From positions 1,056,501-1,120,500 of the forward strand of contig OZ014413.1 in NCBI GenBank assembly GCA_963965975.1: 64,000 nt of DNA, written 5' to 3'. Below, in pieces: positions 1 to 64,000 of the stretch. The stretch is from Xestospongia bergquistia (taxonomy: Eukaryota; Porifera; Demospongiae; Haplosclerida; Petrosiidae). A program made the translations under genes and the position numbers. Every line of letters begins with the position of its first letter. Position 1 is the stretch's first letter. The notes under the pieces were generated by a model. That model searched no databases and was not told the origin of the DNA. It was given only the letters and a program-made list of their open reading frames with translations.

Positions 1-938
1 GCTAAAGGTCATGTTTTGAAGTTTTGTTCCAGTATAAATGAATTTTGTGAGAAGACAAATCTCAGTGTGTGTAAAAATGAGAACTTCATGACCAGTTCAT
101 CCACTCTTCTCAAGTGTGAGACTATTCAGTTTGTTCTGGAATGGAAGACAGATAAATACACACTCGGTGCAATAAGAGAACTATTATGGAAAAGTATTTG
201 GCAGTATGTCTATGAGAGTCTTAGTTAAACAAGTAAAGGAAGAGATGATTGTAAACTGTTATGCTCCACAGCATATAATGGATCTTCTACAGCATAATGC
301 AGAAGAGATTGTTCTCTTTCTAGGTTGCTTTGGAGTAGTCAAACTGACAATGGGCTACCATGTTGTTTGGGAAGCACATGAGGTATGAAACAAGTATAGT
401 AACACTCAGTAGATATAGTAACTTTTAATAGGAAACAAGTGCTTATGAAGAAGGACTAGCTGAGCTCGAGGGACGTGATATAGATATTTGGGAAACATTA
501 ACTTTGAATCACATGATTCAAACATTAACTTTGAACACTGGACGTGAAGAGGACAAAGGTATATGGTAATTGGTATGTCCTTTTAAGTAGTATTGATAGT
601 CAGTGTAAAAGATTAAAAAAGAGATGAGTATGTATCTCAATTTTATCTCTTGTATTAAAGAATAAATTTAGAAGTCATTCTTGTCTTCTTTTGAATGTTC
701 TTTAAAAACATGTAGTATATGTGAAAGCCATCTCCCCATATTACACAATAACTACATCTCCTTAGTATTGTCATCTATGATATAACATTATCCATTAATG
801 TCAAGTCAATTAACTATTAATTAAATATGTATGTAAATTGTTCATTTATTTGTAGAAAGTACATCAAAGAGTTCACAACTAAAGGAGAGAGATGAACACA
901 TCATTTGTTCAAAGGAAAGTCCAAAAGGCATCAAATAG
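1..938 (+). pseudogene. Domain X protein, 3' end, with a one-base frameshift
   Basis: This is the tail of a gene entering from the left edge. Exons read as <1-382, 432-558 and 856-938 (stop TAG 936-938), all GT-AG. The first exon matches the second half of domain X in genes D, F and J, with the shared core KCETIxFxLxWK and a final segment like LTMGYHVVWEAHE. The frame breaks at an A-run near 191-194. Upstream the frame reads LLWKSIW; one base less would continue as the F-G-x-M segment seen in the paralogs. The downstream exons give a short acidic/Ser-rich tail of about 70 residues without a recognised domain. It could be a recent pseudogene or an intact gene with a homopolymer sequencing error. 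Function of domain X is unknown. Confidence 0.6.
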
Positions 939-1369
939 TACATATAATATTAATGTTAAGGTTCATATTATTTGTCAGATCCAAAATGATAATATCAGAA
1001 GTTAAAATGAGAAACCACAAGCAATATTAATTTTACTACTAAGTCAATATAAAGAGGACAATACTAATGTCTTCAATATATATTGTTTTACTTTAATACA
1101 TGAACCATAACTACACTTACTACTATTAACTCTTCTATAGTATACATTACATAGTATGGTGTTGTTAGTCATTTTGTACACTATTTTATTGTATTTGTTT
1201 TCTTGTTTGATGTTCTAATCCTTTTTTGCACAATTATTATACATATCTATATTATTATTATGTGATCATTTTAGTGTTTATTAGTTAATTAGTTTGTCTA
1301 AGCAAAATAATTATATTTACTTAATTTACGGAATTTAGTAGTCAGTATATTTCAGTATATTTTAAAATC
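939..1369. other. Intergenic spacer, no gene seen
   Basis: AT-rich sequence between the domain X gene and the cysteine protease. I see no coding exon or structured repeat. The protease promoter must lie here, but no clear TATA box could be separated from the AT-rich background. Confidence 0.5.
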
Positions 1370-1935
1370 ATGGGACTCCTTGGTAGCTTGTTATCATGTC
1401 TTCTTTGGCTTCAAGTCTTCTCTGCTCCGTATTCTTCAAACTTGGACAGTTTTACAAGATATGTTTGTGATTACAATAAAGAATACATCAATGATACAAC
1501 TCAACTAGTGAAAAGATTTCATATTTTCCAGGTATTAAGTGAATTTAAGTAATAACTGCCACGCCCATCATTTATAGCTATTGTTTTCTTTCAGCAAAGT
1601 CTTTTACGTCATGAAAAATTGAATGCATTTGAAGCAAAAAATGGAGGACATGCTAAATATGGAGTTAATAAGTTCTCTGATCTTACTCAAGAAGAGTTTA
1701 GAGGTAAGTTTTAAAACACTTAAAGTAAGTGATGTACATATACATGTTTGTCACTATATATCATAGTTATCTTCTTGATCAACTTAATAATATCATTATT
1801 ATTATAATATAAATAATAACAGTATTAGTAATAATTACATGACATTTATTTCTCTAAACATTATAATTGTACATTATAATCTCATTATGTTTTATAAGTT
1901 ATTGTTTATTACTATTTATAGTAGTTAGTGTACTT

Positions 1936-1984
<49 letters not shown>

Positions 1985-3984
1985 GCTACGCATTTGTCAA
2001 CACCTCGATATGTTCAATCATCAATGAATATCTTAAATGCTCAGCCTCACACTGTAACCACTTCATTTAGTGATTACCCAAATAAGTTTGACTGGTTAGT
2101 TCAGTTTTATTAATAATTATTATATTATTATTGTTTTATTATTAAAGGAGAGATAAAGGAGTTATATCTGGTATAAGAAATCAAAAGAAAGTAAGTATAT
2201 ATAATGTAGTATTACTGTTAGAAAATGTAATAGAATTATTTATCTGGTACTAAACTAAATCATTTATATCTCACATTAATTATAACTGTTTTAATGTAAT
2301 AATTTATATGACATAAGTAAGGATATTCTATTGTAATATAAATGATAGGATCTACATTTGTTAATACAGTAATTTTATAAGTTTAATGATCACATACATG
2401 CATACATACACTTGATCATGTAGAGGTATCTTTATATGTTCTCTTTTCTCTCTTAATTATAGTGTGGTAGTTGTTGGTAAGATATTGTTAATAGATTACA
2501 CATTAATTATCATTTATTGTTACAGGGCATTTAGTGTAGTAGAGTCATTGGAAAGTAGATTAGCTATACAAACTGGACAACCAGTTAATGAATTCAGTGT
2601 TCAACAATTAATATCATGTGATTATCATCCAAGTGAAAGTTTATATGGATGTCAAGGAGGTGTACTGTTTAATGCTTTTAGTAGTATTAAGGTATAAATG
2701 GATGAATGAATTGATGGATGGATAGATGGATGGATGGACAGAGATGGATGAATACCATGTTAACAATGATACTCATATCATTTCTCATTTTAGGATAAGA
2801 TGACCATTGTACCATCTAGTATATATCCATTTGCTAGTAGTGATGGACAGACTAAATCATGTCAACAAAACTTGTAAGATATATAACTATATTATGATAA
2901 TATATTTCTACTCATTATCTCACTAGACCTAATAAAGGTGCCCTCTTACACAGTTTCATGACTAATACTTCGTAAGTTATATCAATAAACTACTAAACAT
3001 TAATAACACCATTATATATGTATCTCTATTATATCTATTAAGTTAATATACTATCTCTTCCTTTATTGTTACTATTATTATTATAGACTTAATGAAGATA
3101 TAATGGTACATTATATATATAATATAACTCCTACATCAAACTCAGCTAATGCTGCAATGTGGCAAGACTATATAAGTAAGTTAATATTAATAGTAATAAT
3201 ATAGTGTTTATATAGGAACAGGTTTAATAATATCAAGTATTACATGTACAATAGATATATATATTATATTACAGGTGGTATAATACAACATCATTGTAAT
3301 AATGAACATTTAGATCATGCTGTACAAGTAATAGGATATGACTTTATTACAGGTATGTACTATATATGTAATATAAATACAAGTTATATACTGAGGTATA
3401 TGTTTTAAATGAATTTATTAAAACAAGCACTGAAGGTGTGGTTTATAAAGTCAGTACAAACCATACTGTATACATATTTATTTTTACAACCAGTTAATTT
3501 AATTTATCACTGTATTGTGAATGAATGCTACAATGATAGACATGACAAATTGTTATTAATGAAAGTACATGTATTATTGTATGGCTTCTGGTTTGAGAGT
3601 ACTATCTCTCTCCAGGTCTTATCTATATATTTTGTACTACTAATCTTCAGAATAGTCTCAATATCATTTTTTATAACTATTTTCATCTTTATATGTATAA
3701 ATAGTATCTTTAAAATAATATTGGTATTTAATATACTAATATACCAGTTTATTTTATTATGTAAAGGTCTATTGTTATCTCTATATCATAGGTCCTATTC
3801 CATATTGGATAATACGTAACACGTGGGGAAATGATTGGGGAGAGAATGGATATTTGAGATTGAAGTTTGGAGAGAACATTTGTGGTATGTGTGAATTAAA
3901 TGGGTGTGGTTAAATCAGTTATTGTTATTAGGTATTGTTGATGAGGTAGTTACTGTGACTGATGTTAGTGCAGTAAACATGTGA
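1370..3984 (+). CDS. Papain-family (C1A, cathepsin-like) cysteine protease
   Basis: Secreted or lysosomal endopeptidase by family. Twelve exons can be traced: 1370-1531, 1595-1703, 1986-2094, 2148-2190, 2463-2476, 2526-2691, 2794-2873, 2927-2971, 3087-3175, 3275-3352, 3792-3884 and 3932-3984, giving about 346 residues, the usual proenzyme length. Residues 1-19 form a hydrophobic signal peptide. An I29-type prodomain follows, with [13 protein letters not shown] near residues 76-88. The mature domain begins near YPNKFDW. The catalytic triad is Cys145 in CGSCWAF, His287 in [10 protein letters not shown] and Asn308 in [13 protein letters not shown]. One oddity is that the oxyanion-hole Gln normally two residues before CGSC (NQGQCGSC) reads Lys here (NQKKCGSC). 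The catalytic Cys sits in a 14-nt microexon. Partial tandem copies follow downstream. Family assignment is firm; substrate is unknown. Confidence 0.9.
1938..1983. repeat. (CT)n microsatellite used as polypyrimidine tract
   Basis: An uninterrupted CT dinucleotide run ends directly at the TAG acceptor of protease exon 3 (1986), so it forms the polypyrimidine tract of that intron. Short ORFs rich in Leu/Ser here are artefacts of the repeat. Confidence 0.9.
2463..2476 (+). other. 14-nt microexon encoding CGSC of the protease active site
   Basis: The sequence tgtggtagttgttg is preceded by AG (2461-2462) and followed by GTAAGA. It joins exon 4 (…AAG AAA) to exon 6 (GGCATTTAGT) to give CGSCWAFS. 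Without it the enzyme has no nucleophile. The flanking introns are 272 and 49 nt. Confidence 0.85.
2697..2755. repeat. GATG-type tetranucleotide repeat just inside an intron
   Basis: Degenerate (GATG)n directly follows the donor of protease exon 6. The same repeat follows the corresponding exon copies at 5310-5375 and 6638-6675, and similar tracts occur in gene G (about 32921-32950) and in introns of the kinase (about 62620-62650). Confidence 0.75.
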
Positions 3985-4385
3985 CAGTCATGTGATATAT
4001 TTATTTAACTCATCTTTTTAACAGCCTTTGTAATCATGTCATATATTTTGTACTATTTTTTATACTACTTGTTTATAAATTATGTTTAAGATGTTATTGA
4101 TAGTGATAGATTATTCATAGATCATGTGACTAGTTAATTATATGACAATATGGACACTTGCAAATATTATGAATTTATTAATAAAATACATGATACAACT
4201 GGTCAGTTCTAGAAGTTTTGGTAGTGAGTAGATAGTAAACAAACTATATTCATTTATATTTGTTAAACACAATAAATTATATGGACTCATATATCAACTA
4301 ACCAGGAAGTATCATGTTGCAATATGATTCATTGTGACAAGCATAGCAAGAAGACTCAATGTACAATGTTAATGAGTTAATTACA

Positions 4386-4463
4386 AAGATGATGATTGTA
4401 CTATCTAGTAATATATCTATTTTATAGCAGTAATGGAGAGACTAAATCATGTCAACAAAACTT
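4386..4463 (+). pseudogene. Relic of protease exon 7
   Basis: The segment resembles exon 7 of the intact protease (2794-2873), including the shared stretch actaaatcatgtcaacaaaa. It has indels, and CTTATAAG stands where the donor CTTGTAAG should be. No neighbouring exon copies are recognisable. Confidence 0.55.
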
Positions 4464-5263
4464 ATAAGATATTAATTTTAATTATGTTATTTCTGTGTCT
4501 CTATTCATTTCTCACTAGACATATATGCTCACTGATAGTACATAGTCTTAAATTACTATACATTTTAAAAATTAATATTCTATTTTAACAACTAATTTGT
4601 ACTTTGATGAATTTGTATGGAGTTTAGAATTTATATGAATTACTCAATTGTATAATTTGTGAGTATATAAAAGTACAGCATAACCACAAATTATACAGTA
4701 AGTAATTCACAAAAATACTATGTTATGAATACTATTCATTTAAGCTACAAATTAGTAGTTGAAATAACATATTAATTTTCACAGTGTACAAATTATCTCT
4801 TACTCTTATCCAAAGCAACTTATCTTATTCAAGAAAGCTTTCTTACTGAAATGATGAATGTAGCTCAGAATAACGCTGGTAAGTTAGGCTAGCAATGAGG
4901 AAGATTTCATTTACTGTGGGTGACATTTTGCTCCAAAAGAGAATATATAGAAGTACACTACAGCACATCTCATTGTCACAAGTGTATACTCACCTAAATT
5001 TTTCCTAATGAAACTCTGATAGGCAGTGAACATATATACAGAAAGTTGATCAATTCATAGAAATAAAGGCATGCAGCTACCTGTAATGTTATTAAACACT
5101 AAATTTTTTAGCAATATGATGGCTCAATTTAAGCATAACTCCTAACAGTTAAAATTTTTCAACACTTGGTATTTTAGTGATTTGTATACATCATGGAGGG
5201 AAAAAAGATATCTTAATCATAAATAGTGAACAAATAAATAGTTAAGCTAGTGATCATTTAAAT

Positions 5264-5780
5264 GGATGTCAAGGGGGTGCACTGTTTAATGCTTTTAGTA
5301 GTATTAAGGTATGAATGGATGGATAGATGGATGGTTAGAGAAATGGATAGATGGATGAACAGAGATGGATGAATACAATATTAACAATGATACTCCTTAT
5401 TTTAGGATAAGATCACCATTGTTCTATCTAGTATACATCCATTTACTAATAGTAATGGACAGACTAAATCATGTCAACAAAACTTGTAAGACATTTAATT
5501 ATAATATTTCTATGTTTCTACTCATTATCTCACTAGACCTAATAAAGGTGTTCTCTTACACAATTTCATGACTAATACTTCGTAAGTTATACCAATAAAT
5601 TACTTAACATTAATGACACCATTATACATGTATCTCTATTATATCTATTAAGTTTCTTCTCCTTTTATTGTTACTATTATTATTATTATAGACTTAATGA
5701 AGATACAATGATACAATATATATATAATATAACTCCTACATCAAATTCAGCTAATGCTGCAATGTGGCAAGACTATATCA
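5264..5780 (+). pseudogene. Partial copy of the protease gene (exons 6-9)
   Basis: Copies of the 3' end of exon 6 (about 5264-5309), exon 7 (5406-5485), exon 8 (5537-5581) and exon 9 (5692-5780) lie in original order with their short introns, including the GATG repeat after exon 6. The prodomain, the catalytic Cys exon and the His/Asn exons are absent, so it cannot encode a protease alone. High similarity of exons and introns points to recent duplication. Confidence 0.8.
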
Positions 5781-6484
5781 GTAAGTTAATATTAATAATA
5801 TACTCTAATTACAAAAGAGCAACATAATACCTTTATACACTGTTATATAAAATGTACACGTATGCCTACTATCACATTACCACTCATAGCAGCTATGATA
5901 GAAATCTATTAGGAACTAGTATGCTTTAATACAACTGATAAATTTTTCAAAAAGCTACAACATAATATTATACTGTGTGTACTATGATAATGGTCATAAC
6001 AACTTGTTATCTAACATGGTAGGTACATGTTAATTTCTGCTTTTAGACTTCAATGTCTCCAGATCTTATCACTGTTTTATTTTCATATTCATTTTATATA
6101 CATATTGTGATAAACAAACCAAATGTAATTCCTAAAATTAATAAATCTCAGTGACTGTGCACCACAATGTGGACACCTGCAATCACTATAAATTTAATAA
6201 TAAGATACATGATGTGATAAACAACAGCATTGCATACTTCCTGGAAATTATGATAGTGAATAGGTGGTATATAATGTATACCTATATATGTACACTTTAT
6301 AAATTACTATGTTAACTCAATATCATATTATCGGCATTATTTTAACAACAACTTCCAATGTATTCTTGTATATATCAATGCTTATGTTTATGTAGATTTG
6401 TTAAGCACATTTAATATAATTATATCTTCAAATATCAATGTATCATGTTATGTTAATTGTGATAAAGTATAAAGGATGGCTGAA

Positions 6485-7942
6485 TCATCATTAAAGAGTA
6501 GGTTAGCTATACAAACTGGACAATCAGTTAATAAGTTCAGTGTCCAACAATTAATATCATGTGATTATAATTCAAGTAAAAATTTAGATGGATGTCAAGG
6601 AGGTGCACTATGTAATGCTTTTAGTAGTATTAAGGCATGAATGGATGGATAGATGGATGGACAGAGATGGATGAATACAATGTTAACAATGATATCGATA
6701 TTATTTTTACTTCAGGATAAGATGACCATTGTTCCATCTAGTATATATCCATTTGCTAGTAGTGATGGATAGACTAAATCATGTCAACAAAACTTGTAAG
6801 ATATATAACTATATTATGATAATATATCTCTATTCATTATCTCACTAGACCTAATAAAGGTGTCCTCTTACACAGTTTCATGACTAATACTTTGTAAGTT
6901 ATATCAATAAATTACTAAACATTAATAACACCATTATACATGTATCTCTATTACATCTATTAAGTTAATATACTATCTTTTCCTTTATTGTTACTATTAT
7001 TATTATAGACTTAATGAAGATATCACAATATAATATATATATGATATAACTCCTATATCAAACTCACCTCAATGTGGCAAGACTATATCAGTAACTTAAT
7101 TAATAACACGTTTAATAATATCAAGTATTGCATGTACATTAGATATATTCAATGTACATATGTGATTTATTATAATTTATATTACAGGTGGTATTATACA
7201 ACATCATTGTAATGATAAACCTTTAGATCATGCTGTACAAGTAATAGGATATGACTTTATTACAGGTATGTACTATATATATGTAATATAAATATAAGTT
7301 TTATTCTGAGGTAAATGTTTCTACTAAATTTATCAAAGCAAACACTGAAGCTTACTAAGTTAATTCCATAACACAACTCTTCAGAATAGTCTCATTGTGA
7401 TTTTCATAACTATTGTCATGTTTATATGTGACCTGATTTGCAAAAAGGGACCGCTTCTGTCACAACATTTGTGACCTGATTTGTGAAAAAAAAACACTGT
7501 TAAAACATAACATAAACAGTTTTGCATACATGTAGAATAGTTATACATATATATCAAATGTATGTATACAAAACTGAGATGTTTGAAATGTTTTAACAAT
7601 AGTTTGTTCAAAAATCAGGTCACAAATGTTTTGACAGAAGTGGTCCCTTTTTGCAAATCAGGTCACATATGTATAAATAGTGTCTATAAAATAATAATGT
7701 TGTTATTTAATATATTAATATACTATATTGTTATCTTTATATTGTAGGTTCTATTCCATATTGGATAGTACGTAATACATGGGGTAGTGATTGGGGAGAG
7801 AATGGATATTTGAGATTGAAGTTTGGAGAGAACATTTGTGGTATGTATGAATTAAATGGGTGTGGTTATATCAGTTATTGTTATCAAAGGTATTGTTGAA
7901 GAGGTAGTTACTGTGACTGATGTTAGTGCAATAAACATGTGA
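6485..7942 (+). pseudogene. Second partial, damaged copy of the protease gene (exons 6-12)
   Basis: Copies of exon 6 (from about 6490 to 6634), exon 7 (6716-6795), exon 8 (6849-6893), a degraded exon 9 (about 7010-7080), exon 10 (7188-7265, His segment intact), exon 11 (7748-7840, Asn segment intact) and exon 12 (7890-7942) are present. Damage includes an in-frame TAG at 6770-6772 in exon 7, a GC instead of GT after exon 6, loss of bases in exon 9, and no exon for the prodomain or the CGSC active site. A MITE interrupts the intron between exons 10 and 11. Confidence 0.85.
7427..7667. mobile_element. MITE with long terminal inverted repeats and TA target duplication
   Basis: A 241-bp foldback element. 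It starts TGTGACCTGATTTGC and ends GCAAATCAGGTCACA. The imperfect inverted repeats extend roughly 90 bp inward, for example AAGGGACC on the left and GGTCCCTTTTT on the right. It is flanked by TA (7425-7426 and 7668-7669). The matching intron of the intact protease gene (around 3692-3693) is an empty site with a single TA, which fixes the ends. TA duplication fits a non-autonomous Tc1/mariner-type element; no transposase is present. Confidence 0.88.
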
Positions 7943-8536
7943 CAGTCATGTGATATGCTTAGCTCATTTTTGAACAGTTTTAGAGTTGCATTATGTCTTT
8001 TGTATATTTTATTTTATTAATAATTAGTATATTAATTTTTGTTCATGTTATATATTGACACTAATAAATCTTATTAAACTTCAAATGTCTATAGAAACCA
8101 ATTAATGAGAGTAATGCTAAATACTTTATGTAGAAATGTCCGAAAGTTTTTCAGCTTTTTTTTGATGCAATCATGTGAAGATACTTGTTCTAATAATTGA
8201 TCATGCTTTAAATTTTTTAAACCCTAGTTCTTTGCAGAAATGTAGTTTGATTCCTTAATATCTGCAATGCTTTGGAGACGTCAAAAATTAATATTAAAGA
8301 ACCTAGAGGGCTGAAACTTTTGAAAATTAAAGATGAAGTCGATTACTACAATTATACGGATGGATTTATTTCTACAAAAATATTTGATATTTTTACAAAG
8401 CTATAAACCTTGCTTACTTTAATCACTATTATTATTATATGTTATACAAATCGTACAAAGAAATGCATCCGTAAAAGTGATAACTATTGATCATTTTTGT
8501 TCTTGAACTTGTCAACAGGTTGTTACATTATTCATA
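7943..8536. other. Spacer, no gene seen
   Basis: AT-rich sequence downstream of the protease copies and before the inverted repeat of the RT element. No exon with homology to the neighbouring families was found. Confidence 0.4.
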
Positions 8537-11200
8537 GAATCAAAAATCACAACAACAGTATCTAACAGTGAATAAGTCGCCATCTTGATAATGAATAATT
8601 GATTTTCATTAATTAAAGGCAATAAATACACTTAGTGTCAGGTTATTGATAGGTGACTTTCGCAGGGTTAAAATAGTTAAATATAATTATTATTATTACT
8701 ATTATTATTATTATTGTTATTAAAGCGTGGTCTGCTTTGAGATGAAGCCACATAAGACTACGAACAATAATAATAATAATAATAATAAAGCGTTGAAGTC
8801 TTTTCCAGCAGGCACTGCCCCTGGACCCTCAGGGTTGAGGGCCAGCCACTTGAAGGAGGCTTCCTCTTGCCTTTCCCCCAGAATCAGTAACAACTTTCTG
8901 AAGTCTATATCCAAGTTCATGAATCTTCTGTGTTCAGGTGATGTTCCTGCCATTATCGTTCCACATTTGTGTGGTGCCTATCTTACTGCATTGAAGAAGA
9001 AGTCTGGTGGTTTGTGTCCAATTGCAGTTGGTGAGGTCCTTCGCAGGCTTACCTCTAAGTGTATCCTTCTGTCAGTATCTCTTGAAGCAGTGCGGGTTCT
9101 TTCTCCCTTACAAGTTGGTGTTGGAGTTCCAGTTGGTTGTGAAGCTATTGTTCATTCGGTTAACACTATTTTAGGTGATGATACCATTCCTTTAAGGTGT
9201 AAATGGGTCTTGCAAATTGATTTTTGTAATGCCTTCAATTCAATTGATCGTCATTGTATATTTGAAGAAGTACGAGCTCGTATTCCTTCTATGGCTGCAT
9301 GGACAGAGTGCTGTTATTGCTCTCAGCCCATTCTTCACCTTGGTAAGCGTACCATAAAGAGTTGTTGTGGTGTACAGCAAGGTGACCCTTTGGGTCCCCT
9401 CTGCTTTGCTCTGGCCCTTCACCCCATTGTTGAGAGAATAGCGGAGGAGGTGCCTGGCCTACAGATGAATGCCTGGTATCTAGATGATGGAACTCTTTGT
9501 GGCTCTAGTGAGGATCTGTTAAAGGCCTTACGCATCATTGAAGAAGATGGTCCTGCGAGAGGTCTCCAACTCAACCGAGTTAAATCTTTGTTGTTTGTTC
9601 CTGCAGATGCTGATTTGTCTGAGAACCTTCTCCCCTCTGATATTCCAATTGCTAGAGATTGTTTTGTGCTTTTGGGTGCCCCAGTTGGTTCAACTACATT
9701 CTGTTCCTCACAGGCCTGCAAGAGAGTAGAAAAGATTCAAAGTGCACTAGACCTACTGCCTGAGTTGGATGATTCACAGATGGAATATGTCTTGTTACGC
9801 TCCTGTTTGTCTCTCCCCAAGTTTGTTTTTATCTTGCGCACATGTCCCCCCTCCTTCATTGAGGATGCTATTCAGAATCTTGACAGAGCTTTGTATGATT
9901 CTGTCTCTGAGATTGTTGGTGCTCCGCTGCCAGATTGGGCTTGGAAAAAAGCAACTCTTCCAGTCTCATTTGGCGGACTGGGTTTTCGTTTGGCAACCTC
10001 TCATGCCTCAGCCGCATTCATCAGTTCTGTTTCGAAATCTGCCCATCTTGTTGCTGAGATCTTGGATCGAAGTCCACCCCCACCTCCTCATACCAATGAT
10101 GCACTGCTCCTTCTGACATCAGCTGTTGATCGTTCTGATTGGTCTTTCATTGAGGATATAGATGTTCCAGTTCATCAGCGCCATCTCAGTAGAATAATTG
10201 ACCAAGCCAGATTTGAATCTTTCCTTCAGGAGGCCCCAGATATTCGCTCCAGGGCTCTTGCTTTGTCTTCCTCTATCTGCCATGCAGGTGACTGGTTGAA
10301 TGTTGTGCCTTGTTCTGCTCTTGGCCTACACCTGGTAGATTGGGAGTTTCGTTCCTGCCTAAGGTATTGGCTTGGCTTGCAGATGGTCGAGGAAGGTTCC
10401 TCTTGTCCAGTTTGTGACACAGAGGCTGACAGTATGGGTGATCACCTTGTTACCTGTAGAGGTAATGGGGACATGATTCGTCGGCATGACAGCCTGCGTG
10501 ATGTCATTTTTTCTGCTGCACAGTCTGCTGCCTTGGCCCCTAAGAAAGAAGTCCTCTCCCTTGTTCCTGGTTCCAGTAGTCGCCCTGCTGATGTTTTTCT
10601 CCCTTGTTGGAAACGTGGTCGTTCTGCTGCTCTTGATGTTACTGTAGTCTTGCCTGTCCAGCAACTTACCATCAATAATGCTGCTGTCACTCAAGGTTAT
10701 GCTATTTCTGTGGCAGAGGAGCGTAAACGTCGCTTGCATGATAACGATTGCCATCAAGCTGGAATCTCCTTCATCCCATTGGTGGTTGAGTCATTTAGGG
10801 GCTGGAGCAGGGAAGCTGCTAATGTAATTAAAGAAGAGTGGAAAGCTTCGAGCCCATCGTCTCAGTTTGCCCCTCTCTCACTCAATTTCCCATTTGTTCC
10901 AACGGCTGTCCATCACCTTATGGCGAGGCAATGCCGGTATGTAGGCCTCAAGAGTACCCATTCAGTTACCATCGGAGGATGGTATCATATGAGAACCATT
11001 GAACTTATAAAAACAATAATATTACTTTATGATAATAATAATAATAATAATAATTAATACATTTTATTTAACTATTTTAACCCAGCGAAAGTCACATCTG
11101 AACTAAGTGTTTCATTGCCTTTAATTAATGAAAATCGATTATTCATTATCAAGATGGCGACTTTTGATACTGTTGTGGGACTGAAAAATTCTACTTCCCA
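8537..11200. mobile_element. Composite element: inverted repeats around an RT ORF
   Basis: The left arm (about 8537-8690) is the reverse complement of the right arm (about 11060-11200). Both hold GTCGCCATCTTGATAATGAA on one strand or its complement, and GCGAAAGTCAC-like and CATTAATTAAAGGCAAT segments, with mismatches. Between them are (ATT)n at about 8690-8720, (AAT)n at 8767-8789, the RT ORF, and (AAT)n at about 11034-11055. One reading is a foldback DNA element with an AAT microsatellite core into which a non-LTR retroelement inserted. Another is a retroelement carried by a terminal-inverted-repeat element. Outer target duplications were not resolved. Confidence 0.65.
8727..11057 (+). CDS. 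Reverse transcriptase with C-terminal Zn-knuckle and RLE-type endonuclease
   Basis: An open frame of about 776 codons; the Asn runs at both ends are translated AAT repeats, so the true protein begins and ends inside. RT motifs in order are GTAPGPSGLRASHLKEA, the motif A aspartate in LQIDFCNAFNSID, QQGDPLGPLCFAL, the catalytic YLDD in AWYLDDGTL, GLQLNRVKSLL and FGGLGFRLA. A CPxC…GDHLVTC cluster and a RRHDSLRD segment follow, then SSRPADVFLPCW…AALDVTVVLP, which resembles the restriction-like endonuclease of R2/R4-type non-LTR elements. N-terminal DNA-binding fingers are not seen, so it may be 5'-truncated. It uses more GC-rich codons than neighbouring genes, as expected for a mobile element. 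No frame-breaking lesion is visible. Confidence 0.85.
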   Translation: MVCFEMKPHKTTNNNNNNNNKALKSFPAGTAPGPSGLRASHLKEASSCLSPRISNNFLKSISKFMNLLCSGDVPAIIVPHLCGAYLTALKKKSGGLCPIAVGEVLRRLTSKCILLSVSLEAVRVLSPLQVGVGVPVGCEAIVHSVNTILGDDTIPLRCKWVLQIDFCNAFNSIDRHCIFEEVRARIPSMAAWTECCYCSQPILHLGKRTIKSCCGVQQGDPLGPLCFALALHPIVERIAEEVPGLQMNAWYLDDGTLCGSSEDLLKALRIIEEDGPARGLQLNRVKSLLFVPADADLSENLLPSDIPIARDCFVLLGAPVGSTTFCSSQACKRVEKIQSALDLLPELDDSQMEYVLLRSCLSLPKFVFILRTCPPSFIEDAIQNLDRALYDSVSEIVGAPLPDWAWKKATLPVSFGGLGFRLATSHASAAFISSVSKSAHLVAEILDRSPPPPPHTNDALLLLTSAVDRSDWSFIEDIDVPVHQRHLSRIIDQARFESFLQEAPDIRSRALALSSSICHAGDWLNVVPCSALGLHLVDWEFRSCLRYWLGLQMVEEGSSCPVCDTEADSMGDHLVTCRGNGDMIRRHDSLRDVIFSAAQSAALAPKKEVLSLVPGSSSRPADVFLPCWKRGRSAALDVTVVLPVQQLTINNAAVTQGYAISVAEERKRRLHDNDCHQAGISFIPLVVESFRGWSREAANVIKEEWKASSPSSQFAPLSLNFPFVPTAVHHLMARQCRYVGLKSTHSVTIGGWYHMRTIELIKTIILLYDNNNNNNN

Positions 11201-11216
11201 GCAAAAGTCGCCCATA

Positions 11217-11339
11217 TGACGTCATGTTGCAACTTAAATCACATGAGCTTCCTCTGGGCGACTAGCAGTGGTACGGTAACTTGTACTGTTATAAATAAAC
11301 AGCGGATTTTGGACCTCTAGATCTATCTATGGTTGATCA
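11217..11339 (+). promoter_or_regulatory. Probable core promoter of gene D
   Basis: A perfect CRE palindrome TGACGTCA lies at 11217-11224 and a TATAAATA box at 11290-11297, about 43 nt before the chosen ATG (11340). The right arm of the RT-element inverted repeat ends just upstream, around 11200. An out-of-frame upstream ATG (11329) opens a nine-codon ORF that overlaps the start and stops at 11356-11358. Confidence 0.55.
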
Positions 11340-14300
11340 ATGGCAGCATCACAATTAGGTAAGTATGTAGTATTGTATTATAATCAAATTGGTAATCTCG
11401 CGTGACCCAAACGTCCTGCGATGCGAGCGATGACTATTATAAGTGTATACTAGCCCTACGCGATTCAAACGTTAGTGAATCTTAGTAATAGCCACACACT
11501 TTAAAGTTATGGGGTTCACGTTAGTCTCGCGAGTCAGATCCAACCCTTAGTATGGTTGAACGACGGAGCGGGAAGTTTATTGTTCAAATAGTACTGAACA
11601 ATATAACTATAGGAACAGTATGTACACTGCGCTGAAGTCTGGATTACATTATATTTATAATAACTAAAATCTGTTAAATTCTGCTGTTCAAGTCAACTTG
11701 AATTAGACCTGCTGAAGTTGAGTTGAGGTGAATGGCAGTTTTGTGGAATTTAAAGAATCAGAATGTTATCAACCTATACTATAATTTGGGTGTGCACGAT
11801 CTCACATCTTGACAGTTTGCAAGTTTAACTTATAAATATTCTTCCTAGTTTTTTGCTGTTGTTTCCTCTTTATTTTTCTTGTTTTGCTATAAAAGATTTT
11901 CTGCAGCTTCTGAACTTTTTGTTGCATTTAGTTAGAAAATGCTGTGCAAGCATTCATTAATAATATAATGTGGATTGCAAATAATGCCATTCCTTTTTGA
12001 TGAGATTTCTAGTTTACTACTTTCTTGAATAGCTAGTTCTGAATTGTTATATATAATTTGTGGAGCTAGTCTCAAGGTCTCATACATTATGTATATAATT
12101 ATACATATATACATAATGTATACTGTAAACCTGTTTAAAAAATTGTTATAATTTTCTACTGTTTCTAAACTTTTTTTTGCAGCTAGAAAATGCTGTGTGA
12201 GTATTCATTAAAAATATGCAAAATTGTGTGACATCATGTCATAGTGGATTACAAATAATTTCAATGCTTTTTGATGTTTACTACTTTCCTAAATAGCTAT
12301 AGCTCTGAATTGTTATATATAATTTGTGTAGCTATTTTCAACAATATACTAATAGATTATGTATATAATTATACATACACATAATATATACTGTAATCTG
12401 TAAAAAAAATTTTCATCATAAAAGTATATATTTTTATGGTTACCTTTGACCATGAAAATATTTTGATGAAATATTTTGAACAATGAATAATAATAACTAT
12501 GAATAATTAGAAACACAAATAATATTATATTTGAGAGTACATACAATAATAGTAAGTTTTAGACACCTACATCAGACATGGGGCAAGCACTTGAGTGCTT
12601 GTGCTTGAAAGCACTTTAAGTACATTTTTTGGAGTGCTCGGAGGTGCATTCAAGCATTTATTATGTGTAAGCATTTATGTTTGTGCTTGTGCTTAAGCAC
12701 TTTATAGTATTAGTGCTTTAAAGAACTTTATAAGCACTTTTAAGCACAAATGCTGCAAGTACTTTGTGCACTTAGCACATCCATTAATAATCTTCTGCTA
12801 TCATCTTGTGTTTAGGTCAGAGAGATGCCGATTGACAGATGCTACGTTCTATAAATTAATGTTTATAAGATCTAACAATAAGTATTTTTAAAATTGACTT
12901 AGATAAAATTGTTTATTTAAAGGAAATTTTTGGTCAAAAGTGCTTGTGCTTCAATCATTTTTAAGTGCTTGAATTTGTGCTTCAAGCATTTATTTTTTGG
13001 AAGCATAAATGCTTGTACTTGTGCTTAAGCCCTTTTATGAATGCTTTAACTCGTGCTTCAAGCACTTCATTAAATGCTTGCCCCATGTCTGCCTACAGTA
13101 TACAGTTAATATTCAGGCTATATATCTTAATCTTAGAATGAATGTATTCTTTGTTGTTTTACGCTCTTTAGAAAGTCTTAAAAAGTATATGCCATCACTT
13201 AGACAAGCTCTAATCAATCCTGTAAAAGTGTCCCAATTATTGTATAGTGAGAAATGTATTGATGAAACAACACTTGACAAGGTTGAGGCACTAGAATGCT
13301 CATTGTATGATAAAAGGACACTAGTCCTTGAAGCTATGTCAGCAGATCACAAAAAGTTCAAAGTATTTTTGACTGTGTTGTCAAAGTTTGATGAAACAAG
13401 AGGCTTAGCGGAATCAATACTAAGTGATTATGGTAAGTTCAGCACATTTTTACTATTAAATTTTACTATTCATTGTGTCCTAGCACTCACACATCCTGAA
13501 GACATACATTGCCCTTATCAAAAAGAAATCAGACCAAGTCACAGTGTTCAGATGAGTAATGAAGATCATGCCAGTGAAATTTTGCAATGTCATTATGGTT
13601 CTCTTTCTCAATCTCTTTGTGAACCTGTTCGAGTGGCACAAATACTTCAAGGAGAGAAAGTAATATCAGATGCAACATTAATAACTGTAGAGTGCATTGT
13701 ACTAACTGAGTCAGAGCAGAGAACAGTGTTACTAAGTGCTATTCGTGGTGCTGTTCTTGAGAAGTACACCAATTTAGATGTATTAGCTCGTGTTATGCAA
13801 TTCTTTCCAAAAAATTCACAATTAGCAATGTTAATCTTAAAGGACTGTGGTAAGTGTAATAAGTAAATTAAATATCAATTATTTTTTATGTAGAATGTAA
13901 ATTTGTAACTCCTCAAAAACCCTTAAGCTTAAATCCTCAATTTTGGGGAATCAGAGCAAAATTTGAATTGACCTTTAGTCAAGTTGAAGATGTCATGAAA
14001 ACAAAACATCCTACTTTGGAGGAAATGAAATACTATCTTCAAAGACACTACTTTCATCCTAAACAACATCTAGCAAACATAACCACCATTGCTGATTTTC
14101 TAAATGTTGTAAAAGAGAAATGCTCATTAATTGACATTAGATGTCTGGAGGTTGTTATTGACCAATTCTGTCTAAAGAAAGTTGAACAGTGTATCAAAGT
14201 GTACAAAAGTTTCATCAATGATTTTTGTTGCCATGCCACTGTTGAAAGTTGCTTAAATGAAACATTTGAAGTGGTGGCAATGTCCACTCCTCTTAAATGT

Positions 14301-17300
14301 GAGACTCTGAAATTTTTCTTAAACTGGAAACCAAGCAATAATTATAGAATAAGAGATGCCACAGAATTGTTGTTTGTCTCTTTTGGAGAGTTAGCTAAGA
14401 ATGTTAAATTGATCACTTTCAAAGAGGACATCTCCCTCATTATGACTTGCACCTTTCCTTTTAGTCTATGTAGTTCACTTATTAAGAAAGCACATGAAAA
14501 CATAGAATCAGCGAAGAAAAAAGGTGTGATCAACCTAACTATTGCTGATCACGTTGTTTTTGATGAGATTAGTAGAGATGATGTAAGAGTTTAATTTAGA
14601 CAGTTTTGATAGATAATAACTATTTTTTTGATGATGTAGGTAATAAGAAATCTTGAAGAGAAAATACATCAATTAAAAGCCAGACTTACACAGGAGTCAT
14701 TAGAGAAAGAGGGGTTGAAAAGTGTAAGAGATGCATATCATTTTAATTGTGTTATGTGTTAAGAAATAGGAACATAGTAGTCTTGAGAAGAGGTTGAGGA
14801 CTTACAAATGTGATGTGAAGACTCTTGAGGATGCTATTGCTTCTCTGAAGAAAGAATCAGATGAAAAAGATCAGAAAATAATGAAATTGGAATCCTCTCT
14901 TGAAGGTAAGAATTAACCTTAGATATCATCTTGAGAAATGCAGTGCATTCATGGCCATATATGTATGCACACATACAGCATACATACATATAAGTAAGGT
15001 CTGTATTACAATTATATATAATTATACATAGCTGATACATGTCAACTCTATATTCATATTAACTTTGACCTTGTGCATCACTATAAAGATTTCATTTGTT
15101 TTTTTAATTCACAAATTTATATATGTCCTTATCGCACCTAATAATTGAAAATTAAACAAGAAAAGGTTATGGTAGAGACATAAGGTCAAAGTTAACATGA
15201 ACTGATTATAGGTCATGTATATTATTTTATATTATGCATGTAAATAATGATATATATGAATATAAAATTTCTCTCTTTTATTTTCTACCACTATGGACAA
15301 AGAACAACAACAGTATCAATCATTAACTGACACTTTATCAGGTACATGTACATTAATTGAGATATAACTATGTGTACCTAATGTAAACATGTACAGAGAA
15401 GATAAAACTATTGGTCAAAATGAATAAGGCAAAGATATTAGAGATAGAGGAGTTAGCCAGATATAAAGAAGGTAACCTATAGCATTGTTAGTAGTACATA
15501 CCATATATGATTATGTTCTATAGCTACTGATAGAGTATTAATAGACAAACAAGAAGAGATAGAAATACTGCAAAAGACTATAAAATCATTAAGTTTACAA
15601 CTAATGGAGTCTAACTTAAAAATTTTACATATTGAGAAATTGACCAGAGAAAAAAAAGGTGAGCTATAGTACTGTTAGTAATACATACCATATATGGTTA
15701 TGTTCTATAGCTACTGATGAAGCATTAGTAAAGAAACAAGAAGAGATTGAAAAGTTCATCAGAGAGAAAGAAGGTAAGCTATAGTGCTGTTAGTAGTACA
15801 TACCATATATGGTTATGTTCTATAGCTACTGCTGAATTATTAGTAGAGAAACAAGAAGAGATTGAAAAGTTCACCAGAGAGAAAGAAGGTAAGCTATAGT
15901 GCTGTTAGTAGTACATACCATATATGGTTATGTTCTATAGCTACTGATAAAGTATTAGTAGAGAAACAAAAAGAGATTGAGAAGTTGACCAGAGAGAAAG
16001 AAGGTGAACTATAGTACTGTTAGTAGTACATACCATATATGGTTATGTTCTATAGCTACTGATGAAACATTAGTAAAGAAACAAGAAGAGATTGAAAAGT
16101 TCACCAGAGAGAAAGAAGGTAAGCTATAGTGCTGTTAGTAGTACATACCATATATGATTATGTTCTATAGCTACTGATAAAGTATTAGTAGAGAAACAAA
16201 AAGAGATTGAGAAGTTGACCAGAGAAAAAGAAGGTGAACTATAGTACTGTTAGTAGTACATGCCATATATGGTTATGTTCTATAGCTACTGATGAAGCAT
16301 TAGTAAAGAAACAAGAAGAGATTGAAAAGTCCACCAGAGAGAAAGAAGGTAAGCTACAGTGCTGTTAGTAGTACATACCATATATGGTTATGTTCTATAG
16401 CTACTGATAATGTATTAGTAGAGAAACAAGAAGAGATTAAAAAGTTGTCCATAGAGAAAGAAGGTTAGCTATAGCACTGTTAGTAGTACTTATCATATAT
16501 GGTTATGTTCTATAGCTACTGTTGAAGTATTAGTAAAGAAACAAGAAGAGATTGAAAAGTTCACCAGAGAGAAAGAAGGTAAGCTATAGTACTGTTAGTA
16601 GTACATACCATATATGGTTATGTTCTATAGCTACTGATAAAGTATTAGTAGAGAAACAAAAAGAGATTGAGAAGTTGACCAGAGAAAAAGAAGGTGAACT
16701 ATAGTACTGTTAGTAATACATACCATATATGGTTATGTTCTATAGCTACTGATGAAGCATTAGTAAAGAAACAAGAAGAGATTAAAAAGTTCACCAGAGA
16801 GAAAGAAGGTAAGCTATAGTACTGTTAGTAGTACATACCATATATGATTATGTTCTATAGCTACTGTTGAAGTATTAGTAAAGAAACAAGAAGAGATTGA
16901 AAAGTTCACCAGAGAGAAAGAAGGTAATCTATAGTGATGTTAGTAGTACATGCCATATATGGTTATGTTCTATAGCTACTGATAAAGTATTAGTAGAGAA
17001 ACAAGAAGAGATTGATAAGTTGACCAGAGAAAAAGAAGGTAATCTATAGTGATGTTAGTAGTACATGCCATATATGGTTATGTTCTATAGCTACTGATAA
17101 AGTATTAGTAGAGAAACAAGAAGAGATTGAGAAGTTGACCAGAGAAAAAGAAGGTAGTCTATAGTACTGTTAGTAGTACATACCATATATGGTTATGTTC
17201 TATAGCTACAGATAAAGTATTAATAAAGAAACAAGAAGAGATAAAGACACTGGAAAAGGAAATAGTCTCACTGTCTTTACAATTAACAGAGAGCAAAGAA

Positions 17301-20300
17301 AACATCAGAAATTTGGATGTGAAAATGAAAGGTAAAACAAAGAGCAATCATTATATAATGTAATTAATCTGCTATATACACCTACAAACACTATAATGTT
17401 ATGAACATAATATATCGCTTCAATCAAATGTTGTGTTAGTTATAACATTGATTTTCAATAGCTGATATTGAGGAGCTCCAGTCAGAGCTTAAGGAGAAGA
17501 GTAAAATAATTGATAAGCTCAAATTGTCTGTTAAAGAAAAGGAAGGTATGAATTACATATACAGACCTATGTACTATATGTTTATTGGAATATTTTAATA
17601 AATGTTCACTATAACTATGCAAATTGTCATATTTCGGTTGTAATGTCCTTGTGATTGGTGTCAATAGTGGCTTATGGAAATGCCAATAGCATCAACCTTT
17701 ACTATCATTGTCTTAATAAAGATGAATGCCAGGCAGCTGTTTCAGCTGAACTTAAAAAGACAGAAGAGGAAATTGAGAAATTAAAGTCAAATCTAAAAGA
17801 CAAGGAAGGTATAATTCACATAATATTATAGAATTTAATTAAAGCTATTGATAGCTGAGTTGCAGTCAGTAGAAGAAAATCAACAGAAGAAAGAAGTTGA
17901 GATTCAGAACCTAAAATCAAGTCTCAAAGAACAGAAAGGTATTATTTACATTTCTGGATTAAAAAAGAATGTTTCAGATGTTGAGAAATATATAACATTT
18001 ATGTTATTCTTAGCTATACAATACTAATAATATTAATTTATACAATCTATTTCTTTATGATTAGCTAAGCTGAAGATAATGAAAGAACAACAGCTATCAG
18101 AGATCCAGAAGAATAACAATGACATTGAGAAGTTACAATCAGCTCTCAAAGAGAAGGAAGGTATGAAACAATTATTGCAAAAATAATTATTATAGCGATT
18201 CATGGAATAATATCTAATCTATTGTAGAGGAAAAAATAGCTGAGCTAAAAGGGAAGGAATCAGAAATTAAGAGGCTAAAGTTATCTAACAGTAGGTATTA
18301 CACAAATGCCATTGAGTTTCACATTTAGAAAATGCTCAATTATAGCTTATGTATTAATCTTAGCTAACTAAAATTATTATTATGATAATATCATTCTTGA
18401 TAAAGAGGAATTACAATCAACTGTAAGAAAACAAGAATCTGAGCTGAGAGAGAAAGAAGATAAGATTAAAAGTCTAGAAGGTGATATTATAAGTTTAGAA
18501 ATTTCTCTTAAAGAAAAAGAATGTATATATCAAAATGCATGTATATAACATAGCAGAAAACTAATGACTTTATTAGTAATCATTAACATTACTTCGTTGT
18601 TATTATATTAAAGGTGAGCTGAAGTTATATAAAGAGACAGAAACACCACAACTGCGAAAGGAAATTGAAAAGTTGAAGTCATATGTTAGAGCCAAGGAAG
18701 GTATGAGCAGCAATAATGAGTCATGCTATATAAACAACGAAGTAATATGTAGTTGCTTGATTCAAAATTATTTCTTTGTGTTCTTTTTGACAGAGGAATT
18801 GGAATTGATGGACAAAGGTAATATTGTTGATAATCAATAATCATATTATTATTGTTCTGCATGCAAATTCCTTTAAGGTGAGTGTGTTTCAGTCAAAGCA
18901 GTTTCAGTCGATATTCAAGATAATTTTCACTGGGAGGGACATGGGCTGAGGCTTAGTGTTTCTGAATGTTTGACAGAGACATGTAAAATATCTGTCAGAG
19001 CACTTGTTAGTGGAAAATTCAAATTTCCTGAAGGAATGAAGCTAAGCAGTGTTGTTTATGCTCTATTTATTTCGGAGCCACTTCTCAAACCAGTCAAATT
19101 AGAAATCAAACATTATGCACATGTTGTTTTTCAAAAGCATACTAGTTACCTGAGTTTTGTCGTAGCTTCTTTAAAAAGAGATGGTCCTTACTACAACTTT
19201 GACATGAAAAAGGGAGGACAGTTCTATGTGAGCAAGGAATATGGTTCTATCTGTCTATCTGACTCCACTTTAATTGCTGTCGTTACCAGTGATAAACAAC
19301 TAAATGAAGAACTAGCATTAGAGTCATCAGCACATTTATCCCTTGATTGTTATCATGATGAGGAAGTGTATTTACATGCACGTGAATTGGAACACATCAT
19401 ATGCAACATTTTACCTTTCAAGCTAGACACAGACCATGTTTATGTTTGTATCTCACCTGTTTTAGCTCTATCTATACATTCTTACAATAAATATGAGCCT
19501 CTAGTTTTTTTATGGCAGAAGCCTATCCTACCAGAATTTTTTCAAGCATTCATTTTGAACCTTTGTTCAAGTGCACCTAAGTGCTTCGAAGTATCTTTCC
19601 CTCAATTAGGGAAAATAGAAAGCTGCAAAACTGTTGTTTCTTTAAAATGTGTTAATATTGGAGGAGAAGTTCTATTAGTGGAGACCGAATGTTCAATTGA
19701 TGTATATTACTCTGGTCAACCAAAAAACTGCCACCGCATCCATGAAATGATTAAAAAAGAAATGCACGCAGTTATAACTAGCACTGAGAAATTCCAAGAT
19801 ATGATTGATTTTAATGAAGGGCTTCACTGTCATGGTTGTGATACAGAAGGATATGTAAAAAAGCATATTTGTGTTTTGCAAAGTGACAAAAAACATCTGA
19901 GGTGTTATAAGGCAGTCCATCAAATCAATAGTGAACGTCAACTGCCATGGTTTCATTCTGAACCTGAAGGTAAATTATGTTTTGAAGTTGCAACTGCTAA
20001 TTGTCTAAAATTAGTTTTAATACATACCAAGTTTAAATGCCCTTCCAATGTTGTCCTGATAGCAAGTATGAAATGCTATAATACATACATAAAGACTAAA
20101 GTCACTGAAAGTAGCTAAAGTACTTCAGTACATATAGCACAACAAAGCAGTAAAACTCCTATTTTTGTTGCATTGGAAACTTTAGTATCTACTTATATAC
20201 ATGTGCATGACATTAGCTTCTTATGACAACATTGACAATGCAATATATTTTCAATTCATAGGCCCACAATATATTTATTGAAGATTTGTTTTTCTTATTT

Positions 20301-20709
20301 TATTTAGAGTCAGGAATTGATCAGATCACTTCATTGGACCCTGTTGTGGCTAAGAACACTCTGGTTGAATGTATTGATATTATTGTAGAGTCAAATATTG
20401 ACCCATTTGCTCTAGCTCGGAAACTCTATGCACAGAAAGTTTTTCCAGAAGATGCTTATAAGAGAGTGAGTGATATGAACACTCGAAATTCAAATGAAGG
20501 TCGTCTTCAACAAATTCATGATCACTTAATAGATCGTGTCAAACATGAGGCCAGTATATTGAAGTCTTTTCTTGATATTTTGAAAGATTTGGAACGTCAA
20601 GATTTAGTTGTTTTAATTGTCAAAAAATATAAAGGTATATTATATTATATGTATTAGTGAACTTATTTTAGAATTACAAGATGCTGTAGAGAAAGAGCAC
20701 ACTACATGA
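11340..20709 (+). CDS. Gene D: CARD-like x2, domain X, long coiled coil, ZU5-like, CARD-like
   Basis: Exons in phase: 11340-11358 (MAASQL), 13172-13432, 13484-13849, 13894-14582, 14640-14723, 14770-14905, 15303-15341, 15397-15471, 15524-15658, thirteen 63-nt exons every 115 bp from 15711 to 17153, 17206-17331, 17462-17545, 17668-17808, 17855-17938, 18065-18160, 18228-18290, 18406-18522, 18614-18700, 18794-18817, 18878-19969, 20308-20634 and 20672-20709: about 1633 residues. Residues 7-215 hold two helical CARD/DED-like repeats, 216-445 domain X, 446-1148 coiled coil, from 1149 a ZU5-like fold (LLKPVKLEIKHYAH), and 1513-1621 a third CARD-like domain. Without the donor at 19969 the frame stops at 20116-20118 (about 1561 residues, no last CARD). 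Domain names rest on pattern similarity. Family architecture suggests a signalling scaffold; that is inference. Confidence 0.75.
11935..12400. repeat. Two tandem copies of a ~250-bp unit with a palindromic core
   Basis: Both copies lie in intron 1 of gene D. Each begins TTAGAAAATGCTGTG or CTAGAAAATGCTGTG and ends in a hairpin-forming segment. In the first copy, TACATTATGTATAT (12083-12096) pairs with ATATACATAATGTA (12107-12120). The second copy (from about 12182) has a similar but imperfect hairpin near 12360-12390. Confidence 0.7.
12573..13091. mobile_element. hAT-like foldback MITE rich in AAGCACTT
   Basis: Terminal inverted repeats CAGACATGGGGCAAGCA (left) and TGCTTGCCCCATGTCTG (right) bound about 519 bp filled with degenerate AAGCACTT/AAGTGCTT words in both orientations. 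CCTACA flanks both ends (12566-12571, 13092-13097), a possible imperfect 8-bp target duplication. It lies in intron 1 of gene D just before exon 2. Open reading through it is accidental. No transposase is present. Confidence 0.75.
15659..17205 (+). repeat. Gene D exon-intron array, 13 units of exactly 115 bp
   Basis: Exon starts fall at 15711, 15826, 15941 and so on to 17091, with no deviation from 115 bp, and the next exon starts at 17206. Each unit is a 63-nt phase 1-1 exon (core EKQEEIEKLTREKEG) and a 52-nt intron that carries GTACTGTTAGTAGTAC, CCATATATGG and TTCTATAG. Copies vary mainly at the start (ATDK, ATDE, ATAE, ATVE) and at LTRE/FTRE. Retaining any intron adds an in-frame TAG within four codons. 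Confidence 0.95.
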
Positions 20710-21005
20710 GGTAGCACTCTATATGTTGAGAAAGTTAGCAAAAAATAGTAAAATGTACTGTAATATATTGTAATTCTATTTCATTTAATCACTTATTAAT
20801 TATTTATGATGTATAAGTTCAATTTTCATGTGTATTTGTTAATAAGTGCTTATATCTCTTTGTTATAGGTGACATTATTAAATAGTGTTAATGCTCAATT
20901 CCTAGCACTAGACTTTTATTGTGTTATTTTTATTTTACACTTTTCCTTGTTTTGTTTTGTATTTAAATCTTGCTGTTACAGTTATGTAGTAAATATAGCT
21001 TTGTA

Positions 21006-21011
21006 AATAAA
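21006..21011 (+). terminator. AATAAA poly(A) signal, gene D
   Basis: Canonical AATAAA about 300 nt after the gene D stop codon at 20707-20709, in a T-rich context. It is the nearest clear signal before the next partial gene. Confidence 0.45.
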
Positions 21012-21059
21012 TTTGTGAATTCAATGGTTTAAGTTACCACAAGTACATTTACACTATTT

Positions 21060-22082
21060 GTTAGGATAATACCTACTACCAATGTAAATCAAAAGGATGT
21101 AGTAAGGAGTCACCAAAAATTAGTAAGGAGTCACCAAAAATTAGATTACACAAATTGAAAAAGATATCTGATGTAAGTATGTCTATATGTCATCTGAGAA
21201 GCACTCAAAATAACCTGCAGGTTGAGCAAAAGAAAATGATGAATGAAGAGAGTAAGTTAGAATCCATTCACACTCAGATACATTATAAAGAAAGAAAGCA
21301 GTAAAGAAGACAAATTAATGGATGCATTTCAGAACAGTCAGAGTCATCATCTAATAATGACTCAGAGTTTAATGACACATCAAATAAACATGTTGAGGAA
21401 GAAGCTAGTAGATCATCTTACAGGAGTAGAGAAATACTAAATAAAAGTATCTGTTTATAAATAGTACATGTTAGAATGTTTACTTCATAAATGTAGAAGT
21501 CAAGAGAACAAGGAATGAAGCCAGTGTTTCTGATCTGTCTGATAAAATGGACCATAATACACCACTCTATGATTATATGCAACAAGAAGGACATAAGAGG
21601 GAATTCAGTAAGCATAATAAAAATTAAAAATGGATTTTTATCCATCCTTACTTGTTACAGGAGGAAAGAGATAAAGATCAGAAAGTAATGATTCAGATCA
21701 ATCTGATGAAGATCATTTACTTCAAAAACAAGAAGTGTCCAAGAAACATAAGTTACTTGAATCATCATCATATGACATATCTATTGGACGTGGTAAAGAA
21801 CCTACAAGTGGAAAGTCTTACCAAAGACTGACTCTTGATAATAATGCACTACTAAATAACAAGATGTTTTCAGCTGGTCTCATCAGTAGTGAAGTTCAGC
21901 AGTCACCTTCTTTTAATGGAATCATTAATGAATTTAAATCAGGAATGAGTTTTATAATCGAACAATCTGAACTAGAGGATCATTGTATCAAGTTCTTAAG
22001 AGCCTGCATTGAAATAAGAGGTGCCATTGCTAAAGCTGCTAGAGCTCTTCAGAAAGATTGGAAAGAAGGGGTATGGAATTAA
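21060..22082 (+). pseudogene. Gene E: acidic linker exons and a truncated CARD-like end
   Basis: Short Ser/Asp/Glu/Lys-rich segments (for example QSESSSNNDSEF near 21337-21370) alternate with intron-like sequence and lead into an open stretch ending at 22082. The last 70 or so residues (KMFSAGLISSEV onward) are nearly identical to the second domain of gene K, but the first third of that domain is missing, and an indel changes the C-terminus to WKEGVWN. A direct duplication of about 22 bp (GTAAGGAGTCACCAAAAATTA) lies at 21098-21145. Gene J has its terminal CARD-like exon in the equivalent place, so this may be a decayed 3' end of gene D rather than a separate gene. Confidence 0.4.
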
Positions 22083-23560
22083 ATATAGATTAAAATAGAC
22101 CCTAATAATTATCAGTTATTAATTATTATTGATTTATAATGTCTTATTGATATGTTCATGTTTGTATGTGTTTGTTATTATTGTGTTAGAAAATATTTTA
22201 CTTATATTTTTGTCATTTCCTATAAATAGTATGAAACTATCTAAATATTCATAATGTATATATATATTGACATATTTTTGCTTTGATAGCTTTTTAAAAG
22301 GATAAAGGAACAAGTAAGTAATATACTACATGTGCATTGACATTTGTGTTGATACTGGACAAATTGAGTGTTTCCTAGTAGTGTTCACCATAATAATCAT
22401 GACAATAACTGCCAACAAGTAAACAGTTACCTGATTGTCATGAATTAAAAACCTTTAATAACTCATAAGCAAGATACACAGGTAAACAAGTGCTGTTATG
22501 AGAAAGCATCCAAGGATCATTCTAACAGGTTATATGTCCATTTGTTTTCAATATTGATCCATTCTTAAATTAGCTTCAATGGTATTACAATGAATATACT
22601 TATCACATTCATGAGGTTGCTTAGCAGCCACTAGTCAGGATGTTTATCAATTATGATAACTTCCTGGATATACTTAGTGAATAGTTTAAATTTGAACTAA
22701 CTCTGGTGAGAGAAATATGGCTGTTAATGGAGGAGATATACATTTAACTGTTTTGACATTTACTTGAATGGAAAATCAATTTTTAATGAGTCATATAAAC
22801 ATTAAGACCAGTATAATCCTCAAGTTAGATACTGTCCTCAAAATATTACCAATGTATTAGTTACAATACTGCAGCTTTAAGTATTCTCATAGTCTATGTG
22901 GGTCACTAGTACAATGTAATTTCTCCTAAGATTTGCCTTTGTGTTTATACATACATACATATTTACTGACTGATAGTGTAGTAGAAGATTCATTAAAAGA
23001 CTAGTTGTGTAATCCTTCAATAATATAATATAGAGTATTGACAATAAATGTAAACTAACTCTATATTTAGAACACACAAACCAGAGAGAAAGAGAGATAA
23101 ACACACGAACACAACTGAATATGTAACTGAACTAAAATTACAGAAAAACCACATTTATACATAGTCACTATTCCACGTGGGCTTGAGGTTAAGTGAGGTG
23201 TGGCTGAATGCGTGGGATGTAAATACTACAGGACACTACAATAGCATATTAAATATATCAACTGATGTCCTGACTACTAGAATATCCAGCTGATATACTT
23301 AGTGATATTTGGTTAGTGTATATCATAAGTGGATGTAAAACTAAACAAGGGAACTGGAGTGGATAGAGGACAGAGGGTTTTATAAAACGATGTAGGTGTG
23401 GTCTACAGAGAGATAGTGTTAACTAGTAAATGATGTTAAGTGTTAACATATCAATCATTATATATTACTAGATATCATAGTTACTATTACCACCTATCAC
23501 AGTTACTATTAACATATCTAGTATGGACATTATAAGTGAAAGAGAATCATTAGCAAATGA
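22083..23560. other. Non-coding segment, duplicated downstream of gene K
   Basis: No gene seen. From 22083 to about 22870 it matches 54397-55330 with many small changes; the block GTTGCTTAGCAGCCACTAGT is identical in both. From about 23230 to 23530 it resembles 37370-37690 upstream of gene J, including GAGATAGTGTTAACTAGTAA. The second block is therefore probably 5' flanking sequence shared by F and J. Confidence 0.7.
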
Positions 23561-23563
23561 GCT

Positions 23564-23632
23564 CCACCCTAATTAAGCTTACTGAGCATGCGCACTTTGC
23601 TGGAGCCCCACCCTTTCTTGGTCTGTGTAGCT
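23564..23632 (+). promoter_or_regulatory. 5' flank of gene F, shared with gene J
   Basis: GAGCTCCACCCTAATTA followed by CTTACTGAGCATGCG recurs at 38769-38807 before gene J, with four extra bases there. GAGCATGCGCA resembles half of an NRF1 site. Its position directly before both start codons suggests a conserved core promoter or 5' UTR. Confidence 0.5.
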
Positions 23633-26600
23633 ATGGCAGTAAAAGAAAAGCTAGGTAAGATGCACACTGTTATAATTCTTATTACAATATAATATTTATC
23701 ACATATTAGGTGGTGAAATAAAGTTTCATCTATCTCCTCATTATAAGAACTACTTTGATCAAGTAAAATCAAAATTTGGAGAATTTACTCATACTATTGT
23801 CCCTCTTATTGCTGGAGGTATTTCTTCACTTGAAGAATTCAAAACGTCTCTTGGAAGACGTTTCGAAGACCTAAAACCTCAATTGTCTATAACTGAATCA
23901 TTTGATAATGTTCTGAAGATAACAATAAAAGAGAAATGTACTGTAACTAATATTGACTGCTTGGAGACAATAGTTGATCATTATAACATTGAAAATGCCA
24001 GACCTCATATCACAACTTACAAATCATCAGTTGATGAGATTTGTATGAAGTTTAAAGACAGTGTATTGAAAGTAACAACAGTCTCAACTTCCAAATATGA
24101 GTCAATCATGTTTGACCTGGGATGGCAACAAACAGATGATCTTGCTCACAATGACATTGATGGTTTGTTATGGAAAGCATTTGGAGATATGGCTAACAAA
24201 GTATCATTTAAATATGGATTACCACGTAAGTTAATAAAAATGACAATAGTATGCTTAATAATCATAAGAATTTAACTACATGTGTTATCTATGCTATGTA
24301 CTATACAATTATATATATATTGCATACTACATTGAGCAGTTTTCATTCTGTCTGATACACAATTGAAAGGAAGCTCTAGACAATCCTTATTATTAGAATC
24401 ACTTATGTGCATTCTATTAAGATATTTGAAATGTTGTTTCAAAGGTACAATTGTATAGAATTCCAAAAGGTGATGGTTATAACTACATGCATATAGGCCT
24501 AATTGAGGGTTGTGTCTGGTTTATATAAACTTACCTAGTCAGTGCTAGATTGCACCCTCATGCTTTTATAATAAGCGTGAACCAGATGTTGACCTCCTAG
24601 ATACATCAAAGTGAAAACAGTTATGCAAATTAGAATCCTTGACTCAAGAATTCTAATTTGTATAAGTGTATTCATCTTGTTATATGTCATGTATTTTTAA
24701 GAATTGTTAAAAATGTTCAGCAGATTAGATTGAGATTTATCAATACAAACAGAATGGTATATATAGTTCATTCTAGTAATTATGTTAGAGAAAATAGCTA
24801 GCTATGGAAACTCAATATCTCCTTTATAGTCAGAGATATAATAATTTTGACTCTTCCAATGGTATGTATATAAATATGAACAGCAGATTTGGGAACACTA
24901 AGTAAACTTGTATATCCTTTATATTATATTTAACTCCATGTATACTACTAACTCTGTTTTATAACAGGAGACACTGCAAGTATTCAGTGGAGACATGATA
25001 ATGATAGTGTTCAAGTCATTTCACCAAGTGTTGAACAATGTGAAAATATTGTCAAAAGATTAAAGCAAGAAAAATCACTAAAAGAAAAATTATTATGGCA
25101 TATTGAACTCCGATCATCAAATTCTGAAAGTGCACTGGTAATTATAGATAGTCTTGATCAGTTTGGAGTGAGGGAACTTTCTATAGAAGACACTTCATTG
25201 GACAATATGTGTTTATTAACATTGGCAAAGAAATTTACTGAAATAAAGAAACTATTGTTTAACTCCACCTCTCTCCCTACTGGTAGTATTCAACAAGTTA
25301 TTGAGGCTCTAGCACATACTAACACTTCACTTGAGGCATTATTACTGTGGAATATTCCTATCACAGATGATGATGTAATTTGCTTGTCTGATGTGATAAG
25401 TAATAACAAGACATTGAAAATACTAGACCTCTCCAATTGTGATATCACTGATGAAGGTGTCCAATATATCTGTGAAGGTGTTGCTAAAAATCAAACACTG
25501 ACTATATTAGCCCTCAGCAATAATCTTCAGATCACTTCAGCTAGTACCAGTGCTATAGTTGAACTAATAAAAAAAACTACATCATTACAAAGACTATATC
25601 TCCGGAATACGTCACTGAATGATGATGATATCCAGAAAATTTGTACTACACTAATTGAAAGTACTACAGTACAACAGCTTGTATTATCTGAACAACACGA
25701 GAAAATTTGTGAGACTTTTAATCCTATAATTAAAGAGAAACTCTTTTTTGTAACAGAAAAGCCAATTGGAACAGGTATGTACTATTTACTTACTTAATTC
25801 AATCATGTTACAATTGTAAAAAAATGTACAACATGGTTATATGTATCTATCACATTTGTACAATGTTATTATTAATTATTTCCTCACTTAATATAATAGC
25901 TGCTTCTATTATTACATCATGTGGTTAATAGATACAATATGATAGACTTTTTAGCAAACAGTTATATAGTGCTTTTCTTCAACCATATTTAATTGATACT
26001 AAGAGCACAAAGTGACTAGTTATCAGAAAATCCAAGCTTATCTATTGTAGTTTTCTAGATTTGTTAAATGATAATGATTATATTTAGCTGCTTAAATTGT
26101 CTAGAAGTTCAACCAATCCTTCTATCTTATTTCTGGAATTCATCTATCCTTACACCATATTTTTCAATTTTTAATACTTTTATATTTTAGATTTTGCCAG
26201 TATAGACAATGAACAACCACAAGACCAAACATCAACTAACACTTTATCAGGTACATGTGTATTAATTGAGATATTACTATGTACCTAATGTAAATAGAGA
26301 ATATAAAACTATTAGATAGAATGAATAAGGCAAAGACCTTAGAGATTGAGAAGTTAACCAGACATAAAAAAGGTGAGCTATAGTACTGTTAGCAGTACAT
26401 ACCATATATGGTTATGTTCTATAGCTACTGATAAAGTATTAGTAGAGAAACAAAAAGAGATTGAGAAGTTAACCAAAGAGAAAGAAGGTAAGCTATTATA
26501 CTGTTAGTAGTACATACCATATATGGTTATGTTCTATAGCTACTGATAAAGTATTAGTAGAGAAACAAGAAGAGATTGAGATACTTCAAGAAAAGATAAC

Positions 26601-29600
26601 AAGACTAAATTTACAACAAATAGAGAAAGAAGGTAAGCTATAGTACTGTTAGTAGTACATACCATATATGGTTATGTTCTATAGCTACTGATAAAGTATT
26701 AGTAGAGAAACAAGAAGAGATTGAGAAGTTGACCAGAGAGAAAGAAGGTAAGCTATAGTACTGTTAGTAGTACATACCATATATGGTTATGTTCTATAGC
26801 TACTGATAAAGTATTAGCAGAGAAACAAGAAGAGATAGAGAAGTTGACCAAAGAGAAAGAAGGTAAGTTATAGTACTGTTAGCAGTACATACCGTATATG
26901 GTTATGTTCTATAGCTACTGATAATGTATTAGTAGAGAAACAAGAAGAAATTGAGAAGTTGACCAGAGAGAAAGAAGGTAAGCTATAGTACTGTTAGTAG
27001 TACATACCATATATGGTTATGTTCTATAGCTACTGATAATGTATTAGTAGAGAAACAAGAAGAGATTGAGAAGTTGACCAGAGAAAAAGAAGGTAAGCTA
27101 TAGTACTGTTAGTAGTACATACCATATATGGTTATGTTCTATAGCTACTGATAATGTATTAGTAGAGAAACAAGAAGAGATTGAGAAGTTGACCAGAGAG
27201 AAAGAAGGTAAGCTATAGTACTGTTAGTAGTACATACCATATATGGTTATGTTCTATAGCTACTGATAAAGTATTAGCAGAGAAACAAGAAGAGATAGAG
27301 AAGTTGACCAAAGAGAAAGAAGGTAAGTTATAGTACTGTTAGCAGTACATACCGTATATGGTTATGTTCTATAGCTACTGATAATGTATTAGTAGAGAAA
27401 CAAAAAGAGATTGAGAAGTTGACCAGAGAAAAAGAAGGTAATCTATAGTACTGTTAGTAGTACATACCATATATGGTTATTATGTGCTTTATCAGGTACA
27501 TGTACATTAATTGAGATATAACTATGTATATTAACAGAGAAGTTGAAACAATTGGATATAATGAGTAAGGCAAAGACCTTAGAGATTGAGAAGTTGACCA
27601 GACATAAAGAAGGTAAGCTATAGTACTGTTAGTAGTACATACCATATATGGTTATGTTCTATAGCTACTGATAAAGTATTAGTAGAGAAACAAGAAAAGA
27701 TTGAGAAGTTGACCAGAGAGAAAGAAGGTGAGCTATAGTACTGTTAGTAGTACATACCATATATGGTTATGTTCTATAGCTACTGATAAAGTATTAGCAG
27801 AGAAACAAGAAGAGATAGAGAAGTTGACCAGAGAAAAAGAAGGTAATCTATAGTGATGTTAGCAGTACATACCATATATGGTTATGTTCTATAGCTACTG
27901 ATAATGTATTAGTAGAGAAACAAGAAGAGATTGAGAAGTTGACCAGAGAGAAAGAAGGTAAGCTATAGTACTGTTAGTAGTACATACCATATATGGTTAT
28001 GTTCTATAGCTACTGATAAAGTATTAGCAGAGAAACAAGAAGAGATAGAGAAGTTGACCAAAGAGAAAGAAGGTAAGTTATAGTACTGTTAGTAGTACAT
28101 ACCATATATGGTTATGTTCTATAGCTACTGATAATGTATTAGTAGAGAAACAAGAAGAGATTGAGAAGTTGACCAAAGAGAAAGAAGGTGAGCTATAGTA
28201 CTGTTAGTAGTACATACCATATATGGTTATGTTCTATAGCTACTGATAATGTATTAGTAGAGAAACAAAAAGAGATTGAGAAGTTAACCAAAGAGAAAGA
28301 AGGTAAGCTATTATGCTGTTAGTAGTACATACCATATATGGTTATGTTCTATAGCTGCTGATAAAGAATTAGCAGAGAAACAAGAAGAGATAGAGAAGTT
28401 GACCAAAGCAAAAGAAGGTAAGCTATAGTACTGTTAGTAGTACATACCATATATGATTATGTTCTATAGCTACTGATAATGTATTAGTAGAGAAACAAGA
28501 AGAGATTGAGAAGTTAACCAAAGAGAAAGAAGGTAAGCTATAATACTGTTAGTAGTACATACCATATATGGTTATGTTCTATAGCTACTGATAAAGTATT
28601 AGCAGAGAAACAAGAAGAGATAGAGAAGTTGACCAAAGAGAAAGAAGGTAAGTTATAGTACTATTAGTAGTACATACCATATATGGTTATGTTCTATAGC
28701 TACTGATAAAGTATTAGTAGAGAAACAAGAAGAGATTGAGAAGTTGACCAGAGAAAAAGAAGGTAAGCTATTATGCTGTTAGTAGTACATACCATATATG
28801 GTTATGTTCTATAGCTACTGATAAAGTATTACTAGAGAAACAAGAAGAGATTGAGAAGTTAACCAAAGAGAAAGGTAAGCTATAGTATTGTTAGTAGTAC
28901 ATACCATATATGGTTATGTTCTATAGCAAATACTAAATGTTATAAAACACTAAAGTATTAGTAGAAAAACGAAGTGATAATTGTAAAATTGTCCTCAGAT
29001 TGTTTATAATTATCCTTCTGATTAGTTAAGGCCAATGAAATTTATTAACCCTAACCACGAGTGCTGTGACAATGGATATGACTGATCATGCTTGAACCTT
29101 CTGTTAGTGCAGCTTATATATCTGGCTTTTTTACCAACATTTCATAGCTATAGTATTCCACAGACACTGTAGCTATTTATAAAACCTTTTTAATTTTTAG
29201 ACAATGTTTCACTGTTAAGTCAGTATTTTTGGAAACAATTATACGATGATTTCTTTAATTATAAATTTGTTTTAAATTTTAATTATAATGCTCATTATGT
29301 AGGAAAATGGAGGATCATAACCATTTCAATAAGTATCCTACTCCTGGCAATTGTTATTACTAGTTTTACTAGTACTGATATAAAGGAAGGTAAGATGATA
29401 ATCTAAACCTAAACTTTTTATACATAGTGATGAGTACATGGAAAAATGTGATATAGGACTCTAAGATGTATTTTAGCCTGTCATATGCAGCATACTACAA
29501 GGTTCTAAGAGTATTTTTTGACTATGTGTATACACACACACACACATATATATATATACTTCACAATTTTAATCTATTGTTGTATATGACTTTTGCTAAA

Positions 29601-31421
29601 AGCAACCAATGAGTTTTATTACTTTTATCATGAGCTCTTTGAAATAGGTTTGACTGATCAAAGCTTTGAGTTCTGTAACTCAAGAAAATGTATTTGAGCA
29701 GTTTCATACATTTTCCCAACTCTTTAGTCTTAAACATATCAGTCATCTAGTCCCTTATAACAGCAACAACAGTATTAATCTTAGGACAATTTTTACTATT
29801 ATAATCTGTTTAAATGTTCACTTTATAACAATTGCAACTCCTATAGATACACCTTATTACATTAAAAAGAATGTCATTGGAGGAACAGCAGACATAATAC
29901 AGTGGACAGATGCTTCTTTTAGAATTGATATACTACCTGGAAGTTTTACAAAGGGACATAATGTTGATATATTAGTTTCTACAAGTCATTCTCATCAATT
30001 TGTGATCCCCAAAGGATATAAACTTCTTTCTAGGACATTTAAGATATTAGCCAGTGAAAAGCTTCAACAACCAGTGACAATTACATTAAAACATAATGCA
30101 GTTATTACTACTGAAGAAGAGGCTAAGTCACTTGTTATTCTCCACAGAAATGATGAGGGTGAAACAGAAATATTACATGGCCATACTCAGCCATATTGTA
30201 CCTTTATTACATTTCAATTGACTGAATTAAGTGATGCAGCAGTTGCTGGACCTGATGACATTAATACTAAATATTTTCTCTCTTTTTACCGGCAAAAAAA
30301 TAGTGATGATCATAATAGTAATCCTTACTGCAAGATACTTGCCTTAGTTTCCCGATCAGAGTCAACACATGAGGTTCTTTATACTATAGATATTTCATTA
30401 TAATTAAATGTTATTGTTTTATTTAGAGTCAGAGAGAGAAGTTGTTGAAATATGAATGGATAGCTGATGATAATCCAATTCCTCTCAAGTTAGTAGTGAA
30501 TGGAACTAATGTATGTCTGGAAATAAAACCCTTTGGTTGTTGGAACATTACTGATAAGAACCAATTAAATGTATGTTATAATTTATTGATGCACTCATAA
30601 ATTAAACAATTATATTTCAGATGAAGATGACATCAGAAGATGATTCAAACACTGGTAGTGTAGTAATGCAATATAATAGAAATAACTGTCTTGTTCAACA
30701 ATCAAAGATAACATTTTGTAACACATATGATAAAGAAGAATATGAAACATTTGTTAATCGTAAGTTATTATTTTTAAGTTGATTTAAAATGATAATTCTC
30801 TTCTTTAATAGCTCAGATAATACAAACAAAGTTACAGGATAATATTTTAAAGAAAGTCAAAGGTATACAACTATATATGCTATTTATTGACTATTTTCTG
30901 AAATGTGGTAGACAACTGTAAACTTATAATGATATTTATTGGTATATTTTGTATTGGACTTGTTGTCCTTTATATTTGCTGCAATTTTGGACCTTTGAAA
31001 GGTAAATTGTTTCTCTTTCAAAGTTTTAACAAAACATACATAATAATATTTTAGGTCATTGTACAGAAATGTTTATCATTATCGTAATGATGATAATACT
31101 ATTTCTTTTCTGGTTTTTAGAAGCTATAGGAGGTGAGAATTAATTTTTAAAAATACAAGTGTTAATAAGAACATAAAATTTATTATAGTAGTTGTTTATT
31201 TCTCTATCTTTCTATAATTTACAGTTTTAACAGCAGTTCTTGTATTTGCTTTCATTGTACTCACTTTGGTTCTTTTAAAGAAATTTGAATATTTAGAAGG
31301 TTATTGTAATTATAATATTTAAAATAGATTGTGGTACTGATGCTTTTTCTTTACTACAGTTTTGAATAGTATTGGTCACGTTGGAACTTTCTTGAAAGGC
31401 TTATTACCAGGCAATCGATAA
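23633..31421 (+). CDS. Gene F: domain X, LRR, long coiled coil, TM, ZU5-like, three TM
   Basis: Exons: 23633-23654 (MAVKEKL), 23710-24225 (domain X), 24968-25774 (LRR), 26191-26250, 26298-26372, coiled-coil array 26425-28874, 29303-29389 (TM1), 29847-30373 (ZU5-like), 30427-30570, 30621-30759, 30812-30862, 30912-31001 (TM2), 31055-31132 (TM3), 31225-31299 (TM4) and 31360-31421 (stop TAA). All phases fit, giving about 1364 residues. LRRs are of the ribonuclease-inhibitor/NLR type (LKILDLSNCDITDEG, LQRLYLRNTSLNDD). The ZU5-like module has LQQPVTITLKHNA. Between TM1 and TM2 lie NGT and NIT sequons and several Cys, which suggests that the ZU5-like part is extracytosolic while X, LRR and coiled coil are cytosolic. 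No NACHT or kinase domain is present. Function is unknown; it looks like an LRR-sensor fused to a membrane module. Confidence 0.8.
24626..24660. other. Near-perfect 35-nt hairpin in a gene F intron
   Basis: CAAATTAGAATCCTTGA, one base, then TCAAGAATTCTAATTTG: 17-bp arms with one mismatch. It lies in the 742-nt intron between the domain X and LRR exons. Confidence 0.8.
26373..28926 (+). repeat. Gene F exon-intron array, two blocks of 115-bp units
   Basis: Exons start at 26425, 26540 (93 nt), then 26685 to 27375 every 115 bp. A 75-nt lead exon follows (27538-27612), then 27665 to 28815 every 115 bp (last one 60 nt). That is 19 cassettes of 60-63 nt plus the 93-nt one. The second block restarts with a copy of the lead exon found at 26298-26372, and a leftover CTTTATCAG|GTACATG exon end (27487-27502) now lies inside an intron, marking the duplication junction. 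The array ends at a unit whose downstream exon has decayed (about 28927-28980). Confidence 0.95.
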
Positions 31422-31438
31422 ATCTACAAGATCCCATG

Positions 31439-31444
31439 AATAAA
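31439..31444 (+). terminator. AATAAA poly(A) signal, gene F
   Basis: AATAAA eighteen nucleotides after the gene F stop codon; a second AATAAA follows near 31474. Confidence 0.5.
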
Positions 31445-32364
31445 AAATTCCATTGTATATCCAACAGTCTTAATAATAAAATGCTGACATTATATTATAT
31501 GTTGTATATGTATGTAGTTACGTACATGTAGTGTAGGAACACATAGCACAATTTGAATAATTTCTTTTGCTGGTAAACTCATGGCTAAATTATTTGCTGA
31601 TCATTGTCATAGTTTTTTCTGAAAATTAAATATCAAATCAAAGGAAATAATCAACATAAAGAGGGCAAGGAACATTTTCATGTTATATTAGCATATGAGA
31701 ATAATGGTGGTAAACAGAGAGAGATGAAGAGAGGGGAGGTAACAGTTAACATGAATGTCTTTAAATGGTGTAGTGTTATTGACTGCCTGCTATATGCTAC
31801 AAGTACAATTTTAAAGAGCACAACTTCAATATACATAGTATACAAACTGAACATGTATTGTAAGCACTTTAAAAACAGTTTATATGTATTAAAGCAAACT
31901 TATCCATTATCATAGCATGACAGCAGGATAACAATTTTAATTAGACAAGTAATTTTTGATTTATTCTGATTAGTTAAGACCATTAATTTACTAAAACATG
32001 TGATTGTTGAACTCTGTCACTGAGACTAAAGTCAGTCAACAAAATTAGTGTACATTATAAAATATTAAACGTGCTAATTATTGTCATTAGAGTAATATCT
32101 AATGCTAATACAGAGATAAAATACCAACTATATACATATGTATATATCCATGTACCATTTATTTTTTATAGTATACATGACCTGAATAAGTGACAGTTCA
32201 AACAGGATGTTTATCAGCTAAACATCCACTGAAAATGTATAGCTGTGTCCATATTATAGCAACTGAATGTATAAAAAAACTGTTTTCATAACATCTCTTG
32301 AACAGCAGGAAGTATATAGAACATATTTTACTTATACAACAGGAGAAATTAGTGTACAACTATA
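31445..32364. other. Spacer between F and G
   Basis: No exon was recognised. The sequence around 31495-31760 resembles that after gene H (51640-51920), including the shared words AGAGGGGAGGTAACAGTTAAC, so F and H share downstream flank as well as coding exons. Confidence 0.55.
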
Positions 32365-34646
32365 ATGAAGAGAAGAACAAGAGTCAAAAAGTTAGAACCA
32401 GAATTCACTCAGACTTGTACATTGATCAGAAAGAAAGTAAGCTACATTAATGTTAGTAGTATACATGTGATATTAATACAGTTATGTGATGTAGCTACCA
32501 GTGAAAAAATAGCAGACAATCAAGAAGAGAGAAAGAAGTTGACAAGACAGAAAGGTGAGCTACAATACTACAAGCTGTCTTTATGATATTTTGTATGCTC
32601 ACATATAATGATGAGATTGTAATTTGATATATAAGAAAAAAAATGCATTTGATGTTCTGTATTAGTTATTCTATTATTATTGTGCCAATAAATAATACAT
32701 GCTTGAGTTGTTGTTTTTATATTAACAATATTCTCAATCTTGCACTGATACTATGTACCAGTACATTTTCATTGGGTGTTATTACTGGATATGTTAATTA
32801 CGTAGAACACTGGCCATGGATCATACTTTCTTCAATGACAGTCTTGGTCCAAGTAATTATAACTGTTAGCATTAGTTATTATACAACAGAGAAAAGGTAC
32901 AAGTTGTTTTAAATAGAAGTATGGATGAATTAATGAATGGAGAGATGGATGGATCACTGTCAAATGATGACAGTTAATATGCTGAGGTGTTTTAATAATT
33001 CTTGTTATATAGGTACACCAGATATACCTTGTTTTAATAAGAGTGTCATTGGTGGGAAAGCAGACACATTTTCAGGGGCAGACAATAGTTTTATAATAGA
33101 TATTTCAAGTTATAGCTTTCCAGAAGGACATCAAGTTGATATATCAGTTTCTTTAAATCACTCTCGTCAATTTAATATCCCCAAAGGATATAAAATTCTT
33201 TCACAGACATTTAAGATATCAGCCAGTGAAAAGCTTCAACATCCAGTAAATCTTACACTTGAGCATAATGCAGTTATCACTACTGAAGAAGAGGCTGAAT
33301 CACTTGTTATTCTTCACCGAAATGATAAGGGTAAAACAGAAATATTAAATGGCTCTACTGAACCAAACTGTTCCTTTATTACATTTCAAATGACTGAATT
33401 TTGTTATGTAGCAGCTGCTGCACCCAATGAAATTAATACTAAATATTTTCTATCCTTTTACCGGAAAAAATTCATGATTATACTAGTAATTCTTTGTTGG
33501 ATATACTTTCCCTGATCTCTCAATCAAAGACAACACATGAGGTTTCTTATAATATAGATATGTCCATTATAATTATTTGCTAATAATTATTATACTATAG
33601 ATATTTCATTATAATTAATTGTTATTGCTTTATTTAGAATCAGAGAGAGAAGTTGTTGAAACATGAATGGATAGCTGATCATAATCCAATTCCTCGCAAG
33701 TTAATAGTGAAGGGAACTGATGTATCTCTGGAAATAAAACCTTTTGGTTGTTGGAACATTATTGATAAGGACAAATTAAATGTATGTAATTTATTGATGT
33801 ACTCATAAATTGAACAATTATATTCCAGCTAATGATAATGTCAGAAGATGATTCATACACTGGTACTGTAGTAATACAATATAATACTAGTAACTGTCTT
33901 GTTCAACAATCATGGATAAGATTTCGTAACACTCAAGATAAAGCAGAATATGAAACATTTGTTGGCCGTATGCTATAATTTTAGGTTCATTTAAATATAT
34001 TAATTCTATCTTTAATAGATCAGATAATACAACCAAAGTTACAGGATGTTATTCGAAAGGCAGTCAAAGGTATACCACTATATATACTATGTATTGGCTA
34101 TTTACTGAAATTAATGTTGTAGACAATATTGTAATTTTTGTAATTATAATTGGATGTATTCTTTGTGAACTTGTTGCCTTTTATCTCTGTTATAAGTGTG
34201 GACCCTTGAAAGGTAAACTATACTATTTTGAAGTTTTAAAAAAATTACATAATATCATTGCAGATCATGGTATAGCAATAATTTTAATTATTGCACTCAT
34301 AATAATACCATTGATTGTTTGGATACATGAAACTACTATGCAAGGTATAATTATATATATATATTGTATATATAATTTTTAATGTACAGAATGTTAATAA
34401 AATTCATTATGATGGTTGTTAATTTCTGCCTCTAGGATTTACAGTCTTTACAACACTTATGGTGATACTTTTCTTTCAGATCATTTCAATTCTTGCAAAG
34501 ATGTACGAATTTCAATCAGGTTAATTGTAATTTTAATAATATATACATTCTAGATTATTGTGACATTGCTGTATTTCTCCACTACAGTTGTAGGTATGAT
34601 TGGGGAAATAGGATCTTTCCTAAAAAGTCTTATACCTGGCAACTGA
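32365..34646 (+). pseudogene. Gene G: short ZU5-like membrane paralog of F, frameshifted
   Basis: Possible 5' exons: ATG at 32365, a coiled-coil-type cassette at 32495-32553 (EKIADNQEERKKLTRQK), and a TM exon ending at 32896. Clear homologs of the F 3' half follow: 33013-about 33533 (ZU5-like, LQHPVNLTLEHNA), 33638-33781, 33829-33967, 34019-34069, 34123-34212 (TM), 34264-34344 (TM), 34436-34519 (TM) and 34588-34646 (stop TGA). The ZU5-like exon loses frame at an A-run near 33464-33470 compared with F and H and then stops at 33513-33515. The 5' exon phases also do not join cleanly. It is probably a pseudogene or recently broken; an assembly error in the A-run is possible. Confidence 0.6.
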
Positions 34647-34856
34647 TAAATCAAGATGATTCAGAAATAAGAAAGATTATTATATACAACTGTTTGTAAA
34701 CCACAATTAATTATATATATATATATAGCTAAACTCTGACAGTGTATGTATGTGTGTTGTGTAGGTATGGACTTATTACTTATTATGATATTTGAATAAC
34801 AACTGTTTGTTAGTAACTACAATGATGTAATGATTAATCACACATGCACAGTTTTT

Positions 34857-35320
34857 ACCACAATCAATATGGTAGCATTTATCTTCCTCATTTTTGTTTA
34901 AAAACTATTGTTAAATTTTGTACTGATCCAATTTTGTCTGGTTGCAATGCATTAGGGGCAGAGAAACTTTCATTTATTCAATTAAATGATGCCACTAAAG
35001 GTTCTATGCAAGCAGAAGTTGAGGGTGATGATAAAGCATTTCCAGTAGGTATTCCTAGACCTACTTCAGAGATCAGTAATGAAAATAGTCCAATAGAAGG
35101 TATAGTCAGATATACAGTATGTATTCATGTACATGTAGACAAAGTGATAGTATCTCAATGCTCCTCTTTAAATGTAGATGAAATGGTTGTTACCCAGATG
35201 CTAGGAAAGAGTACTATTGTTTCTCCTTTGCAAGAAGTTTCTTCTAGTAATGAGATTCAAATCACCCCAACTGAACATAAATTGAAGTGTATGTAATTTA
35301 TAATTTATGTATATTTATGT
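34857..35320 (+). pseudogene. Truncated copy of the ZU5 3' part of gene J
   Basis: About 460 bp closely match 43609-44060, across the end of the ZU5 exon (GSIYLPHFC…ENSPIEG), the following intron and the next exon (DEMVVTQMLG). The ZU5 core with LLKPV is missing and no start or upstream exons are attached, so it is a fragment of a segmental duplication. Confidence 0.8.
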
Positions 35321-35929
35321 ATAGGTCAAGTCAGGTGATTCAACTCAAGATGATATATCAATATATAACAGTCCAAGTAAGAATATTGATATGTTCTTTG
35401 TTTAAATGCTTGCTCAATGTAATAATTTAGTAAACTACCTATTATTACCTAATGTTAAATGATGTTAGGGTTAGGGTATGAATCAAATTAATTAGTTATA
35501 ATAAGCAAATTTCATGAAGTTAAAATAAAATAACACAAAAACTTTGCATTAATTAAACATGGCAGACAAGAAAAAATCACAAAACAAAGTCATGTGTAAA
35601 TTCCCAAAAGAGTTGTTTTAAAGAAAATGGTTATAGGTACTTAAGAGCCTTTCACTTCCCTTAATAGCAGCTATATATGCTTGAAAAATTGAATATTGAG
35701 AATGTAACAAGACTGAAGTTGAATTCTCTTATCTTTAACTTAACTGATATGACTACATAAGATAATATTTTATTATAACAGCTCCATACAGTCTAGTTGC
35801 ATCTATAACTACTCAAGGTTAGTCATTTAATTATTTAAAATCTATCTATAGTGCCAGGATATCATGAATATATTAATCTTGCACCTATTTATTAGAGCGT
35901 GTTTGAGAGCAAAATTGAGAATTCTTCTC

Positions 35930-36225
35930 CATGCTACTGTACATGCATGTGTGGAATATGTTTCCAAGAGATAAAAATGATCTAAAGTATAAAGCTAAAT
36001 CCTTTGATGATGTACTGGACATACTCATAACAGACAAATGTACTATAGTTAATGTTAGTTGTTTGGGCTTTGGAGATTATTGCCAATCATTACAACATTG
36101 AAGAAGCTAAAGCTCAAATTGCTGTCTACAAATCAGAAGTTAATAGAGTCTGTGAGGAACTCAAACTCAAAATATGTGAGGACTACATGAGTGGTCTATC
36201 TCTTTTCAAATACGAGCTATAGATG
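35930..36225 (+). pseudogene. Decayed domain X fragment
   Basis: Similarity to domain X of gene J (SFDDVxxI…KCTxxNVxCL, then HYNIEEAKAQI and NRVCEELKL) appears in two frames, with a frameshift near 36070 and a stop at 36220-36222. The surrounding exons are lost. Confidence 0.65.
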
Positions 36226-36835
36226 TTATACTAAAATGTAGAGATAATATAATGATAGTTGTATCAATTGTCCACATGTATCTATCCGGGTAGTCAATAA
36301 CACTGCCAATGTAGAGATGGCTTGGTGTTTAGTTTTTATAGTTCTGTTAACTTGCAATAAATCCAGACTTAATTTTTTAGAATAATTTTTCATAAGGTAT
36401 CCATTTTTAGAAATTTTATTTCTTGCACTTTAATAATAATTGTAGTGATTTTTATGGAAATTCGAAGTAATGTCTATGATAGACACCAATTGTGAATTAA
36501 TTCATGAGGAAAAACTCAGGAAACGAAATGATTGGTAACATCTTGTCTCAAGGCTTCCTACATTAATACAGTTGAGATTATTTAAGTTCTTTTTTGTCTA
36601 AGGTATTCATTCATTTTTCTAATTTTGTAAGGAGAGGTTACTCTTCAAAAAGAGAGCTTCAGAATGAATGTCACTATGAAATTCTACTGTTTAACTACTA
36701 TATAGCAACTTTAATACTGTTATCCCTAACTCTGACATTTGCTGTCATCTCTATGCTTTGTGAATTTTTCAGAATTTTATTAATTCTTGTTATATCATTG
36801 TTACAGTTTTAATCATAAGAGCATAAGATTATACT
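36226..36835. other. Spacer with a weak hydrophobic ORF
   Basis: A 72-codon frame (36594-36812) has a hydrophobic C-terminal half that could span a membrane, but nothing in it matches the family and no splice partners are clear. I do not call it a gene. Confidence 0.35.
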
Positions 36836-36839
36836 ACTA

Positions 36840-36880
36840 GTTCATACTAGTCAGGCCTGTAACCAGGGGGGTGCATGGAA
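36840..36880. repeat. Left arm of a ~1.25-kb inverted pair
   Basis: GTTCATACTAGTCAGGCCTG at 36840-36859, continuing TAACCAGGGGGG, is the reverse complement of the end of the element at 37702-38080 plus 12 flanking bases. The pair spans 36840-38092, and ACTA lies outside both ends. Confidence 0.6.
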
Positions 36881-37573
36881 TGAAAACACATGCTTGGAAT
36901 CATGGTTCATTTTACATGTTACTGGAACACTAAGCAAGTGTACATTGTCTCTATAGTACCAGGTTTATTATTGGGTATATTAATAACATGTTTGATTATT
37001 TGTACATATATTATTATTCTCAGTAATGTAGCAAGTATGTTTTTGCTCCATAATAATTACAATACTTAACTGTATCAGCAGTGATATTTTTTTATTATTT
37101 CCAATAGATTATTAAACATATGATGAAGATAGAAACTAAAATGGAAATTCAATTAAATTAGTCCATATGTGTAATAATAACATTCAAATTTTTTCATATA
37201 AATCCATAATAAGTCATATTCACTTAGTGAAGTGTTATACATGTACATTACTGTAGTCATCTCTGATATTAAAATAACTCTCCATTTTTTAACAGCATTC
37301 ATCCATTCTTTAATTGTTTCATTCGTGTAATGTTTATTATTAATCTAATTGTTATCTTTTAAACAACATATCTCACTAACTATATCAACTGATATTCTGA
37401 CTACTAATACATTAGTTGATATACTTCATGATATGTGCTTAGTATGTGACATTAGTAGATGTAAACCCTAATAAAGGAGCTGGAGTAGATGGAAGACAGA
37501 GAAGAGTTTTACAGTATATAGAGAGATAGTGTTAACTAGTAAATGATGTTAACATATCAATCATTATATATTA

Positions 37574-37693
37574 CCACATATCATAGTTACTATTAACACA
37601 TATCATAGTTACTATTAACACATATCATAGTTACTATTAACACATATTATAGTTACTATTAACACATATCATAGTTACTATTAACACATATTA
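37574..37693. repeat. 22-bp tandem repeat, about five copies
   Basis: The unit ATATCATAGTTACTATTAAC (20 of 22 bp shown) repeats head to tail, with a T-for-C change in some copies (ATATTATAGTTAC). The first part occurs once or twice upstream of gene F (about 23473-23520), so it expanded here. Confidence 0.85.
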
Positions 37694-37701
37694 TATACTA
37701 G

Positions 37702-38080
37702 CAGGCCCATACACAGACTTTTGAAAAGGAGGGGTGCACATGTGGCATGAGTCAGGTTGTGTACATGTACATGTATACATGCAGCATGCAGAAAGATGTG
37801 AATTTATTACAGTAACAGAAACATTGCTTAAAAAGGATCTTATATCACTTATTTGTCTTGTCATTATTCTGTGTCACTACCATTTGTACATGTGCTGTCA
37901 GTGATCCATACCTAACTATTGACAGTTACACCTCCCTGATCAGATGCATACTTGCCGATGCATGCCTATTGCTCAATCAACTGGAAACCTTTGCATGACT
38001 TTTACTCATCTGAGTTAATCCTTGAAAAGGGAGGTGCACATGAACCCCCATGCACCCCCCCCCCCCTGGTTACAGGCCTG
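37702..38080. mobile_element. Non-autonomous TIR element with CAGGCC ends
   Basis: It begins CAGGCCCATACACAG and ends CTGGTTACAGGCCTG. Subterminal motifs GAAAAGGAGGGGTGCACATG and AAAAGGGAGGTGCACATG occur near the two ends, and a C-run lies near the right end. ACTAG flanks both sides (37697-37701, 38081-38085). There is no ORF of note. The CAGG ends are hAT-like, but the 8-bp duplication expected for hAT is not clear. Confidence 0.5.
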
Positions 38081-38092
38081 ACTAGTATGAAC

Positions 38093-38763
38093 ACTATATG
38101 GAGTACTTATATAGCCAAGAGCAGTTGGAGCACTTTGAGGTCTACTAGCCCCTACTTTTCCCCTTTGTGTAGGAGACTTTGTCAGAAATAGTTGAGGTTT
38201 TGAAGGACTAGTCTTGACCCTTCTATTTATATACTAACTAGTAATATAACTAGTGATTATTACCTGTAATGTGTATGGTCTATTAAGACAAAACCATTGA
38301 TATATAGTTAACAGTTCTTGATGTTGTATTTCAACATGAGGATTACTACAGAGACAAAGTGATAGGAGAAAGAGAGAGTCAATTATATAACAAGTGATCA
38401 TGTGAGATACTTGAGTACTTGATTCAACATTATTGTTAATGTCTGATAAAAGTTATATTCAGTACATGTTCCTTTCCTACAGTAATTGATCATATAGTAC
38501 AGTATATAGTATTATTATATCATAGTAATACTGACATACACAGGTAATGTACCTAGTAGAAGGTGTGGTGTGTGGAGTGACTCTCCTCTGTTGTATCCAT
38601 GTATAGACTGTTGTAGTCCATGTATCATCTTGTTGAACTCCACATAACTACTGAGCTATATAGATCACTTTATATATATATATATATACTGCGTAGTAGG
38701 AGAACGACTGACCTTAGAACAACGTAGGAAACTGACTTCTCTCTCCATTGTGTCTGCAAAACT
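38093..38763. other. Upstream region of gene J
   Basis: No coding exon was recognised. A short (TA)n at about 38672-38688 is present. The region lies between the TIR element and the shared promoter block. Confidence 0.4.
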
Positions 38764-38851
38764 GCAAATGAGCTCCACCCTAATTATTGGCTTACTGAGC
38801 ATGCGTATATTGATCTTTCAGGACCTCGCCCTTATACCCCCCTTCTTTGTA
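38764..38851 (+). promoter_or_regulatory. 5' flank of gene J, shared with gene F
   Basis: AAATGAGCTCCACCCTAATTA and CTTACTGAGCATGCG match the sequence directly before gene F. The open frame extends upstream of 38852, but the ATG at 38852 (MAANTETN) is chosen because this flank is non-coding in gene F. Confidence 0.5.
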
Positions 38852-41800
38852 ATGGCTGCCAACACTGAAACTAATAGCTACAGACGAGCTGTTATTGATG
38901 TTTTCATCCTACACTATGACAGAATTCGCTATGTACTGAAGGGAAACATGGAGGATTTTGTTAGCAGGGTATATGCAGCACACTTAATATCCTCACAAAA
39001 TATGGAGTTTGTTAATATATTTGAACAGTTCAAAACTGGTTTTAAGTCGTGTAGGAGTATTTTAGAGATACAACAACGATATAAATGTTTTATTGATATT
39101 CTTCTTGACATTGGTGGACCAGTTGAAGTTGTTGGGAAAGAAATTGAAGAAAAATTATCAAATTTAACTGGTAAGTTGTGAGAATTACATAAAAGTATTA
39201 ATAAAAACTAAGAGTTGGAATGAACATATTTTTATTTCAAGACCAGTCCAGTAAAGTACTCCAGAAATGCTCTGCAAGACTCTCAAAACTTGTTCTTCCT
39301 ATGGAGGTGACACAGATATTATATACAGAGGGAGTTATCTCTAAGGAGACATTTGATGAGATACAGAGCTCAGGAGGATTGCTAACTGATATTCCATTGA
39401 GAGCACTGTCTGATAGAGTATCTAAAGATCCAAACATGTTAAGAGTGTTTGGTGCTGTCTTATTACAATCTAAAGACACAGTACATGTAGGAAATGATAT
39501 ACTCAGAGAGTATGGTAAGTGTTTATAGCATGTCTGTTTATTGTAATCTCTTGCATAATAGAGGTCCATCTTCAAACTACTTATCACGAATGTTTTGATC
39601 ACATAAGAGCAAAATTTGGAGTACTAATTATTACTATAACACCTCTTATTGAATCTGCTGTCATGCCTAGATTAAAAGAGTTTAAAACATTTCTTCGAAC
39701 ATGCTTTCCAGAGTTAAGACCTCAATTGTCTATAGCTGAATCCTTTGATGATGTTATGGAGATAGTGCAAGAAAAGTGTACCATGATCAATGTTGCCTGC
39801 TTGAAGATTATTGTTGATCATTATAAAATTGAAGAAGCCATTGCTCACATAACAACCTACAAAAATGAAGTCAAAACATTCTGTGAGGAGGTCAAACTAA
39901 GTGTGTGTAAAAATGAAAACATGACAAATCCATCCCTAATTCTTAAATGTGAGACTATTGAGTTTATTCTAGAGTGGAAAGGAGAAGAATACTCACTTAA
40001 TGACATCGAAGTCTTGTTAAAAAAGGCTTTTGAAGATATGGCTAAAAGGGTCCAAGTTAGATACTTCAAAGATACTGTAGTGTCTAGTAGTATAGACAGA
40101 GATGACCTGGTATCAACTGAAGAGTCTTTGTCAGGTAAATATAACACGATTATATATTAACTGTGTACAGACAAGCTAAAACTATTAGATGGAATGAATA
40201 AGGCAAAGATATTCCAGATAACACAGTTGACCAGAGAGAGAGAAGGTGAGCCATATATGGTTATGTTCTATAGTTACTGATAAAGTATTAGTAGAAAAAC
40301 AAGAAGAGATTGAGAAATTGACCAGAGAGAAAGAAGGTAAACTATAGTACTGTTAGTAGTACATACCATATATGGTTATGTTCTATAGCTACTGATAAAG
40401 TATTAGTAGAGAAAGAAGAAGAGATTGAAAAGTTGGCCAGAGAGAAAGAAGGTGAGCTACAATACTGTTAGTAGTACATACCATATATGGTTATGTTCTG
40501 TAGCTACTGATAAAGTATTAGTAGAGAAACAAGAAGAGATTGAGAAGTTGACCAGAGAGAAAGAACGTAAGCTATAGTACTGTTAGTAGTACATACCATA
40601 TATGGTTATGTTCTATAGCTACTGATAAATTATTATTAGAGAAAGAAGAAGAGATTGAAAAGTTGGCCAGAGAGAAAGAAGGTGAGCTACAATACTGTTA
40701 GTAGTACATACCATATATGGTTATGTTCTATAGCTACTGATAAAATATTAGCAGAGAAACAAGATGAGATTGAGAAGTTAACCAGAGAGAAAGAAGGTTA
40801 GCTATAATACTGTTAGTTGTACATGTAATATATGGTTATATTCTATAGAGAAACAAGAAGAGATTGAGAGGTTGACCAGAGAGAAAGAAGGTAAGCTATA
40901 GTACTGTTAGTAGGATTGGGGTCAATTACATGAGAACGATTATGATTATGATTACAGAGCTGGATTACTGGATTACTTGCACAATCTAAAAATGACAGTA
41001 TATATAGACTTTTACATTCAGCTACAAATATGCAAAGTGTAATCTGTGTAATCACATGATTTTTCACGCATCATTTCAGAAGTATACACCAGCAGATCCT
41101 AATACAGGCATGTACTTGCTCCATGTACTACTTACAAAGGATACTATAATTGATGTAATCACTTGTAATTACATCAATTACTTTGTCTGACAATTACTAA
41201 TTACACTGTTTCTGGAAAGTTAATTACAATTACGATTGCGATTACAGCAAAAAATGTAATTGATTGTAATTGATTACAATTACAATTGTAATCGGCCCCA
41301 ACCCTGACTGTTAGTAGTACATACTATATACGATTGTTCTTTAAAGCCAAACAAGAAGAGATTTCAAGACTAGATGAGAAAATATCAGAACTAACAATGA
41401 AATTAGAATTGGAATCTAAAAAAAGTAAGGCAAAGACATTAGAAATTGAAAAGTTGACCAGAGAGAAGAAAGGTAAGCTATTAAACTGTTAGTAGTACAT
41501 ATCATATATGGTTATGTTCTATAGCTACTGATAAAGTATTAGTAGAGAAACAAGAAGAGATTGAGAAGTTGACCAGAGAGAAAGAAGGTAAGCTATAGTA
41601 TTGTTAGTAGTACATACCATATATGGTTATGTTCTATAGCTACTGATAAAGTATTAGTAAAGAAACAAGAAGAAATTGAGATACTACAAGAGAAAATAAT
41701 GTCACTAATTTTACAACTAAGGATGAGGGATACAAAGATCAGTCAATTGATGGAGAACATGAAGAGTAATCAATTATCACAATTATATTATATTACTATA

Positions 41801-44800
41801 TCTGCTGATTAATTTAGGCCTTCAAACTGAAATGCTACAGTTACATGATCTGATTAGAGATAGTGATTCTCAGCTTTATCTAACACATCAAGACTCATTA
41901 ACAGATGACGGAGTAACTCAACACAAACTACCTTCAGATGATAAACACTCACTTTCTCAATCTGAAAGTATGTTAAATTTGCTAATGGTTTGATAGCCAA
42001 TCAAAATTATCTTACTAATATATTTGGAGTTAGACTTATAGATAATTATCACTTCACTTATAGGTCAATCACTACCAAATGATAAAAGTCTGGATGATGA
42101 TATTGTTAGAAAATCTATTGAAGAGACAATAACTGAAAAGCATTTTACTTTACTAATAGAATGTCTAAGTAAGTTCAATAATTTATAAGTACTCTAGTAA
42201 AGTTAGAGACTGTTTTTAAATCAAATTGCACAAGTAATAAAACATTATCTTGGAAACCAGATTTAAACTACAGTTAACAAAGCACTTCTTTCCAGATTGT
42301 TATAATGTAGTTTCAGAGTATTGTAGTTCTCTAAACTTGAAGCAATGAAAACAAACTATTAAACTAAACATGCCCAAAGTTTCTATAATATCATCATGCA
42401 TGCTGAAGTATTGCATCGCATCTATTGCTAGCATGCTACCAGTTGCACAGATAACTAACAAACTAGCTATGTTCATACACATTATAAAAGTGATATCTAA
42501 CAAGTGCTTATCAGCTATGCTAGCACAAATCCTTATTATCAGTGTCTTCACAAGTGTATATAGTTACACTTGAAATGGGAGTGACACTTGAGACTACATA
42601 TATAGTAATTAGCTAACTATATTGTCACTTTAAATAATAAAACTGTTAGCTGTAATCTAATGTACTTAGTGTTACAGTTATTTGTAACAATAATGATATT
42701 GGAATTTGCTGTTATTTCATTAACCTGAATTTATTTACAAGATTTATTCAGGGCAACCCTATAGATTCCTTTCAGTTCATTATATTAAAACTAATATACA
42801 TGTTTGTTAAATTATAGAGACATCAAAGCAATTGCTGGATGAGATGACAAGGAGAGAAGAGAATATGAAAAGGTTAATTAAAGGTAAAGAACAAGAGATA
42901 GAGATACTAAAGGAAAGAGTGTCATCATTGATAACCCAAATGAAAGAAAAAGAAGAGATAATCAGTCAACAAAGTATGTGCTAGTTCATTTTACTATTAT
43001 AATTAATAGAGATTAAATTAGTTAATTATTGTTTGTGTATAATATCTTTTGATAGATCCAGTTCAGGTTACAAGTGTGACTGCTATACAGACTGAGTCAA
43101 CAATGAAGTCATCAGTTGATAAAAAAGATGCTTGTATCCAATTTAACTATCTTGTTCTATCAAATGGTATTGACAACATTACTTTATAATAGATCCCTTT
43201 AAATTACAAGTCTTTTAGATGTTCTTCAAGGTGTGTGCATTGCAGACAAGAAGTTATTTATAATTCAAGGAGACTCTAAAGATTTTCTCAACTGGGAAGA
43301 GTATGGATTAAGAATTTCTGTTCCTTCAGGGACATTATCTTCTAAAGAAATCTGTGAAATATCAGTGACTGTATTGGTTGGTGGGAAGTTTCAATTTCCA
43401 GAGGGAACTGAGTTAATTAGTGCTGTTTACCTCATTTCTCTTTCCAAATCACTTCTGAAACCTGTGAAATTTGAAATCCAGCATTGTGCACACCTAGTCA
43501 CAGAAGATCACACTCGATATCTTAGTTTTGTTTCAGCCGATGTTAACCAACCTATACTTCCCTACCAGTTCCAGCTACAAGAGGGAGGAGAATTTCATCC
43601 TGATGATCAATATGGTAGCATTTATATTCCTCATTTTTGTTTAAAAGCTATTGTTAAATCTTGTACTGATCCAATTTGGGCTGGTTACAATGCATTAGGG
43701 CCAGAGCATCTTTCATTTATTCAATTAAACTATGCCACTGGAGGCTCTATGCAAACAGAAGTTGAGGGTGATGATAAAGCATTTCCAATAGATATTCCTA
43801 GACCTACTGCAGAGACCACTAATGAAAATAGTCCAATAGAAGGTATAATCAGATATACAGTATGTATTTATGTACATGTAGACAAAGTGATAGGATCTTA
43901 ATGTTCCTCTTCAAATCCAGATGAAATGGTTGTTACCCAGATGCTAGGAAATAGTACTATTGTTTGTCCTTTGCAAGAAGTCTCTTCTAGTAGTGAAGTT
44001 CAAATCAGCCCAACCGAAGGTAGATTGAAGTACATGTAATTTATAATTTATGTATATGATTTGCTATCAAATAAGTAGCTTGCCAATAGTGGGTCAGAAA
44101 GATAAGAAGTCAGACGATAACCAAATTGTTTCTTTTCCACATTCATTATCACCTGATCACAATGCTACATTAGTAGAGACATTACCCACTTCAGAACCTT
44201 TGAAGCCAACTCCTTCAACTGTAAATAATAACCAGTCACCAGTAACTAGTCAAGGTATGAACTATATTAATTTTACTGAGTATAATTTTACTTCTGTATA
44301 TAGCTGTTGGTAGCTCATCTCCAGATAAAAAGTATGTGGCTCAGGTGGTATATGAAGTCAAACGACATAACTGGTTAATGAGATTAATGGCAGCTAAATG
44401 TCTCAATGCTCTATTAAAGGTAATGCCAGTTTTGAAACTACTTATCATTAATGCCTCTAATAGTACATTAAAAATACACTTCCATCAGATGTTGAGACAG
44501 ATGTTGACCTTTCCTTCACATTTGAAAATAGTAATGGTCACATTGAATTAGTTCTCGGAGAGGATCAAGAGGATTCTTTTCAAGGGTGGAGCATTCGTCC
44601 TCGAAAACTTCCAACAATAGTATGAATGTATAGCATCATTATTATTGATATATAGTATGGATATCTTTTGTAGATATTCCAAAGTGATATTGATATGTTT
44701 GGTTCTGAAGATCCTCCCTATTTTCCATCTATACTGATTACTGTGTCTGTCAAAGCAGGACCTGATACAGTGTCTGAACTAAACTATTCTGTTCCATTAA

Positions 44801-45994
44801 AAGGAATTAAACCTGACAACACAAAGATATTTATTGTACGATATTTTAGTACTAGCAATGGTAAGTAATAAATAATATTGTATATTAAATGTTCAAGCAC
44901 TATTATTTATAGAAGGAGATGTATTAAGGAGATCAATTACTAATAATGGAATTTCAGAGACAGGTATGTGATTGTATATTAGCTCTAAAGAAATGTGTTA
45001 AGACAATTTTAAAGTAAACAATTATATTGCATAATATTTCTGACATCCAACTAGCCAAGCCAACCTTAAGTAAGATTATAATGTTATCTTTAAGCTTCAT
45101 TGACTTAAATGATTTGTATTCAGAACAGTTTTGTGATTACATCAGTATAGTAGCAACCAAAGTCTTTTTCTGTAGAAATTTGTAATACATTACTTTTATG
45201 ACATTGTTCTGTGTTTGTTTACACTTTAAGAAGTGCTCTGAATTCTGAAATGGCTAGAAAAGGTTTAGTTCAATGTACTGATATTATCATTGAATGTAGC
45301 ATTAACCCCTTTATCCTAGCCATAAAAGCCTATTCAAAGAAAATTATTTCTGTTGTCTACAAGGTTGTCATAGACAAAAAACAAGTGCAGATCATATTCC
45401 ACTAATTCTTGATTACTTAAAAGATCTTGTCACACACAATAGCCAATATTTTGAATGCACTTTTCCTCAACATTTTGAATGATTTGACATATCAAGATAT
45501 AGCAAATGTTATAGAATTATATATGTTAGAATAATCATGGTAAAGATGTTTTCTTTTTTCTTACTAAAGAAAAAAACCACTAACGATAGCATATTCCTTT
45601 GTTTACACTAACAATCTTGACATTAATTTATAGAAACTGTTTTCTTGCCGTTTATATAGATATTGATCATGATGTTACTACAATGAGATCTTACGTTAAA
45701 GAAGTTTTTACTCAAAACTTTGAACGATTACAGAATACAAGCAGATATTCCATAAATTCACTGGCAGATAAGATGTTTACAAACTCACTCATTAGTGAAG
45801 ATGTCCATAGGTCACCAACATTTCAAAATATCTTTGATGAATTCATAGCAGGAATGGAAGTAACAATAACTATAAATGAACTGAAAGATCACTGTGTCAA
45901 GTTCATAACAGCCTGCACTAATGTAGGGGGTCCTATTGCCAAGGCTGCTGACATATTACAAAAGGATTTGATTAGCAGGGGTATGAAACTCTAA
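38852..45994 (+). CDS. Gene J: CARD-like x2, domain X, coiled coil, ZU5, beta-rich region, CARD-like
   Basis: Exons: 38852-39170, 39242-39514, 39562-40134, 40171-40245, coiled-coil cassettes 40274-40890, 41347-41472, 41525-41587, 41640-41765, 41818-41967, 42064-42168, 42818-42973, 43056-43166, 43219-43842, 43921-44019, 44090-44254, 44304-44419, 44464-44619, 44674-44860, 44913-44963 and 45660-45994. Phases all close, giving about 1388 residues. The first two exons encode CARD/DED-like helical domains and the third is domain X. Exon 43219 encodes a convincing ZU5 domain (YGLRISVPSGTL…LLKPVKFEIQHCAH). A Ser/Thr/Pro linker (44090-44254), an unnamed region (44304-44963) and a terminal CARD-like domain (MFTNSLISEDVHRSPTF…KAADILQKDL) follow. 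ZU5 plus a death-fold end recalls PIDD and UNC5, but homology to them was not tested. A signalling-scaffold role is inferred. Confidence 0.78.
40171..41765 (+). repeat. Gene J exon-intron array, shortest and most eroded
   Basis: Lead exon 40171-40245, then 63-nt cassettes at 40274, 40389, 40504, 40619 and 40734, a 42-nt cassette at 40849, a 126-nt exon at 41347, a 63-nt one at 41525 and a 126-nt one at 41640. Most steps are 115 bp. Departures are a 28-nt intron (40246-40273), a C in place of the last exon G at 40566, loss of one heptad (21 nt) from the 40849 exon, and a MITE in the next intron. Confidence 0.9.
40911..41306. mobile_element. hAT-type MITE in a gene J array intron
   Basis: The 396-bp insert starts TAGGATTGGGGTCAATTAC and ends in the complement of CAGGGTTGGGGCCGATTAC. 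It is flanked by an exact 8-bp direct repeat ACTGTTAG (40903-40910 and 41307-41314). That octamer is single in all other array introns, which identifies it as the target site duplication. The interior is rich in GATTAC/GTAATC words; no transposase is present. Confidence 0.9.
45230..45410 (+). pseudogene. Decayed CARD-like exon inside gene J
   Basis: Homologous to the exon at 20308-20634 of gene D (VxCxDIIxExxIxPFxLAxKxYxxK), but the first codons after the expected acceptor give a stop in the required phase, and the second half is frameshifted and shortened. Splicing 44963 directly to 45660 keeps frame, so gene J can bypass it. Confidence 0.6.
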
Positions 45995-47020
45995 TTAAAG
46001 TGGAACTAACATAGTTTATTGTAGTAATTAGCAGGAGCAGTGTAATTGTATTTATATTTTGTTGTTTATTATTTTATGTATATCTCAACATCTTTTTCCT
46101 TATATTACAACCTTCAAAGATGAACATGGGAGGTAGTAATTATAAAGAACACAAATGCATACACTGCCATTTATATATTCCTATCACATTCTTTTTGAAA
46201 AGCATCAAACAATTGACTGGAATGATCAACCTCTTTTTATGAAACAAAAGAATGTAAGCAGGTGAAATATTTTGACTACAATTGTGACAGGTTAAGCAAC
46301 AATAGGGAAAAATTTTCGTAACATTAACTCTAAATCTTCAAGAGAACTATGTCTGTCTTAAAAGATAAAAAGTGATAAATACTAACATGTTATTCATCCT
46401 CTTAGATCTACTGTATGTTTCTTGTCTTATGATTTATACATGTGAATATCATGGTAATCCTACAGATAAATATAATATAGTTCATAAAGTTAAAGTCTCA
46501 TGTCTTCTATTAATACCCATGTAGTTCTTGACAAAAGGTATTGATGTACTAGGAGATGTTAAAGTGTTAATGTCTTCTTTGTCTGAGACATTTGCAATAT
46601 TAATAATTAATGTAATATGATTAAAAAAATATCTTATGTTTGTTTTTTATAATAAATAATTATTATTGCCATCATATTGGAGATGTTATGTTATATATAC
46701 ATATTCCTCTCTCATAGAAAACTGAGGACTTGGCTATTATCATTTGAGTAATGACTAATGGCTACAAGATATGTAGTAAAATGAGTAGCTGTAGTCATAG
46801 TGACAGTTACCAGATGCATGTAGAAAGTATGCATCCATTCTTTTGTGTGTTGATCCATTTCTAAGATAGTTTTGATAGCATTACAACTTATTGTTTTTAT
46901 GTGCTGACATAATGTCATGTACAATAAATGATTAATACATGTTACTATGGTAACAGGATATACAATACATGACACACTCTAATATTATTTAATTTACCTG
47001 GCATATTCTTTTGCCAATCA
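45995..47020. other. Spacer after gene J
   Basis: No gene seen. The segment about 46690-46980 resembles 48030-48350 (GAGGACTTG, TAATGACTAATG, TTGCTATGGTAAC-like words), another local segmental duplication. Confidence 0.5.
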
Positions 47021-47023
47021 GTT

Positions 47024-47127
47024 AATAAGTTCAGTGTTAACAATTAATATCATGTGAGTATAATCCAAGTATAAGTTTAGATGGATGTCAAGGAGTTGCA
47101 TTAATTAGTGTTTTTGGTAGTATTAAG
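47024..47127 (+). pseudogene. Displaced fragment of protease exon 6
   Basis: AATCAGTTAATAAGTTCAGTG through GGATGTCAAGGAG and TAGTATTAAG, then the donor and a GATG-like repeat, match exon 6 of the cysteine protease copies about 40 kb upstream, closest to the copy at 6490-6634. It has deletions and no partner exons. Confidence 0.75.
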
Positions 47128-47539
47128 GTATGAATGGATAGATAGATAGATTAATAATATATCAGGATATATAAGACAACCATATTAAATTGTCAATCAC
47201 TTTAACAGTTATTAGTTGGTTCATTATCTCAAGGAGACTACTTCCAAATATTGTTAACAAGTACTTTCATTGTTACACCACTTGAAATAAGACATCCAAA
47301 AATAAATACTTCATGTAAAAACATAACAAAAATCTTTTAAAAGTATTCTAATTTTATATTTATCATGGTGTATATAGAACTTGAATAAACATCACACTCT
47401 TCTTTATTAATGCAAACAATGCACATTTTCATCTATGAAGGAGTACACACTATTATTATTACCTATCATAACAGATATCACAAGAGGAAGTGGCGTTCTT
47501 CTAATGAAGACAAAATTACTAAGATAGAATTATGAAATT

Positions 47540-47920
47540 TATTAAGATGATGAGTTGACCAGAAAGTGAGTTACAAACATACTATTATAAGTTACATTCT
47601 TTAGCTAATAGTAAAATAGCAGACAATCTGTTGAGAGAGAATGGCGAGCTACATCAGTACAATAATAAATTGGCCAAAATGTTGTTCTTTATCCCACATT
47701 ATGATGAAGCAGGAATATGTGATTTGACATAAAATACATTTGAAATTGTTCTGCATAAGTCATTCTATTGTTGTTATGCCAATAATGTATGCTTAAATGT
47801 GATATTTGATACCAATATGTTCTCAAAGTTTGGAAGGAAGTTAAAGGTATAACACTATATATTATATTTTGGTTATTTTGCTAAAATATATTGTAGACAA
47901 CTATATAATTACAATCAGCA
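47540..47920 (+). pseudogene. Relics of a G/H-type gene
   Basis: Pieces of the coiled-coil cassette (AAAATAGCAGACAATC at about 47610) and of the exon and intron around GAAGTTAAAGGTATA…TATTTTGGTTATTTTGCT (47835-47880) match genes G and H, with large deletions between them. Confidence 0.55.
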
Positions 47921-48545
47921 TATATACTGACTGTGCATACATACATATACTCTGATACATGATGGCTCATAGATAAAAATAAATAATTATGATGATTATG
48001 AAACCCAACCCATCATATTGGGAGTGTCACATTTTGCAAAACTCTTTGTATGGGAAGATGAGGACTTGCTTTTAAATGTGTGTATACATAATTATTTGAG
48101 GAAGTAATAATGACTAATGACTATATACAAGCTACACAATAAAGGATACCAAGTTGGAATTCATCATGGTGACAGTGTTGTTAAATTATAAGATAAGTCA
48201 GTATGCATTCATTTTTCTGTGAGTTAATTGATTAAGTTAGTTTTGAAAATAATATTCATCATATTTATGAATGAATAATCTGTTATCATGCACTTAGTGT
48301 AATAAAATTAATAATTAATATATGTTGCTATGGTAACTATTACATATACATAAATATTATACATCATGACACCATTAATCATCATAGCTATTGATTTCTT
48401 TATTCTATGTTTCTTTGTGATGTTGAATTGTAAGGTCATCGTTGTTTGCTTTCTATTTGTTTAATTCATTGTTATAACTGCTTGGTTGTTTTATTCATTA
48501 TAAGTTATTACTCTGTTATGAATATAACTGAAGTAAGCTAACAGT
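47921..48545. other. Spacer, partly duplicated sequence
   Basis: No gene seen; 48030-48350 is the copy of the segment described after gene J. Confidence 0.4.
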
Positions 48546-48553
48546 CACCAACC

Positions 48554-48574
48554 ATGGTATCAAACAGAAAGAAA
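48554..48574 (+). other. Possible orphan first exon
   Basis: CAGTCACCAACCATGGTATCAAAC matches in pattern the start regions of genes K and L (GTCACCAACTATGGCATCAAA). It may be a relic first exon or the true start of gene H, with 1.4 kb to the next confident exon. Confidence 0.35.
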
Positions 48575-48953
48575 GGTTACTGATGAAGAACACAAGTCAA
48601 CACCATTTAGAAAAGGCCTAGTGATAGAATAGAACACTGGCTCTATAAGCCTACGTTAATGACCTTGTTTTTTTTTCTCATGAATTTGATCATGATTATA
48701 ACTCATTATAACAGTGTCTTTTACAGGGGCTCTTCCAAACCCTATGCAAACTGCTACTTTTATTGTTAAAAGTGCTCTAAATGAGACTTATAAAAGTTGA
48801 CACCTTATATGAAAACATGTCTTTCTGTGTAAAAATAATCATTATAAGACTTCTACTTGTTATAATGGGATTAAAAGAATAATAATAATAATAAGAGGAA
48901 GCTAGAACATAATGCCATCACTACATAGGCAGCCTGACAAACATCCAGTGAAA

Positions 48954-51566
48954 AATGCACAAGTGTGTATATAACAACTACATGTATGCACTTTGTTTTA
49001 ATAACAACAAATGTGACTATAGAACAGAGTCACGTTTTTACAAGCTAAGCAGAACGGATAGAGTTACAGCAGGAGGATCTAGCATTACTAGTTGTACAAC
49101 TATAATGAATAGAAAAATAAAAAATAGCAAGACAGAATCTACTGGGCATTGTAGTTTGACCATTAATAAAGTAAGCTACAGTATACTGTTAGTAATACAT
49201 ATGTCATGATTATATAGGTATACCGTATACCTGCCAGCAAAAAATTAGCAAACAATCAAGAAGAGGAAAAGAAATTGACCAGAAAGAAAGAAAGTAAACT
49301 ATAGTACTGTTCATAGCACATAATATATAAAGTAATAATTCTATAGCCATCAGTGAAAAATTAGATATAGCAGACAATCAAAAAGAAATAAAGAAGTTGA
49401 CAAAAGAGAAAAGTGAGTTACAATACATACCCACATAGTAATGAGATAGTAATTTGTAATTTAAAGTGGTGGTAGGGTGTTTCATGAACATTCATTAGTT
49501 TTATAAACATTTATATCTCATAAAGTAAAAACCTATCACAGTTTATTTTGGCATTAATTACTTATTTAAATAATCTCTACTTGTGGGTTAAACTTCAAAT
49601 TCACGAAGTATATTCTCCAAGAATTTGCATTTGATTACATGAATTATTCTATTGTTATTGTGGTATTAATACTTGCTTGAGTATACCATTTTTTTGAAAT
49701 TAACAATATTCTCAAACTTGCACAATGTTATGTATTAGTACATTTTCATCATGTTTTGTGTTATTACTGGGTATGTTAATTATGTAGAACACTTGACATG
49801 GAAGAATGTTTTGTCAATGCTAGTCTTGCTATTAGCAATTATAGTTATTACTCCTATAACTAAAAAAGGTACAAGTTGTTCTCTGTCTTTGTAAATTAAA
49901 CCTTGCAAATAGATGGATGGATCATTGTCAAATGATGACAGTTAATATACTATAGAATTTTGATTATTGTTGTTATGCAGCTGCAGGTACAGCAGATACT
50001 ACCACTTTCTTGAATAAGAGTGTCATTGGTGGAATGGCAGACACAATTTGGTGGGCAGATTCTAGTTTTGGAATAAACATTTCAACTGATACTTTTCCAG
50101 AAGGACATCAAGTTAACATATCAGTTTCTTTAGATACTTCTATTCAATTTGAAGTCCACACAGAATATAAAATTCTTTCTCAGACATTTAAGATATTCAT
50201 TAGTGAAAAGCCTCAAAAACCAGTGACAATTATATTAAAACATAATGCGATTATTAGTAGTGAAGAAGAGGCTAAGTCACTTGTTATTCTTTATGAAAGT
50301 GATGAGGGTAAAAAACAAATATATGGTCATACTGAGCCAAACTCTAGCTTTATTACATTTGAATTGACTGAATTTAGCACTGTAGCAGTAACAGTTGGTG
50401 GACCCAAGAACATTATTACTAACTATTTGCTGTCCTTTTACCGGCAAAAAATTAGTGATGATAGTAATCCTCACTTGGAGATACTTGCCCTTATTTCTAT
50501 ACCAGATCCAAGACATGTACACAAGGTTTTTCATACTATAGATATGTCCATTATAATTATTTGCTAATTTTTTTAGAATATAAGAGAGATGTTGCTGAAT
50601 AATGATAAATGGATAGCTGATAATAACCCAATTCCTCACATGTTAGTAGTGAATGGAACTGATGTATCTCTTGTAGTACAACCTAAAGGTTGTTGGAACA
50701 TTACTGATGACAACCGGTTAAATGTATATAATTTATTGATATACTCACAAACTAACTAAATATATTTCAGGTAAAGATGACATCAGATGATCATTCAAAC
50801 ACTGGTAGTGTAGTAATGCAATATAATACTAGTAACTGTCTTGTTCAACAATCATGGATAAGATTTCGTAACACTCATGATAAAGCAGAATATAACACAT
50901 TTGTTGGCCGTTCGTTATAACTTTAGGTTCATTTAAATATACTAATCTATCTTTAATAGATCAGATAATACAACCAAAGTTGCAGGATATTATTTGGAAG
51001 GCAGTCAAAGGTATACCACTATATACTATGTATTGGCTATTTTATTGAAATGTTGTAGATAACAGTATACTTGTAATTATATTTATTGCTATATCTTTCA
51101 TTGGACTTATTGTCCTTTCCCTTTTCTACAAGTTTGGACCTTTGAAAGGTAAACTTTTCTCTTTGAAACTTTAAAAACTTACATACTATCATTGTAGGTC
51201 ATTGTATAGATTTAATTATCATTATTGTGCTCATAATAATACTATTTATTTTATGGGTTCTTGAAGCTATATCAAGTATGCATTAATTTTTTTAATATAC
51301 AAAGTGTTAATAAGAACATAAAATTTATTATAATAGTTGTTTATTTCTCCATCTTTATATAATTTACAGTTTTAATAGCAGCTCTTTTATTTTTTTTCAA
51401 TGTACTCACTTCGATTCTTTTAGAGAAATATGAATATTCAAAAGGTTATTACAATTATAATATTTAAAATAAATTATGGCACTGATGCATTTTCTTTACT
51501 ACAGTTTTGGATAGAAATGCATATGGTCAAATTGAAACTTTGAGAGGCCAAGTATCAAGCAATTGA
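48954..51566 (+). CDS. Gene H: ZU5-like membrane paralog of F
   Basis: Confident exons: 49981-50525 (ZU5-like: FPEGHQVNISVSL…PQKPVTIILKHNA), 50577-50723, 50771-50909, 50960-51010, 51059-51148 (TM), 51198-51275 (TM), 51370-51444 (TM) and 51505-51566 (stop TGA). They match gene F 3' exons in length and phase. Weaker 5' pieces are a possible ATG at 49104, cassettes ending near 49298 and 49411 (KKLTRKKE, KEIKKLTKEK), and a TM exon ending at 49868 whose upstream frame contains a stop, so the 5' end may be broken or misread. Unlike gene G, the ZU5-like exon is intact. Extracellular placement of the ZU5-like part is inferred from TM order and NGT/NIT sequons. Confidence 0.65.
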
Positions 51567-53090
51567 TAAATCAAGAAGATCCACAAATAAGAAATTCCAT
51601 TGTATACAACAGTCTTAAAATTATAACTAAATATAAAATGATGACATTATATTATATATTGTATATGTACTTGTAGTGTAGGAGCACTTATTACAGTTTG
51701 AATAATTTCTTTTAGCTAGTAAATCCAACACTACATAACAATCACTGATCATTATCATAGTTGTTGTCTGGAGATTAGATATCAAATCAAAAGGAAATAA
51801 TTGATGGAAAGAGGATAAGGAACATTTCATGATTGGACTAACATATGAGAATAGTGGTAGGGAACAGAGAGGAATTGGAGAGAGGGGAGGTAACAGTTAA
51901 CGTGAATGTCTTTTAATAATGTAATGTAATAGACTAAAATATACATTATAATTTTCTAATTTGTTCGCTAAATGATTTTCATAAAAGTGTATGTTACATA
52001 GAGACATTCTATTAGTTAGCAGCCAAGTAATGGATACAAGTTAATGTTAATTTATTAGCTTATTACATACTACAGTGCTATTGACTGCCTGATATATACT
52101 ACAAGTACAATTTATAGCTAAGTAAACTGCTTCTATTGATGGTACCAACACATAATTGCATATCCTTATACTGTGAACACTGTGGTGCTCAATCAAAATT
52201 CTAAAAAGCTCATTAAATGTAGAGATGGTGGGACAAACATCTGATACAATTTACAGTAGGAATGGTGGTATAAAAATCCCTATATAGAAGTCAATCAGTT
52301 TAACAGCAAATTAGTCCATTAATTTATCACTTTGCCTGTTTGATCATACAAACATGTCTAATGTTATTTTATGTGTCAATAGTTATATAGTCAAATGTGA
52401 TAAAGGACACTCTGAATATAAGATACCTCTATATTTTGAACACAGTTCTAGTCTACCTTGTATATACTGTCATCATATACTATACAATCACAAATATTAT
52501 AAGTAAATTATAAATTAAAGGAGCATAGTTTCAATAGACATTTAACATAGTTTATAAGTTATGCATATATTAATTGTAAACTAGTCTATAAATGTCCAAT
52601 TTATTAACTTCCACAAATTTTTTGAAAATAAACTATTTTTAAGATAATTGTGTGGATTACTGTGTACTGAGTTTATTCAGAAACAACGGACAATTTGATT
52701 ACTTATGACTCTATGTAAAGTTGTTACATTCCTATTTATGAGGGAGAGCAAACTTATCATAACTTTCCCCATTAGCAGCTGACTGATAGTAAATTATTAT
52801 TATTGGGACATTGAATGTTAAAGTCATAATTCAATTGTTTAATCAGTAAACATGACTGACTCTTTATTGATTTGATATTTATAGCAATTTTAATTGTATT
52901 TTAGTTGTAGTAAGGTACATGGAGTTACTGTTAGTTAACTAACACAACACAACATGTCTATATAGCATCTCTGTAGATTGTGGGGCTTTTATGTGACAAT
53001 TTCATGCTTACTTTCCACATTAACTTTGATATTTAAAGTTAATAATTGGAAAAAATACCAATAAACATATTTTTTATTGGATATTTACAT

Positions 53091-53122
<32 letters not shown>

Positions 53123-53332
53123 TGTGGCTTTAAAGTTGTATTGACTTTACTTACCCTTTTAGAAGTCACTAAATGTTATAGTGTGAAGTTACACTGTCTA
53201 ATTCATATTTGTCTGTTTCAGCAGAAAGATTAGGGTGTGGCTAGTGTTATGAATAAACTAGGACCACTCCCAAATTTTTGCTCTCCTAACACAAGGAGAT
53301 GATTAATACTTAGAAGAAACAAGTCACCAACT
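51567..53332. other. Spacer between H and K
   Basis: No exon was recognised. The start (about 51640-51920) resembles the flank after gene F. There is a (TA)n at about 53093-53116 and otherwise AT-rich sequence. Confidence 0.5.
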
Positions 53333-54396
53333 ATGGCATCAAACCAGCTAAGTTAGTGTGTGAAATTAGATTTAAGTATGATGTCTTGTATGTATAATAC
53401 GTATTGCTAAAGTGCCTCAGTACATATAGCACAAAAATGCTCCTATTTTATATAAACACTATACTGTTTACTTATTTCTATGACATTAAGGTGATAATGT
53501 TATTTAGTTTGTTATACAGTTTTCATAATACAACAGTATTTGAGTGAGCTCTTTCAATTCCTTAGGTCTACAACCCTCACCAGAAGATGTGTTTAGAACA
53601 CATTATGCTGAATTGTCACGTCTTGTCTCTGATTCTGCTAACAGATTAGCTCTAGCACCTGAACTGTTTGGTGCTCGTCTTATTACTCTAGAGTGTTTTA
53701 ACAGTGCTACAGATAATAGTCCAAAGTCAGATATGGAAAAAGGTCTACTTCTGATGAAAGGTCTTACATCTTCAATCAAGAGCCAGCCCCAGTTGTTAAC
53801 TAAACTAATTGATTCTCTAAGGAAATTTGAAGCATTCAAATTTGTAGCTGAACAGATGCAATGTGACCTTTCACATATACCTAATCAAAGTGTTGTGACA
53901 TCTAACAACAAAGGTACTTTGTTCAAATGATCAATTATTATGTTTGAATGTTATAAATCCCTAACTATACTTTAAAAGAGACTCTACTAATACTATAAAC
54001 AGTAACTTGATATTACTTCCAAAAATAACTTTAACCCTTTTTTCTTTGTTAGTTGTAGTTACTGATATTTCTAAACTGAGGCACTTAGTCATAGATGTCC
54101 TTACTAAACGTCATGCTCAGTTATGTGATTCAAGCAGACATTGTCTGCCAGCATTAGCTAGTAAGATGTTTTCAGCTGGTCTCATCAGCAGTGAAGTTCA
54201 GCGGTCACCTTCTTTTAATGGAATCATTGATGAATTTAAATCAGGAATGAGTTTTATAATGGAACGATCTGAACTAGAGGATCATTGTATCAAGTTCTTA
54301 AGAGCCTGCATTGAAATAAGAGGTACCATTGCTAAAGCTGCTAGAGCCCTTCAGAAAGATTGGAAAGAAGTAGGTATAGAATTAAATATGGAGTAA
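53333..54396 (+). CDS. Gene K: two-domain CARD-like adaptor candidate
   Basis: Three exons, 53333-53351 (MASNQL), 53566-53913 and 54053-54396 (stop TAA), encode about 236 residues. Residues 7-120 form an alpha-helical domain with CARD-like spacing (FGARLITLECF…MEKGLLLMKGL…LIDSLRKFEAFKFVAEQM). Residues 124-236 form the second domain (KMFSAGLISSEVQRSPSFNG…KAARALQKDW), which also ends gene J and occurs truncated in E. Nothing else is present, so by architecture it could be an adaptor that bridges CARD-bearing partners such as L and J; this is inference. Start chosen because the 19-nt first exon is conserved with genes L and D. CARD versus DED cannot be decided by eye. Confidence 0.8.
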
Positions 54397-55731
54397 AATA
54401 GACCCTAATAATTATCAGTTATTAATTATTATTGATTTATAATGTTTTATTAATATGTACATGTTTATATGTGTTCATTATTATTGTGTTAGAAAATGTT
54501 TTACTTTTATTTTTGTCATTTTCTATAAATAGTATGAAACTATCTAAATATTCATAATGTTTATTTATGACACATGTAATATTTTTTCGAAAGCTTTTTA
54601 AAGGATACTTTTTTAATGCAAAGTTTATTACAACAAAGAATGTATAAGAAATTTTTTTTTTTAAATGGACTATATATATATATAGTCAAGTAAAAATTTA
54701 AATGTTTGGTGTTCAATTAATGAATTCTTATAAATTCTGTTGAATGTAAATAGGAATAAAATAGTTTTAAAGATGAATGGCTACTTCTAGACTTGTGTGT
54801 TGATACTGGACAATTGAATATCTCCTAGTAATGTTAACCATACTAATCATGACAGTAAATGCCTATAAACTATTAAATCATGATTATCATGGATTATAAA
54901 GCCTTTTAGTAGTTTATCAGCAAGTTGCACTGGTAAACAAATCCTGTTATGAGAAAGCAGTTAAGGATAGCTATACACATGCTAACAGCTATATATCCAT
55001 TTGTTTATGTATTGGTCCATTCTTAAATTAGCTTCAATAGTATTACAATGAATATACTTATCTTATTCATGAGGTTGCTTAGCAGCCACTAGTCAGGATG
55101 TTTATCAATTATGATAACTTCCTGGATATACCCAATCAATTCTTTAAATTTAAACTAACTCTCCTGAAAGAGGTATGGCTGTTAGTAGAGGTGATATACA
55201 TTTAACTGTTTTGAAAAAAACAATTCTTGATGAGTTATATGAACATTAAGACCAGTGTAGTCCTCAAGTTAGATACTGGCCTCTAAATATTACAATGGCA
55301 TTAGTTAGAGCCTTGTAGACTTAGAGTCTATGTGACTTACGTCATGAAAATTATCTCATAAAATAAATTCTCCAAAGATTTTTTTTGTGTTATACTGACC
55401 AAGTATACCAAAGGAAGCAACAACTCTATGATGTCAGCAGAATTACTGAAATCTTATCATCTGTCCTTAGTCTGTCATGTCCTACAACATGGGTTATGGA
55501 TTTTATTTAAATATTATATCGATGACAAAATCAACCATTTTGGCACAAAAATAAAGAACGTGCTTACAAAATTTAAAAATAATAGCTCTATATGGCCATT
55601 TTAGACCACTTCCTGCAGAAATCAGGGTGGGGCTACCTAGCAGTGATATATGAATAAATTACGACCACACCCAAATCACTAGGCAACCTCAGAAACAAAT
55701 GATTCATATATAGAGGAAACAGTCACCAACT
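54397..55731. other. Spacer, duplicate of the region after gene E
   Basis: No gene. Matches 22083-22870, showing that the terminal CARD exon and about 1 kb of its 3' flank were duplicated together. Contains the palindromic run GACTATATATATATATAGTC at 54668-54687. Confidence 0.65.
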
Positions 55732-58688
55732 ATGGCATCAAATCAGCTAAGTAAGTTTGTAAATATTTATCAAGTTTTGATTTAAAAATAAAGTATTAAA
55801 ACATGTATATATAATGTACATATGTAATACTGACAGTGTGTCTACCACATAAATTACAGTAAATCTATTCTATGGAACTTTAGTATCTACTTATGTGCAT
55901 GTACATGACATTAAGGTGCACATGGTCATTATTTACATTCAGTTCTTATACAACATTCATAATACAATGGTATTTGACCGAGCTCATTTTAGGTCCACAA
56001 CCCTCACCAGAAGAAGTGTTTAGGAAACATTATGCTGAGTTATCACGTCTAGTCTCTGACTCCACCAACAGATTGTCTCTAGCACCTGAACTTTTTGCAG
56101 CTTGTCTTATCACTCTGGAATGTTATGGTAGTGCTACAGATAACAGTCCAAAGACAGATATAGAAAAGGGCCTACTTCTGATGAGAGGTCTCATGTCCAC
56201 TATCAAGAGCCAGCCTCAATCATTGACTAAAATAATTGATTCTCTAAGGAAAGTTGAAGCATTTAAGTTGATAGCTGAGAATATGTGGACCATGTGTGTT
56301 GATACTGATAAATTGAAACTCTCAAGACAGTAAGTCCCTTCAAATGTATAACAGAATATATAATTCACTAATTATATATCATACTTAGAAGGTAACAGGT
56401 ACAGTAGTTAGTGGAGGAGTTATGTAACTATAATAATATTAATTATATTAATTTAATTATATATATTGATTCATATCCAATCAATATACTGATCATATTC
56501 ATTGGTATTGTAATTATGTGTGGTTGCTTAGCAGCCATTGTTGGGATGTTTAGAATCCAAATAACCTAGGATAATTCATTCTATAAATACTCAGTGAATA
56601 GATGTTTGTCTTACTTAACTTTTTAGGAGAAGTATGTCTGATCACTGCATTAGTGGAGATATTAATAGAAGAGATGAGGTATACATGTATTGGTAATGTA
56701 ACATCATGTATATGTGAATTATGAAGGGAATGAATTCTATGGTGATGAATATCAAAGAGAAGCAAAGATATATAGAGGAGCTAAAAAGTCAACTGGAAAA
56801 GCAACGCACAATAACTAGAACACAGGCATTGAAAATAGAGGATTTGAAATCTAGACTTGAACAAATAGAAGGTATATATGTACTTATGTTTACTGAGTAT
56901 CTTGTTTTCTTCTCATAATCAGAGTTGTTAGTAAAAAAACAAAAGGAGATTGAAAAATTAAAACAAACTCTTGATAAAAAGGAAGGTAAGAATAATGATT
57001 TAGTCTGGTAAATATATATATATAAATATATACAATTGTTTTGTTTTTTGTTTATTTCTGTTATAACAAAACAAATCACAGTATCTATTGACTTTATTTG
57101 TTATAGAAACTGATCATGCCATGATAGAAGACAAACAAAGAAATGACAAGAGTTTGATGACTTCATTTGAAGCACAGAAGATAGTAGTCAATGAAAGGAG
57201 TGTGGAGATGATCCATATAACTAGAGAAAAAGAAGGTAATATAGTTATATATTTTTTAATAATTATATTGATTGTAACACTCAGTTCAGCTACAGTTAGA
57301 GCTGGAGAAAGATTTATCAGAACGTAGACAGTCAGAGATTGTGAAATTAAATATCATCCTCAAAGAAAAAGAAGGTATGATTAGATCATTATATACAATT
57401 AGACATAATAAATAAATTAATAAATGCTAAGATTATGTATATGATATTAAATATTGATCTCAACTACCAAATTTCTAATAGAGTCTTTTCAAGAAATTAT
57501 TGAAGATATACAGAGCAATAACGAAGAGTTGCTAGCTAAGCTGAAGATGATGATTTACGAAAAGAATGTGGAGATAGAGGACTTGAAATCTCAAGTTATG
57601 AATAAAGAAGGTGTGTATGTGCACTGTTTGATTGTCAATCATACTACAAATGTCATTGTTAGATGAGTTACAATTATTGAGACAATTATAAAAATTTGAT
57701 GAATCCGCTTTCATTTCATTCCATTAAGTATATAAGTATTAAAGAATATGTTGTCTAGTCAGACATTTGGTCAATTATTTATGCATGACATTTGATGTCT
57801 ACTTTGCACATAGAGCATCTATATGTTAACTCAATGGTTTTATTTAGATTCACAATCAAGAGGTTTTTTAAAAACAGGAATAAATGATGAAGAGGAGAAG
57901 TCAGCAGGTTTTCTAAAGAATTTATACACTAAATTTTTTCGAGAAAGTAAGTCAGATTTTTTTAATCGTATGATTGATTTACTGGCATATATACCAAATT
58001 GTATACATATGCAATTTGAAAAATAAGAATTTTAATTGTTGTCTTTTTATTTAGCATGTTCTGTGTGTATGCATAAGCCATTGTTGCATATAATACATAC
58101 TAACTGATTGTTTTTGTATTAGAAGAGGGAAGTGTTCATTGGTCTAATGATAGAGTGTGGTTCATCTCACCTACTATGGAACAATGTGAAGAAGTAATCA
58201 GTCAAGTAATGGGACAAAAGCAAACAAGAAAACAATGGAATATCACTCTCAGATCCTTGTCTCCCAACACCTCAATTATGGTGCTAGGTAACATCGACGA
58301 ATGTCTAGTTAGATCACTTGAAATATGGAACACTTCTCTTGATAGTAACTGTGTCTCCAAATTATCTCACATACTGACTTATAGCAAAACAATAGAGAGA
58401 ATATGGCTTAGAAACTCTTCTCTTTTACCTAATGATCTAGAAATGATAGCTAATGCCCTGTCTACCAATACAACTCTCAAAACATTATGGATAGAGGATG
58501 AAAGTACCATCACAGACAAAGAAATACCTCATATTTGTCATATAATATCTGCAAATACAACACTAGAAGAACTGTATCTTAACAACTGTCATAAAATAAC
58601 TAAAACTGGTAGACAACAAATCTCTAAAGTATTAGGTCATAATATGACCTTGATTGTATTGTGCATTAATGGTAATTTTCTACGCTAG
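55732..58688 (+). CDS. Gene L: CARD-like, coiled coil, LRR
   Basis: Exons: 55732-55750 (MASNQL), 55993-56329, 56627-56678, 56727-56871, 56923-56985, 57107-57235, 57285-57374, 57482-57610, 57848-57946 and 58123-58688 (stop TAG), about 542 residues in continuous frame. Residues 7-110 are very close to the first domain of gene K. Residues 136-350 are coiled coil; the 63-nt exon at 56923 (LLVKKQKEIEKLKQTLDKKE) is a diverged single relative of the cassette repeated in D, F and J. Residues 355-542 are NLR-type LRRs (TLEELYLNNCHKITKTG) like those of F. The CARD exon donor lies in sequence resembling K 3' flank (GTGTGTTGATACTG), so the fusion may be recent. If that splice is not used, a shorter product could start at ATG 56721. 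CARD-LRR without NACHT is unusual; a recognition role is inferred. Confidence 0.75.
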
Positions 58689-59996
58689 GTCTACATTTGT
58701 GTGATTTTACTAATAACATTTTAATATCCAAAAAAAGATTAAATTATGCGTGCATCGAGTAACTAATTGATTTACTTTGAAAAACAAAAACAATTTATTG
58801 AATTAGTTGTTTATATTATATTATTTTATTATTATTATTATTCTATTTCTTTGTTGTCTTTGTCAATAATAACTCCTCTTACTAATTCCTCATTGGTCAT
58901 TCCATATGCTCTACCTCACTACATGTAACATTTATTACTATTAGTGGAAAAGTAACATTATATTCAAAGTTTATTCATGAGCTTAATAATCTAATCAGAA
59001 TAAATATAAGGACAACTTAGTTTAGTGTCATATTATTAAAACAGTAGTACTGCTATCTTTAAAGTATGGTAAAATGTCCCGGTGGTTTTATAGCTACTGA
59101 TAGTACAATGGAAGATTCATTAAATGACAGTTATGTATTCATTTAATTAGTTTATTAATGACACCTAATAATACAGCATTACAATAGACTGACTCACTGT
59201 ACCTTGGACTCAATTCAATAGTAAGTTATAAAGTAATATATTGGGATAAAAATGTAATTTTAATATTAAATAGATTAATATGTCATGTGTACTTTGTCAC
59301 TTTACAAAGTAAACAATGATTTTAATTTAAATGAATCTCCTTTAATTTATGAATGCAATATAAATAACATTGTCATTGTGTTTATTAGAGATATGGTCTA
59401 TAATCAGTGCCAGGAATAACACTAAATTTCCTTAATAAATTCCACAAACCAATGAACTAGTAATCATTGAAGGTCAAAGGACAACTGTGAACAAAGCATG
59501 TAATTGATAAAAACTAAATTAAATTAGCTTCTATCATAAATTAATAAAAATAAAAACAAGCAATAGTTAATTAATATACTCAGCTTATCATAGACCAAAT
59601 AATTCCATTAAATAAATGACATTTTTTTCAATGAAAAGTTGATTGTTACCTACAAAAGGCATTACTAGCTATTGTTGTGCGTCTGATTGCAGTTGGTCTG
59701 TTGAATATTGTTATAATGTGAACTTGCTACTCATGACCATACAATGTAAACAGTGAATTTTAGTTAAGTTGTCCAATAACATCATATGGCATATTGTTAT
59801 TATGATACATATGCACAAATTATGATGATATATGCAAATAAATAGATGTGTAACAGTGAACATATAAAGCAAGAACCATACCACATCTGTTGTATATTAT
59901 AGTGACCTTAATCTCATCCTTGTATCACTTATTATAATCTTCATATTGCAGGTCAATTAGTAGTAGGACTTTATACTATCTTGGTTGTAGATAATC
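58689..59996. other. Spacer between L and M
   Basis: AT-rich with no recognised exon. There is an (ATT)n-like tract at about 58822-58842. Confidence 0.5.
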
Positions 59997-60832
59997 ATGT
60001 CAGGTAGGTCCAATAATATCTTGATAGTAATAGATGTAGTAAGGTTTATTTTTGCAATAATTAATGTAGTTGATTTAAAGCAGCCAGAGAAGATACTTGC
60101 CCAGTTAATATATAGGATTTATGAAGTTGATATTAACAATATTAGGATATATGGAGTCATATGATACTATTACTGGTATACTAATTGTTTTTATAATAGT
60201 TTAACATGATATTACATTGTTTATTTGTAAAGTAATAACTAACTTCTTATTTAATAATAGAAAGTATTAGAGGTGTTCAGTGGTCTGAGAATAGAGTTAC
60301 TCTTACTTCACCTACTCCAGAGGAATGTAAAAAAGTAATAAGTCAACTGAAGAGACAACGACAAGCAGGAATGTCCTGGAGGATTGTTCTTCAGTTATTA
60401 TCTTCTAATTGTTTGCTACTAGTGCTAAGCAACATCAAGGAATGTCTAGTGAGGGGACTTGATATATGGGACACTCCTCTTAATAATCAGTGCGTCTTGG
60501 AATTATCTAATATACTGACCTCCACCAAAACAATGGAGTACCTAGATCTTAACTCCTCTCCTCTCTCGTCTAACAGCATGGAGATAATATTTACATCTAT
60601 CTCTAATAACAATACACTAAAGAGATTATGGATTACAGATCAAAAGACTATCACAGACAATAATATACCTTGTATTTGTCAAATGTTAGCTGTTAACACA
60701 ACATTGGAGAAAGTACATATCTATCAGTGTCCTAATATCACAAAATCTGGAGAACAACAACTATCTACAACATTAGCAAACAATAAAACATTGACTACAT
60801 TATGTGTTAATGATTATTATCTTTGTCAGTAG
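59997..60832 (+). CDS. Gene M: LRR-only paralog of gene L
   Basis: The main exon 60261-60832 (stop TAG) encodes SIRGVQWSENRVTLTSPTPEE then LRRs (TKTMEYLDLNSSPLSSNSME, TLEKVHIYQCPNITKSGEQQ), homologous to the last exon of L along its length. The acceptor is phase 1. The best upstream partner is a 7-nt coding exon ATGTCAG at 59997-60003 before GTAGGT, giving about 192 residues; another first exon cannot be excluded. No CARD or coiled coil is attached, so it may act as a free LRR protein or be a duplicate that has lost its 5' modules. Confidence 0.6.
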
Positions 60833-60935
60833 TTTTATATTTGTTTAATAATATATTACTAACACAATCTTATATCCACACATCCCATTGCTTTGAAAAT
60901 GCCTTATTAAAAATTGTTTTTTGATTTTTTGTGAA

Positions 60936-60941
60936 AATAAA
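60936..60941 (+). terminator. AATAAA poly(A) signal, gene M
   Basis: AATAAA 104 nt after the gene M stop, in a T-rich context. Confidence 0.5.
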
Positions 60942-61257
60942 ATATGACTTGTCACATCTCTAACTTTACACTATATATACCATTAATATAGTATATGTAT
61001 CTGTAAACTTCCAGATTGAACTTTATTTGACATTAATACAGTAACATATTGTAAAGTAGAGGTTGCTGGGCTAGCTAGAACTTATTACAACATGTTATAA
61101 TGATAGCTTATACAATGCTCAGTATATTAATAAACTCTGAACTACAATTTGTGAAAAATTACAAATAAATATTACGTAAATTCTAAGTTGATGAAGAGTC
61201 AGCTATTGTCTTGGAGAAATTTAAATCAGTTTTTTTAAAAGAAGCATACAATACATA

Positions 61258-61263
61258 TTTATT
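61258..61263 (-). terminator. AATAAA poly(A) signal, kinase gene N (minus strand)
   Basis: TTTATT on the plus strand, 50 nt beyond the kinase stop codon; genes M and N converge here. Confidence 0.55.
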
Positions 61264-61312
61264 TTAGATAGAGTTATATCATGTTTAGTTTTTTTCAGTG
61301 TAATAAGTTTGT

Positions 61313-63687
61313 TTAAATATTATCTTCATTATCTTTATCATTTATCGAAGATTCCACTACTTCTATATCATCTGTCTCAATAGTAGCTTCTCTAACTAGA
61401 CCCTTCACTGGTCTATTGACAGTTGATCTAAGAGATGAAGTCACACGTGGTACATTGATATCACTGAAGTCAAGATAATCTGCTAATGGAACTAGGAAGT
61501 TATCAAATTTTCTTTTAAGTTCAGAGAATGAAGGACGGTTCGTAGGATTTGTGATCCAACAATCTGACATCACTAAGAAACTATAGCATTATAAATGTCA
61601 CCTCATGATAATAGTGTAGTCACTAGTGACTATCTATCCATTTACCAGTCCTGTTACATTCATCCGTCCATCTGTTCATCATCCATCAATCAATTGAACC
61701 AATACTTACATGTCTTCAGTACATGCTCCATTTAATGGTCTCTTTAATCGTTCTCCTTCTTCTAATAGTCGTGGTAACGACATAGGGCTCACTCCTCCAT
61801 AAGGCATCTTCCCTCCACTAAATATCTCCCAACATGTCACGCCAAATGACCACTATGAAAACGAAATAATATATATAATGAATATATAATATTATATGTA
61901 AGTATGTATACATGAATAATATATATATATATATAACAGACAAAAGAACAGAGCTCTCGCTATGTTGCTGTTACTCCGAGTTTCATGCATTATGCGATCA
62001 TCAGACAGCTCTGTTCTTTTGTCCTTTAATTCTGTTCTAACCCGCTCTGTCTAAACGACATCGAGCACTCTTTAACAGACTTAGATACTTCAGTATATAT
62101 ATATATATATATGAATATAATAATAGTATATACATGTATATGTACATGTATATAATACTAGTGTTCATGTTTATTACATGTCTAATGTCTTATGTAGACA
62201 ATAATTTAGGAAGGAAGTAGAAAGTGTCCTGAATAAAAGATGTCCTTATTTTAAACTATCTTTTATGAAACCTTCCATTTATGCAATCATTATTTTAATA
62301 TCTACAATTATTAAATAGATTTTACATAATTATATTAGTGGGTTATACATATTACAGGTTATACATATATTATATATATTATATATATTATACTTACCAC
62401 ATCTGTCTTTTCACTAAATACACCATCAGTGATGCTCTCTATTGCCATCCATTTTATTGGTAGTTTAGTGTCCTCTTCAGAGGATTGACGGAAATAGTTC
62501 TTCTCATAAATATCTTGTGACAAACCGAAATCAGATATTTTTATCACATTAAAATCATCCATCCTAGCAGAGTAAAATGAAAATGAATGGCTCTGTCATT
62601 CATCCATTTATTCATCTGTCCATCTATCTATCCATCCATCCATTTATCTATCTAGTCATCAGTTTGCCCATCAATCCTTTTTCCGCATACATGCAGTTTC
62701 TCGCTGCCAGATCTCTATGAATACACTTATGAGATGATAAGTACTCCATCCCACTAGTAATCTGAAGACAAGCCGAGAGTAATTCCCTCTTAATCTCCAC
62801 AACCTAATGAAAGACCACATGATAATCACATGATAAATATGCTTATCTTTGACAAAATAAGATAACAATCACATGACTACTTGATTACATAACAAGAATG
62901 TCACATGACCTCATCTTCGCTTGCATTGTCACTAAGTGTGATACGATTTCTTTCTCTTTTAAGCCACTCCAATAAACTTCCATTTGCCATATATTGTAAC
63001 ACAATATAAGGGGCAGAATCAGCATCAATACAAACACCAATAAGTTCAAGGACATTAGCATGATTAAACTCTCTCATTTTTAGACTTTCTTCGATTAAAT
63101 TGTCAACATCAGACTGGTCAAACTCGCCTAACAAGTAATAGACACCAGTAAAACTAGCAGTGCTATATAATATACTAACCTTTAAGAGTTTTTACAGCAA
63201 CTGTTTTTGGTTTATATTTTGTTGCAGGAAAAATTAAATGTGCTTTATATACCATCCCAAATTCACCTGATGTGTATAAAGATATAATTGTAATGATATA
63301 ATATTATACAGTAAATATAAAGATTTTCTAAAAAGAACTCAATGTAGTGATGTCTAATAATCTAAACATAATAATAGTTAAATCTGTAAAATACTCTTTA
63401 AATCCCTCCTAGTTTTATTGTTATTTTGATTTAAAGAGAATACAAAAGAAAAAAGTAAAAACATTGTTGTATCCCTACATAGACAGTGCTATCACCTACA
63501 TAGTTCATTATAATATCAGATATATCTGATATTATAATGAACTATATATCTTTACAAAATATACCTTTTCCAATACACTGTAATAGTGTGATATATTCAT
63601 GAGGTATAATAATATCACCAGACAATAGATCTAAATATTCCATACTAACACTAATCGTACGACTACCTAATGTGTGTGTGTGTGTGT

Positions 63688-63734
<47 letters not shown>

Positions 63735-64000
63735 ATAACTATTAATATATTATTCTTACTTGTATCTACTGATCTGTTAGAATATGGAGGTGAGGAGTCC
63801 TCTAAATCCAAAGAGGGTGAACGATAACCTATGTTTTGCCCCGAGAGACGTATATTATCAGGTGTTTGTACTTGGAATGACACATTTGTATCCAATGTAA
63901 TGTCACTAACATATGAGCTGAAATAAAAAGATGCGATGACATCATTATGACATCAATGTCTTATGTCTGTTCATTGATAATACATACCTCCTGTGTGTTC
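61313..64000 (-). CDS. Gene N: receptor tyrosine kinase, juxtamembrane to C-terminus
   Basis: Minus-strand exons (plus coordinates): 63988->64000, 63760-63917, 63565-63666, 63180-63266, 62910-63127, 62691-62803, 62398-62563, 61710-61852 and 61313-61580; the extracellular part lies beyond the window. Kinase landmarks in order: IGKGEFGMVYKAHL (Gly loop), VAVKTLK (ATP-binding Lys), LIEESLKMREF (helix C Glu), CIHRDLAARN (catalytic loop, tyrosine-kinase signature), ISDFGLSQDIYEKNYF (DFG and activation-loop Tyr), PIKWMAIE (P+1 loop), TDVWSFGVTCWEIF, CTEDIFLVMSDCW and RPSF. All catalytic residues are present, so it should be active. The activation-loop style resembles Met/Axl/Ros-type kinases, but subfamily is not decided. 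The C-tail is acidic. All introns are GT-AG and 50-500 nt. Confidence 0.92.
61939..62023. repeat. Short foldback between AT microsatellites
   Basis: GACAAAAGAACAGAGCT (61939-61955) and its exact reverse complement AGCTCTGTTCTTTTGTC (62007-62023) enclose 51 bp that are less AT-rich. (AT)n tracts lie on both sides (about 61919-61936, 62095-62113). It is located in a kinase intron. It could be the end of a mobile element inserted in (AT)n. Confidence 0.75.
63500..63545. repeat. Perfect 46-bp palindrome
   Basis: The half ATAGTTCATTATAATATCAGATA (63500-63522; 20 of 23 shown by its core TTCATTATAATATCAGATA) is followed directly by its exact complement to 63545, with no spacer. It starts about 20 nt inside the kinase intron after the Gly-loop exon. 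Confidence 0.9.
63671..63733. repeat. (TG)n(AG)n microsatellite, polypyrimidine tract of a kinase intron
   Basis: On the minus strand this reads (CT)n then (CA)n immediately before the TTAG acceptor of the 63565-63666 exon, the same arrangement as the (CT)n tract in the protease gene. Confidence 0.85.

Follow-up and report, generated by a model that had tools for sequence, protein, structure and literature searches.

How does a short exon come to be copied head to tail together with its intron, giving as many as about twenty copies in a gene, and how do these copies stay near-identical across genes whose other parts differ strongly? This question is raised by three genes, D, F and J, in the 64,000-nucleotide stretch of sponge DNA analysed here (the window, C3:1056501-1120500 of a 146-Mb genome in 21 contigs). 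Judging from the sequence, we consider it likely that a 115-bp unit, an exon with its 52-nt intron, is repeated in tandem in their arrays, that this unit had a hybrid origin and has evolved in concert, and that the number of units sets the length of a protein rod in the germline.

The array of gene D consists of 13 exons of 63 nt (here called cassettes) at a pitch of exactly 115 bp, from 15711 to 17153, and the introns between them are 52 nt long. All are bounded by AG and GT, have phase 1-1 and are open; each carries CTATAG on its 5' side and GT on its 3' side. TRF gives the array a score of 2622, with 14.0 copies of 115 bp, 91% matches and 0% indels. Coordinates and TRF result together bear out the preliminary description of the D array as thirteen 63-nt exons at a 115-bp pitch with phase 1 at both ends. 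The parts of gene D are as follows.

13009..14594, + strand: upstream part of D, with two helical repeats, death-fold-like by eye, and the X domain exon (from open reading frames and the X match)
15397..15471, + strand: exon A of D, 75 nt, phase 1-1, AG/GT, which opens the D array (from the 41-locus exon A consensus)
15524..15658, + strand: 135-nt exon of D, 45 residues, phase 1-1; 5' part B-like and 3' end A-like by eye
15711..17153, + strand: D array, 13 cassettes of 63 nt with 52-nt introns
17206..17331, + strand: exon B, 126 nt, 42 residues, which closes the D array (from the B consensus)
18877..20118, + strand: last long exon of D, 3' of the helical region; it terminates with a stop codon

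In part of the D array two cassette types alternate. Type 1 has E then K, a phenylalanine and donors that are mostly GTAAG; type 2 has K then E, a leucine and weaker donors. The pair resembles a swapped salt bridge tied to donor strength.

The arrays of F and J, described earlier as related to that of D, do contain the same unit, but with cassettes of 93, 60 and 42 nt besides those of 63 nt. In F, 18 cassettes measure 63 nt, a further one 93 nt (31 residues) and another 60 nt (20 residues), and a second exon A lies in mid-array. J includes five plus one cassettes of 63 nt and one of 42 nt, the two blocks being separated by a second exon A end.

26298..26372, + strand: exon A, 75 nt, which opens the F array
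26425..27437, + strand: F block 1, nine cassettes, of which eight have 63 nt and the one at 26540-26632 has 93 nt
27538..27612, + strand: second exon A within the F array, 75 nt, AG/GT (from the exon A pattern at C3:1084060)
27665..28874, + strand: F block 2, ten 63-nt cassettes and a last 60-nt cassette (28815-28874)
39519..40160, + strand: X-domain exon of J, 213 amino acids, directly 5' of the J array
40274..40890, + strand: J block 1, six cassettes, of which five have 63 nt and the one at 40849-40890 has 42 nt
41525..41587, + strand: J block 2, one 63-nt cassette, 3' of the exon A end at 41472
41640..41765, + strand: exon B, 126 nt, which closes the J array

Not every cassette therefore codes for three heptads, as had been claimed, and the 93- and 60-nt cassettes of F likewise contradict the statement that skipping would always proceed in steps of whole heptads. 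To judge from their appearance, the exons of 93, 135 and 42 nt are A and B parts joined in other ways or shortened by internal deletion. Diverged cassette-like exons are also present outside the three arrays, at 32477-32555 and 49211-49413 of the window; the one at 49231 has AC in place of the acceptor AG.

The unit is not confined to this window. A 35-base pattern across the acceptor, allowing at most three mismatches, has 243 matches in the genome (156 on the + and 87 on the - strand), a 37-base intron pattern has 236, a 36-base exon pattern 144 and the exon A pattern 67; the same four patterns, written backwards, have 0 genome matches each. Matches to the D array itself were found in at least 59 places (40 of 164 first-look candidates were scored), mostly on contig C3 and also on C6, C12 and C14. 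Such a distribution might be that of an introner, an intron that spreads by itself. At 12 places fetched through an intron or cassette match, the intron was re-found at 11 (L049 gave no match), with an exon-A-like stretch upstream in 11/11 and a B-like start downstream in 10/11 (the exception is L047). The intron thus travels with its exons and not alone, and we reject the introner reading. One place fetched by exon A, L078, has the intron without B after it.

A profile search of the window and the array loci gave 239 hits, 167 of which span the whole exon; the 72 partial ones were set aside. Cassette length is divisible by three in all 167 fully aligned copies (63 nt in 140; 42, 54, 60, 66, 69, 78 or 93 nt in the other 27). 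Introns between adjacent cassettes measure 52 nt in 104 of 118 cases, and among the remaining 14 the difference is divisible by three in two and not divisible in 12. AG and GT are kept in 164 of the 167 cassettes, the failures being L014 4019, L039 510 and window 49231, and there is no stop in any. The claim that the cassettes can be skipped in frame is thus upheld. Among the 103 distinct 63-mers, 102 different single-base changes occur (79 of them are replacements, 23 are silent and 0 are nonsense, where neutrality at kappa 2 predicts about 72, 24 and 6.6, range 5-8), although these are not independent events since the copies are related. The mix of replacement and silent variants is close to neutral, which indicates weak selection on the peptide; pN/pS by pairs is 0.56 within arrays and 0.53 between them. 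Frame and splicing are thus maintained in the cassettes while the constraint on the peptide is loose.

These counts also bear on two simpler explanations of the arrays. They might be a non-coding minisatellite, or remnants of dead genes that happen to resemble exons, and exons and introns do vary about equally within an array (0.077 and 0.063 in D, 0.053 and 0.061 in F). However, exon lengths stay in frame throughout while intron lengths are free, stops are lacking, and the phase of the cassettes fits that of the adjoining exons. The in-frame lengths and the lack of stops lead us to reject this reading, which we regard as exceedingly improbable. An assembly artefact, in which the repeat was collapsed or expanded, would affect the cassette counts; the units are about 91% alike, so that error is possible, and the counts are judged from the assembly rather than from raw reads. 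Against this, the D units differ from each other and are ordered, they are embedded in a contig of 11.5 Mb, and the array is matched at the many places given above. We consider such an artefact very improbable.

Where the cassette came from can be read from loci that have no array, in which exon A, a 52-nt intron and exon B are consecutive. For comparison with the cassette, the consensus of exon A was built from 41 sequences and that of exon B from 35, drawn from 42 loci. Bases 1-42 of the cassette consensus equal the exon B consensus at 42 of 42 positions and its last 21 bases match the end of exon A at 18 of 21, whereas the opposite assignment (A on the 5' side, B on the 3' side) gives only 20/42 and 7/21. 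Judged by these matches, the cassette is a hybrid exon, with a 5' part from B and a 3' part from A. An 11-bp repeat, AGAGAT(T/A)GAGA, is present in both exon A and exon B and the switch from B to A falls inside it. Both exons were found in 35 loci, and in 25 of these the copies of the repeat have a spacing of 115 bp; today the two copies differ by at most one base in just 14 of the 35. The letter match suggests that the unit arose by tandem duplication between the 11-bp copies in A and B. The product would be exon A and an intron, then n copies of the B5'/A3' hybrid exon with its intron, and finally exon B. Since both parent exons have phase 1-1, the hybrid would be in frame by construction, and a duplication of this kind would account for pitch, phase and frame together. 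The locus would then provide a letter-level case of the birth of an intron-bearing tandem repeat through an 11-bp repeat in neighbouring exons of the same phase.

We then compared the units with the genes that carry them, using 14 genes, defined as array loci with a usable X exon; loci in which X is absent or cut off (for example, L017) were excluded. Over the 91 gene pairs, the X exon has a pS of 0.565 and a pN of 0.348, and the cassettes a pS of 0.110 and a pN of 0.061, with an intron core divergence of 0.052. Between arrays, the corresponding values are 0.058 for the intron, 0.061 for pN and 0.115 for pS. The repeat thus stays uniform across the gene family while the remaining gene parts diverge. 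In two recent pairs X and cassettes are equally diverged (pS 0.14 and 0.13 in J and L021; 0.12 and 0.11 in D and L027), which indicates that homogenisation caps divergence and does not erase it immediately. Distances are 0.066 within an array, 0.081 between arrays on the same contig and 0.129 between contigs. As the last value is the highest, exchange seems to occur mainly within C3, and to be slower or older between contigs. In the paralogues L020 and L024, whose long flanking matches are 94-97% identical, the first block has five and four cassettes, respectively, which fits a turnover of units.

The same block is conserved where no array exists. A set of A-intron-B loci was drawn, non-randomly, from 30 of the 67 exon A places, and 23 of the 30 were used; those dropped, by eye, were four with intron insertions, one without an intron and two that had decayed. 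The intron shows an identity of 0.90; along exon B the value falls from 0.88 (B 1-42) to 0.65 (B 43-126), and in the following intron it is 0.48 over the initial 60 bases and 0.27 further on. On the A side, where values are inflated because the exon A pattern was used for selection, identity is 0.86 in the A tail and 0.72-0.77 upstream of it, so that the boundary is less sharp there. By this comparison the conserved block is the cassette unit, even where it is single-copy, and it ends where the cassette ends. Four of the loci (L056, L057, L066 and L072) have an insertion in the 52-nt intron; in L057, L066 and L072 it starts at a common point, after GTACATACC, and the three insertions resemble one element.

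Introns are homogenised at least as strongly as exons, across both units and genes, which is what concerted evolution of a tandem exon-intron repeat entails. We read this as concerted evolution of the units, to which selection on the intron could contribute, as the intron core varies least. Unit number would shift by unequal exchange, and the units would be homogenised across genes, probably by gene conversion, faster than most of the family diverges; the divergence values point to both steps.

Homogenisation and constraint on the intron can be separated only partly. An alternative is that the intron has a function of its own, such as that of a splicing signal replacing the pyrimidine tract, and is kept alike by selection, with homogenisation playing a minor role. 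This would agree with the low divergence of the intron core in the A-intron-B loci (0.078 as against 0.124 for B 1-42) and with the lower variability of the 3' part of the intron compared with the 5' part (0.044 versus 0.096). It leaves aside, however, that the pS of the cassettes (0.11) is likewise far under that of the X exon (0.57), and it does not predict that the conserved block should stop inside exon B, at the recombination junction. The insertions in 4 of 30 A-intron-B loci also argue against it, though those genes may be dead. We consider this explanation unlikely. Another possibility, close to the view in the preliminary description, is that the cassettes are regulated alternative exons, so that a single gene would give rods of many lengths through the skipping of subsets. 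The cassettes are symmetric; as regards a mutually exclusive cluster of the Dscam type, their length, divisible by three, allows no frame-based exclusion. Donors other than GTRAG are present in 7 of 13 D cassettes and 14 of 151 elsewhere (Fisher p = 0.0002, with the proviso that units within one array are not independent), but the donor is GTRAG in 143 of the 164 cassettes overall. Folding of 751 bases of the D array gives z = -7.3 (0 of 20 shuffles as good) because the repeated, partly palindromic introns can pair with each other, which could loop out cassettes; repeats that bear palindromes, however, fold well without any function, and z is only 0.39 for a lone intron, -0.41 for 73 nt around the intron and -1.79 for the whole unit. 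A conserved intron hairpin is not supported, as the single intron folds no better than its shuffles and almost no compensatory change is seen in the intron pairs among 79 distinct introns. Taken together, regulated skipping is rather unlikely. With donors that are mostly not GTRAG, D is the place to look for it, and its weak donors, those of the cassettes that begin at 15941, 16171, 16401, 16631, 16861, 16976 and 17091, make this gene a direct test bed for the combinatorial reading of an array. A broader picture, which we regard as quite unlikely, combines these elements: the 115-bp unit, a hybrid exon with a partly self-complementary intron, might be semi-autonomous, copying itself by conversion within a large, immune-like family of genes, with a genealogy uncoupled from that of its host genes, while its introns pair and loop out cassettes to give graded rods.

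Under the reading that we prefer, a repeat of hybrid origin under concerted evolution, the effect of the array would be on the length of the encoded protein. The cassette peptide, ATDKVLVEKQEEIEKLTREKE, has 12 charged residues out of 21. The coiled coil proposed in the preliminary description is plausible, but the hydrophobic period of 3.5 residues is not significant in the cassette (5,526 of 20,000 permutations are as good) or in the flanking exons tested: exon B (1,606 and 1,937), exon A (5,431), the 135-nt exon of D (4,112), the D exon at 17462 (1,604) and the 93-nt exon of F (15,733), all short peptides that give the test low power. We therefore speak of a charged helical rod, which may be a coiled coil whose core positions are weak. 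Each unit would add 21 mostly helical, charged residues to this rod, which would follow the helical (death-fold-like) N-terminal domains and X and precede a C-terminal part that is ZU5-like in a paralogue. Its length would be set mainly in the germline, by the size of the array; skipping in frame is possible but not needed.

The domains around the arrays provide some hints as to the kind of gene involved. No Pfam match was obtained for the upstream part of D (13009..14594), and we infer for this gene the order of two death-fold-like helical repeats, X, a long helical region and a long last exon. The X domain has at least 156 matches in the genome. Its Pfam hits concern 10 families, each in one of 15 members and all below the cut-off; in comparisons with PDB profiles it resembles mostly helical proteins, with a best E of 0.01 (NDC80). 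Downstream of the J array, ZU5 (PF00791) is found at 43203-43901 of the window with 23.9 bits (cut-off 21). It scores 13.5 bits, below this cut-off, at 29654-30403 and gives no match at the last exon of D (18877-20118). CARD (PF00619) at 39205-39525 remains below its cut-off (E = 0.01; 16.3 bits compared with 23.9). ZU5 and CARD matches number 33 and 13, respectively, and LRR_6 passes the Pfam cut-off at 24952-25797 (+). The ZU5, LRR and death-fold-like parts hint at a family of innate-immune genes. If this is so, the arrays would offer a germline means of adjusting how long a signalling rod is. Two long exons at 58104-58688 and 60239-60832 (+) look, by eye, like that at 24952-25797, with no Pfam match; these LRR-like exons sit among the array genes.

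Tandem arrangements of short exons are known from several proteins. Collagen (54-bp exons) and titin (PEVK exons) have many short symmetric exons, each made of whole repeat units; to our knowledge, their introns are not copies of each other. Nor, as far as we know, are the repeats of silk proteins helical rods of the cassette kind. It had been noted that no named system with the design seen here was known, but tandem repeats of exon plus intron under concerted evolution have been described (PMC2576457, PMC9779670). In the SmPoMuc genes of S. mansoni, symmetric 27-bp exons and their introns form tandem repeats with as many as 20 copies in a gene (PMC2576457). The repeats are more than 93% identical across genes at several loci, gene conversion being the favoured explanation; the unit, most of which is intron, measures about 1 kb and codes for a glycosylated mucin repeat, and variation in transcripts has been shown (PMC2576457). 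The sponge arrays share with this system the tandem of short symmetric exon and intron, near-identical across a multigene family. They differ from it, as it is portrayed in that account, in a unit of 115 bp, a hybrid exon and a product that is probably helical.

The same source likens SmPoMuc to Coccidioides SOWgp and to modular silk genes (PMC2576457). SOWgp resembles the sponge arrays in its repeated exons, near-identical introns and concerted evolution, and differs in being a single-copy fungal gene for a wall glycoprotein (both via PMC2576457). In Argiope MaSp2, exon-intron units have highly homogenised introns, a feature tied to the homogenised coding repeats; intergenic conversion is reported, and the introns diverge rapidly between genes (PMC9779670). 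The homogenised introns of repeating units are thus common to both, whereas the sponge intron is shared by genes across the family. Tandem exon duplications, including those of obscurin, also place homologous exons in tandem; they are mostly linked to mutually exclusive choice, and the portion of the source covered makes no mention of hybrid units at a fixed pitch (PMC9013439). Among the top-listed titles and abstract openings of a literature search, none described this design. Of the features of the SmPoMuc and silk type, the sponge arrays show a near-identical tandem unit of exon plus intron, a symmetric exon that lets unit number change in frame, and introns homogenised across units and genes; in the one genome analysed, repeat number differs between the paralogues L020 and L024. 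What differs from these known relatives is the hybrid exon, the very compact unit, the one intron used family-wide and the probably helical product.

Searches of the window with Rfam gave 0 matches. Two further elements were seen in it. An open frame of 777 amino acids at 8724-11057 (+) is, by eye, like a non-LTR reverse transcriptase, and the G+C content of this stretch (0.38-0.41) is above that of the rest of the window. A 22-bp minisatellite forms two arrays, at 37569-37695 and 23463-23518, with the near-identical units TATTAACACATATCATAGTTAC and TATTACCACATATCACAGTTAC.
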